Positions 1-64,000 of a DNA stretch of 64,000 bases are shown piece after piece. The notes below the pieces were generated by a model. It had not been told where the DNA came from, did not search any database, and worked only from the letters and a program-made list of their open reading frames with translations. The position numbers and the translations under genes are program-made. How positions within the stretch are numbered: the stretch's first letter is position 1; the number at the start of each line of letters is the position of its first letter. The DNA is taken from assembly GCA_026390075.1 (NCBI GenBank), contig JAPLGP010000036.1, positions 1 to 64,000 on the forward strand, given 5' to 3'. The DNA is from Campylobacterales bacterium (GTDB lineage Bacteria; Campylobacterota; Campylobacteria; Campylobacterales; Sulfurimonadaceae).

Positions 1-1
1 A

Positions 2-82
2 TCAGGAATCATCAATTCAGACATTTATAAGTTTGGAGCTAAATCTTCAAATAAAATAGTAGAAAAACAAGAGGTGGTTTAA
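2..82 (+). CDS. C-terminal end of an unidentified protein (partial)
   Basis: Frame 2 is open from the window edge to a TAA at 80-82 and encodes 26 residues ending in KQEVV. Composition resembles the neighbouring genes and the other forward frames stop early. Too little is present to name a family. If real, it is the last gene inside the putative element that ends near 1248. Confidence 0.4.
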   Translation, partial: SGIINSDIYKFGAKSSNKIVEKQEVV

Positions 83-337
83 GTTTCAGAATGTAACTTT
101 TTTTTAATTTACCTGCCCAATTTTAGAGTTCGTTTGACACCGACACAATGTCACACCCCTTGAGAGATGCCCCCAACTTTGGGAACATCTTTTTACAATG
201 CAGGGCGAAATATTCCGCTTAAGTATTTCAAATATGAAACCCTATTGTAAATATGTGAACCGCTACGAGAAACCCGTAACGCATAAGCCAAAATTAAAAC
301 TCTATTTTGTATCATGGTAAAAGAGAGATAGAAATCT

Positions 338-542
338 CTTTAAGGTTTAAAAACCATTTTCAAGAGAACTGTTATTATGTTAACCATGAAATCCCTATAA
401 ATAGGGCTTTAAGGTTTAAAATCAAAAATAATTTGCATTTTGTCCGAAACTTAAGCCACTTAAAAAATAGCAAACGCCTATAAATAGGGCTTTACTCATT
501 TTTATCGGCTTAAGAAATGGATTTTTGAGTGCTTTAAGGTTT
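338..542. repeat. Degenerate repeats: CTTTAAGGTTT and CCCTATAAATAGGG
   Basis: CTTTAAGGTTTAA occurs at 338-350 and 407-420, and a shortened copy at 532-542. The near-palindrome CCCTATAAATAGGG at 393-406 and its variant at 477-490 are each followed by the bases GCTTTA. A related AAAGCCCTATTTTGTGG lies at 1204-1220. These may be integrase arm sites, regulator sites or remnants of a decayed array. Confidence 0.45.
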
Positions 543-595
543 GAGAGAAAATATCACTTAAAATATTCATTTAGATGATATTGAACTAACAATGC

Positions 596-601
596 TATAA
601 T
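596..601 (+). promoter_or_regulatory. Predicted -10 box of the toxin-antitoxin operon
   Basis: TATAAT lies 30 bases before the antitoxin ATG and is followed by an AGGA ribosome site at 621-624. No -35 box at proper spacing is seen, which is usual for Campylobacterota sigma-70 promoters. Confidence 0.5.
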
Positions 602-631
602 TTTACAAAGTTTATATTCAAGGAATTTTTA

Positions 632-838
632 ATGCAAACTATACAATTTCAAGTTGAAGATAATTTGTACAATGAGATGATAAAAAAAGGTATAAATATG
701 CAAGATGAGTTAAAACTTGCATTTAATAAAATCTTGTATAAAAAAGAGTATCAAATTGCGGATGAGATAAATCAAGCAATCAATGAAGTGAAGCAAGGCA
801 AAACTCAACCTATACAAAAGTTATTTAGTGAACTTTGA
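632..838 (+). CDS. RelB-like antitoxin of a type II toxin-antitoxin pair
   Basis: This 68-residue acidic, mostly helical protein precedes and overlaps a RelE/ParE-type toxin gene. By family analogy the N-terminal part would bind operator DNA and the C-terminal helix (about residues 40-68, with the EINQAINEVKQGK segment) would wrap the toxin. An AGGA site sits 7 bases before the ATG. The assignment rests mainly on size, position and the 11-base overlap with the toxin gene. Expression is probably autoregulated through the promoter at 596, but no operator was recognised with certainty. Confidence 0.7.
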   Translation: MQTIQFQVEDNLYNEMIKKGINMQDELKLAFNKILYKKEYQIADEINQAINEVKQGKTQPIQKLFSEL

Positions 839-1148
839 AACATCTTCACTTTTTGATAAACAATCTAAACAACTATCAAAAAAGTTTAATCTCTTAAAAA
901 ATGATTTAGAAGATTTTATCAATCATTTTAGTGACTACCACGCAACCGCTACAAATATAAAAATCAACTTCTTTAAAGTCAGACTATCAAACAGTAATAA
1001 AAATAAGGGTAAAAGTGCGGGTTATAGAATTTACTATTATTTGAAAATAGATGATGCCGTGTACTTACTTACTATTTACGATAAATCACAAATAGAGAGC
1101 ATTAATGAAAATATGCTTATTGACTTGATAAAAGAATTTGATAAGTAG
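828..1148 (+). CDS. RelE/ParE-family toxin
   Basis: This 106-residue protein begins with GTG and overlaps the antitoxin by 11 bases, so it is translationally coupled. The middle of the protein has the family pattern KVRLSNSNKNKGKSAGYR, then a hydrophobic strand (YYYLKIDDAVYLLTIYDKSQ), as in the RelE-superfamily proteins with the K-x-R-x-A-x-xxxGKSGGxR signature. Such toxins usually cleave mRNA at the ribosome or inhibit gyrase; which applies here cannot be told. The gene looks intact. It is the last gene before the tmRNA-like fragment at 1217-1248, a typical place for a cargo addiction module. Confidence 0.8.
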   Translation: MNFETSSLFDKQSKQLSKKFNLLKNDLEDFINHFSDYHATATNIKINFFKVRLSNSNKNKGKSAGYRIYYYLKIDDAVYLLTIYDKSQIESINENMLIDLIKEFDK

Positions 1149-1216
1149 GTACAATCAAAAATTGTAAGGTATATTGTAAGGTATTCTTTTAGTAAAGCCT
1201 TTTAAAGCCCTATTTT

Positions 1217-1248
1217 GTGGAGGCTTAAATCCCCCCACAGCTCCACCA
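1217..1248 (+). other. Degenerate tmRNA (ssrA) 3'-end copy, candidate attachment site
   Basis: The bases ending in CCCCACAGCTCCACCA match the T-arm and acceptor end of Campylobacterota tmRNA; the Helicobacter pylori tmRNA, as I recall it, ends CCCCACAGCTCCACCA. The 5' side of the T-stem (GTGGAGG) and the loop (CTTAAAT) are imperfect, and no tmRNA body lies upstream. Many integrative elements recombine in the T-loop of ssrA and leave a 3'-end copy at the far side. I infer that the real ssrA and the rest of the element lie to the left of this window. Confidence 0.6.
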
Positions 1249-1266
1249 CTTCCACATGCCGAGACT

Positions 1267-3480
1267 TTAGATATCTCTTTCTATAACTCTTTTAAAAGTA
1301 TTGAAATAATTATCTTGTAAACTTTCCATACTCATCACTACATCATTGATTTTGATTTTATTGCCGCCAACAGTTCCTATATTTTCACATGCCAAACCAT
1401 CTAGCATCGCTTCAAAAGCTGCACAGTTTTCTGGTTTTACTTCGATGATAGCACGGCTCATGCTCTCTGAAAAGATATCTCTCTCATCCATTACAGTCAT
1501 ACTAACATCACAGCCAAGTCCGCTCACAGCCGACATTTTTGCCAAAGCTATTGCAACGCCACCACTACTTGCATCTTTTGCACATGCCAAGAGACCTTTT
1601 TTATTTGCTTCGATAACGAGTTCCCAAAGAGCAAGTTCATTGTCATAGTTGATTTCAGGTAAAACTCCTGCAACTGTGCCACAAATCTCTTTCATGTAAA
1701 GAGACCCACCGAACTCACTTTTGCCTTCACCCACTAAATAAAGAGTGTTTCCAGCATCTTGAAAACTTGACATCAAAACTTTGTTCGCATCATCATTCAC
1801 ACCCACAGTTGCGATTGAAGGAGTTGGGAAAACTGAAATACCGTTTGTTTCGTTATAAAGAGAAACATTTCCACCAATTACAGGCGTTGTAAGTGCAGAA
1901 CACGCCTCTTTGATACCTAAACATCCTTGTCCAAACTGCCACATAACTTCAGGATTTTCAGGGTTTCCGTAGTTGAGACAATCTGTTATAGCCAAAGGTC
2001 TCGCTCCACTCATAGCAACATTTCTACCACTCTCGATAACCGCCGCAGCAGCTCCACCTTTAGGGTCGATGTAGCAGTAACGCACATTACAATCAGCTGA
2101 CATTGCAAGTGCTTTGCCGTTTTCTTTGACACGGATAACAGAAGCGTCTAACATTCCGCCTTTTTTGATTGTGTTTGTTTGTACCATGGAGTCATACTGC
2201 GTGTAAATCCACGATTTATCCACCACTTCCATAGACTTTGTGAGTTTCTCAAATGCTTCTTGGTTAGATACTTTTGCAAAATCATTGATAGTTACATTTG
2301 CGATTGTGTCCAAATAGGCTGGACGACTCATCGGGCGGTTCAGCACAGGTGCTTCTTCACTTACAGGATTGACTGGAACTTCAGCACACTTTTCACCGTG
2401 CCAGAAGAGTTCCATATTGCCCGTTGCCGTTACTTCACCAATAACCGCCGCGTCCAAATCCCATTTTTCAAAAATCTTGATAATCTCCGCTTCACTTCCT
2501 TTTTTCGCACAAAGAAGCATTCGCTCTTGAGATTCACTCAGCATAAAGTCATACGGAGTCATGTTCTCTTCACGCGCTGGAACTTTATCTAGGTGCATAA
2601 TCATCCCAGAACCTGAACGCCCAGCCATCTCAAAAGATGAACTTGTAAGCCCTGCAGCACCCATATCTTGGATACCAACAACATGGTCTGTTTTGAAGAG
2701 TTCTAAACATGCTTCAAGTAAAAGTTTCTCAGTAAATGGGTCACCCACTTGCACAGTTGGGCGAAGAGATTTTGACTCCTCTGTGAAACTGTCCGAACTC
2801 ATAACCGCACCGCCGAGTCCATCACGACCTGTTTTTGCACCCACATAAATTACGGGATTGCCGATACCATCCGCACGACCATAAAAAATCTCATCTGATT
2901 TTGCGAGTCCTAAAGTAAGAGCATTGACTAAAATATTTCCGTTGTAACACTCATCGAAACTTGTCTCTCCGCCGATAGTTGGAACACCCATACAGTTTCC
3001 GTATCCGCCGATGCCTGAAACGACACCACGCACCAAAAATCTCTGATGTGCTGAAGTTTTATCATCATTTAAAACATTACCAAATCTTAGAGCGTTCAGG
3101 TTTGCAATAGGTCTTGCACCCATCGTAAAAACATCACGCATAATTCCGCCAACACCCGTTGCAGCCCCTTGATACGGTTCTATAAAACTTGGGTGGTTGT
3201 GTGATTCCATCTTAAAGACAGCCGCATATCCGCCGCCAATGTCAATAACACCAGCATTTTCCCCTGGACCTTGGATAACCCACGGAGCTTTTGTTGGAAA
3301 ACCGTTTAAATGCACTTTTGAAGATTTATAAGAGCAGTGTTCACTCCACATAGCTGAAAATATGCCTATTTCAACAAGGTTTGGCTCACGCCCTAAAATC
3401 TTTTTGATATGTGCATAATCGTCGCTTGAAAGCTTGTGGGAAGCAAGAACTTTTTCAATGTTTTCTAATGGTTGGCTCAC
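1267..3480 (-). CDS. purL: Phosphoribosylformylglycinamidine synthase subunit PurL
   Basis: This 737-residue cytoplasmic ATP-dependent enzyme makes formylglycinamidine ribotide in purine synthesis, with PurQ supplying ammonia and PurS bridging. The length matches the small PurL type. Visible signatures are the substrate loop [20 protein letters not shown] near residue 93, the two repeated AIRS-like halves, and GGNVSLYNE in the second half. Translation starts at GTG behind an AGGA-like site, and a -10 box lies at 3520-3525. PurQ and PurS are not adjacent. The protein carries two imperfect copies of the dispersed motif (1386, 1581). Confidence 0.97.
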
Positions 3481-3519
3481 GGAGGATTCCTAAAATTTGA
3501 TTTTTGGTTTTAAGCGGGG

Positions 3520-3525
3520 ATTATA
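3520..3525 (-). promoter_or_regulatory. Predicted -10 box for purL
   Basis: The minus strand reads TATAAT about 40 bases before the GTG start of purL. No -35 box is evident. Confidence 0.45.
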
Positions 3526-3576
3526 GCAAATTAGTAGTAAAAGAAATTTTAACTCGCTATTTTTACTTGGTTTCCG

Positions 3577-3686
3577 CCACTTTTTTAGCAATATAGAGAA
3601 GCCTGTCGATAACTATATCCAACTGTGGAAATCGTTTCCACATGCCGTGATGTTTTTCTTTTTTAGGTAGCTAAAAAAGAAAGTGG
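3577..3686. repeat. Inverted repeat in the purL upstream intergenic region
   Basis: The 385-base stretch 3481-3865 has no recognised gene. It contains an inverted pair, CCACTTTTTTAGC at 3577-3589 and GCTAAAAAAGAAAGTGG at 3670-3686. Inside it, at 3624-3642, is a second hairpin TGTGGAAA/TTTCCACA whose right arm runs into a copy of the dispersed motif at 3638-3646. It could be a small non-coding RNA, a decayed miniature element or a terminator. AT-rich DNA from 3700 to 3830 holds nothing else recognisable. Confidence 0.5.
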
Positions 3687-3827
3687 AGATTCACTCACAG
3701 AGGTGTAATTTTGTTAAAAATGAAAATAGATAAAAATTGTTACTATTTTTTATAAAATCACTTGAATTTCTACTTTTAAGAGGACATTTTTGTGTTCTAA
3801 TAATTATTAATATTAAGTAAAGTTCAC

Positions 3828-3833
3828 TATAAT
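3828..3833 (+). promoter_or_regulatory. Predicted -10 box for the 3866 gene
   Basis: TATAAT followed by GGG lies 33 bases before the ATG at 3866, with an AAAGGA ribosome site at 3851-3856. Confidence 0.5.
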
Positions 3834-3865
3834 GGGAATTAATAAATATTAAAGGACAAAACGAT

Positions 3866-4738
3866 ATGAATGATTTTATGAAGAACACAATAGTGGCATT
3901 GATTAGTATCGCACTCACTTTCTTTATACAGCAGTATTATTATTCAAAAACGAATGAAATTAAAAAATTGGATGTTCATCAGTCGTTCAATCCCAATTTT
4001 TTGTCAAAACCAAAATTTCCAAATTCCAATATTGAACTAAAGATTGATGGTATTGACAAATCTAGGCTTGGTCTTTTTGAAGTTTCATTGTTAAATTATT
4101 CAAATTCAACATACAATGATATCCCTATTCATATTAAAATAACGCCAGAAAATACTGACGAATTTAAAGTAGTGACGCATTATGCGACAGGAGAAGACAA
4201 TATTCTTGATCTAGTAAAAGAACTAAAGCCTGTATCGTTTGATGGGAAAACTTATCTTTTCTCGTATCAAGTATCCACATTGAATCGAACTGAAAAAGAA
4301 GATCTTGGATTCACATTAAGCATGCTCTTTGAAGGGAATAAACAACCTAAAATTGATGTTGTTGCGAAAGGAATTAATACACAAGCATTTGCTTGGGAAC
4401 ATAGTCCTGATCAACAAAACCTTATTACAAAAGCATTGGTTTTATTAGCAGTATTATTGCTCATACTCCTAATCTTAGTGGTTTTTGTAGTTGGTCCATT
4501 TATATCTTGGATTTCAAGACCGTTTGACAGAAAATCTGACAAAACATATGCGAGAAAAGTATACGAAACAATTACAGACGAAAACCTTCTACCTGATTAT
4601 GACGACAATAAAATGAAATTATTTGTCCAGCAGATGCTATTCAAACAAAGACTTAGAGACTGGAACAGCAAATCTAAAATCAGTAAATGGAGTTTAGGGA
4701 TGAGAGGTCCGCTAGAAGAAGATTTTTTAATTGAATAG
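3866..4738 (+). CDS. Two-segment inner-membrane protein of unknown function
   Basis: I do not recognise this 290-residue protein. It has an N-terminal membrane segment (about residues 7-26), a beta-rich presumably periplasmic domain (30-185), a strongly hydrophobic second segment (188-213, rich in Leu, Val and Ile) and a charged cytoplasmic tail of about 75 residues. The outside domain looks like an immunoglobulin-type fold by strand pattern only. It has its own promoter and stands alone between purL and a decayed toxin gene, which suggests accessory gene content. Confidence 0.6.
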   Translation: MNDFMKNTIVALISIALTFFIQQYYYSKTNEIKKLDVHQSFNPNFLSKPKFPNSNIELKIDGIDKSRLGLFEVSLLNYSNSTYNDIPIHIKITPENTDEFKVVTHYATGEDNILDLVKELKPVSFDGKTYLFSYQVSTLNRTEKEDLGFTLSMLFEGNKQPKIDVVAKGINTQAFAWEHSPDQQNLITKALVLLAVLLLILLILVVFVVGPFISWISRPFDRKSDKTYARKVYETITDENLLPDYDDNKMKLFVQQMLFKQRLRDWNSKSKISKWSLGMRGPLEEDFLIE

Positions 4739-4752
4739 GTTATAACAAATCA

Positions 4753-5046
4753 GTGGAGCCAATAAGGAAATATATTGCCAAGTACAATTTACATAGAAGC
4801 AACACAGTTAAAAAGAAAATAGATAAAAGGCTGTATTCAAAAATTGAAAATTTTGTTTACCCTCAACTTAGAGAAAACACTTTTTACGGAACTAATATTA
4901 AAAAACTAAAAGATAATCTTGAGGGCTATTATAGATATAGAATTGGAAACTATAGACTCTTTCATCTTATCAAAGATGACAACTCCATTTAATATAAGTG
5001 GTATTACAATCAATTTGAACCTTCATGATAGGAATAACTCCCATTA
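4753..5046 (+). pseudogene. Frameshifted RelE/ParE-type toxin remnant
   Basis: The first frame, from GTG at 4753 to TAA at 4990-4992, encodes the typical toxin core (ENTFYGTNIKKLKDNLEGYYRYRIGNYRLFHLI, residues 41-73 as read in two parts). It stops where the last two strands should begin. The next frame then reads ISGITINLHDRNN-like sequence up to TAG at 5044-5046, resembling the family ending with its HRxD motif. One indel near 4985 explains this. No antitoxin gene is visible beside it. Confidence 0.65.
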
Positions 5047-5062
5047 GTCAATATTTATTTAA

Positions 5063-6664
5063 CTACCCATTTTTCAACGCCTTATTGACAAGCAGATGCG
5101 ATATCTCAAAACTTGCATCCACAAATTTTAGTTCTGGTAAATCTCTCATGCTTTTTCTCTCCTCGACACTATCGATTTTTATGATGATATTTGCATTTTT
5201 GCAAAACCCGAGTATCGCTTCGCTGATGAGTCGTTTGAGGTGCTCACTGCTGATTGTTATGATGATGGCTTTTGCTTCATTGACCATCAGAGACTCTAAA
5301 ACGGGGAGTTTATTGAGGTGTCCGAAGTATGCCATGTAGCCTAATTTTCTTGCCAAAAGTACATGTTTAAGGTTGTCTGAGATGATGACAAAGTCCGCTC
5401 CCCTTGCCTTTAAATCTAGGGCGACTATCTTTCCAAGAGTAGAAAACCCTGCAATAATAATGTGATTTTGTTTCCCAATCGGGGTAATAACATCCGATTC
5501 ATAAAACTCTTTTTCAAAATAAGAGGAGAGTTTGTAGATGTTGTTTACGATAAAGGGAGTAAGTATCATCGACATGACACTCACAAGTATCAAAAAGTTA
5601 GCCACCTCTTGGCTTATGAGCCTTTGCGAAGCGGCAAGAGCAAAGATTGCAAAAGAAAATTCTCCGATTTGAGCAAGTGAAAGAGCCGTTTTTGCAGAGG
5701 TATTTTTGTCCGAATTGCGTCTGATGATGGCATAAATCACAAGTGCTTTAAAAAGCATCACAAGGATAAAAATGAAGATAATAATATGAATATGTGCCAA
5801 AAAGTAAATCAAATCTATCTTTGTCCCGACACCAAAGAAAAACACGCCAAGAAGTAAATCTTTGTAGCTTACGATGTCAGACTCCACTTTTACATTGTAC
5901 TTTGTATCGGCGATTATCATTCCCGCTATAAAAGCACCTAAAGAGTAAGTAAAACCCATCTCATGCGCTAAGAGTGAAGCCCCGATAACGATTGAAAAAA
6001 CAGACCCCAAAAATAGTTCTTCAAGCTCTGTTTTTGCAGAAAATTGAAGTAACGAATTTACGATTTTTTCTCCGATACTAAACATAAACAAAACAACTAA
6101 AATTGCTGAAACTACCGTTGTAAGGAGGACTTCGCCGAGAGACAGAGTGTTGTTAGATAAAAAAGTTATAAGCAATAAAATAGGAATGACCGCTAAATCC
6201 TGAAAGATAAGAATCCCCATAGATTTTTGTCCATAAGGCGTGTGAATATCTTTGGACTCTTTGAGGTATGTCAAAACTATCGCCGTGGAAGAGAGTGAAA
6301 AAGCCAAAGATATGATGATGGATGTATTGAAATCAAGCTTAAAAATATAAAATGATAATCCATAGATGACAATCACACTCAACACAACTTGCAACAAACC
6401 ATTTGTGAGCAAAATATCTTTCATCTTTTTGATTTTTTGCAGACTCAGTTCAAGCCCTATGCTAAACATCAAAAACACGATGCCAAACTCTCCGATAAGG
6501 TCGAGTGAGTCTATGTTTAGCCCATTAAATCCAAAAATGTAACTTATGATTGTTCCCGTTAAAATATAGCCTATGATGTGAGAAATTCCAAACTTTTTGA
6601 GAAGGATGTTCAGCACAGTTGCGATGGCGATGGTTAAAAAGATTGCGAGTAGTAAATTTTCCAT
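5063..6664 (-). CDS. Kef-type monovalent cation:proton antiporter with TrkA-N domain
   Basis: This 533-residue CPA2-family transporter probably exchanges K+ or Na+ for protons across the inner membrane. Residues 1-385 contain about 12 hydrophobic segments beginning with MENLLLAIFLTIAIATVLN. Residues 400-520 form a Rossmann RCK domain with the nucleotide motif GFSTLG, which gates Kef channels with NAD(H) or glutathione adducts in relatives. A -10 box on the minus strand at 6671-6676 lies directly before the ATG. It could be KefB/KefC-like or YbaL-like; the family is clear but the ion is not. Confidence 0.88.
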   Translation of the reverse strand: MENLLLAIFLTIAIATVLNILLKKFGISHIIGYILTGTIISYIFGFNGLNIDSLDLIGEFGIVFLMFSIGLELSLQKIKKMKDILLTNGLLQVVLSVIVIYGLSFYIFKLDFNTSIIISLAFSLSSTAIVLTYLKESKDIHTPYGQKSMGILIFQDLAVIPILLLITFLSNNTLSLGEVLLTTVVSAILVVLFMFSIGEKIVNSLLQFSAKTELEELFLGSVFSIVIGASLLAHEMGFTYSLGAFIAGMIIADTKYNVKVESDIVSYKDLLLGVFFFGVGTKIDLIYFLAHIHIIIFIFILVMLFKALVIYAIIRRNSDKNTSAKTALSLAQIGEFSFAIFALAASQRLISQEVANFLILVSVMSMILTPFIVNNIYKLSSYFEKEFYESDVITPIGKQNHIIIAGFSTLGKIVALDLKARGADFVIISDNLKHVLLARKLGYMAYFGHLNKLPVLESLMVNEAKAIIITISSEHLKRLISEAILGFCKNANIIIKIDSVEERKSMRDLPELKFVDASFEISHLLVNKALKNG

Positions 6665-6670
6665 GGACGC

Positions 6671-6676
6671 ATTATA
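6671..6676 (-). promoter_or_regulatory. Predicted -10 box for the Kef-type antiporter
   Basis: The minus strand reads TATAAT only 7 bases before the ATG at 6664, which would give a very short or absent leader. The real promoter may lie further upstream. Confidence 0.3.
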
Positions 6677-6741
6677 AGATATTTAAGTAAAGCTTTTAAA
6701 AGAGTTGCTGTATAAAATATAAACATGACTTTTCTCTCAAG

Positions 6742-7266
6742 TTAATGAAAAGAAAAATCAACTTTTGTTCGGATGTTTTTTTTGAGTGAGAAGATATTTT
6801 TGTACTCTATTTTTAGAATTTCATATTTTTTCTTGGCATGTGGAAGTTGTATGGTAAACTCATCCTCTTCCTCTTTTCCTATCAATGCCCTTGCGAGTGG
6901 CGAGTGAATCGAGATAAGTCCATTTTCTGGTTCAGATTCTAAGACTCCGCAAAGCGTGTAACTCTCCTCTTCATCCGTTTCAAGATTTACGATGGTAACA
7001 CTGCTTCCAAAACTCACTCTGGCATGTGGAAGTGTTGCTGGATCTATGATTTGAGATTTTTGTATCATGGAGTTAAGATAAAAAAGTCTTCTTTCTATAA
7101 AACGAAGTTTCTCTTTTGCGGCATGGTAGTCAGCATTTTCGCTTCTATCTCCACATGCCGCAGCGATTAGCTTTTCCTCAGCTACTTTAGGTTTTTCAAC
7201 TTCGAGTAAAAACTTAAACTCTTCAACCAAAACATCATAACCCTCCACGCTCATAGGCTCAATCAA
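6742..7266 (-). CDS. greB: Transcription elongation factor GreB/GreA family
   Basis: The 174-residue protein would enter the RNA polymerase secondary channel and stimulate cleavage of backtracked RNA. The N-terminal coiled coil carries the tip motif GDRSENADY at residues 39-47, with the two key acids D40 and E43, and is closer to GreB (GDRSEN) than to GreA (GDLKEN). The C-terminal FKBP-like domain follows from residue 80. It carries three exact copies of the dispersed motif, read as AACG, LPHAR and LPHAK, including one just before the tip. The tail of about 20 residues is basic and longer than usual. Confidence 0.88.
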   Translation of the reverse strand: MIEPMSVEGYDVLVEEFKFLLEVEKPKVAEEKLIAAACGDRSENADYHAAKEKLRFIERRLFYLNSMIQKSQIIDPATLPHARVSFGSSVTIVNLETDEEESYTLCGVLESEPENGLISIHSPLARALIGKEEEDEFTIQLPHAKKKYEILKIEYKNIFSLKKNIRTKVDFSFH

Positions 7267-7275
7267 AACAGAGCC

Positions 7276-7605
7276 TTAATGATGAAAACCGAGAATATAG
7301 TAAGTTTTTTTGTTATCTAACTGATTCACTGTTACTTTAAATTTATCACTGAAATGTCTAATTTTTGCATGTGCTTCTTCTTCGATTTCCTTACTCGGAG
7401 CTTCGATTTTTATTTTAAAATAATCATTTGTATTGGACATCGCCACATAAGAATTATCTACTTTTAATGCATCATGCAAATCCATAATATGCTTACTTAT
7501 CTTCTCATATCCTGTCGTATTGTTTTCAATTCTTTCAAGCTGACCTAACAAAGCACCATTTGGTAAATAGCCTAATTGCTTTAACATTGCATCTCTTTGC
7601 ATCAT
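7276..7605 (-). CDS. Conserved small soluble protein of unknown function
   Basis: This 109-residue protein starts MMQRDAMLKQLGYLPNGALL. The first half is helical and the second half (about 60-109) looks like an alpha-beta unit ending in a YYILGFHH strand. An AAAGGA site precedes the start, which may be at either ATG. It lies 9 bases upstream of greB on the same strand, so the two are probably cotranscribed. No family was recognised. Confidence 0.65.
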   Translation of the reverse strand: MMQRDAMLKQLGYLPNGALLGQLERIENNTTGYEKISKHIMDLHDALKVDNSYVAMSNTNDYFKIKIEAPSKEIEEEAHAKIRHFSDKFKVTVNQLDNKKTYYILGFHH

Positions 7606-7706
7606 AATTATGAATCCTTTTGCTCTTTATTTTTAATTTGTTCAAAAATAATAACAGTTTTTTGTAAATATTGAGAAATTTTCAGTATCAATTTATCTGT
7701 ATTAAC

Positions 7707-7712
7707 TATAAT
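7707..7712 (+). promoter_or_regulatory. Predicted -10 box of the HDOD-rnr-holA operon
   Basis: TATAAT lies 39 bases before the ATG at 7751. The three genes that follow are close or overlapping and read in the same direction. Confidence 0.45.
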
Positions 7713-7750
7713 TGTAACACTAACTAAAGATTTTAAAAGAGAGAAAAAAG

Positions 7751-8551
7751 ATGACTGAAGAAATACTAGCAAAGATAAAACAACTCCCACCTCTTCCAGA
7801 GTCTGCGATGCAGATTGAAGCTGTTTATCAAGATCCAAATAGTAGTTTTAACGATATGGTTAAGATATTGGAAAAAGATCCTCTTCTCACTGCAGATATT
7901 TTAAAAGCAGCAAACTCTCCACTTTATGGTTTTAGCCGTGAAATCAATGCAATCAGCCAAGCAGTTGGTCTTTTTGGAATGGGAACAGTAAGAGGTTTTG
8001 CCCTTGCATCTATCGTGAAAAAAAGTTTTTCACTTGACTTATCTGCTTATGGAATAAATAATGAAATGTTTTCTAATTTATCTAAAAAACAACATGGTCT
8101 TATGACTGCTTGGTGTATTAGAAAAGAGAACAAGCTTTTAGGCATTCTTTCTCCTGCTGCATTTCTTGTTGAGATTGGTAAAGTTATTATTGCGCAACAA
8201 GTTATGGCAGAGGGCAAACAAACTGAATTTCGTGACGCTCTGAAAAATCTTCAAAATGTTGAAGCTGCTGAGAGAGAAATTGTTGGTACAGATACTCCTG
8301 ATGTAAGTTCAACGATATTTGCACAGTGGAAATTTGAAAAAGGGCTTGTTGAAGTTATAAAACACTGTCAAAATCCTGAGAATGCCGAACCTGAGTACCA
8401 AAGAGCTGCAAGTATTTTACATGTTGTTCGTGTTTGTGTTCCTATAAATGGTGTTATCACAGACGAAAGTGCAGAAGCTGCAAAAGAACTTATCAAGAAA
8501 TATGACCTTGATATGGAAAGCTTTGAAAAAGCTTTAGAAAACGCTAAATAA
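7751..8551 (+). CDS. HDOD-domain signalling protein
   Basis: The 266-residue protein is a stand-alone HDOD domain (about residues 10-215): the LPPLPESAMQIEAVYQDPNSS start and the DPLLTADILKAANSPLYG segment are characteristic. HDOD proteins resemble HD phosphohydrolases but lack the metal residues and act as scaffolds in signalling, motility and stress. Some Campylobacter HDOD proteins affect flagellar regulation. It is first in an apparent operon with rnr and holA, with only 7 bases to rnr. Confidence 0.85.
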   Translation: MTEEILAKIKQLPPLPESAMQIEAVYQDPNSSFNDMVKILEKDPLLTADILKAANSPLYGFSREINAISQAVGLFGMGTVRGFALASIVKKSFSLDLSAYGINNEMFSNLSKKQHGLMTAWCIRKENKLLGILSPAAFLVEIGKVIIAQQVMAEGKQTEFRDALKNLQNVEAAEREIVGTDTPDVSSTIFAQWKFEKGLVEVIKHCQNPENAEPEYQRAASILHVVRVCVPINGVITDESAEAAKELIKKYDLDMESFEKALENAK

Positions 8552-8558
8552 TTTTCCC

Positions 8559-10499
8559 TTGAAATCCCTACTTATTAGGCTCACTCTTGGTTTGAGTGAG
8601 CAAGACATCAGCCCCCAAGAGCGAATTCATGTCAACAACTTTTTTGCAAAAAACTACCTCACTTACAAAGATAATGTTTATAAATTTAACTCAAAATACC
8701 GTGCAGGAACTTTAGGACTTGTTCAAAAAGGGACGGCGTATTTGAATGTAATTGGCGAAAATGTTCGTGATTTATTTATTGGCGAAGGCGATTTAGGAAT
8801 GGCTAAAGAGGGTGACCTTATCATTGCTCAAAGACTTTTAGGCAAGATGGGAACTCCAAGTGCAAAGATAGCAGAGATTGTCGGTCGCGCTGTGAATTAC
8901 AGTGTTGCTTACATCATTCAAAATGGAAGTCATCGCTCTTTGGTTGATTTAAAAACCGACTTTCCTATTGGTGCAGAGATGAGTGAGAGTGAATTAAACG
9001 CCTATGAAATCGGCGATGTTTTTAAAATCGATAATCAAGAAAATGCCGTTATGGAAAAACTTGGCAATATTAATGACCCACTTGTAGATGAAAAAATTGT
9101 TTTAGCACAATTTAACAAACACGATGCATTTGAGAGTGAAGTTTTAGAAATTGCAACCTCTTTTAAAGAAGTAGATGCTTCAAAATATCCAAACAGAAAA
9201 GATTTAAGAGATTTGCCATTTTGTACCATCGACCCTGTTACTGCAAAAGATTTTGATGATGCAATCTACTGGGATGATGAAAACACAACGCTCTATGTCG
9301 CTATCGCCGATGTCAGCGAATATGTAACACCATTTGGTCCTATAGACAATGAAGCGATATATAGATGTTTTTCCATCTATCTTCCGCATCGCTCTATTCC
9401 TATGCTTCCACGACAACTCAGTGAAACACTCTGTTCACTCCAACCGCATGTAGATAGACTTGCTTATGTTTTTGAAATGAAACTTGATTTGACTACTTTA
9501 GAAGTGAGCAAATCTAAAGTGTATGAAGCGATTATTCACTCCTCAAGAAGATTTAATTACGAAGAGATTGATGAGTTTTTTGAAGGCAATTTAAAAGCTA
9601 AAAATGATGAAGAGGTAAAAGTATTTGAGTACATTACAAAGCTTCGTCCAATCACGGATGCACTCAAAGCAAAAAGATTAAAAGTCGGCTATGATTTTCG
9701 CTCCAATGAGTTGGAGATGTTCATAGATGAAAAATCAAATCTCACACACACAACTTATGCCGAGGAAACTCCCTCTCATGCGCTTATCGAAGATTGTATG
9801 CTTTTAGCCAATAAAGAGGCTGCAAAACAATTTGATAGAGGTATATTTAGAATTCATGAACCACCGAGTCAAACAAAACTTCAAGTTCTCTACCAAGAGT
9901 TGGCTGGAATCGGTATGTTTATTGACATAAAACACTCCATCAAAGAGACTATTACAGATATTCAAAGACAAGCAAGAGAGATGGGTCTTGAATCAGAGGT
10001 GGATACGCTTATCATTCGTTCACAGATGCAAGCAAGATACGCACCGCTCAATTCTGGACACTTTGGATTAGGGTTTGAACAATACACACACTTTACTTCG
10101 CCCATTCGCAGATACTCAGATTTAATTGTGCATAGACTTTTAAAAGCTATTGCAAACAATGACACCATAGAAGGCTCGTATGTTCTGAGAAATATAGAAG
10201 CACTCAGTATGACCATAAGCGAAAAAGAGAGAGAAGCAAGTACCATAGAAACAGAGTTTATGGCTCGAAAGTTTGCAAGATGGGCGGCTGGACATATAGG
10301 CGAGAGTTTCAAAGCGCGCATAAATGCGACCGAACCAGATGTTAAAGCAGAACTTCATGATGAAATTATTGGGGCAAGACTCAATATTATCTCGCATGAA
10401 AATATCGTTTTGTTTGAAGATATTTATGCAAAAATAGAGAGCGTGGATATCGCTAAAGCAAAAATCTTTGCAAGTGCAATCAAAAGAGATGATGAGTAA
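8559..10499 (+). CDS. rnr: Ribonuclease R (RNB family 3'-5' exoribonuclease)
   Basis: This 646-residue enzyme degrades structured RNA from the 3' end. The RNB catalytic motif DPVTAKDFDDAIYWD, with the clustered metal-binding aspartates, is near residues 224-238, and the HFGLGFEQYTHFTSPIRRYSDL motif is near residue 500. It is shorter than the E. coli enzyme, as usual in this phylum, with a reduced N-terminal OB region. The chosen start is TTG at 8559. No strong ribosome site precedes it, so coupling to the HDOD gene is likely. Its TAA overlaps the holA ATG. Confidence 0.93.
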   Translation: MKSLLIRLTLGLSEQDISPQERIHVNNFFAKNYLTYKDNVYKFNSKYRAGTLGLVQKGTAYLNVIGENVRDLFIGEGDLGMAKEGDLIIAQRLLGKMGTPSAKIAEIVGRAVNYSVAYIIQNGSHRSLVDLKTDFPIGAEMSESELNAYEIGDVFKIDNQENAVMEKLGNINDPLVDEKIVLAQFNKHDAFESEVLEIATSFKEVDASKYPNRKDLRDLPFCTIDPVTAKDFDDAIYWDDENTTLYVAIADVSEYVTPFGPIDNEAIYRCFSIYLPHRSIPMLPRQLSETLCSLQPHVDRLAYVFEMKLDLTTLEVSKSKVYEAIIHSSRRFNYEEIDEFFEGNLKAKNDEEVKVFEYITKLRPITDALKAKRLKVGYDFRSNELEMFIDEKSNLTHTTYAEETPSHALIEDCMLLANKEAAKQFDRGIFRIHEPPSQTKLQVLYQELAGIGMFIDIKHSIKETITDIQRQAREMGLESEVDTLIIRSQMQARYAPLNSGHFGLGFEQYTHFTSPIRRYSDLIVHRLLKAIANNDTIEGSYVLRNIEALSMTISEKEREASTIETEFMARKFARWAAGHIGESFKARINATEPDVKAELHDEIIGARLNIISHENIVLFEDIYAKIESVDIAKAKIFASAIKRDDE

Positions 10500-11458
10500 T
10501 GTACAAAAGTGAGTTAGACAAACATATACAGAACAAAAGTCTCTCCAACAGTTTTGTATTTTTTGGAGAGAGTAGCTTTTTTATAGATGTCTATACTAAA
10601 ACAGTTACAGATATAGAAGATGCTTCAATCCTCTCTTTTTACCACGATGAGTATGACTTTAACTCCGCAAAAGCACACTTGTCGCAAGGTTCTCTTTTTG
10701 GAGACAGAAATGTTCTCATTCTCAAAAGTGAAAAAAAAGTACCTAAAAAAGATATTGATTTTTTCATAGAACTCTGCGAAAAAAATCCTGATAATATTTT
10801 TGTTTATGCCTATTATGGAGCTGACCATAAAGATTATGCAAAAGCATTTGCCAAAAAAAGCACAATGGATGTGCGGTTTTTTCATCCAAAAGATTTTGAA
10901 GCGCAAAGTATCGTATCGCAAATCGCAAAAGAAAAACAAGTGAGCATCGACAACTACTCCATCATCCACCTTTTACAAATTCACAACGGAGATGTTGCCC
11001 TCGCTTGTAATGAGATAGAAAAATTTACTATCCTTGGCAGAGCCATAACAACCAAAGATATAGATAATCTTGTTTTTGGACTCGCTGAAATAAACCTCGA
11101 TGATTTTATAAAAAAAATTTTAAACAAAAAAGATTTTAAAGAAGACCTAAATAACATACTAGAACACGGAGAAGATGAGATACGCGTCATCACCGCTATA
11201 ACATCCTACATAACACAACTCTACATGTTCAACATCTACATACGAGTCAAAGGCGCACCAAATGCTCTTGAGATTTTAGGATACCCTGCTCCCCCTCAAA
11301 TAGTAGAACAAAAAGCCGCACTATCGCTCAAGTTTAAACCAAATATTTATGCAAAGCTTCATGAACTTTTGCTTAGTAGTGAGTTAAAAATGAAAAGCTC
11401 AAATGTTGATAAAAGTGCTATTGTGGAAAGGTATCACAAAGAAACTAAGGATTTTTAA
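10499..11458 (+). CDS. holA: DNA polymerase III subunit delta (HolA)
   Basis: The 319-residue clamp-loader subunit opens the beta clamp. The divergent HolA fold is recognisable from the N-terminal FVFFGESSFFIDVYTK segment, in place of a Walker A motif, from FDSAK-like DEYDFNSAKAHLSQGSLFGDRNVLIL near 50-75, and from the domain III segment NDVALACNEIEKF-like at about 165. The ATG overlaps the rnr stop by one base (TAATG), indicating translational coupling. The partner holB lies in this window at 39725. Confidence 0.88.
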   Translation: MYKSELDKHIQNKSLSNSFVFFGESSFFIDVYTKTVTDIEDASILSFYHDEYDFNSAKAHLSQGSLFGDRNVLILKSEKKVPKKDIDFFIELCEKNPDNIFVYAYYGADHKDYAKAFAKKSTMDVRFFHPKDFEAQSIVSQIAKEKQVSIDNYSIIHLLQIHNGDVALACNEIEKFTILGRAITTKDIDNLVFGLAEINLDDFIKKILNKKDFKEDLNNILEHGEDEIRVITAITSYITQLYMFNIYIRVKGAPNALEILGYPAPPQIVEQKAALSLKFKPNIYAKLHELLLSSELKMKSSNVDKSAIVERYHKETKDF

Positions 11459-11495
11459 TTTATAGTATTTAGATTTGGATGTTTGTGGGAGGGAG

Positions 11496-11540
11496 CTTAC
11501 TTTTGTAAGTGACCGAGCACATCATCCGAAGATGAGTGCT
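11496..11540. terminator. Hairpin pair between convergent holA and ilvC
   Basis: Two stems lie in the 96-base convergent gap: CTTAC-TTTT-GTAAG at 11496-11509 and AGCACATCATC-CGAA-GATGAGTGCT at 11516-11540. Neither has a strong U-tract, but the position suits a bidirectional terminator. The GAGCTTAC...GTAAGTGACCGAGC wording may belong to a dispersed repeat family. Confidence 0.45.
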
Positions 11541-11554
11541 AGAAATTGAAAAGA

Positions 11555-12593
<1,039 letters not shown>

Positions 12594-12617
12594 TCAAAGG
12601 CTCAAAAAATTTGTGGC

Positions 12618-12623
12618 ATTATA
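12618..12623 (-). promoter_or_regulatory. Predicted -10 box for ilvC
   Basis: The minus strand reads TATAAT about 50 bases before the ilvC ATG at 12569. The leader between them carries the AAGGA site. Confidence 0.45.
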
Positions 12624-12641
12624 CTCAATTAAACTATAAAA

Positions 12642-14306
12642 TTAGCTGTAGTTTGCAAGTCTTGAGATGATTTTATCAGCCACTCTAAAAGCATTCGCGT
12701 AGATAGTCCATGTGTAGGGCACACTTCCACCTGTTGGCATAAAACTGCCATCTGTTACATAAAGATTTTCCAAAGCATGAGCTTTACAGTTTGAATCTAA
12801 AACAGATGTTTTTTCATCCTCTCCAAAACGACATCCACCAGCGACTAAGTTTGGTGGTGGTGCAGAGGAAACAGAGTAGAAAATCTCTTTAGCACCCATC
12901 TCTTTTAAAACTTCACTCGCCTTTTTCGCCAACTTTTCACCCACTTCTAAATCATGCGGATGTCCCCATAAATGTATCACACCCACTGGCATGTGGAACT
13001 TATCTTTTACCTCATCATCCACACTCACATAACAGTACTCCGTAGGAAGCCAGTCATTAAAAACTTCAAAAGTAAGCACCCGTGCAGTTGTTATATTTTT
13101 ATGGATTTTTTCTTGAAGTTCTCTGCCCCAAATAAGCTTGTTCTCATCATTGTAAAACTCTTTTGAAACCCGAGGTATAATATTTGCATGTTCAAATAAA
13201 AAATCAATCGTACCGCCTTTTATTTTTTTGCCATTCTCTTCATACTCATACCAATCCTGCAAACTTCGATTGAAAAACAAACCTGCTTGCATAAGCTCTT
13301 TTTGCTGATTTTCATCCAGACCCTCATATCTGAATCTGCCCTGCCCAACTCCACCCGCTGAGAAGAGTAAATTTTTTCCCACTTGTCCATAATTGTTAGC
13401 AAGACCACGAGGAAAGTATCTATTTTTAGAATTCAAAAGAAGTCGTGAAGTTTCAATCGCCTGTGCTGCAACTACAAATATTTTCGCTTCTATTGTCTGT
13501 GGATTAAACTCTTTATCGTAATAATGTGCCTTAGTAATCCTGCTCGCATCACTTTCGAGTTTATAAACAAAAGCTTCTGTGATGATTTTTGCATCACATT
13601 TTTGAAGAAGTGCCGCTCTTGCACTCCCTTTTGCTCCAGTTGCACAGCCATAACTCCCACAAAAGTTTGAGTAAGAACAGCCATTTCTCTGAAGTGCGGC
13701 ATGTGGAAGTATGGCGCGCGGTGTTTGTAGGCTAGAAAATCCTAGATTTCCACATGCCCCATCAAACCACTTTGTTACTCTGTTTTCTTCAAGAGCGGCA
13801 TGTGGAAAGTTTGGTGTTGAGCGAGGTTCTGCGTATTTATGTTTTGTTACATTTCCAGAAATTCCAACTACCTTTTCAACCTTTGTGTAGTAGGGTTCTA
13901 AATCCTCATAACTTATAGGCCAGTCAACAACATTCGCACCCTCTATTTTTCCATAAACACTCTTTAGACGAAAATCATTTGGCTTCATTCTGTGAAAAAA
14001 TCCGCTCATAAGATTGGATGAACCGCCCACCATTGAGCCGTTCCAAAAACTCCAGTTGACTTCACTTCCCACATGCCGAGTGTATGAGCCATCCGCATTT
14101 CGTTCATTTATAACATGCTGTTCCTCTTTAAGAAGTGGCGTAAACATATCTCTGCGAGAGACTGCGAGTTCATCTTTTGTAAAATCTTCCTCTTTATAGT
14201 TTTTCCCTTTTTCCAAAACTACCACTTTGTATCCAGCACGAGAGAGTTCATAGGCTATGGGTGCGCCACCTGCGCCACTTCCGATTATGCAGATATCGTA
14301 CATCAT
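12642..14306 (-). CDS. GMC-family FAD dehydrogenase, catalytic subunit
   Basis: The 554-residue flavoprotein starts MMYDICIIGSGAGGAPIAYELSRAGYK, a classic FAD-binding Rossmann start, and ends with the GMC C-terminal motif region (VTDGSFMPTGGSVPYTWTIYANAFRVADKI). A longer open frame exists, but the ATG overlapping the upstream stop (ATGA) is the likely start. Together with the Tat-borne small subunit upstream it resembles gluconate 2-dehydrogenase or sugar and alcohol dehydrogenases that pass electrons to cytochromes. Substrate is unknown. A Cys-rich stretch (CSYSNFCGSYGCATG) lies near residue 218. Five exact copies of the dispersed motif fall in this one gene. Confidence 0.85.
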   Translation of the reverse strand: MMYDICIIGSGAGGAPIAYELSRAGYKVVVLEKGKNYKEEDFTKDELAVSRRDMFTPLLKEEQHVINERNADGSYTRHVGSEVNWSFWNGSMVGGSSNLMSGFFHRMKPNDFRLKSVYGKIEGANVVDWPISYEDLEPYYTKVEKVVGISGNVTKHKYAEPRSTPNFPHAALEENRVTKWFDGACGNLGFSSLQTPRAILPHAALQRNGCSYSNFCGSYGCATGAKGSARAALLQKCDAKIITEAFVYKLESDASRITKAHYYDKEFNPQTIEAKIFVVAAQAIETSRLLLNSKNRYFPRGLANNYGQVGKNLLFSAGGVGQGRFRYEGLDENQQKELMQAGLFFNRSLQDWYEYEENGKKIKGGTIDFLFEHANIIPRVSKEFYNDENKLIWGRELQEKIHKNITTARVLTFEVFNDWLPTEYCYVSVDDEVKDKFHMPVGVIHLWGHPHDLEVGEKLAKKASEVLKEMGAKEIFYSVSSAPPPNLVAGGCRFGEDEKTSVLDSNCKAHALENLYVTDGSFMPTGGSVPYTWTIYANAFRVADKIISRLANYS

Positions 14307-14794
14307 AAAAATGCCTTTGTTGGACGAGGAATTCCTGCTGTGTGATGAAGCCACTTCCAGCCAGATTCATTTTTATTTATCCCATAAATAGGGTCGCCGA
14401 GCATTGCTTCCATAGTGTAGGTAAGAAGTGTGTAAAGCCATCGCTCTCCCCATTTTTCATTGGAAACAGTATGGAGTATATTTTGTCGATTTACGGGAGA
14501 GAGTTGTGTGTATAATTTTTTATATTGAAGTATCGCTTCTTCGTTAAGCCACTGCACACCGTTTCGGATAAAAGCTTTATCTCTATCACTCACACGACTG
14601 TGATTTAAAATCAAAGAGATATAAGCAGATGCGTTGCTACTTAACTCCTTGGCATGTGGAAATAAATCTTCTTGAACAACTACTAAAGTTTCAAGCGGAG
14701 TTATCGCACCAAAAAGTTTATCTCCTGCCATCACTAAAACAGCAGTCGATAAAAAGCTTTGTTTTAAAAAAGTTCTGCGGGAGTTTTTAAACAT
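14303..14794 (-). CDS. Tat-signal small subunit, gluconate 2-dehydrogenase subunit 3 family
   Basis: This 163-residue protein begins MFKNSRRTFLKQSFLSTAVLVMAG, a twin-arginine signal peptide, so it is exported folded, probably carrying the catalytic flavoprotein with it as a hitch-hiker. The body matches the general pattern of gluconate 2-dehydrogenase subunit 3 proteins, including the WGERWLYTLLTYTMEAMLGDPIYG segment at about 115-140. Its stop overlaps the start of the GMC gene, so both subunits are made together. TatB and TatC are encoded at 49496-50681. No dedicated third cytochrome subunit is adjacent. Confidence 0.8.
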   Translation of the reverse strand: MFKNSRRTFLKQSFLSTAVLVMAGDKLFGAITPLETLVVVQEDLFPHAKELSSNASAYISLILNHSRVSDRDKAFIRNGVQWLNEEAILQYKKLYTQLSPVNRQNILHTVSNEKWGERWLYTLLTYTMEAMLGDPIYGINKNESGWKWLHHTAGIPRPTKAFL

Positions 14795-14810
14795 AAATTA
14801 TATTTCATCT

Positions 14811-16802
14811 TTATACAATTTTAACCATATTTTTACCATGTTCTTTTGAATAATAGAGTCCATCATCAGCTCTTTCAAGTGCGCTTGTTGCTGTGTCTTC
14901 TTTTAAAATTTGTGTTACACCAAAACTACAAGTCAACTGTCCAAAATGCTCAAAACTATAGTGTGACAATACTTCACGCAAAGAGTTTGCAAGAGTCTCT
15001 GCCTCTTTAATTGGAGTCAATGGAAGTAAAATGACAAACTCTTCTCCACCCCAACGCGCAAAAATATCTGTCGGGCGTATGCGTGCAGAAAATATATTTG
15101 AAAGAGTAACGAGCGCATAATCACCAACAATATGCCCATATATATCATTAATTTTTTTAAAATTATCAATATCACAAATAATTAAAGAGTAACTTTCGCT
15201 ATAACGCTTGACCGTATAAAGTGCTTTTTCTAACTCTTTATTGAATTTCAAACGGTTATATTGCCCTGTGAGTGGATCTCTTATCACTTGATTTTTCAAG
15301 CGGTTATTTTCATTACTCAACCTTGTAACATCATTAAAAATCATAACTTCTTTATCTTTTTGGCTATTTATAGAGATAAAATCTATTTCAAAAACTTTAT
15401 ATTCGCCATCTTGTGAATATAAAGAGATAATTTGATTGCCATTTGTAAAGAGTGAAACAATAAATTCTTTTATTGAATTTAATTTACTACAAGATGCTAA
15501 ATCAACTTTAAAAAGTACACATAAATCTTTTACACTCAAAATTGTAGTAATATCATTTATGCAAAAAAACTCTAAAAAAGCTCTGTTTGCATAAACAACA
15601 CTATCATCTTCAATAGTCAAAATCATACTATTGTGACGGTCTAATATATATTCTAAAGATTGTTTTTGTTCACTCAGTTCTTGTGTACGATTTTGCACTT
15701 TGCTTTCTAAAGAGTTTGCATAGTCCACTATTGTTTTACGCTGTGTTTGTAAAGAATCTGTCATAGCATTAAAATTTTGAGATAAAAGTCCAAATTCATC
15801 ATTTGTATCTAACGCTAATCGTTGTTCATACTCCCCATTTTTAATCTTTTGAGTCTGAGAAATCATAACATTAAAAATATTACGAATTTTTTTAGCAAAG
15901 ATAAAAATGATGATTATAGAAAATAACAATACTAAGCATGTAGCAATTACAATAGAATTTTTAAGCTTATCTTCATACTTTTGTATCTCCGCAGACGGAT
16001 ATGCCATCATCAAAGAAGCTGTAGATGCACGATCCATATTTTTTAAAGGTCGTGCAGTCAAATAATAATCTTCACTCCCTATCTTTGTTTCATAAAACTT
16101 ATCAACATATTTTAAAAGCCAAAGATAATCCATATATGGCATAGGCAAACTCTTCATTAAAACTCCATCAATTTTAAATGAAGTAGCAGCAACAGCTCTA
16201 TCACCAACAATTGTAAATTCCATAGGAGTATCTTTTTTGATATTTTGCATCATCACATTGTTCATACTAAACCCCATAAGCAACATACCTTTTTGCTTAT
16301 TATCAATCATAACTGGTGCAGATGCATACAAAACAAAAATATCAAACTGTCTTACTATGCTTGTAAAGTGTTTATTTTCACTTAAAGTTTCTTCAACAAT
16401 TTGTAAATTTTGTAGTGAGCTACCCTCAAATGGGACAGATCCAGACTGTGTTATAACATTTGCACTCTTATCCAATAAAATTATTTGATCACACCCAAAA
16501 TCAAGTCGTTTATCTTCTATGAGAACGCTTAACTTTTTTATATCATTCGCGAGTATATACTCAATAAACTCATGATCTTTGGCAAAAGTATTGATGAGTG
16601 TTTTATCCATCTGTCTGAGCATCTCAAAATGATTTTCAGCCATATTGAGAGCTTGATTAAACTGCTGATTTATCATGGAATCAACCGTTTGTTTACTCTG
16701 CGTCTGTATATAGTAACCACTTCCCAAAAACATCACTAATAAAACAGCCATAAAAAATAGAGAAATTTTTAATGCAATAGGAAAGAAAAAATTTCTTCTC
16801 AT
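14811..16802 (-). CDS. Membrane diguanylate cyclase with periplasmic sensor, HAMP, PAS-like and GGDEF domains
   Basis: The 663-residue protein has a membrane segment at about 10-30, a periplasmic sensor resembling a double Cache domain (35-285), a second membrane segment (about 288-308), HAMP (310-360), a coiled coil, a PAS-like region (390-500) and a C-terminal GGDEF domain. The active-site loop is WGGEEF, so it should make c-di-GMP, and the RxxD-type inhibitory site was not evident. Its ATG overlaps the stop of the multiheme cytochrome gene, suggesting the cyclase senses something tied to that respiratory protein. Confidence 0.9.
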   Translation of the reverse strand: MRRNFFFPIALKISLFFMAVLLVMFLGSGYYIQTQSKQTVDSMINQQFNQALNMAENHFEMLRQMDKTLINTFAKDHEFIEYILANDIKKLSVLIEDKRLDFGCDQIILLDKSANVITQSGSVPFEGSSLQNLQIVEETLSENKHFTSIVRQFDIFVLYASAPVMIDNKQKGMLLMGFSMNNVMMQNIKKDTPMEFTIVGDRAVAATSFKIDGVLMKSLPMPYMDYLWLLKYVDKFYETKIGSEDYYLTARPLKNMDRASTASLMMAYPSAEIQKYEDKLKNSIVIATCLVLLFSIIIIFIFAKKIRNIFNVMISQTQKIKNGEYEQRLALDTNDEFGLLSQNFNAMTDSLQTQRKTIVDYANSLESKVQNRTQELSEQKQSLEYILDRHNSMILTIEDDSVVYANRAFLEFFCINDITTILSVKDLCVLFKVDLASCSKLNSIKEFIVSLFTNGNQIISLYSQDGEYKVFEIDFISINSQKDKEVMIFNDVTRLSNENNRLKNQVIRDPLTGQYNRLKFNKELEKALYTVKRYSESYSLIICDIDNFKKINDIYGHIVGDYALVTLSNIFSARIRPTDIFARWGGEEFVILLPLTPIKEAETLANSLREVLSHYSFEHFGQLTCSFGVTQILKEDTATSALERADDGLYYSKEHGKNMVKIV

Positions 16803-18187
16803 TATTTTTGAGTACTTTCTTTAAGAACTTGACCTATTGGTTTTACTTGATAATTTGGATAACTTTTTTTAAAAATACTCTCCATTGCATCATACGATTT
16901 ATCCGCATGGCATCCATTATTTTGACAAGAGTTCGGCATTTTATATTTTATCGATGCAGAAGGTGGAATAATCTGAAAAGCATGACTTCTAATTGTAAAA
17001 TCTCCACCTGTTTCAACTATTTTTGGCATGTGGCAATCAGCACAAGTAACCTTATCTACAGGGCAGGGAAAATGTATTACTGGTTTTTCACTGCTATGTA
17101 TAGTTATGGCATTAATATTTGCATGACACTCACCACATTTATAAGCACCAACATTTCCTTTGATATTTTTATCGATGCCGTGTGGTTCATGACAAGTAAC
17201 ACATGTAATTCCATATTCAGCCGTTTTTAGTGTCGGTTTTTGACCCTCTTTTGCTGAACGATAATCTTGAGAATGGCATTTGAGACAATCATCATTCTTT
17301 TTTCCGCCATGTGGGTTTTCCTTTTGTCTTAAATCATCTAAAGATTTTGAATGCTTAGAAAAAGAAAAATCTGCGAACTCTTGATGACGATTTTTAGAAG
17401 TACCATTCCCCCACCAGTTTTGACCTTTTTTATCGTTCATTAAAGCTGATTGAACAAAAGTATCTTTAATATCTTCTCCAGGTTTATACTCGAGGGGAAA
17501 ATTAAATAGAGTTGTTTCTCCGTGCACATTTTTACTAACACTTTCTCCACGGCTATGGCACTGTCCACAAACAGTAGCTTTAGTAGAGACAACGATATCC
17601 GCTTCACCTACATGTGGCTTTTTATGACAAACTGCACACTCAGTATTTGCAACCATTTTTTGATGTTTTACATGCAAACTTCCTGCACCGTGACACGCTT
17701 CACACGAGACACTAAACTCTTTAAATTCGTATGTTTTTGCATCATACCCTGTTGTATGACACCCATTACACTTTGTTGATGCTGGTTCTTCTTTCCAATC
17801 ATAAACCTTATACGGAACCCACTTTTGAGTTGTTACCATCCATTTTGCCGTAAATGGATAATACTCTCCATCAATAATTCGCATATACACCTGTTCCCAT
17901 TTAGAACCAACTATATATGTTATTTCCTCTTTTTTGAAAGTTACTAAAGAATTATTTTGATCAAAATCTCCTAAGATTTGAGAAGCAGATGTGACTGGAA
18001 GAAAAATCTTTGGATGAAGGGTATTGTTTTTCCAGCTATCATACTGAACTTGATGGCAAGATTGACAATTTTCAGAACCAATATATGTTGGCATTTTTTT
18101 CAAATCAGAATGTACAAAAGCATATCTGTAAATTAAGATAAAAACCAATAGTACTATGGAAGCAATGATTAAAAGACGCTTGTTAAT
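16802..18187 (-). CDS. Membrane-anchored multiheme cytochrome c (nine CXXCH plus one CX4CH)
   Basis: The protein has nine CXXCH motifs (CQSCH, CNGCH, CEACH, CAVCH, CGQCH, CLKCH, CVTCH, CGECH, CADCH) and a tenth of the rare form CQNNGCH near the C-terminus. From TTG at 18148 the protein would begin inside its hydrophobic anchor. The frame continues upstream to an ATT at 18187 placed 6 bases after AAGGA, giving MNKRLLIIASIVLLVFILIYRY, a full signal anchor, so I chose that start. No ATG, GTG or TTG occurs in frame between 18148 and the stop near 18308. Likely role: periplasmic electron transfer. The family resembles tetraheme/octaheme cytochromes broadly; no specific substrate can be given. Confidence 0.85.
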   Translation of the reverse strand: MNKRLLIIASIVLLVFILIYRYAFVHSDLKKMPTYIGSENCQSCHQVQYDSWKNNTLHPKIFLPVTSASQILGDFDQNNSLVTFKKEEITYIVGSKWEQVYMRIIDGEYYPFTAKWMVTTQKWVPYKVYDWKEEPASTKCNGCHTTGYDAKTYEFKEFSVSCEACHGAGSLHVKHQKMVANTECAVCHKKPHVGEADIVVSTKATVCGQCHSRGESVSKNVHGETTLFNFPLEYKPGEDIKDTFVQSALMNDKKGQNWWGNGTSKNRHQEFADFSFSKHSKSLDDLRQKENPHGGKKNDDCLKCHSQDYRSAKEGQKPTLKTAEYGITCVTCHEPHGIDKNIKGNVGAYKCGECHANINAITIHSSEKPVIHFPCPVDKVTCADCHMPKIVETGGDFTIRSHAFQIIPPSASIKYKMPNSCQNNGCHADKSYDAMESIFKKSYPNYQVKPIGQVLKESTQK

Positions 18188-18361
18188 GCTATGTCCTTGA
18201 AGTTTAATACTTTTAAAAGAGTCAATGAGATGTTCGAATAAAAATAAATGATTTAGTAGGAGAATTTTATTTAAAAAAGATAAAAACCTCCTATTGCACT
18301 CAACTTATACTAAAAGTTTTATTATTGCCTTGTGTAATATGGTTGAAATCACAGCGCAAGA

Positions 18362-18592
18362 CTACTTACTACTTCCACATTTTTTTTCGTTTTTGTTCGC
18401 ATCACACTTAACTGTAGAATTGGTATCATTACCATCTTTTTCTGCTGGTTTTGTCTTTGAACCTCCGCATTTCATGCTTCCACCACATTTCATACCTCCG
18501 CCACATTTCATTTCTGCACTAAGAGTTGTAGCACCAAGACCTGCAAAAAGTGCCGCGGCAAATAATAGCGTTGTAAGATTTAATTTTTTCAT
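18362..18592 (-). CDS. Secreted Cys-Gly-Gly repeat peptide, metal-binding or bufferin-like
   Basis: The 76-residue product has a signal peptide (MKKLNLTTLLFAAALFAGLG, cleavage likely after LSA) and a mature part built from three MKCGG repeats followed by a charged tail with two more Cys (VKCD, KKCGSS). AAAGGA precedes the ATG at 18592, so the longer frame from 18631 is rejected. Cys-Gly repeats of this kind occur in metal-binding peptides and in the bufferin type of modified peptide, but no DUF692-type modifying enzyme gene is adjacent. Function is inferred only. Confidence 0.75.
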   Translation of the reverse strand: MKKLNLTTLLFAAALFAGLGATTLSAEMKCGGGMKCGGSMKCGGSKTKPAEKDGNDTNSTVKCDANKNEKKCGSSK

Positions 18593-18695
18593 TGTGTATC
18601 CTTTAAAATAAGTTAGAGTAATTCTACCCAAAATATAAAAGATAAAATATAAAAGATAATTTGAATCTATTTTTTTTATTTAATCTCAAGGCATG

Positions 18696-18701
18696 TATAA
18701 T
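18696..18701 (+). promoter_or_regulatory. Predicted -10 box that decides the start of the 18724 gene
   Basis: TATAAT lies inside the longest open frame, so transcripts would begin near 18708. This excludes upstream start codons and supports the ATG at 18724. Confidence 0.5.
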
Positions 18702-18723
18702 GGCGGAAAATGAAAGGCAAAAA

Positions 18724-19374
18724 ATGAAAAAATTTAATCTTTTTAAAGAAATAATAATCGTAAATAAAGCATCGCTTCTTCAAGCTATCAACGCATCAAA
18801 AACTTTTGGCATCGATATAAGTGGTCTAATTAAATATGAACCGTTTAAGGCGTGTGACATTTTAATCTATCAAGGCAAACATATTCCACATGCCATAAAT
18901 AGTTTAATGCCGAGTGAAAAACTTTCACTTGAAACCATTTTAGGCAAGAATTATCAAGTGGTTGAAGATGAGGAGAGAGTTCTCATAAAAGCATTCGCTC
19001 ACTGGCAAGAGATTATAAAACTCAACACACCGCGGGCATCTTATGATGATACAACAGCGGATGGTGTTTCAGAGTTTTCAAACAAAGAGTTAGAAGAGAT
19101 TGGCTGGCATGCGACTGAGTTTAATGTAAATTATAGAACTTTGGTGGAGCTTTTGGAAGAGAAATGTGCGGGAACACTACTCTGTATAGAGCAAGATGAG
19201 CCATATCAATTTAGTGGGCTTAGATTTTTAAGTGATATTCCACATGCCAAAGAAGTTTTATTTCTATCCACGCAAAATGAGATAAAAAGATTAATGGCAG
19301 AAGATGAAGATTTCAAAGAAGAAAATTTAACCGATGATGAAAGAGAAGCGGCGGAGTTTTTTAAGGTTCTCTAA
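18724..19374 (+). CDS. Conserved hypothetical cytoplasmic protein
   Basis: I do not recognise this 216-residue acidic protein, which starts MKKFNLFKEIIIVNKASLL. No signal peptide or membrane segment is visible. The C-terminal 40 residues are strongly acidic. It contains two exact motif copies, both read as PHA (HIPHAIN and DIPHAKE). The gene stands alone between a divergent Cys-repeat peptide and the convergent ruvX. Start chosen from the -10 box at 18696. Confidence 0.6.
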   Translation: MKKFNLFKEIIIVNKASLLQAINASKTFGIDISGLIKYEPFKACDILIYQGKHIPHAINSLMPSEKLSLETILGKNYQVVEDEERVLIKAFAHWQEIIKLNTPRASYDDTTADGVSEFSNKELEEIGWHATEFNVNYRTLVELLEEKCAGTLLCIEQDEPYQFSGLRFLSDIPHAKEVLFLSTQNEIKRLMAEDEDFKEENLTDDEREAAEFFKVL

Positions 19375-19376
19375 AA

Positions 19377-19398
19377 GAGAGTTTTGCAAGAAATCTAA
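19377..19398 (+). repeat. Solitary arm of the intergenic palindrome family
   Basis: GAGTTTTGCAAGAAATCTAA here matches the right outer arm of the large palindrome at 44352-44477 (GAGTTTTGCAAGAACTCTAA). It lies 3 bases after a stop codon in a 34-base convergent gap. Confidence 0.6.
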
Positions 19399-19408
19399 TA
19401 AAAAAAGT

Positions 19409-19801
19409 CTATTTTACTGAAGCCAAATACCTCTGTAAAATAATCATAGCGGAGATGGAGTCCACTCTTCCGTCTCTGATATATTTTATCTCGCCCTTCA
19501 TCATACTTTCCGCCTCTTTAGAGCTTCCTGCTTCATCCTGATAAAAAATTTCACCCTTAAAATCAACCAGATTCATGAAGTGTGCGATGCGTCGTCTCAT
19601 CTCATCTTCACTGCTTCCACCAAGAGGAATGCCGATAATAACAGCATCCACTTCCCACGCATCAATCACTTTTTTTACTTCCAGCGAAGCTTGGTCTCTG
19701 TTTTTTCTCTGCACGGCGGGAAGTGGAGTTACTATATCTTTATGTGCAGAATAGGCTAAACCAATTCTTTTGAGTCCTAAATCAATTGCAATGTATTTCA
19801 T
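19409..19801 (-). CDS. ruvX: Putative Holliday junction resolvase / pre-16S rRNA nuclease RuvX (YqgF)
   Basis: The 130-residue RNase H-fold protein starts MKYIAIDLGLKRIGLAYS, with the first catalytic Asp in the IDLG motif. The other family motifs are GIPLGGSSEDEMRRRIAHF near 65-85 and YQDEAGSSKEAE near 95, then a late Asp (GRVDSISAMIIL). It probably acts in 16S rRNA 5' maturation, and the older annotation is junction resolvase. The ATG at 19801 overlaps the mnmE stop (TAATG), so it is translationally coupled. The longer frame from 19816 is rejected. Confidence 0.9.
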   Translation of the reverse strand: MKYIAIDLGLKRIGLAYSAHKDIVTPLPAVQRKNRDQASLEVKKVIDAWEVDAVIIGIPLGGSSEDEMRRRIAHFMNLVDFKGEIFYQDEAGSSKEAESMMKGEIKYIRDGRVDSISAMIILQRYLASVK

Positions 19802-21174
19802 TACTTGCCTAAACAAAAAGAGCCGAACATTTTGTCCAACATCTCATCATTTTCAAAAGGTCTTGTGATAGAAGCCATCTCTTTTACTGCTTCATTGAGG
19901 TGAAAAGAAAATATTTCAAGCTCTTGGTTCTCGAGTGGAACAAATGCCTCTTCTATATTTTTGAGTGTATTTTGTACTGCAGAAATTTGTCTTTGAGAAA
20001 TAAGCATGATTTCATCTGAGCTATTTGTTTTATCCATAATATTTTTGAGCATTTCTACAAGCGAAGTCACACTCTCTTTTGAATTTAACTCCAAATCAAA
20101 CATAATATCCACATGCCCTACAAAACAGGAAGATGTACTCTTGAGATGCCAAAATTTTTGTTCCAAATCTATTTTATTTTTTACATAAAGAACGCGTTTA
20201 TCTTTCGCATGTTCTCTCAAAAGTGCAATGATTTTTTCATCTTCACTATCACATGCGCGACTTCCATCATGGAGTGCAACTATGATATCACTCTGCTCAA
20301 TCGCTTCAACTGAACGCTCTATGCCGATGCGTTCTATCTCATCATTTGCCTCACGAATACCCGCCGTATCTACAATTCGAATAAGGTGTGTACCAATTTT
20401 CACTTGTTCTTCTATGGTATCTCTCGTTGTTCCAGCAATATCACTCACAATAGCACGATTGTAATTTAAAAGTGCATTCAGTAAAGAGCTTTTTCCAACA
20501 TTTGGTTTCCCGACAATAGCCACTCGAAAGCCTTGCATAAGACCTTCTCTGGCTTTACTGGCTTCGAGTGTTTTTTTCAAACTATTTTTTAAATGATTTA
20601 ATTTATCTTCGATTTGAGCAACTAAATCCTCAGGTAAATCCTCTTCTGCATAATCGATGCTCACTTCAGAATAGGCTAAAATGTGAATGATTGCATCGCG
20701 AATATTTTCTATAAACTCTTTTAACTCACCCTTCATCTGTCGTGCAAGAATTTTAGCTGCATCTTCACTTTTTGCTTCGATGAGTTGAGCTATTGCCTCG
20801 GCTTCACTCAAATCTATACGACCATTAAAAAATGCTCTTTTACTAAATTCACCCGCAGTTGCAAGTCTAGCTCCACATGCCAAGGTCGCTTTTAAAATGC
20901 TTTGTGCAACAATAAAACCGCCATGACACTGAATCTCTACAACATTTTCTGCCGTAAAAGAGAATGGTGCTTTAAAATAGATAACAATTGCTTCATCGAT
21001 AAGTTCATCATGAAGGTTATAAATATTTGTAAGCATTGCATATCTTGGTGCAAAATCTGTTTTTGAGGTTAGTTTTTTGATGATGTCTAAGGCTTTGTCA
21101 CCGCTGATTCTGATAATAGCGATAGAGCCTATGCCATTGGCTGTTGCAATGGCAGAGATTGTGTCTGTATTCAT
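19801..21174 (-). CDS. mnmE: tRNA modification GTPase MnmE
   Basis: The 457-residue protein works with MnmG to place the 5-carboxymethylaminomethyl group on U34 of certain tRNAs. The N-terminal folate-binding domain starts MNTDTISAIATANGIGSIAIIR. The G domain has GKPNVGKSS (near 225), a DTAGIRE switch and NKID. The C-terminus ends FCLGK, the family's catalytic C-[IL]-G-K. It carries two motif copies, one in the sequence LACGARLATAGEF. It lies 3 bases after jag in a long co-directional block. Confidence 0.96.
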   Translation of the reverse strand: MNTDTISAIATANGIGSIAIIRISGDKALDIIKKLTSKTDFAPRYAMLTNIYNLHDELIDEAIVIYFKAPFSFTAENVVEIQCHGGFIVAQSILKATLACGARLATAGEFSKRAFFNGRIDLSEAEAIAQLIEAKSEDAAKILARQMKGELKEFIENIRDAIIHILAYSEVSIDYAEEDLPEDLVAQIEDKLNHLKNSLKKTLEASKAREGLMQGFRVAIVGKPNVGKSSLLNALLNYNRAIVSDIAGTTRDTIEEQVKIGTHLIRIVDTAGIREANDEIERIGIERSVEAIEQSDIIVALHDGSRACDSEDEKIIALLREHAKDKRVLYVKNKIDLEQKFWHLKSTSSCFVGHVDIMFDLELNSKESVTSLVEMLKNIMDKTNSSDEIMLISQRQISAVQNTLKNIEEAFVPLENQELEIFSFHLNEAVKEMASITRPFENDEMLDKMFGSFCLGK

Positions 21175-21177
21175 TAC

Positions 21178-22173
21178 TTAGTTTGTATGGTAATCATTAA
21201 CAATGATATATTTAAGTCCATCACGAGTAGAACGAATAACTACATACTTGTTAGGATATTTATCACGAAGTTCTCTGAGTGCAATTTGTACTAAAACTCC
21301 ATCGAGTATTTTTGTTTGTGCTTTTCCATCTCTGTCCACATTTTCACAAACATTTACCAAATATCTTAAAACTGCCTCTTCTTGATTTTTCAAAAATTCT
21401 GCTATTTCTAGGCGAAGCTGCACTTGATATTTTGTATTTACCCAGTTAAAAATCATATAAGAGAGCGCTTTATATCTATACCCTTCTTTACCGATAAGCA
21501 ACGCGGCATCTTCGCCTTTAAACTCTATGAGCAATTTATTTTCATCATATACACTTACCTCAACTTTATCTATATTAAAACAAGTTAAATCAAAAAGTGT
21601 ATTTATCTCTTCTTCTATTATAACCGCGATATCTGAGATATTTTCTTTTACATCATTGTCTTCTTCATCATCATAATCCGCCAAATATGAAGATACATCA
21701 TCATACTCTTCGTCCTCTTGCATACTCACAAAAGAAGTAGGCATAATAGTATCATTCAATATCGTAAGTGAAGCATTTTGTTTTGGAACATGTGTCTGTT
21801 TTTTAGCTCTTTCTTTTTGTATTTTTGCAGGTGCTTTAACTTCTACTTTTTCTTGCTTAATTTCTTCTATTTGTACTTTTTGTATCTTTTTATTTTCTTC
21901 GTTTGTTTCTTCTTGAACTTCTACTTTTTGTGGCTCTTTTTTTGGTGACTCAATAGGCTTCTCAGACTTTACAACTTCTTTTTGCAGAGTTGGAGTTTCC
22001 ACCTCTTTAATCATTTTTGCCGCTACAATAATTGCATTTTTCTTAAATAGTCCAAATACACCCTTACTTGGAACTTGAACAACTTCAATTTTAAGTTCAG
22101 TTACAGAACACTTAAGAGCCGCCGCAGCATCTGTGTATGCGGCTTCAAGTGTAGGTGATTCTATCTTAATCAT
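21178..22173 (-). CDS. jag: RNA-binding protein Jag/KhpB (KH and R3H domains)
   Basis: The 331-residue protein has a Jag N-terminal domain (1-55: MIKIESPTLEAAYTDAAAALK), a long Lys/Glu-rich linker (60-150), a KH domain (about 190-260, with LLIGKEGYRYKAL) and a C-terminal R3H domain (265-330). Its start overlaps the yidC stop by 8 bases. It sits in the conserved membrane-insertion block after yidC. In other bacteria it regulates cell-division and envelope genes at the RNA level. Confidence 0.88.
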   Translation of the reverse strand: MIKIESPTLEAAYTDAAAALKCSVTELKIEVVQVPSKGVFGLFKKNAIIVAAKMIKEVETPTLQKEVVKSEKPIESPKKEPQKVEVQEETNEENKKIQKVQIEEIKQEKVEVKAPAKIQKERAKKQTHVPKQNASLTILNDTIMPTSFVSMQEDEEYDDVSSYLADYDDEEDNDVKENISDIAVIIEEEINTLFDLTCFNIDKVEVSVYDENKLLIEFKGEDAALLIGKEGYRYKALSYMIFNWVNTKYQVQLRLEIAEFLKNQEEAVLRYLVNVCENVDRDGKAQTKILDGVLVQIALRELRDKYPNKYVVIRSTRDGLKYIIVNDYHTN

Positions 22174-23809
22174 CTTTTTTCTCCGTCACTTCTTTTGTCT
22201 CATGATGTTTATGAACAGCTATTTCTGCATCTTTTGCATTTTTAAACTGTTGATTTACCATAAACTGTTGTGCAATTGAAAAAAGATTATTTACAAACCA
22301 GTAAAGAACTAAACCTGATGGGAAAGTTAAAAAGAAAAATGTAAATATAATTGGTAAAAATTTAAAAACTTTCTCTTGCATAGGGTCTGTAAAATTGTTT
22401 GGCGTAAGCTTTTGTTGGTAATACATAGACGCACCCATAAGAATAGGCAAGATGTATAAATGATCCATGCGTGAAAGGTCTTGAATCCAGAACATCCATG
22501 GAGCACCCTGAAGTTCTACTGCATTTAAAAGTACACGATAGATTGCGAAAAAGACAGGAATTTGTAAAATCATTGGTAAACATCCACCAAGTGGGTTTGC
22601 ACCATGTTTTTTGTACATATCCATAACCGCTGCATTCATGCGTTGTGGATCGCCTTTATATTTTGCTTGAATCTCTTTAATTTTTGGTGCAATTTCTTTC
22701 ATTTTTTGCATAGAAACCATACCTTTGTATGTCAAAGGATAAAGAATAACTCTAATAATAAGAGTTAATGCAATAATAGACCAACCCCAGTTACCAAATA
22801 TACCGTATAACCATGATAAAAGTTGGAAAATTGGCTTAGAAGCAAAAGTAAACCAGCCATATTCTATTGCATTTGTAAGGACAGGATTAATACTATCTAA
22901 TACTTTATAAGTTTTTTGACCTACATAACCATTAAATTTCATTGTTTGAAGTGCTTCAAAATAGGTGATTGGATTGCTTTTACTATCTTTTTCAACAATG
23001 ATAGTTATATCCTTAGCAAAACCATACATAATTGTTGCAGAGTACTGATCAAAAGCGGAAATAAGTTCAACACCACTAAAAGTTTTTCTACCTTCTGCAT
23101 CACCATCTGCGATGATTTTTACTAATTTTTCATCGGTATAAATCATTGCACCCGAAACCGTAGTCATCTTTGTTGTAACTTCTGGTCTTTGACCTAAGTA
23201 AATAAAATATTTTGTATCTTTTGATACATTTACTACTGCGTCATAATGCCCATCTGCATAGAATGTAAGCTCTTTTGTAATGACTGTATCTGAGAGTTTT
23301 TGAGTTAAAGTAATTTTTTGAGGAGCATCTTCTAAAGTAATTTCAGATGCTGTTGCAGTATAAACAATACTCATTGCCTCTTTATTGATTGCTTCATCCA
23401 AAAACCTTACAAAAAGAGGCTTTGTTCCAGATGCTGGAATAAGTTGTGCATGATTTTCTTCTTGATCATTGTACTTTGCTTGAAGTAACTCTTTTGATGC
23501 GATACGACCCAAAGTATCTATTTTTAAAATAAAATCTTTGTTTTTAATAGTAGCTATAATACTTGAAGCACCCATTCCTATTTTTTCTTGTTCTGAAATA
23601 GCATGACCTGATGCTTCTTCAACTGTTGTTGTAACTACTTTTTTCTGTTGTGCATCTTGTTTTAATACAACACTCTGGCTTTTATTGGCATCTACAACTT
23701 CCAATTTTGCTGGCGGAAATATCGCTGTATACGCTACGAAAAAAACAACTGATAACACTACGGCTAAGATTAATCTTTGATTTGCTGACATTTTATCTAA
23801 CACAATCAC
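22166..23809 (-). CDS. yidC: Membrane protein insertase YidC
   Basis: The 547-residue protein is the long Gram-negative type: an N-terminal membrane segment (RLILAVVLSVVFFVAYTAIF), a large periplasmic domain (30-320) and the conserved five-helix insertase core (about 340-525) with the GWSIIALTLIIRVILYPLTYKGMVSMQKM hairpin. The GTG at 23809 overlaps the yidD stop and follows a GG-rich site; an ATG six codons later (23791) is the alternative. Confidence 0.96.
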   Translation of the reverse strand: MIVLDKMSANQRLILAVVLSVVFFVAYTAIFPPAKLEVVDANKSQSVVLKQDAQQKKVVTTTVEEASGHAISEQEKIGMGASSIIATIKNKDFILKIDTLGRIASKELLQAKYNDQEENHAQLIPASGTKPLFVRFLDEAINKEAMSIVYTATASEITLEDAPQKITLTQKLSDTVITKELTFYADGHYDAVVNVSKDTKYFIYLGQRPEVTTKMTTVSGAMIYTDEKLVKIIADGDAEGRKTFSGVELISAFDQYSATIMYGFAKDITIIVEKDSKSNPITYFEALQTMKFNGYVGQKTYKVLDSINPVLTNAIEYGWFTFASKPIFQLLSWLYGIFGNWGWSIIALTLIIRVILYPLTYKGMVSMQKMKEIAPKIKEIQAKYKGDPQRMNAAVMDMYKKHGANPLGGCLPMILQIPVFFAIYRVLLNAVELQGAPWMFWIQDLSRMDHLYILPILMGASMYYQQKLTPNNFTDPMQEKVFKFLPIIFTFFFLTFPSGLVLYWFVNNLFSIAQQFMVNQQFKNAKDAEIAVHKHHETKEVTEKKDD

Positions 23810-24132
23810 CCTTTATAGGAAAAATTTTTTATAATATAAAAACGGTTTTTTTTATTTGGAACCAACCAATATTTTATAGAATCAACCCCTAATGTTGTGG
23901 GCTTACAAGAGAGTTTATCCAGTAAAGGATACTCAATACCACCATCATAAAATTGATTACAACGAAGTATTCTAGTAAAAGAGTGGTAAAAAGCACTTGA
24001 AATGGAATTATTTTCGAAATGAAGTCGTGCATATTCGCTACAAGATGGGTAATATCTACAACTTCCAAAGCCAATGAGAGTAAAAAACTTCTGATAAAGC
24101 CATAAAAGTTTAAGTAAATATTTTTTTATCAT
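23806..24132 (-). CDS. yidD: Membrane protein insertion efficiency factor YidD
   Basis: The 108-residue protein contains the defining CRYYPSCSEYA motif near residues 25-35 and the HGxxxG-like/RILRCNQFYDGG segment at about 55-65. It overlaps both rnpA (4 bases) and yidC (4 bases). The N-terminal amphipathic helix suits peripheral attachment to the inner membrane. Confidence 0.93.
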   Translation of the reverse strand: MIKKYLLKLLWLYQKFFTLIGFGSCRYYPSCSEYARLHFENNSISSAFYHSFTRILRCNQFYDGGIEYPLLDKLSCKPTTLGVDSIKYWLVPNKKNRFYIIKNFSYKG

Positions 24133-24470
24133 AGAGAAATTGTACCAGCACGACTCAGAATTTTTTTAAAATCATTATGTAAATTTTCAAATTCAATTTC
24201 TGGAGTCACTTGTTTTGCAACAAAGATATATGTGCCATCTTTAAGTGTATTGGAGTATTCACAAAACAAAGCTCTTAATCTTCTTTTAGCTCTATTTCTC
24301 TTTACTGCATTACCAATTTTTTTGGTTGCTGTAAATCCTACTTTGTGAATTCCATTTTGAGGGAGAAAAAAAAGCACAACACTGTTTGAATGCTGACTCT
24401 TTCCTTTACTGTAAATAAACTGAAACTCACGATGCTGTTTCAGTGTATTAAATCCGCCTAAACTGTCAAT
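24129..24470 (-). CDS. rnpA: Ribonuclease P protein component
   Basis: RnpA assists the RNase P RNA in tRNA 5' maturation. The RNR motif is intact ([18 protein letters not shown]). The first canonical start, GTG at 24377, would remove the conserved first strand; the frame upstream encodes [19 protein letters not shown], which is typical RnpA N-terminal sequence. The only candidate starts are ATT at 24470, behind AAAGG inside rpmH, or CTG at 24443. With ATT the protein has 113 residues, a normal length, and overlaps the rpmH end by 13 bases. Confidence 0.88.
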
Positions 24471-24592
24471 TTTTTACGACCTTTAGCACGGCGTCTATTG
24501 ATAACTTTACGACCATTTTTCGTCGCCATACGAGCTCTAAAACCATGAGTTGATTTTCTAGGTCTATTATGCGGTTGGTATGTTCTTTTCAT
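24458..24592 (-). CDS. rpmH: 50S ribosomal protein L34
   Basis: A 44-residue basic protein starting [18 protein letters not shown] and ending GRKKLTV, the complete and highly conserved L34. AAGGA precedes the ATG at 24592. It heads the rpmH-rnpA-yidD-yidC-jag-mnmE-ruvX block. Its end overlaps the proposed rnpA start. Confidence 0.98.
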
Positions 24593-24666
24593 GACATATC
24601 CTTATATAATTTTAAGAGCGCAATTGTATGAAAAAATTACTTAAAGCGTGGTTAAGGTTTGTATAA

Positions 24667-25020
24667 TTATTGTGTTAAAAAATCTTTAAGTGATTCATTA
24701 TGCGATTGGTTCAACGATTTTGAAGTATCAAATAGCTTCTCTTTTGCTCCAACATGACAATCTCTGCACTCTTGTATAACATCATGTTCTCTTACATTTG
24801 CACCATTTATTTTTTTCATGGAGTGACACGCAAAACAATCAGCCCCACAATCAGCCATCTTCTCAGGACTAGCTGAGTGGCAATTAATACATGTGAGCAT
24901 AGACTTATGTCTTGTATCTTCGTTTATAGTTGGAACTAGCTTTGGATGACATGTTAAACAGTCACCCGTACAAGCCAGAAGTGATATACTAAGGAGTATT
25001 AAAGCAAATAAATATTTCAT
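24667..25020 (-). CDS. Tetraheme cytochrome c lipoprotein
   Basis: The 117-residue protein has a lipoprotein signal with lipobox LLAC at about residues 14-17 and four CXXCH motifs (CLTCH, CINCH, CFACH, CRDCH). It is probably a periplasmic, membrane-tethered electron carrier. It resembles small NapC-independent tetraheme cytochromes in general wording only. It begins 25 bases after clpB, with a possible -10 box at 25027-25032 directly ahead, so it may be transcribed separately. Confidence 0.85.
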   Translation of the reverse strand: MKYLFALILLSISLLACTGDCLTCHPKLVPTINEDTRHKSMLTCINCHSASPEKMADCGADCFACHSMKKINGANVREHDVIQECRDCHVGAKEKLFDTSKSLNQSHNESLKDFLTQ

Positions 25021-25045
25021 AACGAAATTATAACCTCTGTTTTAT

Positions 25046-27622
25046 TTACGAAACCGTTACTTTTATCTCACTGTTTTCTACATCAAATGTAACTTTTGAA
25101 CCCTCTTCTACTTTTCCTTCAAGAATCAAATCAGCCAAACGGTCTTCAACTATCTCATAAAGAGCGCGTTTAAGAGGTCTAGCACCATAAACTGGGTCAA
25201 ATCCAGCTTCTGCTATGTATGCCTTGGCATGTGGAGTTAGAATAAGCTCTATATCTCTTTGCTCTACCTTTTTACAAATCTCTGCAAAGAAAATATCTAC
25301 TATTCCTACAATTTGTTCATGACCTAAAGCATTAAAAATAACTATATCATCTAAACGATTTAAAAATTCTGGCTTAAACGCTTGTTTTAACTCAGCCATT
25401 ACCATAGAATTGAGCGCCTCAGATTGTGGATTATTGATTATCTTATCACTTGCTATATTAGATGTTAAAATGATAATTGTATTTGTAAAATCAACCGTTA
25501 CACCTTTGTTATCCGTTAATCTTCCATCATCCAAAACTTGAAGTAACATGTTAAAAACATCAGGATGCGCCTTTTCTACCTCATCAAAAAGAATAACACT
25601 GTAAGGTTTTCTTCGCACCGCTTCTGTGAGTTGTCCACCCTCTTCATAACCAACATAGCCAGGAGCTGCACCCACGAGTCTTGAAACTGCATGTTTTTCC
25701 ATGTACTCACTCATATCTATTCTTATAAGTGCATCTTGGCTATCAAACAAAAATTTTGCCAAAGTTTTAGCAGTTTGCGTTTTTCCCACACCTGTTGGAC
25801 CTAAAAACAGAAAACTTCCTATAGGCGAAGAAGCATCAGAAAGCCCTGCTTTGTTGCGTTTAATAGCACGAGCCACGGCATGTGTAGCTTTGGTTTGCCC
25901 TACTACTTCTTTGTTTAACTCATCTTCAACATTTAAAATTTTATCCTTCTCACCTTGAAGCATTTTCGTAACAGGGATATTTGTCCATCTTGAAACTATA
26001 GAAGCAATCGCATCTTCATCTACACTATTTTTAAGAAGTGTCCCCGCTTCTTGAAGTTTTTCCCAATTTTCATTTATCTTTTTTTCTTCTGCTAAAAGTG
26101 CAGGGATTTCGCCATACTCTATCTCAGCTGCACGGTTATATTCGGAACTATTTTTTGCATTTTGTGCTTCTCTTTTTTTCGCTTCAATATCATTTTTGAT
26201 AGAAGAAATTTTCTCAAAAACCTCTTTTTCAGTTGCAAATTGCGCTTCAAGTGAGCGAACTTTTTCATCCACATCTGCGAGTTCTTTTTTAATCTCTTCG
26301 ATGCGTTTTTCATTTGATGGAGTTTTTTCCATCTTCAAAGCTTCTCTTTCCACATGCAGTTCTGAGCTTTTTCGCTTCGCCGCACTTAGGGCATTTGGCT
26401 CAGATTCTATCTGCATTTTAAGCTCAGCTGCCGCCTCATCGATAAGGTCTATTGCTTTATCTGGCAAAAATCTATCTGCTATATATCTGTCTGAGAGCCT
26501 TGCCGCTGCGACTAATGCGCTATCTGTAATCGTTACATTATGATGCGTCTCCAAGCGTCCTTTGATACCTCGTAAAATCTGAAGCGACTGATTTACAGTT
26601 GGCTCACTCAAATTAATCGGTAAAAATCTTCTCTGAAGTGCCGCATCTTTTTCAAAATATTTTCTATACTCTTTGAGTGTTGTCGCTCCGATTGTGTGAA
26701 GTTCTCCACGAGCAAGAGCTGGTTTTAGGATATTTGCAGCATCCATACTTCCCTCACTAGCACCCGCTCCTACAATGGTGTGAATTTCATCTATAAATAA
26801 AATGATATTTCCACTTTTCTTGACCTCATCAATAACAGCTTTAAGTCTATCTTCAAACTCTCCTCTATATTTTGCACCTGCAATTAAGGCACTCATATCC
26901 AAAGCAACCACTTTTTTATTTTTAAGTGAAGTCGGTACATCGCCATTATAAATTTTTTGCGCTAGACCTTCGACTAAAGCTGTTTTACCAACCCCTGGTT
27001 CACCTAGTAGAATAGGGTTATTTTTTGTTTTACGGATGAGGATTTGCATCATTCGGGTAATCTCTTCATCACGCCCAATAACAGGTGAAAGTTTCCCCTC
27101 AGCTGCTTCTCTTGTTAAGTCTATGCCATATTTTGCTAAACTCTCTAAAGTCTCATCCGAACTTTGAGAATCAATTTTTGCTCCAGCGCGCGATGCTTGG
27201 ATATTTTTTTCTAAGTCCATTAAGTTTATATATTTAGACAAAACAGACGCAAATGGCTCTTTTTTGAGATTTGCCAAAAGATAAGTATCTACAGCAAGAT
27301 AACTATCTCCGCTTTTTGTCATAAGTCCTTCACCTGCTTCAAGTGTTGCCATGAAATTTTTAGAGAGTTTAACATTCTCCTTGGACACAGTAGAAGACTT
27401 CGCCAACTTTTGTGCCATACTTTTTACATCAAGTTCGATTGCAGTTTTGTCAATGTTCATTTTGTTAAACATTTGATTTAAAAGAGAGTTTGAATTTGCT
27501 AAAAGTCCCCATAAGAAATGAAGTGCATCCACCTCTTGATTTTGATTGTGCAGTGCCAATGAGATAGATGACTCTATCGCTTCTGTCATATTGTGTGTTA
27601 ATTTTTCAAATATTTTACTCAT
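25046..27622 (-). CDS. clpB: Disaggregase chaperone ClpB
   Basis: The 858-residue AAA+ protein rescues aggregated proteins with DnaK. It has an N-terminal domain (1-145), the first ATPase with GEPGVGKTA near 205, the long coiled-coil middle domain (about 400-525) and the second ATPase with GPTGVGKTQ near 605. Length matches the family. A -10 box lies on the minus strand at 27651-27656. No HrcA CIRCE site was seen in the short upstream region. One motif copy is read as PHA ([11 protein letters not shown]). Confidence 0.97.
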
Positions 27623-27650
27623 AAATCAATCCTTATTTTAATGTGAAATA

Positions 27651-27656
27651 ATTATA
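27651..27656 (-). promoter_or_regulatory. Predicted -10 box for clpB
   Basis: The minus strand reads TATAAT 29 bases before the ATG at 27622, consistent with a sigma-70-type start. Confidence 0.4.
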
Positions 27657-27700
27657 TCACTTTGAGTGTAACTGTGTCAAGTTTATTTAGTCTTTATAGT

Positions 27701-28561
27701 TTATAGATGGATTTTAAACTTCTTCGCATACCGCTTTAACATACTCACATTCCCGCTCACACCGCCACTGTGAATATATAAAATTTCTTCTTTTGTTTGT
27801 TCAAGTAAAGCTTTCCACATGCCGCTTGAATAAAGCAAATCAAATTCAATTCCACATGCCAAGGTCTTTTTATATATCTCTAAAAATTCAGGATAGAGTT
27901 TTGCAAAATGATATTTTTTAGAAGGTTCTAAAATGATTAAATTTTTTGGTATTTCATGAAGTGCATTCATCTGCTCTTTTAAATAAACACTATCGCCCAC
28001 GCATGGCGTTGTATAAACTTTATACTCTGGAAGTGCTAAAGCTAAAAAAAGTGCTGTTGTGCCTGTGCCCGAGGGAGTCGCTAAAGATTTCACATCCAAA
28101 TTTGCTTCTCGTATTTCTTGTGCTAAAACTTCCAATCCCTCTTTTGCACTTGCATCTGCTCCACCTTGGTCGATAACATAAGTTTTTTCATCTAAATGAA
28201 CTCGAAGAGATGCAATATACTCTTTATAGTACGCTTCTTCAATTTCCACATGCCGCATTCCTAAAGAGAGTGCATGAAAAAAATTTCCATCATTTTGCTC
28301 TTTTTGAGAATTGCTCATTTCTTTTGTGTGGTATAAAAATTCCCACTCTTTAGATTTACACATAGCAGCAATAGCAAGCATTGCATTGGATTGCGTGCCA
28401 CCATAAGAAATAATTTTGTTATATTGTTCTTTGGGAGTATTGAGGAGAGTATAAAGTTTTCGGTACTTATTTCCTGCTAAAAAAGGGTCGATTAAATCAT
28501 CTCTTTTAACATAAAAATCTCTCCCATCTAAGCTAATCTTAGATATTGGAGATTTTTTCAT
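27701..28561 (-). CDS. PLP enzyme, ACC deaminase / D-cysteine desulfhydrase family
   Basis: The 286-residue fold-type II PLP protein starts MKKSPISKISLDGRDFYVKRDDLIDPFLAGNKYRKL, where the GNKYRK lysine would bind PLP, followed by SYGGTQSNAMLA, the phosphate-binding and substrate loop. The family includes 1-aminocyclopropane-1-carboxylate deaminase and D-cysteine desulfhydrase, and the latter is more likely in this phylum. It is 9 bases from the preceding isomerase gene on the same strand. Three motif copies lie inside. Confidence 0.82.
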   Translation of the reverse strand: MKKSPISKISLDGRDFYVKRDDLIDPFLAGNKYRKLYTLLNTPKEQYNKIISYGGTQSNAMLAIAAMCKSKEWEFLYHTKEMSNSQKEQNDGNFFHALSLGMRHVEIEEAYYKEYIASLRVHLDEKTYVIDQGGADASAKEGLEVLAQEIREANLDVKSLATPSGTGTTALFLALALPEYKVYTTPCVGDSVYLKEQMNALHEIPKNLIILEPSKKYHFAKLYPEFLEIYKKTLACGIEFDLLYSSGMWKALLEQTKEEILYIHSGGVSGNVSMLKRYAKKFKIHL

Positions 28562-28569
28562 AAATACTA

Positions 28570-29400
28570 TTATTTGATTGTAGCTTTTTTTTGTAGTACA
28601 TCTATTTTAGTTTTCATAACGGTTTTGAATTTTTCCATTTTGAGTCTTTGATCTATAAATGATTTAACTTCTGTAAAACCTCTTGTAGTTTCTGGTTTTT
28701 TCTCTTCAAGATAGATAACATGAAAACCAAATTGTGTTTGTACTGGTTCTGGCGTTATAGTTCCAACTGGCATACTAAATACTTTCTCATCAAATGCAGG
28801 GACCATTTGACCTTTAGCAAAGAAACCTAAATCGCCACCTTTCTCACCCCCAGGTCCAGTTGATTTTGCTTTAGCTATCTCAACAAACTTCTCTTTAAGT
28901 GCATCACCTTTTAAAGATTTAAGTTCTGTTATAACTGCTTTAGCTTCTTCATCTGTTTTAACTAAAATATGACGCGCGTGTACGCTCTCTTTTTCATTAA
29001 ACTCTTCTTTGTTTTTATCATAATATTCTTTTAACTCTTTATCGCTTACTACTACTTTATCAAGCTCTTTTTTTTGCCAAACTTGAATAGCTAACTCTTT
29101 TTTGATTCTCTCTTTTACTTTTTCATACTCTTCTTCAAACTCTTTTGATTTAAGTATTCCCGTCTCTTTTGCATCACCAAACACCAACTCTTTAGCAACC
29201 AACTGATCCAATACTTGTTTTCTGAATTCTGCTTGTTTATCAGCAGGAACTTGGTTAAATCTTCCCTGAGTTGCGTTCATAAGTTCAGTGTCAACATCAT
29301 TTTGACTAATTGCCGTGCCATTTACAGTTACTAAAGTTTGTGCACTTAAAAGTGAACCTGTAAGTAAAATTGCGGATAATATCTTTGTTCTTGTTTTCAT
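28570..29400 (-). CDS. Periplasmic parvulin-type peptidyl-prolyl isomerase (PEB4/Cbf2-like)
   Basis: The 276-residue protein has a signal peptide (about 1-20), a SurA_N-like helical chaperone domain, and a parvulin domain from about 135 to 230 with HARHILVKTDEEAK and QFGFHVIYLEEKK. It matches the Campylobacter PEB4/Cbf2 architecture of outer-membrane protein chaperones. It precedes the PLP enzyme by 9 bases. Confidence 0.9.
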   Translation of the reverse strand: MKTRTKILSAILLTGSLLSAQTLVTVNGTAISQNDVDTELMNATQGRFNQVPADKQAEFRKQVLDQLVAKELVFGDAKETGILKSKEFEEEYEKVKERIKKELAIQVWQKKELDKVVVSDKELKEYYDKNKEEFNEKESVHARHILVKTDEEAKAVITELKSLKGDALKEKFVEIAKAKSTGPGGEKGGDLGFFAKGQMVPAFDEKVFSMPVGTITPEPVQTQFGFHVIYLEEKKPETTRGFTEVKSFIDQRLKMEKFKTVMKTKIDVLQKKATIK

Positions 29401-29495
29401 AAGAGGAGCGTCCTTGTTGTGTGTAATCTAGTTTTAATTTTGAAAGTTTAGTAAAATTATGCCAATAGATATTAAACAAAGGGTAAAATAGCGTA

Positions 29496-30137
29496 ATGAA
29501 AAAAGCAACAAAACAAGAAATATCAAGTATCCATCAACTTTTTATAGAAAAATATAGTGACGCTGTAACTGAATTACACTACAAAAACGCCTATGAATTA
29601 GTTGTCGCAGTTGCTCTCTCAGCACAATGTACAGATAAACGAGTAAACATAATCACGCCAGAGCTTTTTGAAAAATATGAAAACCCACATGCCCTAGCAC
29701 TAGCAGATATAGATGATGTTAAAAAAATTATAAACAGCTGTTCCTTTTTTAACAACAAAGCAAAAAACATCATAGAAATGGCAAAAAGAATCGTTGCAGT
29801 GTATGGTGGCGAAGTTCCTATGAACGAAAAAGAGCTTATTACCCTCGCTGGAGTCGGACAAAAAACAGCAAATGTAGTTATGATAGAATATACAGGAGCA
29901 AACTTAATGGCAGTAGATACGCATGTTTTTAGAGTCTCACACAGACTTGGACTGAGCGATGACACTACTGCTACAAAAACAGAAGCTACTCTTGTAAAAA
30001 AGTTTAAAAACAATCTCCACGCACTGCATCAAGGAATGGTTCTTTTTGGTCGTTATATTTGCACAGCGAAAAATCCGAAGTGTGATGCATGTTTTATAAA
30101 AGAGTTTTGCAAAACAAAAGAAACATTCAAAGTTTAA
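29496..30137 (+). CDS. nth: Endonuclease III
   Basis: The 213-residue DNA glycosylase/AP lyase removes oxidised pyrimidines. The helix-hairpin-helix ends in LAGVGQKTANVV, with the catalytic Lys, and the catalytic Asp is in VDTHVFRVSHRLG. The C-terminal 4Fe-4S cluster has the expected C-X6-C-X2-C-X5-C pattern (CTAKNPKCDACFIKEFC). One motif copy is read as NPHALALAD. It is probably cotranscribed with the following lipoprotein gene. Confidence 0.95.
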   Translation: MKKATKQEISSIHQLFIEKYSDAVTELHYKNAYELVVAVALSAQCTDKRVNIITPELFEKYENPHALALADIDDVKKIINSCSFFNNKAKNIIEMAKRIVAVYGGEVPMNEKELITLAGVGQKTANVVMIEYTGANLMAVDTHVFRVSHRLGLSDDTTATKTEATLVKKFKNNLHALHQGMVLFGRYICTAKNPKCDACFIKEFCKTKETFKV

Positions 30138-30147
30138 GAGGTATAAT

Positions 30148-30462
30148 TTGTTTATGATAAAAATAACACTCCTCATTTCCATAACTCTTCTTTTCTCGGC
30201 ATGTGTAAATCAGCATGGAATATCTGCAAAATATTATAGCGATTGTGAAGAATATTACGATTTTCAAGGCTTTTACCACAAAGATTGTGGAAAAGATGAC
30301 ATTGTTACTTATAGCGAAATCCGTGATAAAGCAGGAAACCTTGTAGATTCTACAAAAGCATCTGCCACAAAAGCTGTAAATTATTTATTAGGTGAAGAAA
30401 AAAAATCTAATACAGATACAAATCGCCAAAATACAAATACAAATACAGGAAGTGTTTGGTAA
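30148..30462 (+). CDS. Small lipoprotein of unknown function
   Basis: The 104-residue product has a lipoprotein signal (ITLLISITLLFSAC) and a polar, Asn/Thr-rich tail. It starts at TTG 30148, 6 bases after an AGAGG site, or at the ATG two codons later. The mature part has a Tyr- and Asp-rich segment (CEEYYDFQGFYHKDCGKDD) with two further Cys. Its TAA abuts the cmoA stop with no gap. Confidence 0.65.
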   Translation: MFMIKITLLISITLLFSACVNQHGISAKYYSDCEEYYDFQGFYHKDCGKDDIVTYSEIRDKAGNLVDSTKASATKAVNYLLGEEKKSNTDTNRQNTNTNTGSVW

Positions 30463-31170
30463 TTACTTTATCGCTATAAAAGTAGCAAAGTTTGCCCAGC
30501 GAAACACAACTTCACAATGAGAAAATCCACAGCTCTTTGCCATTTTAATATTTTCTTCTTCACTGTAAGGAACAAGAACATTTTCTAATGCTTCTCTTTT
30601 TTGCACAATCTCATACTCTGAATAGCCTTGCTCTTTTTTAAAATCATAATAACACTCTATTAAATCTTTGTTAAGCTTTGAGTGATGACTTATGACTTTT
30701 TCGCTAAAAATAAAAATTGCATCTTTTTTTAATGAAGATGCAATTTTTTTTACTAGCTCCTCGCGTACGAGTGGACGGATAAATTGCAGAGTATAGTTAC
30801 TGACAAAAACATCCGCTTTTTCATACGGATACTCTAAAATATCAGCATATTTTACTTCAACCTTTGCCCCATACGCTTCGCATTTTTTTCGAGCTTGCTT
30901 GAGCATTGCCTCTGAATTATCAAGCCCGATGAGGGTTGCTTCATGCTTTAGTTTTCTATGTATATTTAAAAGAAGCGACGCAGTGGAGCATCCAAGGTCA
31001 TACATGATGCCCCCATTTTCTAACTGCTTGAGTACAAAAAACTCTGTTATTTTTTGAGACTCTTTATAAAAAGGAACACTTCTTTGGAGCATATCATCAA
31101 AGACTGCGGCAACTTCTTCATCAAATTCAAACTGTTTTTTTATTGGTTTTGTAAATACTTTATCATTCAT
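30463..31170 (-). CDS. cmoA: Carboxy-S-adenosyl-L-methionine synthase CmoA
   Basis: The 235-residue enzyme uses prephenate and SAM to make carboxy-SAM for tRNA wobble uridine modification by CmoB. The N-terminus contains [22 protein letters not shown], a strong CmoA signature, followed by the SAM-binding [14 protein letters not shown] near 57. The convergent lipoprotein gene ends at the adjacent base. Confidence 0.93.
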
Positions 31171-31228
31171 AGTCGAATTTTAACTAAAACATAATAATAT
31201 GTTTCTAAATAAATGAGGAAAATAAAAT

Positions 31229-31573
31229 ATGGATTTTACTATTTCGACATGGATGATGCTCTTTTTTATACTCTTTATGATTGTTGGCATGTGGAAAGTG
31301 TATGCTTTTTTGCCAAACAAAAAGTTAGCAGATGATGACACGACAAAAGAGTCACAAGAAGAACTTATGCGACTTTTGCTCAAAGCTATACAAAGCAGTG
31401 ATAGAGAATTAACGCAAAATGATTTGTTTGAAAAGATAAAAGAAGATGAGGATTTTGACAAAAAACACTTTTGGAGATTTAATCAAAATAGATTAAATCA
31501 ACTCTTAGAGCTTTACTTCCTTCAAAATCCACATGCCAAGAGCATAGAGGAAATTCATAAAGAGTATCTCTAA
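31229..31573 (+). CDS. Single-pass membrane protein, conserved hypothetical
   Basis: The 114-residue protein has one N-terminal membrane segment (about residues 6-27) and a charged helical cytoplasmic tail. The motif copy at 31286 encodes GMW inside the membrane segment and the one at 31529 encodes NPHAKS near the end. No family was recognised. Confidence 0.65.
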   Translation: MDFTISTWMMLFFILFMIVGMWKVYAFLPNKKLADDDTTKESQEELMRLLLKAIQSSDRELTQNDLFEKIKEDEDFDKKHFWRFNQNRLNQLLELYFLQNPHAKSIEEIHKEYL

Positions 31574-31577
31574 AAAC

Positions 31578-31649
31578 TAGATTACCACGCTTCGCTCGCA
31601 ATGACAAAGTACCGTCACTGCGAGACTTCAAAGAAGTCGCGGCAGTCTA
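31578..31649. repeat. Intergenic palindrome, CGCAATGAC/GTCACTGCGAG family
   Basis: The stretch carries CTCGCAATGAC followed by CCGTCACTGCGAG, and a second stem GACTTC/GAAGTC. It shares the TCGCAATGAC...TGCGAG core with the larger palindromes at 44352 and 51711. It fills the gap between the convergent 31229 gene and fba and could serve as a two-way terminator. Confidence 0.7.
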
Positions 31650-31661
31650 AAAGCTCTGCTA

Positions 31662-32741
31662 TTAGTTTCTACCCAGTGCATTTAAATTAGCATACGCTTC
31701 TTCAACACGCGCTATCAAAGTTTCTTGTCCAGCTCTTAACCACTTTCTAGGGTCATAGTACTTTTTATTTGGTTTATCTTCACCCTCTGGATTTCCGATT
31801 TGACCTTGAAGGTAGTCGTGATTTTTTTCATAAAAATCTTTTACACCCACCCAAGTTGCCCACTGAGTATCTGTATCGATGTTCATTTTCACAACACCGT
31901 AACCGATAGCTTCTGCTATTTCCTCTGGAGCTGAACCTGAACCACCATGAAAAACAAAGTTTACTGGTTTTTCGCCAGTTTTGAATTTTTCTTGAATATA
32001 CTTTTGGGAGTTGTCTAAAATTTTTGGAGTTAATTGTACATTGCCCGGTTTGTAAACGCCATGTACATTTCCAAAGGAAGCTGCGATTGTAAAGTTAGGT
32101 GAGATTTCACTAAGTTGCTCATACGCAAATGCTACATCTTCTGGCTGCGTATAAAGAAGTGCATTATCAATACTGCTGTTATCAACACCATCTTCCTCTC
32201 CACCTGTTACGCCAAGTTCTATCTCTAAACTCATACCTATTTTACTCATTCTCTCAAAATATGCTTTACAAATTGCAATATTTTCTTCCAAAGGCTCTTC
32301 TGAGAGGTCGAGCATGTGAGATGAATAAAGTGCTTTACCTTGAACTGAAAAATAACCCTCACCAGCGTCAAGAAGTGCATCTATCCAAGGAAGCAGTTTT
32401 TTAGCAGCATGGTCAGTATGTAAAATAACAGGAACACCGTACGCTTCAGCCATCATGTGAATATGAATTGCACCTGAAACTGCTCCAGCAATTGCCGATT
32501 TTTCGTTTTCGTTGCTTAATCCTTTTCCAGCATAAAACGATGCTCCGCCATTACTAAACTGAATAATTACAGGAGATTTAACCTTTGCAGCAACCTCTAA
32601 AATAGCATTTATAGAATCCGTTCCGATAACATTCACAGCGGGAATTGCAAAACCAATCTTTTTTGCATGTGTATAAACTTTTTGTACATCTTCGCCAAAA
32701 AGAACTCCTGGCTTCACAATATCTAAAATACCTTGGCTCAT
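31662..32741 (-). CDS. fba: Class II fructose-bisphosphate aldolase
   Basis: The 359-residue zinc enzyme cleaves or forms fructose 1,6-bisphosphate. The first zinc His is in VILHTDHAAKKLLPW near 110, the later FHGGSGS motif binds phosphate near 265, and length equals the E. coli FbaA type. The ATG at 32741 follows AAGGAG and makes the N-terminus MSQGILDIVKPGVLFG. A longer frame to 32927 has no support. In this setting it is probably gluconeogenic. Confidence 0.96.
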   Translation of the reverse strand: MSQGILDIVKPGVLFGEDVQKVYTHAKKIGFAIPAVNVIGTDSINAILEVAAKVKSPVIIQFSNGGASFYAGKGLSNENEKSAIAGAVSGAIHIHMMAEAYGVPVILHTDHAAKKLLPWIDALLDAGEGYFSVQGKALYSSHMLDLSEEPLEENIAICKAYFERMSKIGMSLEIELGVTGGEEDGVDNSSIDNALLYTQPEDVAFAYEQLSEISPNFTIAASFGNVHGVYKPGNVQLTPKILDNSQKYIQEKFKTGEKPVNFVFHGGSGSAPEEIAEAIGYGVVKMNIDTDTQWATWVGVKDFYEKNHDYLQGQIGNPEGEDKPNKKYYDPRKWLRAGQETLIARVEEAYANLNALGRN

Positions 32742-32768
32742 GAGGGTCTCCTTAAATTTAATTTCGTG

Positions 32769-32774
32769 ATTATA
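32769..32774 (-). promoter_or_regulatory. Predicted -10 box for fba
   Basis: The minus strand reads TATAAT 28 bases before the fba ATG. A divergent TAAAAT box for the 32857 gene lies at 32810-32815. Confidence 0.45.
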
Positions 32775-32856
32775 GTACACACTACATTTAAAAAAACTTT
32801 TTTTTATGCTAAAATTGTCCCATAGAGAGACTCGACTCAAACAAAGGGAAAAAGAA

Positions 32857-33552
32857 ATGAGATTAACATTAGACGAATATTCAAGACATTTTAAGATGTC
32901 TAAAGAGATGATACATTCAAGACTCAAAGAAAAAAGAATAAATTACATTATAGAAGATGGTGTCACTTACATCATCGTGACAAAAAATTCTATAGATACC
33001 CATAAAAAAGAGTTGCAAATGAACGAAAACACACTTCAAGAAGTTGTAAAAGATGTTGCAAGACCAAAAATTACAGTTGCTACAGTACTTGCACTTTATC
33101 AAAGGGAAAATCAACAACTAAAAGAAAAAATAACACAATTAGAATCTAAAATAGATAAATTAGTAGATGACAAAGAACGAATGCTTCGTGATGAAATGAA
33201 TAAAATTGAGCAAGTTTATAATGCTAAAGATGAGCAATTAAAAAATATTTTAGAACTTGTGAATGCAAAACTCATGTTAGAAAACAAAAAAGAAACAATC
33301 CATGAAATTGAGAGCTATGAAACTTCAAATAATACAGTTGCAATTGAAGAGAGTGATGAAACAAGTGAAAATTCTAGATTAGTAGAACTTAGAGATTATT
33401 TAAAAACATTAGGTTTAAAATCATCCCAAAGAAAAATCATTAAAAAAAGATTTTTATCAGTGTATGATAACGATGTAAGAGTTTTGCAACAAAATGGCAA
33501 ACTCTATTTAGATTTTTCAAAATATGATTACAGTGATTTGCTAGAGTGTTAA
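32857..33552 (+). CDS. Coiled-coil protein with N-terminal helix-turn-helix-like segment
   Basis: The 231-residue protein starts MRLTLDEYSRHFKMSKEMIHSRLKEKRINYI, which looks like a helix-turn-helix or excisionase-type DNA-reading segment. It then has a long coiled coil (about 85-155) and a C-terminal helical domain with KTLGLKSSQRKIIKKRF. The start follows AAAGGG and a TAAAAT -10 box at 32810. It may be a DNA-binding or scaffold protein. No family name is offered. Confidence 0.6.
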   Translation: MRLTLDEYSRHFKMSKEMIHSRLKEKRINYIIEDGVTYIIVTKNSIDTHKKELQMNENTLQEVVKDVARPKITVATVLALYQRENQQLKEKITQLESKIDKLVDDKERMLRDEMNKIEQVYNAKDEQLKNILELVNAKLMLENKKETIHEIESYETSNNTVAIEESDETSENSRLVELRDYLKTLGLKSSQRKIIKKRFLSVYDNDVRVLQQNGKLYLDFSKYDYSDLLEC

Positions 33553-33870
33553 TTACTGATGTTACGCACTAAAACGAACGCGTCCGTTTTAGTGGCAGGA
33601 ACAAATATCAATTAGTCACTTCCTCTTCTTAAAAACCTTTTAAAAATCAATCAAAATAAAATTATTTTTTTAACATAGAAACAAATTTTTGCTTTACACA
33701 TGAAAATAATATAATTAATACACGGTTTTCCGTGCTATTTATAATATAAATATATCTATATATCATATAATTGCACTGTTAACATATATTTATTGTATTT
33801 AATACAAATAATTCACTATATTAACTAAACTAATATGTATATTTAAGTATTTATTCCGTATTATTTCCAA
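33553..33870. other. AT-rich intergenic region with a near-perfect palindrome
   Basis: No gene was found in 318 bases. A 28-base near-palindrome lies at 33568-33595 and a short hairpin CACGG-TTTT-CCGTG at 33721-33734. The rest, 33740-33870, is more than usually AT-rich and carries several TATATA-like stretches that could hold promoters for the small HTH pair. No Shine-Dalgarno site precedes the ATG at 33871. Confidence 0.6.
33568..33595. terminator. 28-base near-perfect palindrome after the coiled-coil gene
   Basis: The arms are CACTAAAACG and CGTTTTAGTG. The centre AACGCGTC continues the symmetry with a single mismatch, so 13 of 14 base pairs match. It begins 16 bases after the preceding stop. 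No U-tract follows, so it may be an operator or cruciform site rather than a terminator. Confidence 0.5.
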
Positions 33871-34110
33871 ATGCAAATCGATGATCTATTTAACATACTT
33901 CATAACTCGTTAGAGTCTCAGAACAATGGCAAAAAAATATCCCTTAAAGATATGGCTAATTCTCTTGGGATATCTATGCGTACATATCAAGATTGGAAGC
34001 TTGGACGAGCAAAACCACAAGCAGCTATTACAGTCATGAAAATGCTGGGTGAGTTGGATGATGCAGAGATTATTAGAGCGGTAAGAAAAATCAATAAACT
34101 TGAGGATTAA
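33871..34110 (+). CDS. Small helix-turn-helix regulator
   Basis: The 79-residue protein has an XRE/Cro-like helix-turn-helix: ISLKDMANSLGISMRTYQDWKLGRAKP at about 23-49, where SMRTYQDWKLG resembles the recognition helix. It overlaps the next gene through TAATG. It may control its own operon, the AT-rich region upstream or the nearby palindrome. Confidence 0.75.
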   Translation: MQIDDLFNILHNSLESQNNGKKISLKDMANSLGISMRTYQDWKLGRAKPQAAITVMKMLGELDDAEIIRAVRKINKLED

Positions 34111-34349
34111 TGAAAATGGGTGCATTAACTAAAAAAGAGAGAGATGGCTTAGATGAAGTGTTTTTATCAATTCATTCACATAATGAAAAATATCAAAATT
34201 TAAAGAATATACCCTATTTTATTATGTCAAGGGGAAGTGCTTTTTCTGTAAGCTCCTTCTTCAAACATGCGAAACATGGACTAAAAGCAGCGAATATTTC
34301 ACATTTTATGGCGTTTTTAACAAAAAAGAAGAAATGTTTAAGCAAATAA
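34110..34349 (+). CDS. Small basic protein coupled to the HTH regulator
   Basis: The 79-residue protein is unknown. It starts at the ATG overlapping the regulator's stop, or two codons later. It is basic, with a Lys-rich end. The pair has the size and coupling of a regulator-partner module, and a toxin-antitoxin role is possible, but no toxin fold was recognised. Confidence 0.55.
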   Translation: MKMGALTKKERDGLDEVFLSIHSHNEKYQNLKNIPYFIMSRGSAFSVSSFFKHAKHGLKAANISHFMAFLTKKKKCLSK

Positions 34350-34446
34350 ATTATAAAGTACAGTTAGCTGAATTATTTAATACTATGGCGTTTGCTTAAG
34401 TTACTTAAATAATCTCGGAAATATTTTTAATCCAAGGGTCTTTCTC

Positions 34447-34731
34447 ATGAATAAAGCTCAATTCGTTGAATTAGTACAAGCAAGTGGTAACTACAAAACT
34501 AAAGTAGAAGCAGAAGCAGCAATCAAAGCGTTTACAGAGGCTGTAACTTCAGCATTAGTTAAAAAAGAAGAAGTTTCTTTAGTAGGTTTTGGTAGTTTTA
34601 CTGCAGCATTACAAAAAGGTAAAAGCGGTAAAGTTCCAGGTACAGATAAAACTTACTCAACTGAAGATAAAATGGTTCCTAAGTTTAAAGCTGGTAAAGG
34701 TCTTAAAGACCGCGTTACTGCTGGTAAATAA
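34447..34731 (+). CDS. hup: HU-family nucleoid DNA-binding protein
   Basis: The 94-residue histone-like protein starts MNKAQFVELVQASGNYKTK and has the GFGSFTAALQKGKSGKVPGTDKTY arm region and the C-terminal FKAGKGLKDRV. It bends and packages DNA. An AAGGG site precedes the ATG and a strong hairpin follows the gene. Confidence 0.95.
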   Translation: MNKAQFVELVQASGNYKTKVEAEAAIKAFTEAVTSALVKKEEVSLVGFGSFTAALQKGKSGKVPGTDKTYSTEDKMVPKFKAGKGLKDRVTAGK

Positions 34732-34736
34732 TTATT

Positions 34737-34768
34737 AATATTGTCCGCAATTTTTGCGGCAATATTTT
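34737..34768 (+). terminator. Rho-independent terminator of hup
   Basis: The stem pairs AATATTG (34737-34743) with CAATATT (34760-34766) and CCGCAA (34745-34750) with TTGCGG (34754-34759), with one bulged T and a TTT loop, followed by TTTTG. It lies 6 bases after the hup stop. Confidence 0.85.
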
Positions 34769-34777
34769 GTTCATTAT

Positions 34778-36289
34778 ATGAAATTATCCCTTATTCCCAA
34801 TTTATTTAAAAAACCTCTTAAATCTCTTAAACTTCCAGAGTCAATAATTTTAAAAGAACTCAAAACTGTTACACAAGAAAACAATCTTTTAACCTATGAA
34901 AACATTACTATTTATCATCATTCTCGTAGTATTTTAATTCCTCTCATGATTTTAGATACCACGCGAGGTATTTATCTTTTTGAGTACAAAGATTGGTCCT
35001 ATGATGAGTTAAAAAAAGCTACAATAGAAAAAGCTTCGCAACAAAATCAGTCTCAAAAAACTTTAGCATTTCAAAAATCGCATAATTTTATTGAGCAAAA
35101 ATATAATGAAATGACGCATAATGATTGTGTTCCAATCTATAACTTTCTTCTTATGCAAAATCTCAACAGTTATGAGCATGAACATTTAGATGCTTCTTTT
35201 AAACAATTACTACCACAAGAGCGAATAATGTTTAATGACTTATCCAAAGATGCAGTTTTGCAAAAAATGAAAAATATTCCTAAATCTTTTCATCCTATGC
35301 CTCAAGTAGCCGATATCATTGGAAATATTTTAGTTCAATATGCAATACAAGATAATAATGACATAACCCACATAGTTACAACTGAACAACAAAATTTTAT
35401 CGATTTGCCTTTTGCTTCTTTTGAAGTTATAAGTGCACCTACTGGCAGTGGAAAAACAAGTGCTTTTTTACTGAAAATGATTTTTCAAAAGATTAAAAAT
35501 CCAGAGCTGAAAATTATCATCATAAAACAAACTGTTCTTTCATGTGATTTACTAAGAAAAAAACTACTTAGTATCATTGAACATGCGTTTATAGAATTTG
35601 ATATTACCAGCATTGAGATTATTACACCAGCAGAACTCACTTCAAGACATTTAAAAAGTTGTAACAAAGATGCTCTTCAAGATGAAATAAAAATAAATAA
35701 CATTTTAATGCATAAAGATTTTTATGCTTCAGATGTCATAATCTGTGATGATTCTGATTTGCTTACAAATGAGTTTAAAAACTATCTCAAACATCTCCAA
35801 CACAATGCAAATTTACTCCTCATTAGAAGTGCTAAACCCCTCAATGAAACTTATACATTTACTAGAAATTTTGCAAAAGAGCATAAAAAAGTATTTTTTG
35901 AACAAGCAAATCCACATGCCAAAGCATTACAAATAATTGCATCTTTATTGGAGTTCCACATGCCAAGAGATATTTTAGTTGTAAGCAGTACTTTAAGTAA
36001 AGAAAAGTTAAATGATGACTTAGAATATTTTATCAAATACAAAGCAGTTTTACTAGATAGTTCTAAAAAGTTAATTGACCAAGATATAGATAATCTTTTA
36101 CTTTGTGGTTACTCTGATATAAACTCTCTTAATGCGAAATTTGTGATACTTATGGATGTTTGTTTTGCCTCGTCCGTGGAGCTTGAATATGCTTACAATC
36201 TTTGTAGTGAGAGTGTTTATGTTTTGTATGAAGATGAATGCGAAAAACTTGCTAGTTTAAGGAGTGATTTTGAAGATAACAAAGAGTGA
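34778..36289 (+). CDS. NERD-like domain plus P-loop ATPase, function unknown
   Basis: The 503-residue protein has an N-terminal region (30-130) with the [13 protein letters not shown] segment, resembling NERD-type nuclease-related domains, then a TEQQNFID helicase-Q-like motif and the Walker [10 protein letters not shown] at 220-228. The expected Walker B reads [10 protein letters not shown], with Asp in place of the helicase Glu, and no clear later SF1 motifs were found. It could be a degenerate SF1 helicase or an accessory nuclease-helicase. The upstream TTG at 34754 lies in the hup terminator and is rejected. The end overlaps msrB by 26 bases. Confidence 0.6.
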
Positions 36290-36644
36290 GCAACTCCTAA
36301 TTCCTGAAGCTTTTTTTGTTTGCAGGGAGCATGGAACAGAAGCGCCATTTTCTGGAACTTACTATAATTCCAAAAAAAATGGTTTGTATAGATGTGTCTG
36401 CTGTGATGCACCTCTCTTTGAGTCTGACACAAAGTTTGACTCAGGAACAGGTTGGCCTAGCTACTATGAAAGTGTTGAGAGTGCAGTTACTGAGATAAAA
36501 GATAAAACACATGGTATGATTCGCACCGAAATCAGATGTTCAAGCTGTGATGCGCATCTAGGGCATGTGTTTGAGGATGGGCCAAATCCAACGGGTCTGA
36601 GATACTGTATAAATTCAGTATGTTTAAATTTTGAAGAAAAATAA
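36264..36644 (+). CDS. msrB: Peptide-methionine (R)-S-oxide reductase MsrB
   Basis: The 126-residue enzyme repairs methionine-R-sulfoxide. It has both zinc CXXC pairs (CVCC and CSSC), the GTGWPSYYE motif and the catalytic RYCINS near the C-terminus. GTG at 36264 overlaps AAGGAG; TTG at 36270, 5 bases after AAGGAG, is the more likely start. No signal peptide, so it is cytoplasmic. Confidence 0.94.
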
Positions 36645-36653
36645 GGAAGATAT

Positions 36654-37190
36654 ATGAAAAAGGTTTTTTTAACACTATTATTGCTGTTATCAATCAATGT
36701 ATGGGCTGAGACTCCTCATGTAATTTTAGAAACTACGCAAGGCTCAATCGAGTTAGAGTTATACCCTGATGTTGCTCCACTGGCAGTAGAAAATTTTACG
36801 ACACATGTAAAAAAGGGCTACTATAATGGAATCGCATTTCATAGAATTATTAAAAATTTTATGATTCAAGGCGGAGACCCAACTGAGAGTGGACGAGGTG
36901 GAGAGAGTATCTGGAAAAAATCTTTTAAAGATGAGTACAAGGGTAAAACTTTTGATAGTGCAGGAATTCTTGCAATGGCAAATGCAGGAGAACACACAAA
37001 TGGAAGTCAGTTTTTTATTACAACTGCTAAAACTCCTCATCTCAATGGAAGACACACAATATTTGGACATGTAACAGATGCTTCAATGGATACAATCAAA
37101 AAATTAAATGATGTTGCAACACTTGGGCGTTCTGCGGGTGACAGACCTCTCGAGCGACAGGAAATTATTAAAGCTTATATCAAAAACTAA
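36654..37190 (+). CDS. Periplasmic cyclophilin peptidyl-prolyl isomerase
   Basis: The 178-residue protein has a signal peptide (MKKVFLTLLLLLSINVWA) and a complete cyclophilin domain: FHRIIKNFMIQGGDPT with the catalytic Arg, ILAMANAGEHTNGSQFFIT and HTIFGHV. It is 9 bases after msrB, so both may be made together in a protein-repair unit. Confidence 0.93.
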   Translation: MKKVFLTLLLLLSINVWAETPHVILETTQGSIELELYPDVAPLAVENFTTHVKKGYYNGIAFHRIIKNFMIQGGDPTESGRGGESIWKKSFKDEYKGKTFDSAGILAMANAGEHTNGSQFFITTAKTPHLNGRHTIFGHVTDASMDTIKKLNDVATLGRSAGDRPLERQEIIKAYIKN

Positions 37191-37229
37191 ATTTTTCTAT
37201 CTCCTTATGCCTTCTTGGCATGTGGAATA

Positions 37230-38564
37230 TTAAATATCGTTCTCCGTCTTAACACAATTTCTTCCAGACTCTTTCGCCAAATACAAAGCTTTATCCGCCC
37301 TTGCAATGACACTTTGCAGCTCTTCATTTTCTACTACTTTTGCTACACCAAAACTAGCACTTATATGCCCAACGACATCGATTTCTAACTCTTCTATATA
37401 GACTCTTATTTTCTCTGCCAAAGTAATCGCATTTTCCATTGAAGCTGTTGGCAAAAGAGCTACAAATTCTTCTCCACCCCATCTACAAACAACATCTATG
37501 TTTCTCAATATTTTAAGAAGGGCATGTGCAACTTGCACCAATACTTTGTCTCCAGCATTATGTCCATAAGTATCATTTACTTTTTTAAAATAATCTATAT
37601 CTAATATAATCAAAGACATCTCATTATGTCTTTGTTTCATAGTAAAAGAGGAAGATATATAAAGTTCTGAGAGTTTGTAACGATTATAAAGTCCTGTTAA
37701 TGAATCCGTAGAAGCAATGGTTTCATACTCTTTATTTTTACCTTCTAGCATTATATTTATTTCACTGAGTTCCTCTTGATACTCTTTCATAAGCACAGCC
37801 CATTTTGAATAGGTTAATGAAATAAGTTCTTTTTGAGAGATGATACCAGCTAATTTTTTGTTATCATCCACTATAACTACTCTTTTGTAATGCTTGCTTC
37901 TTAAAAAGTCCAGTGCATCTTTAATAGAGGAACTTTTATGTATGCTATCAACTGGTTTTGACATGTGGATTCCAACGGCTACATTCAAATCTACTTCTTC
38001 TTTGATGAGTCGCATCATATCTTTTGTTGTTAAAATTCCAATCGGTTTTAAATCTTCAACAACTATCACATTGTCATATGCCGCACTTACCATATCACAA
38101 ATTAAATCACTTATCTTTTCATCTTTGCTAACCCACTTCATTCTACAACCAAGTTTTAAAAAGTCTTGAAGACGGTAGTTATCCATCAATGTTTCTGGGT
38201 CTATATTGCTTGTTATATCCGTGTGTCCTAATAGTCCATAAAGTGAGCCATCATCATTTATGACACATATATATTCGATACTCTCGTTTAAAAATTCTAA
38301 AGTATCGAGAACATTTTTATTTTTATTTATGACTGGAATTCTTAAAAGTTCTAATTTATTTAAAGGCGTATCTAAAGGGATTTCCTGCTTTCGCAAATGT
38401 AAAACATCGATTACACTTATAATGAAGTACTCATTTTTATCTATAACAACCACATTTCTATGTTCATTTTCTAACATCAACTCAATGGCACTTTGAGCAC
38501 TTTCATTAATGCCGACAGATATAACTTTTCTACTCGCTATATCACGAATAATTGGAAATTTCAT
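37230..38564 (-). CDS. CBS-domain diguanylate cyclase
   Basis: The 444-residue soluble protein has two CBS pairs (about 1-120 and 130-260), a short coiled coil (265-285) and a GGDEF domain with active loop CRWGGEEF near 370. CBS pairs bind adenine nucleotides, so c-di-GMP synthesis may respond to energy charge. It is the last gene of the rppH-to-folP operon direction, 15 bases from folP. Confidence 0.92.
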   Translation of the reverse strand: MKFPIIRDIASRKVISVGINESAQSAIELMLENEHRNVVVIDKNEYFIISVIDVLHLRKQEIPLDTPLNKLELLRIPVINKNKNVLDTLEFLNESIEYICVINDDGSLYGLLGHTDITSNIDPETLMDNYRLQDFLKLGCRMKWVSKDEKISDLICDMVSAAYDNVIVVEDLKPIGILTTKDMMRLIKEEVDLNVAVGIHMSKPVDSIHKSSSIKDALDFLRSKHYKRVVIVDDNKKLAGIISQKELISLTYSKWAVLMKEYQEELSEINIMLEGKNKEYETIASTDSLTGLYNRYKLSELYISSSFTMKQRHNEMSLIILDIDYFKKVNDTYGHNAGDKVLVQVAHALLKILRNIDVVCRWGGEEFVALLPTASMENAITLAEKIRVYIEELEIDVVGHISASFGVAKVVENEELQSVIARADKALYLAKESGRNCVKTENDI

Positions 38565-38579
38565 AGAAACACACCTCTC

Positions 38580-39722
38580 TTAAATAACATCAAACGCCTC
38601 TTTTATTTTTATTGCTTGGACATGTTCTTTCACATCATGGACACGCACAATGGAAGCGCCATTTTGAATAGCTTCTAAGTGCAGAGCGATTGTACCGCCT
38701 AACCTTTCGTTTGCTAATGATGGGGATATTGCATCAATCATAGATTTTCGTGAAGCTCCGACTAATATCGGCTTATCTAATGTTAAAAAAGACTCTAAAT
38801 GCTTAATTAACTTTAAATTATCCTCAACTGTTTTGCCAAAACCTATGCCTACATCAATGATTATATCATGAACTCCAAAAGATTCAGCCTTCAAAATCCT
38901 CTCTTCTAAAAAGGAGTGAACATCACTTAAAATATGTTCATACTTAGGATTTTCCTGCATCGTTTGTGGTGTTCCTTGCATGTGCATAATCACAGCAGTT
39001 GCATTGAAACTTGCACAAAGTTTACAAACTTCATCATTTTGTAAACCCGTTATATCATTCACTATTTTAAAACCATTTTCTAAGGTATAAGAGAGTACTT
39101 TGGGTTCATAGCTATCGATGCTAAACTTTACTTTCTCATAAAGTTTCTCTTTTTTTATTGCATCAATGAGAGGTTTTACTCTTTTGAGTTCTTCATCTAC
39201 ACTTACTTTGAGAGCATTTGGAGCAGAGGAAACTCCACCGATATCTATGATATCCGCACCCTCTTCTATCATTTTTACAATTGCGTCGACGGCATGTGCA
39301 TCTTTAAATCTGCTGTTTGCATAAAAACTATCATCATTCGCATTGATAATTCCCATCACTTCCACATGCCGTGTCATGTGGATATTTGTAAACTCTGCAA
39401 ATTTTTTTGCCAACTCTTTAAGTCCAAAAGGTTGCGCTAACTCTTTTTTACTCAGTGTTTGAAGTTGTTTCTCTGTAGCAATCAAGATACAATCCACATG
39501 CTGCGTTTTAGCGATAACAGTTCCCCGTGGCACAGCCAAATCTGCACCTATAGAGAGTGCATCTTGCTTTAAAATATTTGCCGCACCTACATGTAAATCT
39601 CTAATGTAAATAATATGGTGTTTCATTTTAGAGCTAAGTATATTTACTCCGCCACCATCCACACCTAATCTCTTTAAGTACTTTTTTGCGTCAATATGGT
39701 TCGATAATTTTTCAACTTGCAT
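38580..39722 (-). CDS. folP: Dihydropteroate synthase
   Basis: The 380-residue enzyme joins p-aminobenzoate to the pterin pyrophosphate. The core from about residue 120 has VMGIINANDDSF, ADIIDIGGVSS and the C-terminal GASRKSMI and RVHDV motifs. An extra N-terminal domain of about 115 residues is typical for this phylum's enzyme. The INANDD wording departs from the usual NxTPDSF. It follows holB by 2 bases. Confidence 0.93.
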   Translation of the reverse strand: MQVEKLSNHIDAKKYLKRLGVDGGGVNILSSKMKHHIIYIRDLHVGAANILKQDALSIGADLAVPRGTVIAKTQHVDCILIATEKQLQTLSKKELAQPFGLKELAKKFAEFTNIHMTRHVEVMGIINANDDSFYANSRFKDAHAVDAIVKMIEEGADIIDIGGVSSAPNALKVSVDEELKRVKPLIDAIKKEKLYEKVKFSIDSYEPKVLSYTLENGFKIVNDITGLQNDEVCKLCASFNATAVIMHMQGTPQTMQENPKYEHILSDVHSFLEERILKAESFGVHDIIIDVGIGFGKTVEDNLKLIKHLESFLTLDKPILVGASRKSMIDAISPSLANERLGGTIALHLEAIQNGASIVRVHDVKEHVQAIKIKEAFDVI

Positions 39723-39724
39723 CG

Positions 39725-40342
39725 CTATTTTTCACCCACAAAACCCATAAGGAGCATTGCTAAAACACTTTGCGGTCTTGAGTTTAACTCCAAAAGTCTA
39801 TATGCCATATCAAAATTTTCCAGTTGTGAAGAAGAGAGAATGAGCATATCTACAACCGTTGCTCTATGATAAAGTGCTTCAACCAAAAGCTTTGCATCAC
39901 TCTTTTTCACTCTCGCATTCTCTTTTAAAAATGAAAATATTTGTCCATAATCCACTCTTGCTAAAGAAAAATCTATATTGCGTATTTCATGAAAACTCTC
40001 GCCATGAAGTATTGGCAGTCGTGAACGAATTGTTGCAAGCAAATTTGACTTTGTAGGAGAGATGATAATAAATGCAGTATTGCGAGGAGGCTCTTCTAAC
40101 ACTTTGAGTAAAGCGTTTTGAGATACGGTGTTAAATTCTCCCGCACCCAAAACAATATATTTCATTTGAGATTCACTTATGTATGCTTCAGCTATCACAG
40201 CTTTCGCATCTTCTACAAGAAATTTCTCTCTTATAAAATTTACAACTCGATGAGATTTAAGTTCTAATTCTAATCTTTGAAATTCAGCTTCTATCTCAGT
40301 AGAGATAAGAATATGACTTTGATGACTTTCACGAGGTAACAT
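39725..40342 (-). CDS. holB: DNA polymerase III subunit delta' (HolB)
   Basis: The 205-residue short delta' subunit is part of the clamp loader. The most conserved part is FNTVSQNALLKVLEEPPRNTAFIIIS with the SRLP segment. No Walker A is present, as expected for delta'. The start chosen is ATG 40342, preceded by AGAGG and overlapping the hobA end by 14 bases. Confidence 0.88.
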   Translation of the reverse strand: MLPRESHQSHILISTEIEAEFQRLELELKSHRVVNFIREKFLVEDAKAVIAEAYISESQMKYIVLGAGEFNTVSQNALLKVLEEPPRNTAFIIISPTKSNLLATIRSRLPILHGESFHEIRNIDFSLARVDYGQIFSFLKENARVKKSDAKLLVEALYHRATVVDMLILSSSQLENFDMAYRLLELNSRPQSVLAMLLMGFVGEK

Positions 40343-40877
40343 CAACCTCTCCAAACATAGTTGCATTGAGAGATGAGTTCAAAAGACGAAAGAGTTGCAA
40401 AAGTTTTATATCTAAATGTGTGTCATAAGATTTAAGTGTAAAAGCATTATGAAAATCTTCATCAAAAAGCCAAAGATAACTATTGTCTTTTCTCTTGGCG
40501 ATATCTGCTCTTTTATCATCACCATTGCCGATGTACCAAAAGAAATAGTCACCCTTAAAAGATAATGAAATCATATCTTCTAACATATCTATCATCTCTC
40601 CACCATTTATACTGCCATAGTGACTATGAAGGGCGTCTATGCTTACAATCGGTAAAAGTGGTCTATCCATATTTGCTTTATTGATAGAAGTAAGAATATA
40701 GGTCTCAAACCACTTTCTTTTTTCATCCGTGATTAAAATAACTGTTTTGCCCTCTAGTATCTGTTCTAATGCCAAGGATGTAGTAGTTGTCCAGTCAAAT
40801 CTATGCTCTTCCAACCAGCTTAAACTACCACCCTCTTCCCTGATAGCATCTAAACTCCACTGTGCAAAATCCTGCAT
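40329..40877 (-). CDS. hobA: DnaA-associated replication initiation factor HobA
   Basis: The 182-residue protein matches HobA, the Campylobacterota partner of DnaA that organises DnaA on oriC and is functionally like DiaA. The start MQDFAQWSLDAIREEG and the internal VSIDALHSHYGSINGGEMIDMLEDM are typical. Position between lysC and holB matches the order I recall for Helicobacter pylori. It is strong evidence for the phylum. Confidence 0.93.
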   Translation of the reverse strand: MQDFAQWSLDAIREEGGSLSWLEEHRFDWTTTTSLALEQILEGKTVILITDEKRKWFETYILTSINKANMDRPLLPIVSIDALHSHYGSINGGEMIDMLEDMISLSFKGDYFFWYIGNGDDKRADIAKRKDNSYLWLFDEDFHNAFTLKSYDTHLDIKLLQLFRLLNSSLNATMFGEVDVTS

Positions 40878-40885
40878 ATGTGCGT

Positions 40886-42097
40886 TTATTTGTCTAACTC
40901 ATACGCACTATGCAAACTTCTCACAGCCAACTCTGCATATTTTTCTGCGATTACCATAGAGACTTTTATCTCTGAGGTTGAAATCATATTTATATTTATA
41001 TTTTCTGCCGCCATTGTCGCAAAAGCTTTTGCAGCAACACCCGTGTGTGATTTCATGCCAACACCTACGATAGAAACTTTACAAATTTGCTCATCATATG
41101 ACTCTTCACGAATATCGCCACTCTCAACAAATGAATCCACCACAGCTTTCGCATCAAACAAATCACCCACTGCAACTGTAAAATCTATATTTGCAGTGCC
41201 ATCTTGTCCAATATTTTGGATAATCATATCGATATTTACCCCTGCAGCTGCAAGTTTATTAAAAATATCTGATGCTATTCCTGGTCTATCTTTTACACCC
41301 ATCAAAGAGATTCGTGCTTGGTTTTTGTCTAATGCTATTCCGCTTACTAATGGTTTTTCCATAATGTTTTCTTCCTTGGTTATTAATGTTCCCTCTTCAT
41401 TTGAGAAACTTGTTCTTGTGACTAAATTTACATTTAATTTTTTTGCGAGTTCAACTGAACGGTTTTGAAGTACTTTCGCACCCAAACTTGCAAGTTCTAA
41501 CATCTCATCATAAGATATTTTGTCAAGCTTTTTTGCTTTTGGTTCTATGCGAGGGTCTGTTGTGAAAATTCCGCTTACATCTGTATAAATTTCACATAAA
41601 TCCGCTCTTAAAGCCCCAGCAATAGCAACCGCTGAAAGGTCACTTCCACCACGACCAAGTGTCGTTACATTTCCATCTTGTGATACGCCTTGAAAACCTG
41701 CGACAACAACGATTTTCCCCTCTTTTATAGCATCATTCATGGCATGTGGGTCTATCTCTTCAATACGCGCTTTTGTGTGAATATTATCAGTCACAATACC
41801 CGCTTTTCTCCCACTCATGGAAACAGCTTCGTACCCCATTTCACAAAGTGCAATTGCCAAAAGTGAAGCTGTGACTCTCTCACCTGAACTAAGCAACATA
41901 TCCATTTCCCCTCTTGAAGGGTTTTTTGAAAAATGTTCTGCATAAGCTACGAGCTTATTTGTTTCTCCACTCATTGCAGAAACAACAACCACAACATTAT
42001 TTCCAGCTTTTTTAGTCTCAACTACACGATTTGCCACATTTTGGATTCGCTCCAAATCACCGACGCTTGTTCCGCCAAATTTTTGTACTATTAACAT
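40886..42097 (-). CDS. lysC: Aspartate kinase
   Basis: The 403-residue enzyme phosphorylates aspartate for lysine, threonine and methionine synthesis. The N-terminus [18 protein letters not shown] is the family signature, and the C-terminal 130 residues form two ACT domains used for feedback inhibition. One motif copy encodes DPHAMN. It ends 8 bases before hobA and starts 1 base after rppH. Confidence 0.96.
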
Positions 42098-42098
42098 G

Positions 42099-42569
42099 TT
42101 AAAGGTAACCCTCTTTTTTAAAATATTCTATCACAGTTGCATAAACACTCTTTTTAAAGTGTGCTGTCAAATTCAGGACTTCATCCACATCAACAAACTT
42201 GTACGATATAAATTCAGGATGTTTCGTTGCTAAGTCAATAATTGCACTTTTTTTCAATCTAAGTAAAAAATAGCGTTGAATTTGCCCCTTATACGGTTGC
42301 ATACTTTTAGCAATTCGCTCAGGAAAGTCATAAGAAATCCATTCAGGATACTCGGCTATTATTTTCGCTTTTTTCGTGCCTATCTCTTCTTCAAGTTCAC
42401 GGAAAAGTGCTTCTTCCACCTCTTCTCCACTATCAATTCCGCCTTGTGGAAATTGCCAGATATCAAGTAAATCATTTCTTTGTGCAATAAAAATCTCTTT
42501 TACATCTGGATAATTGCTTGAAACAATAATCATCGCCACATTCGGACGATATAAATCTTTTTTGCTCAT
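42099..42569 (-). CDS. rppH: RNA pyrophosphohydrolase RppH (Nudix)
   Basis: The 156-residue enzyme removes pyrophosphate from mRNA 5' ends. The Nudix box [20 protein letters not shown] is complete and the WQFPQGG lead-in is characteristic of RppH. ATG at 42569 follows AGGTG; the longer frame from 42605 is rejected. It heads the operon rppH-lysC-hobA-holB-folP. Confidence 0.94.
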
Positions 42570-42695
42570 AAAAACACCTAAATTTAAGTAACCGAAATTG
42601 TACAAAATTTGCTATTAAAATAAGATAATTTCATATTTCCACATAGCTGTATAAATTTTATGCAAACATTTATAATTAAATATTATTTTTTAAGA

Positions 42696-42701
42696 TATAA
42701 T
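42696..42701 (+). promoter_or_regulatory. Predicted -10 box of the PAS-chemoreceptor operon
   Basis: TATAAT lies 36 bases before the ATG at 42737. A GGGGG-containing ribosome site follows at 42723-42727. Confidence 0.45.
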
Positions 42702-42736
42702 TATACAACATTTTTAAACGGACGGGGGTTATTCAC

Positions 42737-43120
42737 ATGAATGAACACATACTCAAGAGTGACGATTTTCTAGTATCACAAACGGACGAAAAGGGCATTA
42801 TTTTATTTGCGAATGATGACTTTTGCAAGATTGTAGGATATACATTAGATGAGTTAGTTGGTAAGCCACACAGTATTGTAAGACATAAAGATATGCCAAA
42901 AGTAGCATTTAAAGATTTATGGGACACTGTAAAGCGTGATAAGATTTGGACAGGCTATGTTAAAAATTCCACGAAAAGTGGTGACTTTTACTGGGTTTTT
43001 GCAACAGTTTATCCGATGTATGATGAGGTTAGAAAAGCAAAAACATACATGTCTTGCAGAAGAAAACCCTCAGCGCAAGAGATTAATGAAGCACAAGAAC
43101 TCTACAAAACACTCAAATAG
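42737..43120 (+). CDS. Single PAS-domain redox sensor (CetB/Aer-like)
   Basis: The 127-residue protein is one PAS domain: [39 protein letters not shown] is typical of the FAD-binding PAS of Aer and CetB (near 20-58). In Campylobacter jejuni CetB passes redox information to the separate receptor CetA; the next gene here is a receptor 11 bases away, so the same split energy-taxis system is likely. Confidence 0.87.
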
Positions 43121-43131
43121 GAAATTTATAT

Positions 43132-44244
43132 ATGAATACTTTACAAAAAAACATTACGCTTTCCTTAGCTTTTATGGTTTTAATCCTCTCTTTATTTCTA
43201 AGTGAGTCCAATATAATTCATGCTGTTTTGGCATTTGTTGTATTTATTGTAGCAATCGCTTTAGGAATGCAAAACGCATCCAATAACTCAAACATTCACA
43301 AAAGTTTAGTTGCACTTCAAGAGTTACTTGAGTATAAAAGAAATAAAATTGCTACAAATGAAAATACAAGCGATGAAATTGAGAAAAGTTTAAATTCTAT
43401 CATAAACCTTTATGAAAAATCTGTTTTAGACGATACAAAAGTTGCAGGAGAAATGGTTCTCTTAGCTGATAAAGTCTCAAATGGTCACTACTCATGCAGA
43501 GTTGGAGCGGACTCTAAAACTCCTTATGTGCATGTTCTTAAAAATAGTATGAACAACATGCTCACTTCATCAGAAAAAAATCTTGACAATGCAATTGCAA
43601 CGCTCCAAAATTTTGCAAATGGCTCATTTCACGCAAGAAGTAAAGTTGAAGTCGAAGCAAAAATGGCTGACCTTCTTAACAATATCAATTTACTCGGTGC
43701 GTCTCTTCAAGGCATGGAGCAACACAATAAAGATACTCAAGAGAGTATCAGAGAATCTTCCCATCAACTCAATAAAACTATCAACAACATTACAGATACA
43801 ACAATCATCGAACTTAAAAATATGATTCATGCAACTGTACATAGAATTCATGATGTTTCTCAAAAAGAAAATGAAATGGTTGGAAATCTTCAAACGCTGG
43901 TTTCAAATGCAAATGAAACAAAAGCTATTCTCTCAACAATCGGCGATATTGCAGACCAAACAAATCTTTTGGCTTTAAATGCAGCTATTGAAGCGGCTCG
44001 TGCTGGAGAACATGGACGAGGATTTGCGGTTGTAGCCGATGAAGTTCGTAAACTTGCGGAGAGAACACAAAAAAGTTTAGCTGAGACATCGGCTACGACA
44101 AATGTTTTAATACAATCTATCTCAGAAACATCGGATACGCTCAATAGAAATGCAGATGAAGTCAATGATATCTCCGATGAAGTAAGTCGCATCAGTGATA
44201 AAATGGACGATATCATTAACTCCCTCAACACTTTAACAAAATAG
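43132..44244 (+). CDS. Membrane chemoreceptor (CetA-like partner)
   Basis: The 370-residue methyl-accepting protein has two N-terminal membrane segments close together (about 8-22 and 28-45) with almost no periplasmic loop, a HAMP-like linker and the signalling domain, with the hairpin tip [34 protein letters not shown]. Lack of a ligand domain fits a receptor driven by the PAS protein upstream. Confidence 0.9.
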
Positions 44245-44254
44245 AAATCTAAAA

Positions 44255-44275
44255 TCCCGACTTAAAGTGTCGGGA
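44255..44275 (+). terminator. Rho-independent-like terminator after the chemoreceptor
   Basis: TCCCGAC (44255-44261) pairs with GTCGGGA (44269-44275) across a seven-base loop, 10 bases after the stop. The U-tract is weak. Confidence 0.65.
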
Positions 44276-44351
44276 ATAGTATCCTCATAAATAGTATCTT
44301 ACTTTCAAGCACACTAAAACTTCCACATGCCATAAGTATGTAAAAAATGAA

Positions 44352-44477
44352 TTAGACTTCTTGCAAAATTCTATTTTTAGATTGCTTCACTTCGTTCGCA
44401 ATGACGGTCATCGAGGAAGAATGACCGTCATTGCGAGGAAGAATGACGAAGCAATCTGAGTTTTGCAAGAACTCTAA
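44352..44477. repeat. Large intergenic palindrome (CGCAATGACGGTC / GACCGTCATTGCG type)
   Basis: The 126-base element has outer arms TTAGACTTCTTGCAAAA and TTTTGCAAGAACTCTAA, middle arms GATTGCTTC and GAAGCAATC, and an inner GCAATGACGGTC/GACCGTCATTGC pair. It lies in the 295-base gap before the 44540 gene, next to a motif copy at 44323. The TGCGAGGAAGAATGACGAAGCAATC wording matches a repeat type found between genes in many bacterial phyla. Confidence 0.85.
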
Positions 44478-44539
44478 TTAAATTAATTAATTTTTTACTA
44501 CAATAATATTAACTTTTTATAATAGATAGGAAAAGCACA

Positions 44540-45982
44540 ATGAACATTGATAATAAAGTAATCTTAGAATATTCACAAAATTTAACAGTTTTGTATGTGG
44601 AAGATGACAAAGTACTACGCGTAAGAACCGCTAAATTATTAGAAAATTATTTTAAAAAGATTGATTTAGCCTATGATGGGAAAGATGGATTAGAAAAATA
44701 TCGTGCATTCAAAAAAGAGACTCAATTTTACTACGATATAGTCATTTCTGATATAGACATACCTAAAATGAATGGTATAGATATGTGTAAAATTATCATA
44801 CACGAGAATGACCAACAATCAATTATCTTTACTACAGGTTTTAATGAAGCAGAATATCTCTTGGATGCAATTGCAATAGGGGTCAGTGGCTTTTTACTCA
44901 AACCAATTGAGCTAGAACAGCTTAAAAATATTCTTTATAAAACATCAAAATTTATCAGCGAGCGTCATTTTATAGATAGTTATTACCAAAATATTGAAGC
45001 TATAAATGTAAAACTTATAGATAAAAATAAACATGTTCAAGAGTGTAATCATCTCGATATGATAGTGAATGATCTTGCACTTAACAAAAATATCATTATG
45101 AATAAATGGGTCAACAACGACACAGTTAAACTTAAACTGCGAAAACATGTGATAGATAACGACTATTTTAAAACTCATTTTGGTGAAAAAGTTTTCGATT
45201 ATTTTATTGGTGCAGTCCAAGGTAAAAATAAAGTTGGAAATTGCCCCGTCATAGTAACTATGCTTGAATTTTTCAAACACAAAAATTTACCACTTGAGAC
45301 TGTTTTTGTCATATGTGTCAATTTTAAAAATGCTATTACCACATACATTTGTCATAAATACTCTTTTAATAGCGAATTTTATCATGAGCTCTCACTTATA
45401 CTAGACAAAAATTTCGAGGGTGTTATAACGCAATATATGAGTTTAAAACTAGCTTCTTATGAAAAAAAAGAAGAGCCAGTTGAAATAGAAATACAAAAAG
45501 AGGAAACTGCTTCTAAACTCATCGACTATAATGATTATGTATTTGAACACGATATATATGAGATGAAAGAGTTAGAAGTTGAGATAGATAATTTAGTCAT
45601 AAATGTAACAATGAATACAAAAAAAAGCTCTGAAGACTTTTCTGAACTCGGTTCTAAAACCAAAAGATATGGAAGATTACTGATATCCTATCCTATCTTT
45701 GAAAAGTTGGGTAGCTCTATAGAAAAATTAGGCGATAGTTTTATAGATAATGCACAAGTGCTTTTTGATAATGCTCAAAAAGTAGTAAATATCTCTATAC
45801 TCGTGGAAGGTTTTGTAAATGATTTAATTATCTGGAGAAAAGAGATTTTTGAAAATAACATTGCAAATGCCGACTTTTTAAATGACTCATTTTTTAGCAA
45901 TGTCTCTACAATTATTCAGTATATCGAGTATGATGAAAATGCTCAATATGCAAATAACGACGATGGCATGGAATTTTTTTAA
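44540..45982 (+). CDS. Response regulator with long uncharacterised output region
   Basis: The 480-residue protein has an N-terminal receiver domain (12-135) with acids E21-D23, phospho-acceptor D71 in VISDIDIPKMNG and the LLKP lysine near 121. Residues 165-310 form a helical domain with a conserved-looking FGEKVFDYFIGAVQG segment, and the remaining tail of about 170 residues is unassigned. No DNA-binding, GGDEF or kinase motif was seen. It probably takes signal from an unlinked histidine kinase. Confidence 0.75.
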   Translation: MNIDNKVILEYSQNLTVLYVEDDKVLRVRTAKLLENYFKKIDLAYDGKDGLEKYRAFKKETQFYYDIVISDIDIPKMNGIDMCKIIIHENDQQSIIFTTGFNEAEYLLDAIAIGVSGFLLKPIELEQLKNILYKTSKFISERHFIDSYYQNIEAINVKLIDKNKHVQECNHLDMIVNDLALNKNIIMNKWVNNDTVKLKLRKHVIDNDYFKTHFGEKVFDYFIGAVQGKNKVGNCPVIVTMLEFFKHKNLPLETVFVICVNFKNAITTYICHKYSFNSEFYHELSLILDKNFEGVITQYMSLKLASYEKKEEPVEIEIQKEETASKLIDYNDYVFEHDIYEMKELEVEIDNLVINVTMNTKKSSEDFSELGSKTKRYGRLLISYPIFEKLGSSIEKLGDSFIDNAQVLFDNAQKVVNISILVEGFVNDLIIWRKEIFENNIANADFLNDSFFSNVSTIIQYIEYDENAQYANNDDGMEFF

Positions 45983-45999
45983 ATAAAGTCTATCTCTTT

Positions 46000-46035
46000 G
46001 GCATGTGGAAAAAGTGTACAAATATTTCCATATGC
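46000..46035. repeat. Inverted pair of motif copies between convergent genes
   Basis: GGCATGTGGAAA at 46000-46011 faces a degenerate copy TTTCCATATGC at 46025-46035 across 13 bases. It occupies the convergent gap between the 44540 and 46035 genes, a typical place for a terminator. Confidence 0.6.
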
Positions 46036-48230
46036 TAAATTAAATCATAACTCTCCGCACTTTTTGGCTCTCCGTAGTAATACCCTTGCGAATAATCAAT
46101 ACCAAGTTTTCTCACACTATCTGCAAGTTCTTTAGAGCTTACAAACTCTGCAATCGTTTTAATCTTCGCACCTTTAGCAAAGGTCAATAATCCCTCTATC
46201 ATGTGTAAAACATTTTTATCAGTGTTTAATTTTTCTATCAATGTACCATCGAGTTTAATATAATCAATATTGAGTTTTATAACATTTGTAAAGTTTGAAT
46301 ATCCAGAACCAAAATCATCTATAGATACCTTTGAACCGTAACCTTTCACCATGAGAATAAACTCTTCAATCACTGCATAATCGGCTATATCCTCAGATTC
46401 TACGATTTCAAAAGTGATTCCCTCTCCTCCATAAGTATCGAGTCTATTTTTGATGTAACTCATCATACTTGAAGAACTTATATTTTCATAAGTAAGATTC
46501 AAAGAGATTGGAATTTTTTTAACATCATAAACATTAAATACTTTTTGCATCATCTGTCTTGTAAAATATTCAAACGATTTGTCCTCTTTTGCAGAGTCTA
46601 AAAAGTAGTAAGGAGTCACTATTTCACCATCATCCGTTTGGAGTCTAGCGAGAGCTTCATACTTCATAATTGTGCCATCTTTCATATCTATAATTGGTTG
46701 AAAATAGGGAATAATATTTCCCGTATAAAGTGCATTTTTATAGACTCGCATTCTCTCAATGGTTGCTTCTTGAAGCTCTCTTGTACTTTGATTTTCTTTA
46801 TAGACTATATAACTTTTTTTAGTGAGTATTGCCTCTTGCAAAACAATATCCGCACGATTAAACAAAGTGTGCATTCCATACGCAACACCTGCTGTAAAAT
46901 CAGCCACAATATGATTCGCCCCTCTGTTTTTATAGACATCTTCTTCTATGTTGTCGAGTAAAATCGAATATTCAAGAAGTGAAAGATACTTATTAAAAAG
47001 AGATTGATTTGTCACAAGTATCGCAAATTCTTGCAAATTAAGGCTATAAAGAGAGACTTCCCCATCTATGAGGACATCTTCTAGTTGTTTGGCTTTTTTA
47101 GAGAGAAGATTTTTCACTACATCAAACCCATAAATTTCTTTGAGAGACATGATTTGATTTATATGCAAGATAATCAGCATTCCCTCTTTTTTTAACAAGG
47201 ATATATCGTGAACAAGAGCCTCTCGATTTGGCAATTTCGTAATCGCATCTATGTTTGTTAAATTTTTTACATAAAACTCATTGATATCAAAAACAACTCT
47301 ATTTTTACCTAACTTTTTTGCTTCGTTCAGGTTATTTTCTGCGATATTATAAAGGTCGTGGCTGTTGATGTTGTGCAGATAATTATATAAATTTATCGCA
47401 CCAATAGAGATTGTAATGTAGTCTGAAACATTACTCTTGGCATGTGGAATATGTAAGGAAGCTATAAACTCTATCAAAGATGCAGCGATTTTTTGTATAA
47501 AAGCATCTTCTCTATTTAAAATAACTATGGCAAACTCTTTGTCGCCAATTCTAAACATATCATTTATTTCTCTGCCAACACTTTTTTTCATTTTGGATGT
47601 TATTTCTATGAGAGCTTTATCGCCTTTGAAATCACCATAGAGTTCATTGTATTCTTTGAAACAATCTATTTCAATCAGCAAAAGTGCAAAAGTTTCTTTT
47701 TTTATAATAGAGCGTTTAAGTTCGCGTTTCATGTAGTGTTCAAAAAATCTTCTATTGTGCATTGCAGTTAATGAATCTTTTGTTGCAAGTTCTTCTAAAA
47801 TTTTTCTGTAAGTTATATCTTGCTTAATGGAGGTGTAACCTATTTTAATGTAATTGCTATCATAAAGAGGTGCAATGACGGTACTTATCCAGTACTCTTC
47901 GCCACTACTTTTATGATTTTTTAACTCACCTCTCCATGTTTGGTCTTTTAAAATTGTGTCCCAAAGATTTTTTATAATATTTGAATCCATCTTTTCATTT
48001 CTAAAAATACTATGATTTTTACCAATGACTTCTTCTCTTTTATATCCTGTAAAATCAAGATATGCCTGAGAAATATCTACAATTTTCCCAACCAAATCAG
48101 AGGTCGTTATAAAAACATAATCATCAATTATTTTATTTTTTTGCTCTAAAAGAAACTTTTTTTCTTTAAGCTTATTTTGTAGCTCAATCTCAGCACTTTT
48201 ATTCAAATTCTTACTCCAACTGCTATTCAT
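46035..48230 (-). CDS. PAS-GGDEF(-like)-GGDEF-like-EAL protein
   Basis: The 731-residue cytoplasmic protein has a PAS domain (30-150), a GGDEF domain whose loop reads RIGDKEF (probably inactive), a second degenerate GGDEF-like region (about 325-480) and a C-terminal EAL domain from 495. The EAL part keeps EALAR, the IDDFGSGY motif and DYIKLDG, so c-di-GMP hydrolysis is plausible. Start taken as ATG 48230; 48242 is possible. One motif copy encodes IPHAKS. Confidence 0.88.
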   Translation of the reverse strand: MNSSWSKNLNKSAEIELQNKLKEKKFLLEQKNKIIDDYVFITTSDLVGKIVDISQAYLDFTGYKREEVIGKNHSIFRNEKMDSNIIKNLWDTILKDQTWRGELKNHKSSGEEYWISTVIAPLYDSNYIKIGYTSIKQDITYRKILEELATKDSLTAMHNRRFFEHYMKRELKRSIIKKETFALLLIEIDCFKEYNELYGDFKGDKALIEITSKMKKSVGREINDMFRIGDKEFAIVILNREDAFIQKIAASLIEFIASLHIPHAKSNVSDYITISIGAINLYNYLHNINSHDLYNIAENNLNEAKKLGKNRVVFDINEFYVKNLTNIDAITKLPNREALVHDISLLKKEGMLIILHINQIMSLKEIYGFDVVKNLLSKKAKQLEDVLIDGEVSLYSLNLQEFAILVTNQSLFNKYLSLLEYSILLDNIEEDVYKNRGANHIVADFTAGVAYGMHTLFNRADIVLQEAILTKKSYIVYKENQSTRELQEATIERMRVYKNALYTGNIIPYFQPIIDMKDGTIMKYEALARLQTDDGEIVTPYYFLDSAKEDKSFEYFTRQMMQKVFNVYDVKKIPISLNLTYENISSSSMMSYIKNRLDTYGGEGITFEIVESEDIADYAVIEEFILMVKGYGSKVSIDDFGSGYSNFTNVIKLNIDYIKLDGTLIEKLNTDKNVLHMIEGLLTFAKGAKIKTIAEFVSSKELADSVRKLGIDYSQGYYYGEPKSAESYDLI

Positions 48231-48382
48231 AAAATAACACAATAAAATACTTCAATTATATACTCTATTACTTTCAAACATATTAAAACATCAACATGTA
48301 TCAAAACGAAGTAAGCAACTAAATTGCAAATCGGTATGCCCTTGGGATAGCATAAATATATGAAAAATCGCTATACTTCCAC

Positions 48383-49438
48383 ATGCTTTTATACATTCAC
48401 ATTCCTTTTTGCGACTCCAAATGTTCCTATTGTGCCTTTAACTCTTATGTTGATAAATTTCATCTCAAAGAGGCGTACATGAAGGCTCTTCTTGCTCAAT
48501 TAGAGTATGAACTTCAAAGATTTGATGCAAAGCCTCATAGCATCGAAACGCTTTTTATCGGAGGCGGAACTCCCTCTACTGTCGCACCAAAACTTTATAA
48601 ACCAATTTTTACACTTTTAAAACCATACTTGGCATGTGGAAGTGAAATAACAAGTGAAGCCAATCCAAATAGCGCAACGCTTGAATGGTTATCTGGCATG
48701 TGGAAACTTGGAGTAAACCGCATCAGCTTTGGAGTGCAGAGCTTTAACACACAAAAACTTAAACTTTTAAATCGTGCACATTCAAGTGAACAAGCCAAAG
48801 AAGCGATTTTAAATGCCCAAAAAGTCGGCTTCAAAAATATCTCTCTTGATTTGATTTATGCGACTTTAGGCGATACAAAAGAACTTTTGTCACATGATTT
48901 AACAACCGCTTTTTCTTTGCCTATAAATCACATAAGTGCCTATGCCCTCACCATCGAAGAGGGAACAGTTTTTGAGTCAAAACCGCAGATGTCCAAAGAG
49001 AGACTTAAACTCACTTCATGGCTTTTTGAGAGAATAAAAAAACATAACTTTGCACAATACGAAATTAGTAATTTTGGCACATATCAGAGTCAACATAATC
49101 TTGGTTACTGGCTTTACAAAGATTACATGGGCGTTGGAAGCGGAGCTGTTGGTAAATTGAACCATGAACGATATTATCCACATGCCGACATTGAAGTCTA
49201 TATCAAAAATCCTCTGCAAATACGAAGTGAAATGCTCACGGATGAAGATGTAAAAATCGAGAAAATATTTTTAGGATTTCGCTCTTGTATTGGTGTTAAA
49301 AAAGAACTTTTAAATACCCATGAAAGCAAAAGAGCGCAGATATTGGTAGATGAAAACAAGTTGCAATTTCAGAGTGATACATTTTATAACAATGACTATC
49401 TTTTAGCCGATGAAATTACGCTTTTTTTATCCTCTTGA
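48383..49438 (+). CDS. hemW: Radical SAM heme chaperone HemW
   Basis: The 351-residue protein starts MLLYIHIPFCDSKCSYCAFNSY, with the CX3CX2C cluster followed by the F characteristic of the HemN/HemW group. The GGGTPS motif is near 60. HemW inserts heme into target proteins, which suits a cytochrome-rich organism. Three exact motif copies are read as LACGS, GMWKL and YPHAD, and the ATG itself lies in the partial copy TTCCACATGC at 48378. Confidence 0.9.
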   Translation: MLLYIHIPFCDSKCSYCAFNSYVDKFHLKEAYMKALLAQLEYELQRFDAKPHSIETLFIGGGTPSTVAPKLYKPIFTLLKPYLACGSEITSEANPNSATLEWLSGMWKLGVNRISFGVQSFNTQKLKLLNRAHSSEQAKEAILNAQKVGFKNISLDLIYATLGDTKELLSHDLTTAFSLPINHISAYALTIEEGTVFESKPQMSKERLKLTSWLFERIKKHNFAQYEISNFGTYQSQHNLGYWLYKDYMGVGSGAVGKLNHERYYPHADIEVYIKNPLQIRSEMLTDEDVKIEKIFLGFRSCIGVKKELLNTHESKRAQILVDENKLQFQSDTFYNNDYLLADEITLFLSS

Positions 49439-49495
49439 AGATTTTTTAACTATTCTTTGGCTAAAATCTCGCACTTAATATTTTAAAGGTTTTAT

Positions 49496-49885
49496 ATGTT
49501 TGATTTCAGTTTAGGCGAAATGCTCGTTATTATTGTCATTGCTATACTTTTTTTAGGGCCAGATAAATTGCCAAGTGTTATGATTGACATTGCTAAATTT
49601 TTTAAGCAAATCAAAAAAACAATAGGAACGATTCAAGACTCTCTTGAGCAAGAGATACATGCTACAGGGATAAAAGAAGAGGCTCTTGCCTATAAAAAAG
49701 AGCTTTTAAAAGCAAGTGATGACCTCAAGCGAACCACAGATATCTCCGCTATAGGAAATCATCTTACAAATTTACACGATGATGTTATCAGTGATATCGA
49801 AAAACCACAAGCATCAAAACCAGATCCAGTAGCAGAAAAAATAACATTCGAGAAAAAACCAAAACAAGAAAATACAGATGTTTGA
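49496..49885 (+). CDS. tatB: Sec-independent translocase subunit TatB
   Basis: The 129-residue protein has the MFDFSLGEMLVIIVIAILFLGPDKLP N-terminus with the transmembrane hairpin and Pro-hinge, an amphipathic helix and an acidic/polar tail. Its end overlaps tatC. It would export the Tat substrate encoded at 14303. Confidence 0.9.
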   Translation: MFDFSLGEMLVIIVIAILFLGPDKLPSVMIDIAKFFKQIKKTIGTIQDSLEQEIHATGIKEEALAYKKELLKASDDLKRTTDISAIGNHLTNLHDDVISDIEKPQASKPDPVAEKITFEKKPKQENTDV

Positions 49886-50681
49886 GGAATTAAGACCACA
49901 TTTAATAGAACTTAGAAAACGCCTAGGTATTTCAGTTGGAACGCTGTTTGTTATGTTTTTTGTCATGTTTTACTATCATGAGCCTTTGTTAAATTGGATG
50001 GTTGAACCGCTCAATGTAGCCCTTATTGAAGTTGGTAAAACATCAGTTCACGCTGCAGATGGGATGCTTACAACCAATCAAGTCGGTGGTGCATTTTTTG
50101 TTGCTCTTAAAGTTTCCTTTTTTGCAGCACTCGTAGGCTCTCTTCCTATCATTCTTGCACAACTTTGGATGTTTGTCGCTCCAGGGCTTTATGCGAATGA
50201 AAAAAAGATGATTATTCCTTTCATCGTTGGCGGAACAAGCATGTTTGTCATTGGAGTTTTATTTTCTTACTATGTTGTTACGCCTTTTGGATTTAACTTT
50301 CTCATCACTTTTGGTAGTTTTAGTTTTACGCCTCTTATCAACATCGAAGAGTATGTAGGCTTTTTTACAAAGATAATGTTCGGGTTTGGGATAGCCTTTG
50401 AACTTCCTATTTTTGCATACTTTTTGGCACTGCTTGGCATGGTGGATGACAGACAGATGCGTGAATTTTTCCGCTATGCGGTTGTTATTATCTTTATAGT
50501 AGCTGCATTTTTAACTCCGCCAGATGTTCTTACACAGTTTTTAATGGCTGGACCACTAGTTATACTTTATGGTATCTCTATTTTGATAGTAAAAATGGTA
50601 AACCCCGCTCCTCCATTAGAAGATGATACATCTGACGAAGAAGAAAATGAAAATAGTGCGGTTGCGATTAAGAGTGAATAA
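49878..50681 (+). CDS. tatC: Twin-arginine translocase subunit TatC
   Basis: The 267-residue polytopic membrane protein starts MFEELRPHLIELRKRLGISV, the TatC signature that reads the twin-arginine signal, and has about six membrane segments. The C-terminal tail is acidic. It overlaps tatB by 8 bases and queA by 8 bases. Confidence 0.96.
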   Translation: MFEELRPHLIELRKRLGISVGTLFVMFFVMFYYHEPLLNWMVEPLNVALIEVGKTSVHAADGMLTTNQVGGAFFVALKVSFFAALVGSLPIILAQLWMFVAPGLYANEKKMIIPFIVGGTSMFVIGVLFSYYVVTPFGFNFLITFGSFSFTPLINIEEYVGFFTKIMFGFGIAFELPIFAYFLALLGMVDDRQMREFFRYAVVIIFIVAAFLTPPDVLTQFLMAGPLVILYGISILIVKMVNPAPPLEDDTSDEEENENSAVAIKSE

Positions 50682-51702
50682 CAAAGAGTACCAAACCTCT
50701 AGCTATGATTTTGTCCTTCCGCAAAATCTCATAGCTACCCATCCAGCCGCGCCAAGAGACCACGCAAAACTTTTAGTCTATGACAGAGCAAAAGATAAAG
50801 TTACACATGCCGCTTTTTATGATTTTGAAAAATTTATTCCACATGCCACAGCCTTGATTTTTAACGACACCAAAGTTATAAAAGCCAGACTTTTTGGACA
50901 TAAACCAAGTGGTGGCAAATGTGAACTCCTCATAAACAGAGCCTTAAATGCGCATGATATAAGTGTTTATATCCGTGGAAAAGTAAAAGTTGAAACACAA
51001 ATAGCTTTTGATGCCAATCTTATAGCTGTTGTTAAAGAGTTGCACGAAGATGGAAGCAGAGTTGTACATTTTTTCCAAGATGAAGTGTTGCTTCGCTTTG
51101 AGGACATTTTGCCAATCATAGACAAAATCGGGCATATCCCGCTTCCGCCCTACATCCAAAGGGAAGATAACAAAGAAGATGAGAGCGAATACCAAAGTGT
51201 TTTTGCCCTCAACGAAGGTGCAGTTGCAGCACCCACAGCCTCTTTGCATTTCACACCAGAGCAACATTCTCGCATTTGTGAGAACTTTCCACATGCCTAC
51301 ATCACTTTGCATGTGGGAAGTGGAACTTTTAAGCCGGTGGAAGCGGACATCATCACAGATCATCCAATGCACTCAGAATATTACGATATATCGGATGAAG
51401 CGAAAAAATTGCTCGATTCAGAACAAGCGATTTTGAGCGTTGGAACAACTTCCACAAGAACGATTGAGTTTTATGTGCGACATGAGAAAAAACAAAGAGG
51501 CGAAGCAAATTTATTTTTACACCCAAATAACAAACCCCAAAGAGTCAATCATCTCCTTACAAATTTTCACCTGCCAAAATCAACGCTTCTCATGCTTGTG
51601 GCTTCTTTTGTAGGCGTGGACAAAGCTCAAGAACTCTACGCAGAGGCTATAAAAAATGAGTACAGATTTTACTCGTATGGCGATGCGATGCTGATTTTAT
51701 AG
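50674..51702 (+). CDS. queA: S-adenosylmethionine:tRNA ribosyltransferase-isomerase QueA
   Basis: The 342-residue enzyme makes epoxyqueuosine from preQ1 in tRNA. Signatures include YDFVLPQNLIATHPAAPRD at the start, IFNDTKVIKARLFG, and THFHLPKSTLLML-like TNFHLPKSTLLML near 300. The start is GTG at 50674, overlapping the tatC stop; the frame from 50623 is rejected. Two motif copies encode IPHAT and FPHAY. Confidence 0.95.
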   Translation: MNNKEYQTSSYDFVLPQNLIATHPAAPRDHAKLLVYDRAKDKVTHAAFYDFEKFIPHATALIFNDTKVIKARLFGHKPSGGKCELLINRALNAHDISVYIRGKVKVETQIAFDANLIAVVKELHEDGSRVVHFFQDEVLLRFEDILPIIDKIGHIPLPPYIQREDNKEDESEYQSVFALNEGAVAAPTASLHFTPEQHSRICENFPHAYITLHVGSGTFKPVEADIITDHPMHSEYYDISDEAKKLLDSEQAILSVGTTSTRTIEFYVRHEKKQRGEANLFLHPNNKPQRVNHLLTNFHLPKSTLLMLVASFVGVDKAQELYAEAIKNEYRFYSYGDAMLIL

Positions 51703-51710
51703 CGAATAGA

Positions 51711-51812
51711 TTAGACTTTTTGCAAAACATAGATTGCTTCACTCCGTTCGCAATGACGGCACTTTGTCATTGCGAGGAGGAACGACGAAGCAATCTATGT
51801 TTTGTAATAAAA
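51711..51812. repeat. Large intergenic palindrome, second copy
   Basis: About 100 bases between convergent queA and dprA form an imperfect palindrome: TGCAAAACATAGATTGCTTC on the left pairs with GAAGCAATCTATGTTTTG on the right, with the inner TCGCAATGACGGC/GTCATTGCGAGG. It shares its core and its outer TTAGACTTYTTGCAAAA arm with the 44352 element. It ends 2 bases before the dprA stop, so it can act as terminator for both genes. Confidence 0.88.
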
Positions 51813-51814
51813 TC

Positions 51815-52618
51815 TCAGATTAGATACACTCGTGCATTTCTGATTTCTATCAAACCACCAAGTTCCGCTTCAAATACTTTCTCTGGATATTTTTTTAAAG
51901 CCTCTTCATAAGTCGGATTTGTTTTACAAAATTCTAAAAAATCACTACTCTTGGCATGTGGAACTTTGTTGGCATGTGGATTGTTAGAAAGTTCCATATC
52001 TTGAGTAAAACTTGCTACAAACGCATCTATATCATATATTGCTTTTGCCTTGCCCTCTCCCAGCAAAATATTTGTAGCATTGCTTTCCCCCATTCTTTGA
52101 GGAAATACATAAATTTTTTTGCCCTGAGCTAGTGCAAACTCTATACTTCGCATACTTCCACTTCCCTCATCCGCTTCAGCTACGATTAAAACATCTCCAA
52201 GTGCGACAACAAGCTCATTACGCACCACAAAACTCCAAGGTGCAGAGCGAAATCCCTCATCAAACTGACTCAGTAAAAGACCATTTTTTTGAATATCACT
52301 CAATAAATTTTTATTAACACTCGGATATTTTATGTCAATTCCACATGGCAATACCGCTATAGTATTTGAACTTCCTGCACCCAAATGTGCAATAGCATCA
52401 ATGCCCATAGCACCGCCACTGACAATACAAACACCTGCACAAGAAAGAGCATGAGAGAGTTGATGTGCTAAGTTTCTTGAGTATTGCGTTGGTTTTCTTG
52501 AACCAATAATTGCTATTTTTTTCTGCTTTAAAAGTTCAAGATTTCCATCGTAAAAAAGCTGTTTTGGATAATTTTTCATTGAACGAAGTGCAACGATTTC
52601 ATCCTTTATACTGTTCAT
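51815..52618 (-). CDS. dprA: DNA-processing protein DprA
   Basis: The 267-residue protein loads RecA onto incoming single-stranded DNA during natural transformation. The Rossmann-like domain shows IGSRKPTQYSRN and VSGGAMGIDAIAH, then FVVRNELVVALGDVLIVAEA. The C-terminal winged-helix-like tail is short. Two exact motif copies 18 bases apart lie in the linker, read as NPHANKVPHAKSS. It is the only competence gene seen in the window. Confidence 0.93.
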   Translation of the reverse strand: MNSIKDEIVALRSMKNYPKQLFYDGNLELLKQKKIAIIGSRKPTQYSRNLAHQLSHALSCAGVCIVSGGAMGIDAIAHLGAGSSNTIAVLPCGIDIKYPSVNKNLLSDIQKNGLLLSQFDEGFRSAPWSFVVRNELVVALGDVLIVAEADEGSGSMRSIEFALAQGKKIYVFPQRMGESNATNILLGEGKAKAIYDIDAFVASFTQDMELSNNPHANKVPHAKSSDFLEFCKTNPTYEEALKKYPEKVFEAELGGLIEIRNARVYLI

Positions 52619-52623
52619 ATTGT

Positions 52624-53757
52624 CTAATTTAGTTTATCAATAGTTACTAAATCTATATCTTTAAAAAGATTTTTTGATTCATGTAAAGCCATGATAGTGT
52701 TGGCATGTGGATGTCCTATAGCGATTGCCGTACCATACTTTTTAGCGATTCTTACTGCTTCTTTTATTTGACCTATAACATATGCTTTTTCCATCTTATG
52801 GTCTAAAAACACATCTCTTCCTATGTAGTTCAGTCCGAAATTTTTCAGAACTTTAGGAGCTGCTGTTTGCCCCGTTGTTCTGCTATCAACAAAATAAATA
52901 CCATTCTCTTTTAAAGCAATAATGAGTTTATTCATTGCCACTTCATTGGATGTAAATTTACTTCCTGTGTGATTATTGATATATTTTACCTTTGGAAAAA
53001 GCACTTTTAACTCTTTAATTCTGTTGGATATATCTTGTTGTGAATCGTTAATACGCAAAGTAAATTCCTCTTCCGCTGAAAAATCATGCGCTTCCATAGG
53101 TAAATGCACCATGTATTGGTTCTCATGTGCTGCTAACTTTGCAGAATTTGGTCGCCCTTTGCTTGGTGGTAAAAATGACATAGTAAGTGAAAGTCCCAAA
53201 CTATTGACAGCATTTATATGCGATTGTGTAGAAATATCGTCTATTATTATTGCTAATTTTGGTCTTTTTGAAGCAACTAATTTGTTTTCTCTTTGCAAGG
53301 CTTGAGGTGGTTTGTCTATTGCTTCATCTTTATATTCATGCGCAGCGCCACTGTATTCTTTTACTTTTTCAGTTAAAACTTCTTCTTTTGTTTTTGTTTT
53401 AAGAACTTCTTCTTTTGTTTTATTTATAACAGGAACTTCTTGCTTTTCTTGCAATGGAGAGATTGGAAGCGTAGTATTTACATCTTTTTTTAATACTTCT
53501 TTAAGTCTATTATTTACACTATCACTCGAGTTAGTTTCACTTTTTTTTATAGGTTCTTCTATCATTTGGGATATATTTTGTTTTTTTTGCTTTTCTAATT
53601 TTGTTTGTTTGGCTACATCATCTTTTGCACTTTGATAGCCTAAATAATAGCCAGCGACTAAGATACTCATTGTGGTAGCCACAGCAGCTAAAAACCATGC
53701 GACATAGGTTAAAATTTTTAAATTATTATCGATATCTTTTTTTCTTCTTTTTGCCAT
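52624..53757 (-). CDS. Divergent polysaccharide deacetylase family protein
   Basis: The 377-residue protein has a basic N-terminus, one membrane segment (about 15-40), a Lys/Glu/Thr-rich linker (45-160) and a C-terminal divergent deacetylase-type domain starting KRPKLAIIIDDIS, with HLPMEA, NNHTGSKFTS and AIAIGHPH. It is probably periplasmic and cell-envelope related. It lies 5 bases upstream of dprA. One motif copy encodes HPHANT. Confidence 0.85.
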   Translation of the reverse strand: MAKRRKKDIDNNLKILTYVAWFLAAVATTMSILVAGYYLGYQSAKDDVAKQTKLEKQKKQNISQMIEEPIKKSETNSSDSVNNRLKEVLKKDVNTTLPISPLQEKQEVPVINKTKEEVLKTKTKEEVLTEKVKEYSGAAHEYKDEAIDKPPQALQRENKLVASKRPKLAIIIDDISTQSHINAVNSLGLSLTMSFLPPSKGRPNSAKLAAHENQYMVHLPMEAHDFSAEEEFTLRINDSQQDISNRIKELKVLFPKVKYINNHTGSKFTSNEVAMNKLIIALKENGIYFVDSRTTGQTAAPKVLKNFGLNYIGRDVFLDHKMEKAYVIGQIKEAVRIAKKYGTAIAIGHPHANTIMALHESKNLFKDIDLVTIDKLN

Positions 53758-53873
53758 TCACTACTTCCAAAGAGCCATATTGTATGAAACTATATCGAAA
53801 AAATAAAAAAAACACCATTTCATCACAAATTGCAATGTCGCTTTAATTTGACTTTTTTTAAGCATTGTTTATG

Positions 53874-53879
53874 TATAAT
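53874..53879 (+). promoter_or_regulatory. Predicted -10 box of the rpsF operon
   Basis: The sequence TGTATAAT gives an extended -10, 108 bases before rpsF. A TTGACT at 53848 is 20 bases away, too far for a standard -35. Confidence 0.55.
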
Positions 53880-53900
53880 CCCGCGTTCCTTTCTCTTTGT

Positions 53901-53985
53901 ATTACTAATTTCTAGTAATATATAAATATCCGAAGGGGAAACAATGCCACAATGGCAAATACCAAAAGGAGATAATACTCTATGA
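53901..53985 (+). promoter_or_regulatory. rpsF leader: hairpins, S6:S18-like site and 13-codon leader ORF
   Basis: ATTACTA/TAGTAAT form a hairpin at 53901-53919, followed by a CCG and a small TGCCA-CAA-TGGCA stem. A short ORF from ATG 53944 (after GAAGGGG) encodes MPQWQIPKGDNTL and its TGA overlaps the rpsF ATG as ATGA. Leaders of rpsF in many bacteria bind the S6:S18 pair through a CCG bulge; this is consistent, but the exact motif was not verified. Confidence 0.45.
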
Positions 53986-54386
53986 GACATTACGAAAACC
54001 TAGTAATCGTAAAACCGACATTTACAGCAGAAGAGATTCAAGCTAGCATTAAAGCTATCGAAGAAGTAATCACTTCAAATGGTGGCGAAATCGCTACAAC
54101 ACAAGCAATGGGAATGAGAAAATTAGCATACCCTATCAATAAAAATGAGCGTGGATATTACCATGTTATTTATTACAAAATTGCTCCAGCAGCAATTTCT
54201 GAAATTGAAAGACGCTTCCGTATTAATGAAGACCTTATTCGTTTCATGACTATCAAATATGATACAAATCGTGAAATCGCAGCTTGGGCTAAATTAGTTG
54301 AAAAAGCTCAAAGACCTGCATCTGCACAAACTAAAGAGCCAATTGAAATGGCAGCTATAGCTTTTGAAGCGGAAGAAGAAGAATAG
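53982..54386 (+). CDS. rpsF: 30S ribosomal protein S6
   Basis: The 134-residue protein starts MRHYENLVIVKPTFTAEEI and contains the family's MRKLAYPINKNERGYYHVIYY. It binds 16S rRNA together with S18. It has its own AAGGAG (53966-53971) and is also coupled to the leader ORF. The C-terminal extension is acidic. Confidence 0.97.
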   Translation: MRHYENLVIVKPTFTAEEIQASIKAIEEVITSNGGEIATTQAMGMRKLAYPINKNERGYYHVIYYKIAPAAISEIERRFRINEDLIRFMTIKYDTNREIAAWAKLVEKAQRPASAQTKEPIEMAAIAFEAEEEE

Positions 54387-54421
54387 TAATTAGCGAAAGC
54401 TTAAACGATTAAGGAAAACTC

Positions 54422-54991
54422 ATGTTTAATAAAATAATTTTGGTTGGTAACTTAACACGCGATATCGAACTTAGATATTCTCAAGGCGGAATGGGCATAG
54501 CAACTACTGCTATTGCTACAAGCCGTAAGTTCACTGTGAATGGTGAAAAAAAAGAGGAAATATGTTTTGTTGATATCACATTCTTTGGAAGAAGTGCAGA
54601 AGTGGCTAACCAGTACCTTCGTAAAGGGAGTAAAATCTTAGTAGAGGGAAGATTAAATTTTGACCAATGGGTTGACCAAAACGGGCAAAAGCGTTCTAAA
54701 CATAGCGTTATTGTTGAAACGATGCAGATGTTAGATTCTAAAGGCGACAATCAAGGTGGCGGATACAATGCACCATCAAATGATGTGCATGAGGAAGCTC
54801 CTTATTCAGCGCCACAACAAGGTCGTACGCAAAGTTATCAACAACCAAGTTATGCTAATGAAGGTCATAGAGAGCCTCAAAGCTATCAAAAGCCTACTTA
54901 TAACAAAGCAGCAACAAGCCAAAGTCGTGAGATGCCAAGCAGTAACTCCATTCCTGTAATTGACATCGATGAAGATGAAATTCCATTTTAG
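54422..54991 (+). CDS. ssb: Single-stranded DNA-binding protein
   Basis: The 189-residue protein has an N-terminal OB fold (MFNKIILVGNLTRDIELRYS), a Gln/Tyr/Ser-rich linker (110-175) and the acidic DIDEDEIPF tip that recruits replication and repair partners. It lies between rpsF and rpsR, the standard operon order. Confidence 0.97.
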   Translation: MFNKIILVGNLTRDIELRYSQGGMGIATTAIATSRKFTVNGEKKEEICFVDITFFGRSAEVANQYLRKGSKILVEGRLNFDQWVDQNGQKRSKHSVIVETMQMLDSKGDNQGGGYNAPSNDVHEEAPYSAPQQGRTQSYQQPSYANEGHREPQSYQKPTYNKAATSQSREMPSSNSIPVIDIDEDEIPF

Positions 54992-55015
54992 AAATAGATA
55001 ATAGAAGGTAATAAC

Positions 55016-55279
55016 ATGTCAGAAAAAAGAAAATACAAAAAAAGATTTTGCAAGTACTGTGAATCTAAAGTTGATTTTATGGACTACAAAGAAGTAGGAG
55101 CATTGCGTTTCTCACTTTCTGAAAGATATAAAATCATGCCACGTCGTTTAACAGGTAACTGTAAACGCCACCAAGATATGATTACAATCGTAATCAAAAG
55201 AGCAAGAGCAGCTGCACTAGTTCCATACACTGTAACTCGTAAGCAAGTTGTAACAGCACCATTCGAAAACCTTAGATAA
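55016..55279 (+). CDS. rpsR: 30S ribosomal protein S18
   Basis: The 87-residue basic protein starts [21 protein letters not shown] and ends APFENLR. The paired Cys near the start suggest the zinc-type S18. It follows ssb in the operon and is followed by a hairpin. Confidence 0.97.
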
Positions 55280-55288
55280 GGTTTTCTA

Positions 55289-55313
55289 GGTGCTCTTGCA
55301 CCAATCACTTTTT
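55289..55313 (+). terminator. Terminator of the rpsF-ssb-rpsR operon
   Basis: GGTGC-TCTT-GCACC (55289-55302) is followed by a TTTTT run at 55309-55313, 10 bases after the rpsR stop. Confidence 0.7.
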
Positions 55314-55327
55314 CCTTACCCTCTTTT

Positions 55328-57082
55328 TTAGTATGTTATATTTAACAACTTTTCGAAATCAGCCATATCTCTTATAACCTCATCCTTGATATCAAAATGT
55401 TTGTATGAAATCGTTATGCCACTCCCTTTTAAAACATTTTCCAGTTCCCAAAAATGTTCTTGCATGTCGAAATGTTCTTTATTGAGCAATATAAAATCAT
55501 CCCCATAAAGTCTAAATACAAAATCATCATTATTTATACGCTTAAGTTCAAGAGAAAACTTTTTCAACATTGCATCCCCCATAGCCCAACCATTATCTTT
55601 ATTATATTGTGTAAAATTATGGAGATACAAAATATTTAAACATCGTAAATTAAATTCATCTGTTCTATTGTAAACTAAAACATACTCTAAATACTCTATG
55701 TTGTACACTTCGGTAACTTGATCTTTATAAAAATAGGAAAATCGCTCTTTTTCTATTTTTGTTTTTGGTCTTTGCGTAATACTATGTTCCACTACAATAT
55801 CTGATAAAACAGTAGTTGCTATTTTTACTATTTCTGCATTAAATTGTTTATCTGCTAGAGCTTGGAGTTCTAAAATAGCCATGTCAATACTTTTTCTAGC
55901 TTTATATATTCGATTTGTAGTCATTGCATCAAAGGCATCTGCTACTTTCATAATTTGAGAAAGCATTGGAATTTCATTTCCACTTAATCCTTGGGGATAT
56001 CCACTTCCATCAAAATGTTCATGATGATGACGAACAATTTCTGCAATCTCTTTATAAATATCTACATGTATTAAAAGTTCATAACTCACCGTAACATGCT
56101 CTTTAATTATGCTGTATTCTAGTGGGGTAAGTTTTCCCGGTTTTAAAAGTATAGAATCCGGAGTAGAAATTTTACCAATATCGTGCAACATACATGCTCT
56201 ATATAAATCATCTAACTCTTCATCACTCAAACCTATCTCTTTTGCTATGAGAACTGAGTATTTTGCAACTCTTTGTGTATGTCCTGCTGTATAGCTATCT
56301 CTTTGTTCTATCATATTTACTAAAGAAAATATATGTTGCTCATAATCTTTGACTTTATTTTCAAGAATCTCGTTTGCTTTTTTTCTTCCATAAAAAATAA
56401 AAAAGACTCCAACACAATAGATAATAAAAAATACAACTATTTCATAAAGTGAGAGAAGGAATGCTTGTTTATTATACGGTTCCAGTAAAACTGAAACAGA
56501 TACACCACCTCTAATATCTCCAACCTTATACCCTTGAGAACCATGGCATTTAAGACATGATTCATCTATTACAAGCGGATTGAGATAACGAAAATACTCT
56601 TTGCCATCGATAAATTCTTTTTTTGAAACTGCTTTTCTTGTAGATTCTACCATACCGAGGGCTGCATCTTCCCAACTATCTGGCTTATTGAGAGGATTGG
56701 TTAATATTTTACTTGTTATATGCCCTTTATTATTATAAAGCTCAGAGTATTCTTTCATTATCTGAGAAAGTGTATAGGCTGGATTCATAAGCGTTAACTG
56801 CAGTCCATTCGTTGTATTTACATCACGATTTTTTATATGAGCCAGATAAGGATTAGGGGGAGTTTTTTGTGTGATTGGTACATATACACCACCATGAGAA
56901 GCGACCCAAGTGCGATAGACTAAATCTTTTTTTACACTCACGATAGCTTCTTGTTCTGCTAATTTATCGGTAAAAGTGTAATTTTCAAAAATAAAAAAGA
57001 GTGTGACAGAGCCCATAATTAAACTCCATAAAAGAATAATTCCTAATGCAAGCTTATTTATAAATCTAGCCTTTAACCCCAT
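55328..57082 (-). CDS. Heme-sensor (DUF3365) HD-GYP phosphodiesterase with degenerate GGDEF
   Basis: The 584-residue protein has a first membrane segment (10-32), a periplasmic DUF3365-type domain (35-205) with one c-type heme site CLKCH, a second segment (about 207-230), an HD-GYP domain (255-430) with HDIGK and HHHEHFDGSGYPQGL, and a C-terminal GGDEF-like region with loop RLYGDDF, probably inactive. It likely hydrolyses c-di-GMP in response to redox state or a ligand at the heme. Confidence 0.9.
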   Translation of the reverse strand: MGLKARFINKLALGIILLWSLIMGSVTLFFIFENYTFTDKLAEQEAIVSVKKDLVYRTWVASHGGVYVPITQKTPPNPYLAHIKNRDVNTTNGLQLTLMNPAYTLSQIMKEYSELYNNKGHITSKILTNPLNKPDSWEDAALGMVESTRKAVSKKEFIDGKEYFRYLNPLVIDESCLKCHGSQGYKVGDIRGGVSVSVLLEPYNKQAFLLSLYEIVVFFIIYCVGVFFIFYGRKKANEILENKVKDYEQHIFSLVNMIEQRDSYTAGHTQRVAKYSVLIAKEIGLSDEELDDLYRACMLHDIGKISTPDSILLKPGKLTPLEYSIIKEHVTVSYELLIHVDIYKEIAEIVRHHHEHFDGSGYPQGLSGNEIPMLSQIMKVADAFDAMTTNRIYKARKSIDMAILELQALADKQFNAEIVKIATTVLSDIVVEHSITQRPKTKIEKERFSYFYKDQVTEVYNIEYLEYVLVYNRTDEFNLRCLNILYLHNFTQYNKDNGWAMGDAMLKKFSLELKRINNDDFVFRLYGDDFILLNKEHFDMQEHFWELENVLKGSGITISYKHFDIKDEVIRDMADFEKLLNITY

Positions 57083-57183
57083 TTGTGCATCCTATTATGA
57101 CATTACAAATACATTTGTCTTTCTTTATAATAACATACAATAAGCTTAAAGCTAATTAAAAACTCTTGGCATGTGGAACTCTC

Positions 57184-59271
57184 TTAAAAATTACGAATAA
57201 ATTCTTTAAACTCATTTATAACTATCGGTTTACTAAAAAAATAGCCTTGTATCTTGTTACAATGTAAATATTTGAGCGTATCCACATGCCCCTGTGTTTC
57301 AGAACCCTCAGCAATGACATCTTTACCAAGAACCTTTGCCATCGCGATAATTGTCGCAACAATAGTTCGGTCGTCTTCATCTTTTTCGATATCTAGTACA
57401 AAACTTCTATCGATTTTAATCGTCTGCGCAGGCAACTTTTTAAGATAACTCAGCGATGAGTAGCCTGTCCCAAAATCATCAATAGAGAGCTTAAAACCAA
57501 TAGCATGTAACTCATTAAGAATAATCAGTGCCTTATCAATGTTGCTCATAATGTGTGACTCTGTGATTTCAAGTTCTATATATTTTATATCCACACCTGC
57601 TTCACTTACTTCACGACAAATATCTTGTATAAAATGTGAATTTTCTAACTGTTTACTTGAAACATTGATAGAAACAGTAAGCATATCGCCCGCATCATGA
57701 AGTAATTTTGTATCATGAAAAGCTTGTTTTGCTACCCATAAACCGATTTCATATATCTGCCCTGTCTCTTCTGAAATGCTGATAAATTTATCAGGCTGAA
57801 TAAGTCCATGCACAGGATGTTTCCATCGCACAAGTGCTTCCATGCCATAAACACTGTCAGTATCAAGATTTACTTTTGGTTGATAGACTAAAAAAAGTTC
57901 ATTATTGGCAACAGCACTATAAAGATTATTTTCTATCTTTATGCGTTCTGTCAGCTTATCATTCATCTCTTGTTTAAAAAACTGAAAGTTATTTTTTCCA
58001 GACTCTTTAACTTGGTACATAGCCGTGTCAGCAGCTTTTACAAGCTCTTCATAACTCTCTCCATCATCAGGATAGATACTAATCCCGATACTCGCTCCAG
58101 TATAAAGCTTGTTTTCTTCTATGATTATTGGGGTACTAAATAATTTGATAATCTTTTCAGCAATTGGAATAATTTCAATAAGAGACTCTACATCTTCTAA
58201 AATAATAGTAAATTCATCTCCGCCAAGTCGTGCGAGGGTATCTTGTTCTCTAATTGTTGCCTTAATTATTCTAGCAACTTCAACTAAAAACTTATCGCCC
58301 ATAATATGACCAAGCGTATCATTCACATTTTTAAAATTATCCATATCTATAAAAAGCAACGCCATCTTTTTTTTGTTTCTTTTCATAAATGGGATTCTAC
58401 TCATAACCCGCTCTTGAAAGAGAACTCTATTTGGAAGAGATGTCAATGAATCAAAATAAGCAAGGTTATGTATCAAATCTTCTTGCTGTTTTTTATTTGT
58501 TATATCATTTGTAATACTAATAAAATTTGTCAGGGTATCTTCGTCATCGTGTAAGGCGATAATATTGATTTCTGCCGTATATAATTCACCATTTTTTTTA
58601 CGGTCAATAATTTCGCCATTCCAATAACCGTATGACATTATAGATTCCCACATCATTGCATAAAATTCATGATTATGCCAACCAGAACTAAGTGCTTTTG
58701 GTGTTTGCCCATAAAGCTCCTCAGCTGGATAACCACTTATTTTGCAAAAAGCTTCATTCACTTTAATAATTTTTTGTGCTGCATCCGTTATAACTATTCC
58801 ATCATTCATTTTTGCAAAAACTTCAGAAGCTAACATAAGCTCATGTTGTGCAATTTTTTGTTGTGTAATATCGTGCACTGTTCCAATAGAACGAGTAACA
58901 TTTCCATCTTTATCAAATTCATGTTCACATCGCTCTTCAACAAAACCTATTGTGCCACCTCTACGAATAATACGATGTGTAATATGATAGCCCCGCTTTT
59001 GGCTCACAGAATCCATGTAGCTTTTATTTACAAGTTCGATATCATCGGGATGAATATATTCTAAAAATGCTTCATAAGTTGCACCAAATTCTTGTGGCAC
59101 AAGACCAAAAATACGATAAACTTCATCCGACCAAAAAAGAGTTCCACTAAGTAAATCAAGTTCCCAATGTCCTATATGAGCCAGTTCTTGTGCTTTATTG
59201 AGTCCATATTTTAGTTTTTCTAAGTACTCTTTTTCTGCTATCAATGTACTTTCAAAAGAAGAAGAAGACAT
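57184..59271 (-). CDS. PAS-PAS-GGDEF-EAL protein
   Basis: The 695-residue soluble protein has two PAS/PAC units (20-140 and 145-265), a GGDEF domain with intact loop LGGDEF near 350 and an EAL domain with MEALVRW, IDDFGTGYSSL and IKIDRSFV. Both catalytic halves look functional, so direction of c-di-GMP turnover cannot be predicted. One motif copy is at 57282, in the codons for GHVDTLKYL. Confidence 0.93.
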   Translation of the reverse strand: MSSSSFESTLIAEKEYLEKLKYGLNKAQELAHIGHWELDLLSGTLFWSDEVYRIFGLVPQEFGATYEAFLEYIHPDDIELVNKSYMDSVSQKRGYHITHRIIRRGGTIGFVEERCEHEFDKDGNVTRSIGTVHDITQQKIAQHELMLASEVFAKMNDGIVITDAAQKIIKVNEAFCKISGYPAEELYGQTPKALSSGWHNHEFYAMMWESIMSYGYWNGEIIDRKKNGELYTAEINIIALHDDEDTLTNFISITNDITNKKQQEDLIHNLAYFDSLTSLPNRVLFQERVMSRIPFMKRNKKKMALLFIDMDNFKNVNDTLGHIMGDKFLVEVARIIKATIREQDTLARLGGDEFTIILEDVESLIEIIPIAEKIIKLFSTPIIIEENKLYTGASIGISIYPDDGESYEELVKAADTAMYQVKESGKNNFQFFKQEMNDKLTERIKIENNLYSAVANNELFLVYQPKVNLDTDSVYGMEALVRWKHPVHGLIQPDKFISISEETGQIYEIGLWVAKQAFHDTKLLHDAGDMLTVSINVSSKQLENSHFIQDICREVSEAGVDIKYIELEITESHIMSNIDKALIILNELHAIGFKLSIDDFGTGYSSLSYLKKLPAQTIKIDRSFVLDIEKDEDDRTIVATIIAMAKVLGKDVIAEGSETQGHVDTLKYLHCNKIQGYFFSKPIVINEFKEFIRNF

Positions 59272-59300
59272 AAAAAACCTTTTTTAAAATTGTTACATTT

Positions 59301-59346
59301 CCACATGCCGTGCTTTACAACTCTCTTTAAAAAGTTTCCACATGCC
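59301..59346. repeat. Two direct motif copies upstream of serS
   Basis: TTTCCACATGCCGTG at 59298 and TTTCCACATGCCATAG at 59335 lie 37 bases apart in the 202-base divergent gap between the PAS-GGDEF-EAL gene and serS. They sit about 100-140 bases ahead of the serS -10 box. Confidence 0.85.
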
Positions 59347-59441
59347 ATAGATAATTATTATTTATTAATTCGTGAATAGTATCTCAATACTATTAAAATT
59401 TCTTTTAATTGCTGGCTTAGTTAAAAATAAACCTATTTTGA

Positions 59442-59447
59442 TATAAT
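59442..59447 (+). promoter_or_regulatory. Predicted -10 box for serS
   Basis: TATAAT lies 27 bases before the ATG at 59474 and excludes the longer reading frame from 59447. Confidence 0.5.
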
Positions 59448-59473
59448 TGCGCACCTTATTTTCTAGGAAAACT

Positions 59474-60721
59474 ATGATTGATTTAAAATTATTACAAAAA
59501 GATTTTGATGGTATGAGTGCGAAACTTTCTCGTAAAAAAGTAGATATTTCTCTTATCGCAGATTTAAAAAATAAAAATGATGCGCTAAAAATAGCAAAAA
59601 CTGAATTTGAAACACTTCAAGCACTTCAAAATACAATGAGTAAAGAGTTTGGTATTTATAAAAAAGAGGGCAAAGATGTTAGTGAGTTAAAAGCTAAAGT
59701 AGATGCAAATAAGATAAATATCGCAACAGCTCTTGAAAAACAAAGAGAAGCTCAAGAAGAGTTAGAAGCCCTTGTTATGGCTGTTCCAAACATTCCTGAT
59801 GACAATGTCCCAGATGGTACGGATGAAAATGACAATGTTGAGATTAAAAAAGTTTTAACGCCTAAAGAGTTTAGTTTTACTCCAAAAGAGCATTGGGAAC
59901 TTGCGGAACAAAATGGCTGGATAGATTTTGAACGAGGTGTGAAACTAGCAACAAGCCGTTTTAGCGTTTCGTTTGGCATGGGCGCAAAACTCGAAAGAGC
60001 CTTAATAAACTTTATGCTGAACTTCAACTCAAAAAGAGGTTTTGCTGAAGTAAGCGTTCCTGCGATTGTAAACAGAAATGCCCTCAAAGGAACAGGGCAA
60101 CTTCCAAAATTTGAAGATGATTTGTACAAGATAGACGGTCAAGAACTATTTTTAATCCCTACAGCAGAAGTTCCAGTCACAAACCTTTTTGCAGATGAAA
60201 TTTTAGAAGAGTCACAACTTCCTATAAAAATGACAGCTTATACACCATGTTTTAGAAAAGAAGCAGGAGCAGCAGGTCGAGATACAAGAGGGATGATACG
60301 CCAACACCAGTTTCATAAAGTCGAACTTGTAGCTCTCTCCAAACCAGAGACAAGTGATGAAGTTTTTGATGAAATGGTTGCCTGTGCTTCAGATATTTTA
60401 ACTGCTCTTGAACTCCCTCACCGTCTTGTAATTTTATGTACAGGCGATTTAGGTTTTAGTGCGGCAAGAACTGTGGACATCGAAGTTTGGCTTCCAGGGC
60501 AAAACACTTACAGAGAAATAAGTTCTATTTCAAACACAAGAGATTTTCAAGCAAGACGCGCAAAAATTCGTTTTAAAGATGGGAAACAAAACACGATGGT
60601 TCATACACTCAATGGCTCTGCTTTGGCAGTTGGAAGAACTTTAGTTGCCATCATGGAAAATTGCCAAAATGAAGATGGAAGCATCACAATTCCAAAAGTT
60701 TTAGAGCCTTATCTCAACTAA
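59474..60721 (+). CDS. serS: Seryl-tRNA synthetase
   Basis: The 415-residue class II enzyme has the N-terminal coiled-coil tRNA arm (about 25-105), motif 2 [21 protein letters not shown] and motif 3 near the end ([17 protein letters not shown]). GGAAA precedes ATG 59474. In Campylobacter jejuni serS is next to pflB; here one gene lies between them. Confidence 0.97.
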
Positions 60722-60741
60722 AATTCTCTCATCTCAAAAAT

Positions 60742-60771
60742 CCACATGCCAACACAATCATGGCATGTGGA
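60742..60771. terminator. Inverted pair of exact motif copies after serS
   Basis: TCCACATGCC at 60741-60750 and GGCATGTGGA at 60762-60771 form a perfect 10-base stem with an 11-base loop, 20 bases after serS. A-runs flank both sides, so it would have a U-tract only when read on the minus strand. Neisseria and Haemophilus uptake sequences form such pairs at terminators. Confidence 0.75.
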
Positions 60772-60838
60772 AATAAAAAAATATATTTTAAAGCTTGAAA
60801 AGAATAGAATAGTCTAAATTACAGAAAAGGGATTATTT

Positions 60839-62098
60839 ATGCAAAATGAGTTGGGCAGTGTTAATTTTACAAAGCGTTATGCGTTCGCACTTACTCTCAT
60901 AGCAATTCTTTCAAGTGCAGCTTTTTTTACTCTTCATCTAGCCCTTCAAACATCCGAATCCACGGCTCTTATTGTCAATATTTCAGGGAAACAGAGAATG
61001 CTTTCTCAGAGAGTTGCATCAACTGCACAACACTATTATTCACATTTGCATAATAAAGAAAGTAATGATGTAAAAAGAGTTAAAGCTTTCTTGGTCTCCT
61101 CTATGAACGAGATGCAAGAGGCAAATGAAAAACTCTCTTCGGGTCACTTAAGTGAAAATGTTACAGTAGAACTCTCTGCCACCATTCATGACTTTTATTT
61201 TGGAAAAATGAATGTAAAAAAACGGGTGGATGACTATTTCACTATGGGAAGCGTAATCTTAACTAACGAGGACGATGTTACAATTGGCATACTTGTCCAT
61301 GAACTTGTTTTAGCGTCTGATGCCCTTTTACCTGATTTGAATTCTATTGTTTCGCAATACCAAAAAGAGGGTGAAGAAAGTATCAATAAAATTAAAACTA
61401 TAGAACTTATCGCATGGATAATAACTCTTTTTACTTTGTTAGTGGAAGTTATTTTTATTTTTCAACCTATGGCAAATACACTCTCTAAACTCTTTCAAAA
61501 TGAACAATGGATTAAAAATAATCTCGAACAAGAGATTCAAATTAGAACCTACCACCTTGAACAAGTAAATGAAAAACTCAAATACAGTGCTTCGCATGAC
61601 CCGCTCACAGGGCTGAACAATCGATTAAATCTTGAAATGGAACTCGAAAAGCTTCTTGCACACTACAAAGAAAATCATATTCCCTTTGCAGTTTTGATGC
61701 TAGATATTGATTGGTTTAAAAAAGTGAATGATGCCTACGGACACCATGTTGGAGATTATGTTCTCAAAGAAGTTTCTTTACTCATTACCCAAATAATTCG
61801 CAAAGAAGACAGTGCATACCGTGCAGGTGGAGAAGAGTTTGTAATAATTCTCAATCGAATTTCTCAACTAAGGGCAATGGAAAAAGCTGAAGAAATACGC
61901 AGTGCTATTGAAAATCACTCTTTTAGTTCGGATGAAGATAATTTCAATATTACGATGAGTTGCGGGATTTACCATACAAGCTCTTTAAAAGTACAAGATA
62001 CGCACGATATACTCAAAATTGCGGACAGTGCACTCTATGAGGCGAAACATGCAGGTCGCAATCGTGTTGTTATGGCACAATCTTCTTGTCAAATTTAG
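60839..62098 (+). CDS. PilJ-type sensor diguanylate cyclase
   Basis: The 419-residue membrane protein has segments at about 15-33 and 190-210, a periplasmic PilJ-type helical bundle starting NISGKQRMLSQRVAS (nitrate-sensor-like), a coiled coil and a GGDEF domain with intact loop RAGGEEF. It should make c-di-GMP. It is inserted between serS and the pflB-like gene. Confidence 0.92.
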   Translation: MQNELGSVNFTKRYAFALTLIAILSSAAFFTLHLALQTSESTALIVNISGKQRMLSQRVASTAQHYYSHLHNKESNDVKRVKAFLVSSMNEMQEANEKLSSGHLSENVTVELSATIHDFYFGKMNVKKRVDDYFTMGSVILTNEDDVTIGILVHELVLASDALLPDLNSIVSQYQKEGEESINKIKTIELIAWIITLFTLLVEVIFIFQPMANTLSKLFQNEQWIKNNLEQEIQIRTYHLEQVNEKLKYSASHDPLTGLNNRLNLEMELEKLLAHYKENHIPFAVLMLDIDWFKKVNDAYGHHVGDYVLKEVSLLITQIIRKEDSAYRAGGEEFVIILNRISQLRAMEKAEEIRSAIENHSFSSDEDNFNITMSCGIYHTSSLKVQDTHDILKIADSALYEAKHAGRNRVVMAQSSCQI

Positions 62099-62154
62099 CA
62101 ATAATGGCACTTTTTTTGCTAGTATAAGTTAAAAACGAATAACCAAGGCAAAAA

Positions 62155-64000
62155 ATGGCGGATAACAACGAAGACATAATTATTATTGAAGAGGGCGAAG
62201 TCGTTGATAATGCCAACTCTAGTAATGAAACTTCAACGAGTGAAGATGCCGATGCAAAAAAGAAAAAGCTGTTACTTATTGGTGGAGGTGCTATTATAGC
62301 CGTTCTCCTCATTTTAGTTGCCTTACTTGTTGCGTATAAATTATCAAAAAAAGAAGCTCCAGCACCAGAGCCGTCTCAAGAAAAATCTGTCCAACACAAA
62401 CAAAAACCTATAGAACAAAGTAAACTAGAAAATATGATAGCAAAAGCAAATTATCTTTATGCAAATGGTTCCAAAGAAGATGCGCTTACTTTATATGAAA
62501 AAATTGCACTCTATAGTGAAGCTATCTCTTTGTACAACCTTGGAGTGGCACAACTTATAAATAAACAGTACGATGTGGCTCTAGCAACTTTTGTCAAAGC
62601 TATACAAAATGATGAACAGAGATGTGTAAGTGCTATAAATGCTGCTGTTTGCGCACTCCACTTAGGAGATAAAAAGAATTTTAGGTATTACATAGATTTA
62701 GCGTATGCGTATCTACCCAATGAAGCAAATTCACCGCTTTACTCTTACTACTATGCACTTATCAACTATTATAACAACAACTATTTAGAAGCCCTAAGCG
62801 CTCTTAAAAATCCAACTTCAGATGAATATCCAGAGGTGCAAAAGCATTTAAGTGCAAAAATAGATGCTCTTTATGGAAGCGATATGCCTGCTATAGAATC
62901 CATGCAAAAAGAATATGCAGCAGATGATGCTTTTAGTCTTGGTCTTTTATATGCAAGAGTTGGGAATACGACTCTTGCTCAAAAATACCTAGAAGAAGCC
63001 GTGCAAAAAAATATAGAACCCATAAAATCGCAACTAGCACTCAGTTTTGTAAATATTAAAGCAGGTCTCGTTTCTACGGGGGCTAAAGATATTCAGATAT
63101 TGACAGATTCGTATCCGAATGAAGTTTATAAGTATTATCCTATAAAAGTCAATCTCAAAGAAACGCTGTTTGAACCAGATGCAGCACAAGAATTGTATAG
63201 AACAAAAGTAGAGAAATCAAAACTCTTAACCTATCAAAAAATATTTTACTTCTCTCCCTATAAAGTTTTTAATGCCGATAAAACTATAAACTCTATAAAA
63301 AAAGGAAATGCAAACATATTTATAGACGATGTTAGCTCTGCAACAAAGTATTTAGAACAAAGCGCATCTTCGTCCAATGTAAACTTTGGCATCGCAAAAG
63401 CAATAAAAAAAGCACTTACTTTTAAAATAAGAGAAGCAAATGAAGAGTTAGAAGAACTGATAAAAATACAGCCGAAGCACTCTATCTTGCACTATAATCT
63501 AGCCCTGACTTATGCACAAATGGGAAATATGCAAGATGCGCATACACACTTTTTGCGTTCTTACTATTTGGATGCAAAAAATTATATGTCTGGCGTTTAT
63601 GCGATTATGACAAGTCAGCTTATCAATAAAGAAAATGAAAAACTAAATTCTATAGTTTCAGATTCTATCATGCAAGAACAGAGTGATGAAAACATAGAAT
63701 TAGATAAAACTCTTCTAAATATAAGCGCAGGGAACATGCTCGCAAATGTGGATTGGCTTGATAACAATTACACAAGAAGACCTTTGTACCTAGCTTTAGA
63801 TACCATTATAGCTTTACATCTTCACAAAGAGGAGGATGCAAAAAAAGCATCTGAGGGACTAATAGACTTACTTCCTAATGATATTTTGCCTCATATGATG
63901 TACATAGATTCGCATTTCAATCAACTAAAATCTAAAGAGTATGCAAAAGAGGTCAGTAACTACTTAAAAGCTCAGAAATTTAATTTTACCGATTTATATT
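62155..64000 (+). CDS. pflB: PflB-like flagellar motor scaffold, TPR protein (partial at window end)
   Basis: The frame runs from ATG 62155 to the window end with 615 codons and no stop. It has a short acidic cytoplasmic start (EDIIIIEEGEVVD), one membrane segment (about 40-62) and many TPR-like helical repeats outside. In Campylobacter jejuni the gene after serS is pflB, which encodes a periplasmic TPR scaffold that holds stators in a wide motor ring. Topology and position agree. The C-terminus lies outside the window. Confidence 0.75.
   Translation, partial: MADNNEDIIIIEEGEVVDNANSSNETSTSEDADAKKKKLLLIGGGAIIAVLLILVALLVAYKLSKKEAPAPEPSQEKSVQHKQKPIEQSKLENMIAKANYLYANGSKEDALTLYEKIALYSEAISLYNLGVAQLINKQYDVALATFVKAIQNDEQRCVSAINAAVCALHLGDKKNFRYYIDLAYAYLPNEANSPLYSYYYALINYYNNNYLEALSALKNPTSDEYPEVQKHLSAKIDALYGSDMPAIESMQKEYAADDAFSLGLLYARVGNTTLAQKYLEEAVQKNIEPIKSQLALSFVNIKAGLVSTGAKDIQILTDSYPNEVYKYYPIKVNLKETLFEPDAAQELYRTKVEKSKLLTYQKIFYFSPYKVFNADKTINSIKKGNANIFIDDVSSATKYLEQSASSSNVNFGIAKAIKKALTFKIREANEELEELIKIQPKHSILHYNLALTYAQMGNMQDAHTHFLRSYYLDAKNYMSGVYAIMTSQLINKENEKLNSIVSDSIMQEQSDENIELDKTLLNISAGNMLANVDWLDNNYTRRPLYLALDTIIALHLHKEEDAKKASEGLIDLLPNDILPHMMYIDSHFNQLKSKEYAKEVSNYLKAQKFNFTDLY

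Follow-up and report, generated by a model that had tools for sequence, protein, structure and literature searches.

How does the end of a tmRNA gene come to lie directly beside purL? The stretch of DNA analysed here (64,000 nt, positions 1-64000 of contig C36 in a 2.4-Mb genome of 61 contigs; hereafter the window) carries near its left end a few bases that resemble the 3' terminus of ssrA, and a preliminary description had read them as the attR site left by an element integrated at that gene. By comparing the site with the genome's own ssrA and with the ssrA loci of relatives, we arrive at the same reading and give a probability of about 0.93 that positions 1235-1248 are the attR of a genomic island integrated at the ssrA 3' end. 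The site fixes where a mobile element of this genome ends on its right, and the features on either side of that boundary are collected in Table 1.

Table 1. Features around the putative attR at the left end of the window; G078 is the closest relative found
Feature	Positions	Strand	Remarks
Insertion-sequence right end	1-139		Multi-copy; terminal TGTCAAACGAACT in reverse orientation; cut by contig start
Putative right-hand end of the element	140-1234		Toxin-antitoxin pair homologous to the pair just inside the G078 attR
Antitoxin gene, 68 aa	632-838	+	71% identity with the G078 antitoxin ORF located at the island's right end
RelE-like toxin gene, 106 aa	828-1148	+	36% identical to the G078 toxin
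28-bp element-end repeat, CAAAAATTGTAAGGTATATTGTAAGGTA	1156-1183	+	Two genome copies at up to 3 mismatches
Putative attR core, CCACAGCTCCACCA	1235-1248	+	Copy of the ssrA 3' end; exactly two genome copies
Chromosomal flank, attR to purL	1249-1266		One copy of the GGCATGTGGAA repeat, TTCCACATGCC, at 1250-1260
purL, phosphoribosylformylglycinamidine synthase	1267-3480	-	Chromosomal side; 97.6% amino acid identity to G078 purL
Segment inverted relative to G078, about 18 kb	1249-19375		Judged by gene order on G078 contig C8

A second copy of the ssrA 3' end

The sole full tmRNA gene of the genome lies on contig C61 (1337-1711, minus strand; tag ANNTNYRPAYAVA) and terminates in the same 14 bases, CCACAGCTCCACCA, as the window site, so that the proposed comparison with the genomic ssrA bears out the core of the match. 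Within the 2.4 Mb this 14-mer occurs twice, at the ssrA 3' terminus and in the window, so that the distal border bears an exact 14-bp direct repeat of the gene's end. The match had originally been extended leftwards by AAATCCCC, implying 22 bases, and this part does not stand. A search located AAATCCCCCCACAGCTCCACCA at positions 1227-1248, and none of 100 shuffles matched by chance with up to three mismatches allowed, but the ssrA 3' end reads GGAGTTCGATTCTCCACAGCTCCACCA and the corresponding letters of the window are GTGGAGGCTTAAATCCCCCCACAGCTCCACCA. The AAATCC bases to the left of the core belong to the element and not to the ssrA repeat, because the G078 island shares CTTAAATCC at its right end; further to the left, G078 likewise diverges from ssrA. 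As the preliminary description had supposed, a tmRNA body is absent upstream of the match: no tRNA or tmRNA gene was found across the 64,000-nt window.

An integrase gene, which the preliminary description had proposed to look for, was found at ssrA itself. On C61, a tyrosine integrase gene of the P4 type starts 218 bp 3' of ssrA and encodes the Pfam domains Arm-DNA-bind_3, Phage_int_M and Phage_integrase, the last of which, the catalytic domain, ends at profile position 117 of 172, where an insertion-sequence end, lying at the contig border, cuts the protein off after ...PMSDNTLLG. The two ends share a further sequence: the second copy of CAAAAATTGTAAGGTATATTGTAAGGTA lies at C61:1202-1229, beside the start of the integrase gene, no others turn up in the genome even when three mismatches are tolerated, and each copy has the core on one side and the nearest gene on the other. 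Its function is probably that of an arm-type binding site for the integrase. The toxin-antitoxin pair and short repeats noted to the left of the site are present as described; the window antitoxin matches the RelN antitoxin weakly (E = 0.011), and the toxin scores below the Pfam RelE cut-off, which its G078 counterpart clears (43.4 versus 27 bits).

An intact version of the whole arrangement is provided by G078, with a purL DNA identity of 93% to the window; the nearest named purL relatives of the window gene belong to Sulfurimonas. The G078 island is complete on one contig, measures 7,219 bp from core to core and is ordered as ssrA, integrase, an HTH/excisionase-like protein, a Rha-like regulator, a terminase small subunit, an antitoxin-toxin pair and the second core. 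Its integrase, 418 aa long and located at ssrA, is 70.7% identical to that of C61 over 311 aa, and its antitoxin-toxin pair, homologous to that of the window, adjoins attR. Complete islands with other cargo are not limited to G078: one of 5.3 kb is present in G037, and in G012 two core copies are separated by 4.8 kb, again with other cargo and consistent with a tandem arrangement. In G031 and G048, ssrA ends in GCACAGCTCCACCA and attR has the same variant; the repeat is therefore tied to the host gene. Across 13 genomes, CCACAGCTCCACCA is found only at ssrA ends and in second copies, the latter being island edges where examined in detail. An integrase of this type starts 111-218 bp past the CCA in 13 of the 49 ssrA loci of the genus (searched within 1.5 kb), a sporadic distribution among relatives in a sample biased to high-scoring and closely related genomes. 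The tmRNA gene is thus a recurrent island site in Sulfurimonas.

An attR formed by integration at ssrA accords with the core, the integrase near ssrA, the 28-bp end repeats and the G078 island alike. In such an event, a P4-type tyrosine integrase would have recombined the attP of the element site-specifically with the ssrA terminus, the crossover presumably falling within the 14 bp. The copy on C61 (attL) would have restored a complete tmRNA gene, and a second copy of the 3' end would have remained on the distal side of the element as the attR of the window, making the first 1.23 kb of the window the right end of the element, with its RelE-like toxin-antitoxin pair.

Insertion sequences, the purL flank and alternative origins

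The element is interrupted on both sides of the assembly gap. The same sequence as window positions 1-139 opens C29 and recurs at ends of C59 and C6, and an imperfect terminal repeat links this insertion-sequence end to the insertion-sequence left end on C61 and to at least 13 other contig ends. The left border of C36 and the border of C61 are opposite ends of one kind of insertion sequence. The two contigs could not be paired through a target duplication, as the flanking bases are mismatched (GGG on C61, CCG on C36), and more than one insertion-sequence copy, or an insertion-sequence-mediated deletion, should therefore lie between them. As ssrA and attR are on separate contigs that each end inside an insertion sequence, their linkage in this genome is inferred rather than read from the assembly. 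Decay by insertion of insertion sequences and deletion would be the likeliest history of the element. With its integrase truncated within the catalytic domain by the insertion sequence, the island has probably lost its mobility, unless a different integrase acts on it.

No sequence elsewhere in the genome was recognised as the C-terminal remainder of the C61 integrase, and the partial integrases at the contig ends of C6, C29 and C59 do not resemble the missing P4-type half. At four contig ends (C6, C29, C59 and C61), insertion sequences with TGTCAAACGAACT ends lie against truncated integrase genes, as if they often sat in the integrases of islands. On C29 (1-977, locus L025), the same insertion-sequence end precedes a fragment of an integrase C-terminus that stops 25 bp short of the RNase P RNA 3' end (RF00010, 654-977, minus strand) and may represent another decayed island, one at rnpB. 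C29 had also been considered as the right flank, as it has the epimerase found beyond the G078 attR; it starts with the insertion-sequence end and the integrase remnant beside the RNase P RNA, and a search for the core on this contig found no copy.

On the other side of the core, purL lies where the preliminary description had placed it and does mark the chromosomal side of the junction, but it is no guide to what originally flanked ssrA on the right, because the segment that bears it is inverted relative to G078. The window reads attR, purL, kefB, greA, ..., ilvC, ..., gene 18661 and then ruvX, whereas G078 has, beyond attR, two genes, gene 18661, ilvC, ..., greA, kefB, purL and then ruvX, with breakpoints at the attR/purL junction and between gene 18661 and ruvX. 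The inverted segments of the two genomes differ by several genes, and we do not infer the ancestral order from either. The expectation that purL would adjoin ssrA in relatives lacking the element failed: no direct adjacency was seen where both genes were placed. Such adjacency was accordingly discarded as the form of an empty site, the neighbours on the purL side varying widely and the order in G078 reflecting the inversion. Between purL and kefB, the window (3866-4992) encodes a 290-aa protein with no Pfam match and a ParE-type toxin, and G078 has an apparently unrelated 295-aa gene at the same place.

The separation of purL from ssrA in the relatives examined, together with the fact that C61 and C36 are not joined, could mean that the element beside purL integrated separately at a secondary site and is not the partner of the ssrA junction. 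We regard this as quite unlikely, given that the genome has one attL-type and one attR-type core and a single pair of 28-bp end repeats, and that G078 carries purL on the attR contig, about 11 kb beyond attR, in a segment that is simply inverted. Marginally less improbable is an attR that stems from a second, tandem island at ssrA, the truncated integrase then coming from another island of the array. In G012, ssrA is followed by two core copies, as tandem islands would leave them, and the assembly has a gap between C61 and C36, yet the 28-bp repeat is identical at both element ends and the assembly holds no third core copy.

An exact match of just 14 bp might also be thought to be a chance similarity, or a decayed tRNA or tmRNA fragment with no mobile element involved. 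This has next to nothing to recommend it once the shuffles, which gave zero chance matches, are set beside the 13 genomes in which the 14-mer marks only ssrA ends and second copies (island edges where examined), and beside the concordance of integrase, end repeats and G078 island. Integration at ssrA, with the window carrying the distal copy, is the reading that we retain.

An uptake-sequence-like repeat next to the core

The chromosomal bases that touch the attR core are one copy of an abundant repeat (TTCCACATGCC). In the window, GGCATGTGG has 45 copies on both strands, against 0.15 expected from dinucleotides, at sites that include 1252, 3638, 13698 and 60742/60762; ten of the 45 are intergenic, the intergenic share of the sequence being about 10%. 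The repeat consensus is TTGGCATGTGGAA, followed by A/T-rich positions. Genome-wide, the 10-bp GGCATGTGGA reaches 1,302 copies (663 and 639 per strand), and its reversed control 1. The element end in the window (140-1234) contains no GGCATGTGG, and the G078 island has one copy in 7.2 kb versus 20 in 26.8 kb of its flank.

The distribution of GGCATGTGGA is clade-limited and covers only part of the genus. It exceeds 100 copies in 14 of 135 genus genomes, most of which have about 0-10, with 1,298 in G078 and about 720-890 in G056, G072, G077, G088 and G098, and it stays at or below about 10 in every genome sampled outside the genus but within the order. The obvious reading is a candidate DNA uptake sequence, which the repeat resembles. 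In Neisseria, paired uptake sequences form hairpins at terminators; in G078 and G098, purL is followed by a strong hairpin made of two inverted copies of the repeat. To our knowledge, such uptake sequences occur solely in Neisseriaceae and Pasteurellaceae. Our literature search found no report of a DNA uptake sequence in the phylum Campylobacterota and no paper linking uptake sequences with Sulfurimonas, the single one on Epsilonproteobacteria being a general review. The repeat is separate from the ssrA island, and it is more surprising than the phage-satellite reading of that island considered below.

Comparison with known elements at ssrA

The gene content of the relatives' islands suggests that the small ssrA islands of G031 and G078 may be phage satellites. 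The part of the G031 island that was scanned encodes a terminase small subunit and DNA methylases (locus L160). No capsid gene was recognised among the scanned ORFs of the G078 island, one of which matches a tail tape-measure protein weakly (E = 0.0008). It is possible, though we hold this only tentatively and as the less likely case, that the ssrA islands of the genus are satellites packaged by helper phages of Sulfurimonas and that the copy in the window is a decayed member; the features that enter such a reading are the integrase, the terminase small subunit, the Rha-type and excisionase-like regulators and the toxin-antitoxin pair. The point of comparison with phage satellites and PICI-type islands is the terminase small subunit carried by the G078 and G031 islands; the window holds a right end only.

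The mechanism of integration is well known, and the arrangement described here shows no departure from that of elements with P4-type integrases at ssrA. Elements of the CP4-57 and CP4So type in E. coli and Shewanella likewise have a P4-type integrase gene at the ssrA 3' end, a direct repeat of that end at the far border and toxin-antitoxin cargo (PMC5148205). CP4So spans 36 kb and has a 26-nt repeat (PMC5148205), whereas the Sulfurimonas islands are about 5-11 kb long with repeats of 14-19 bp, and the copy of the window has a broken integrase. In Dehalococcoides, too, ssrA is a genus-wide hot spot that receives many different small islands (PMC3146451), although those have an integration module of their own and carry reductive-dehalogenase cargo, of a kind not seen here.
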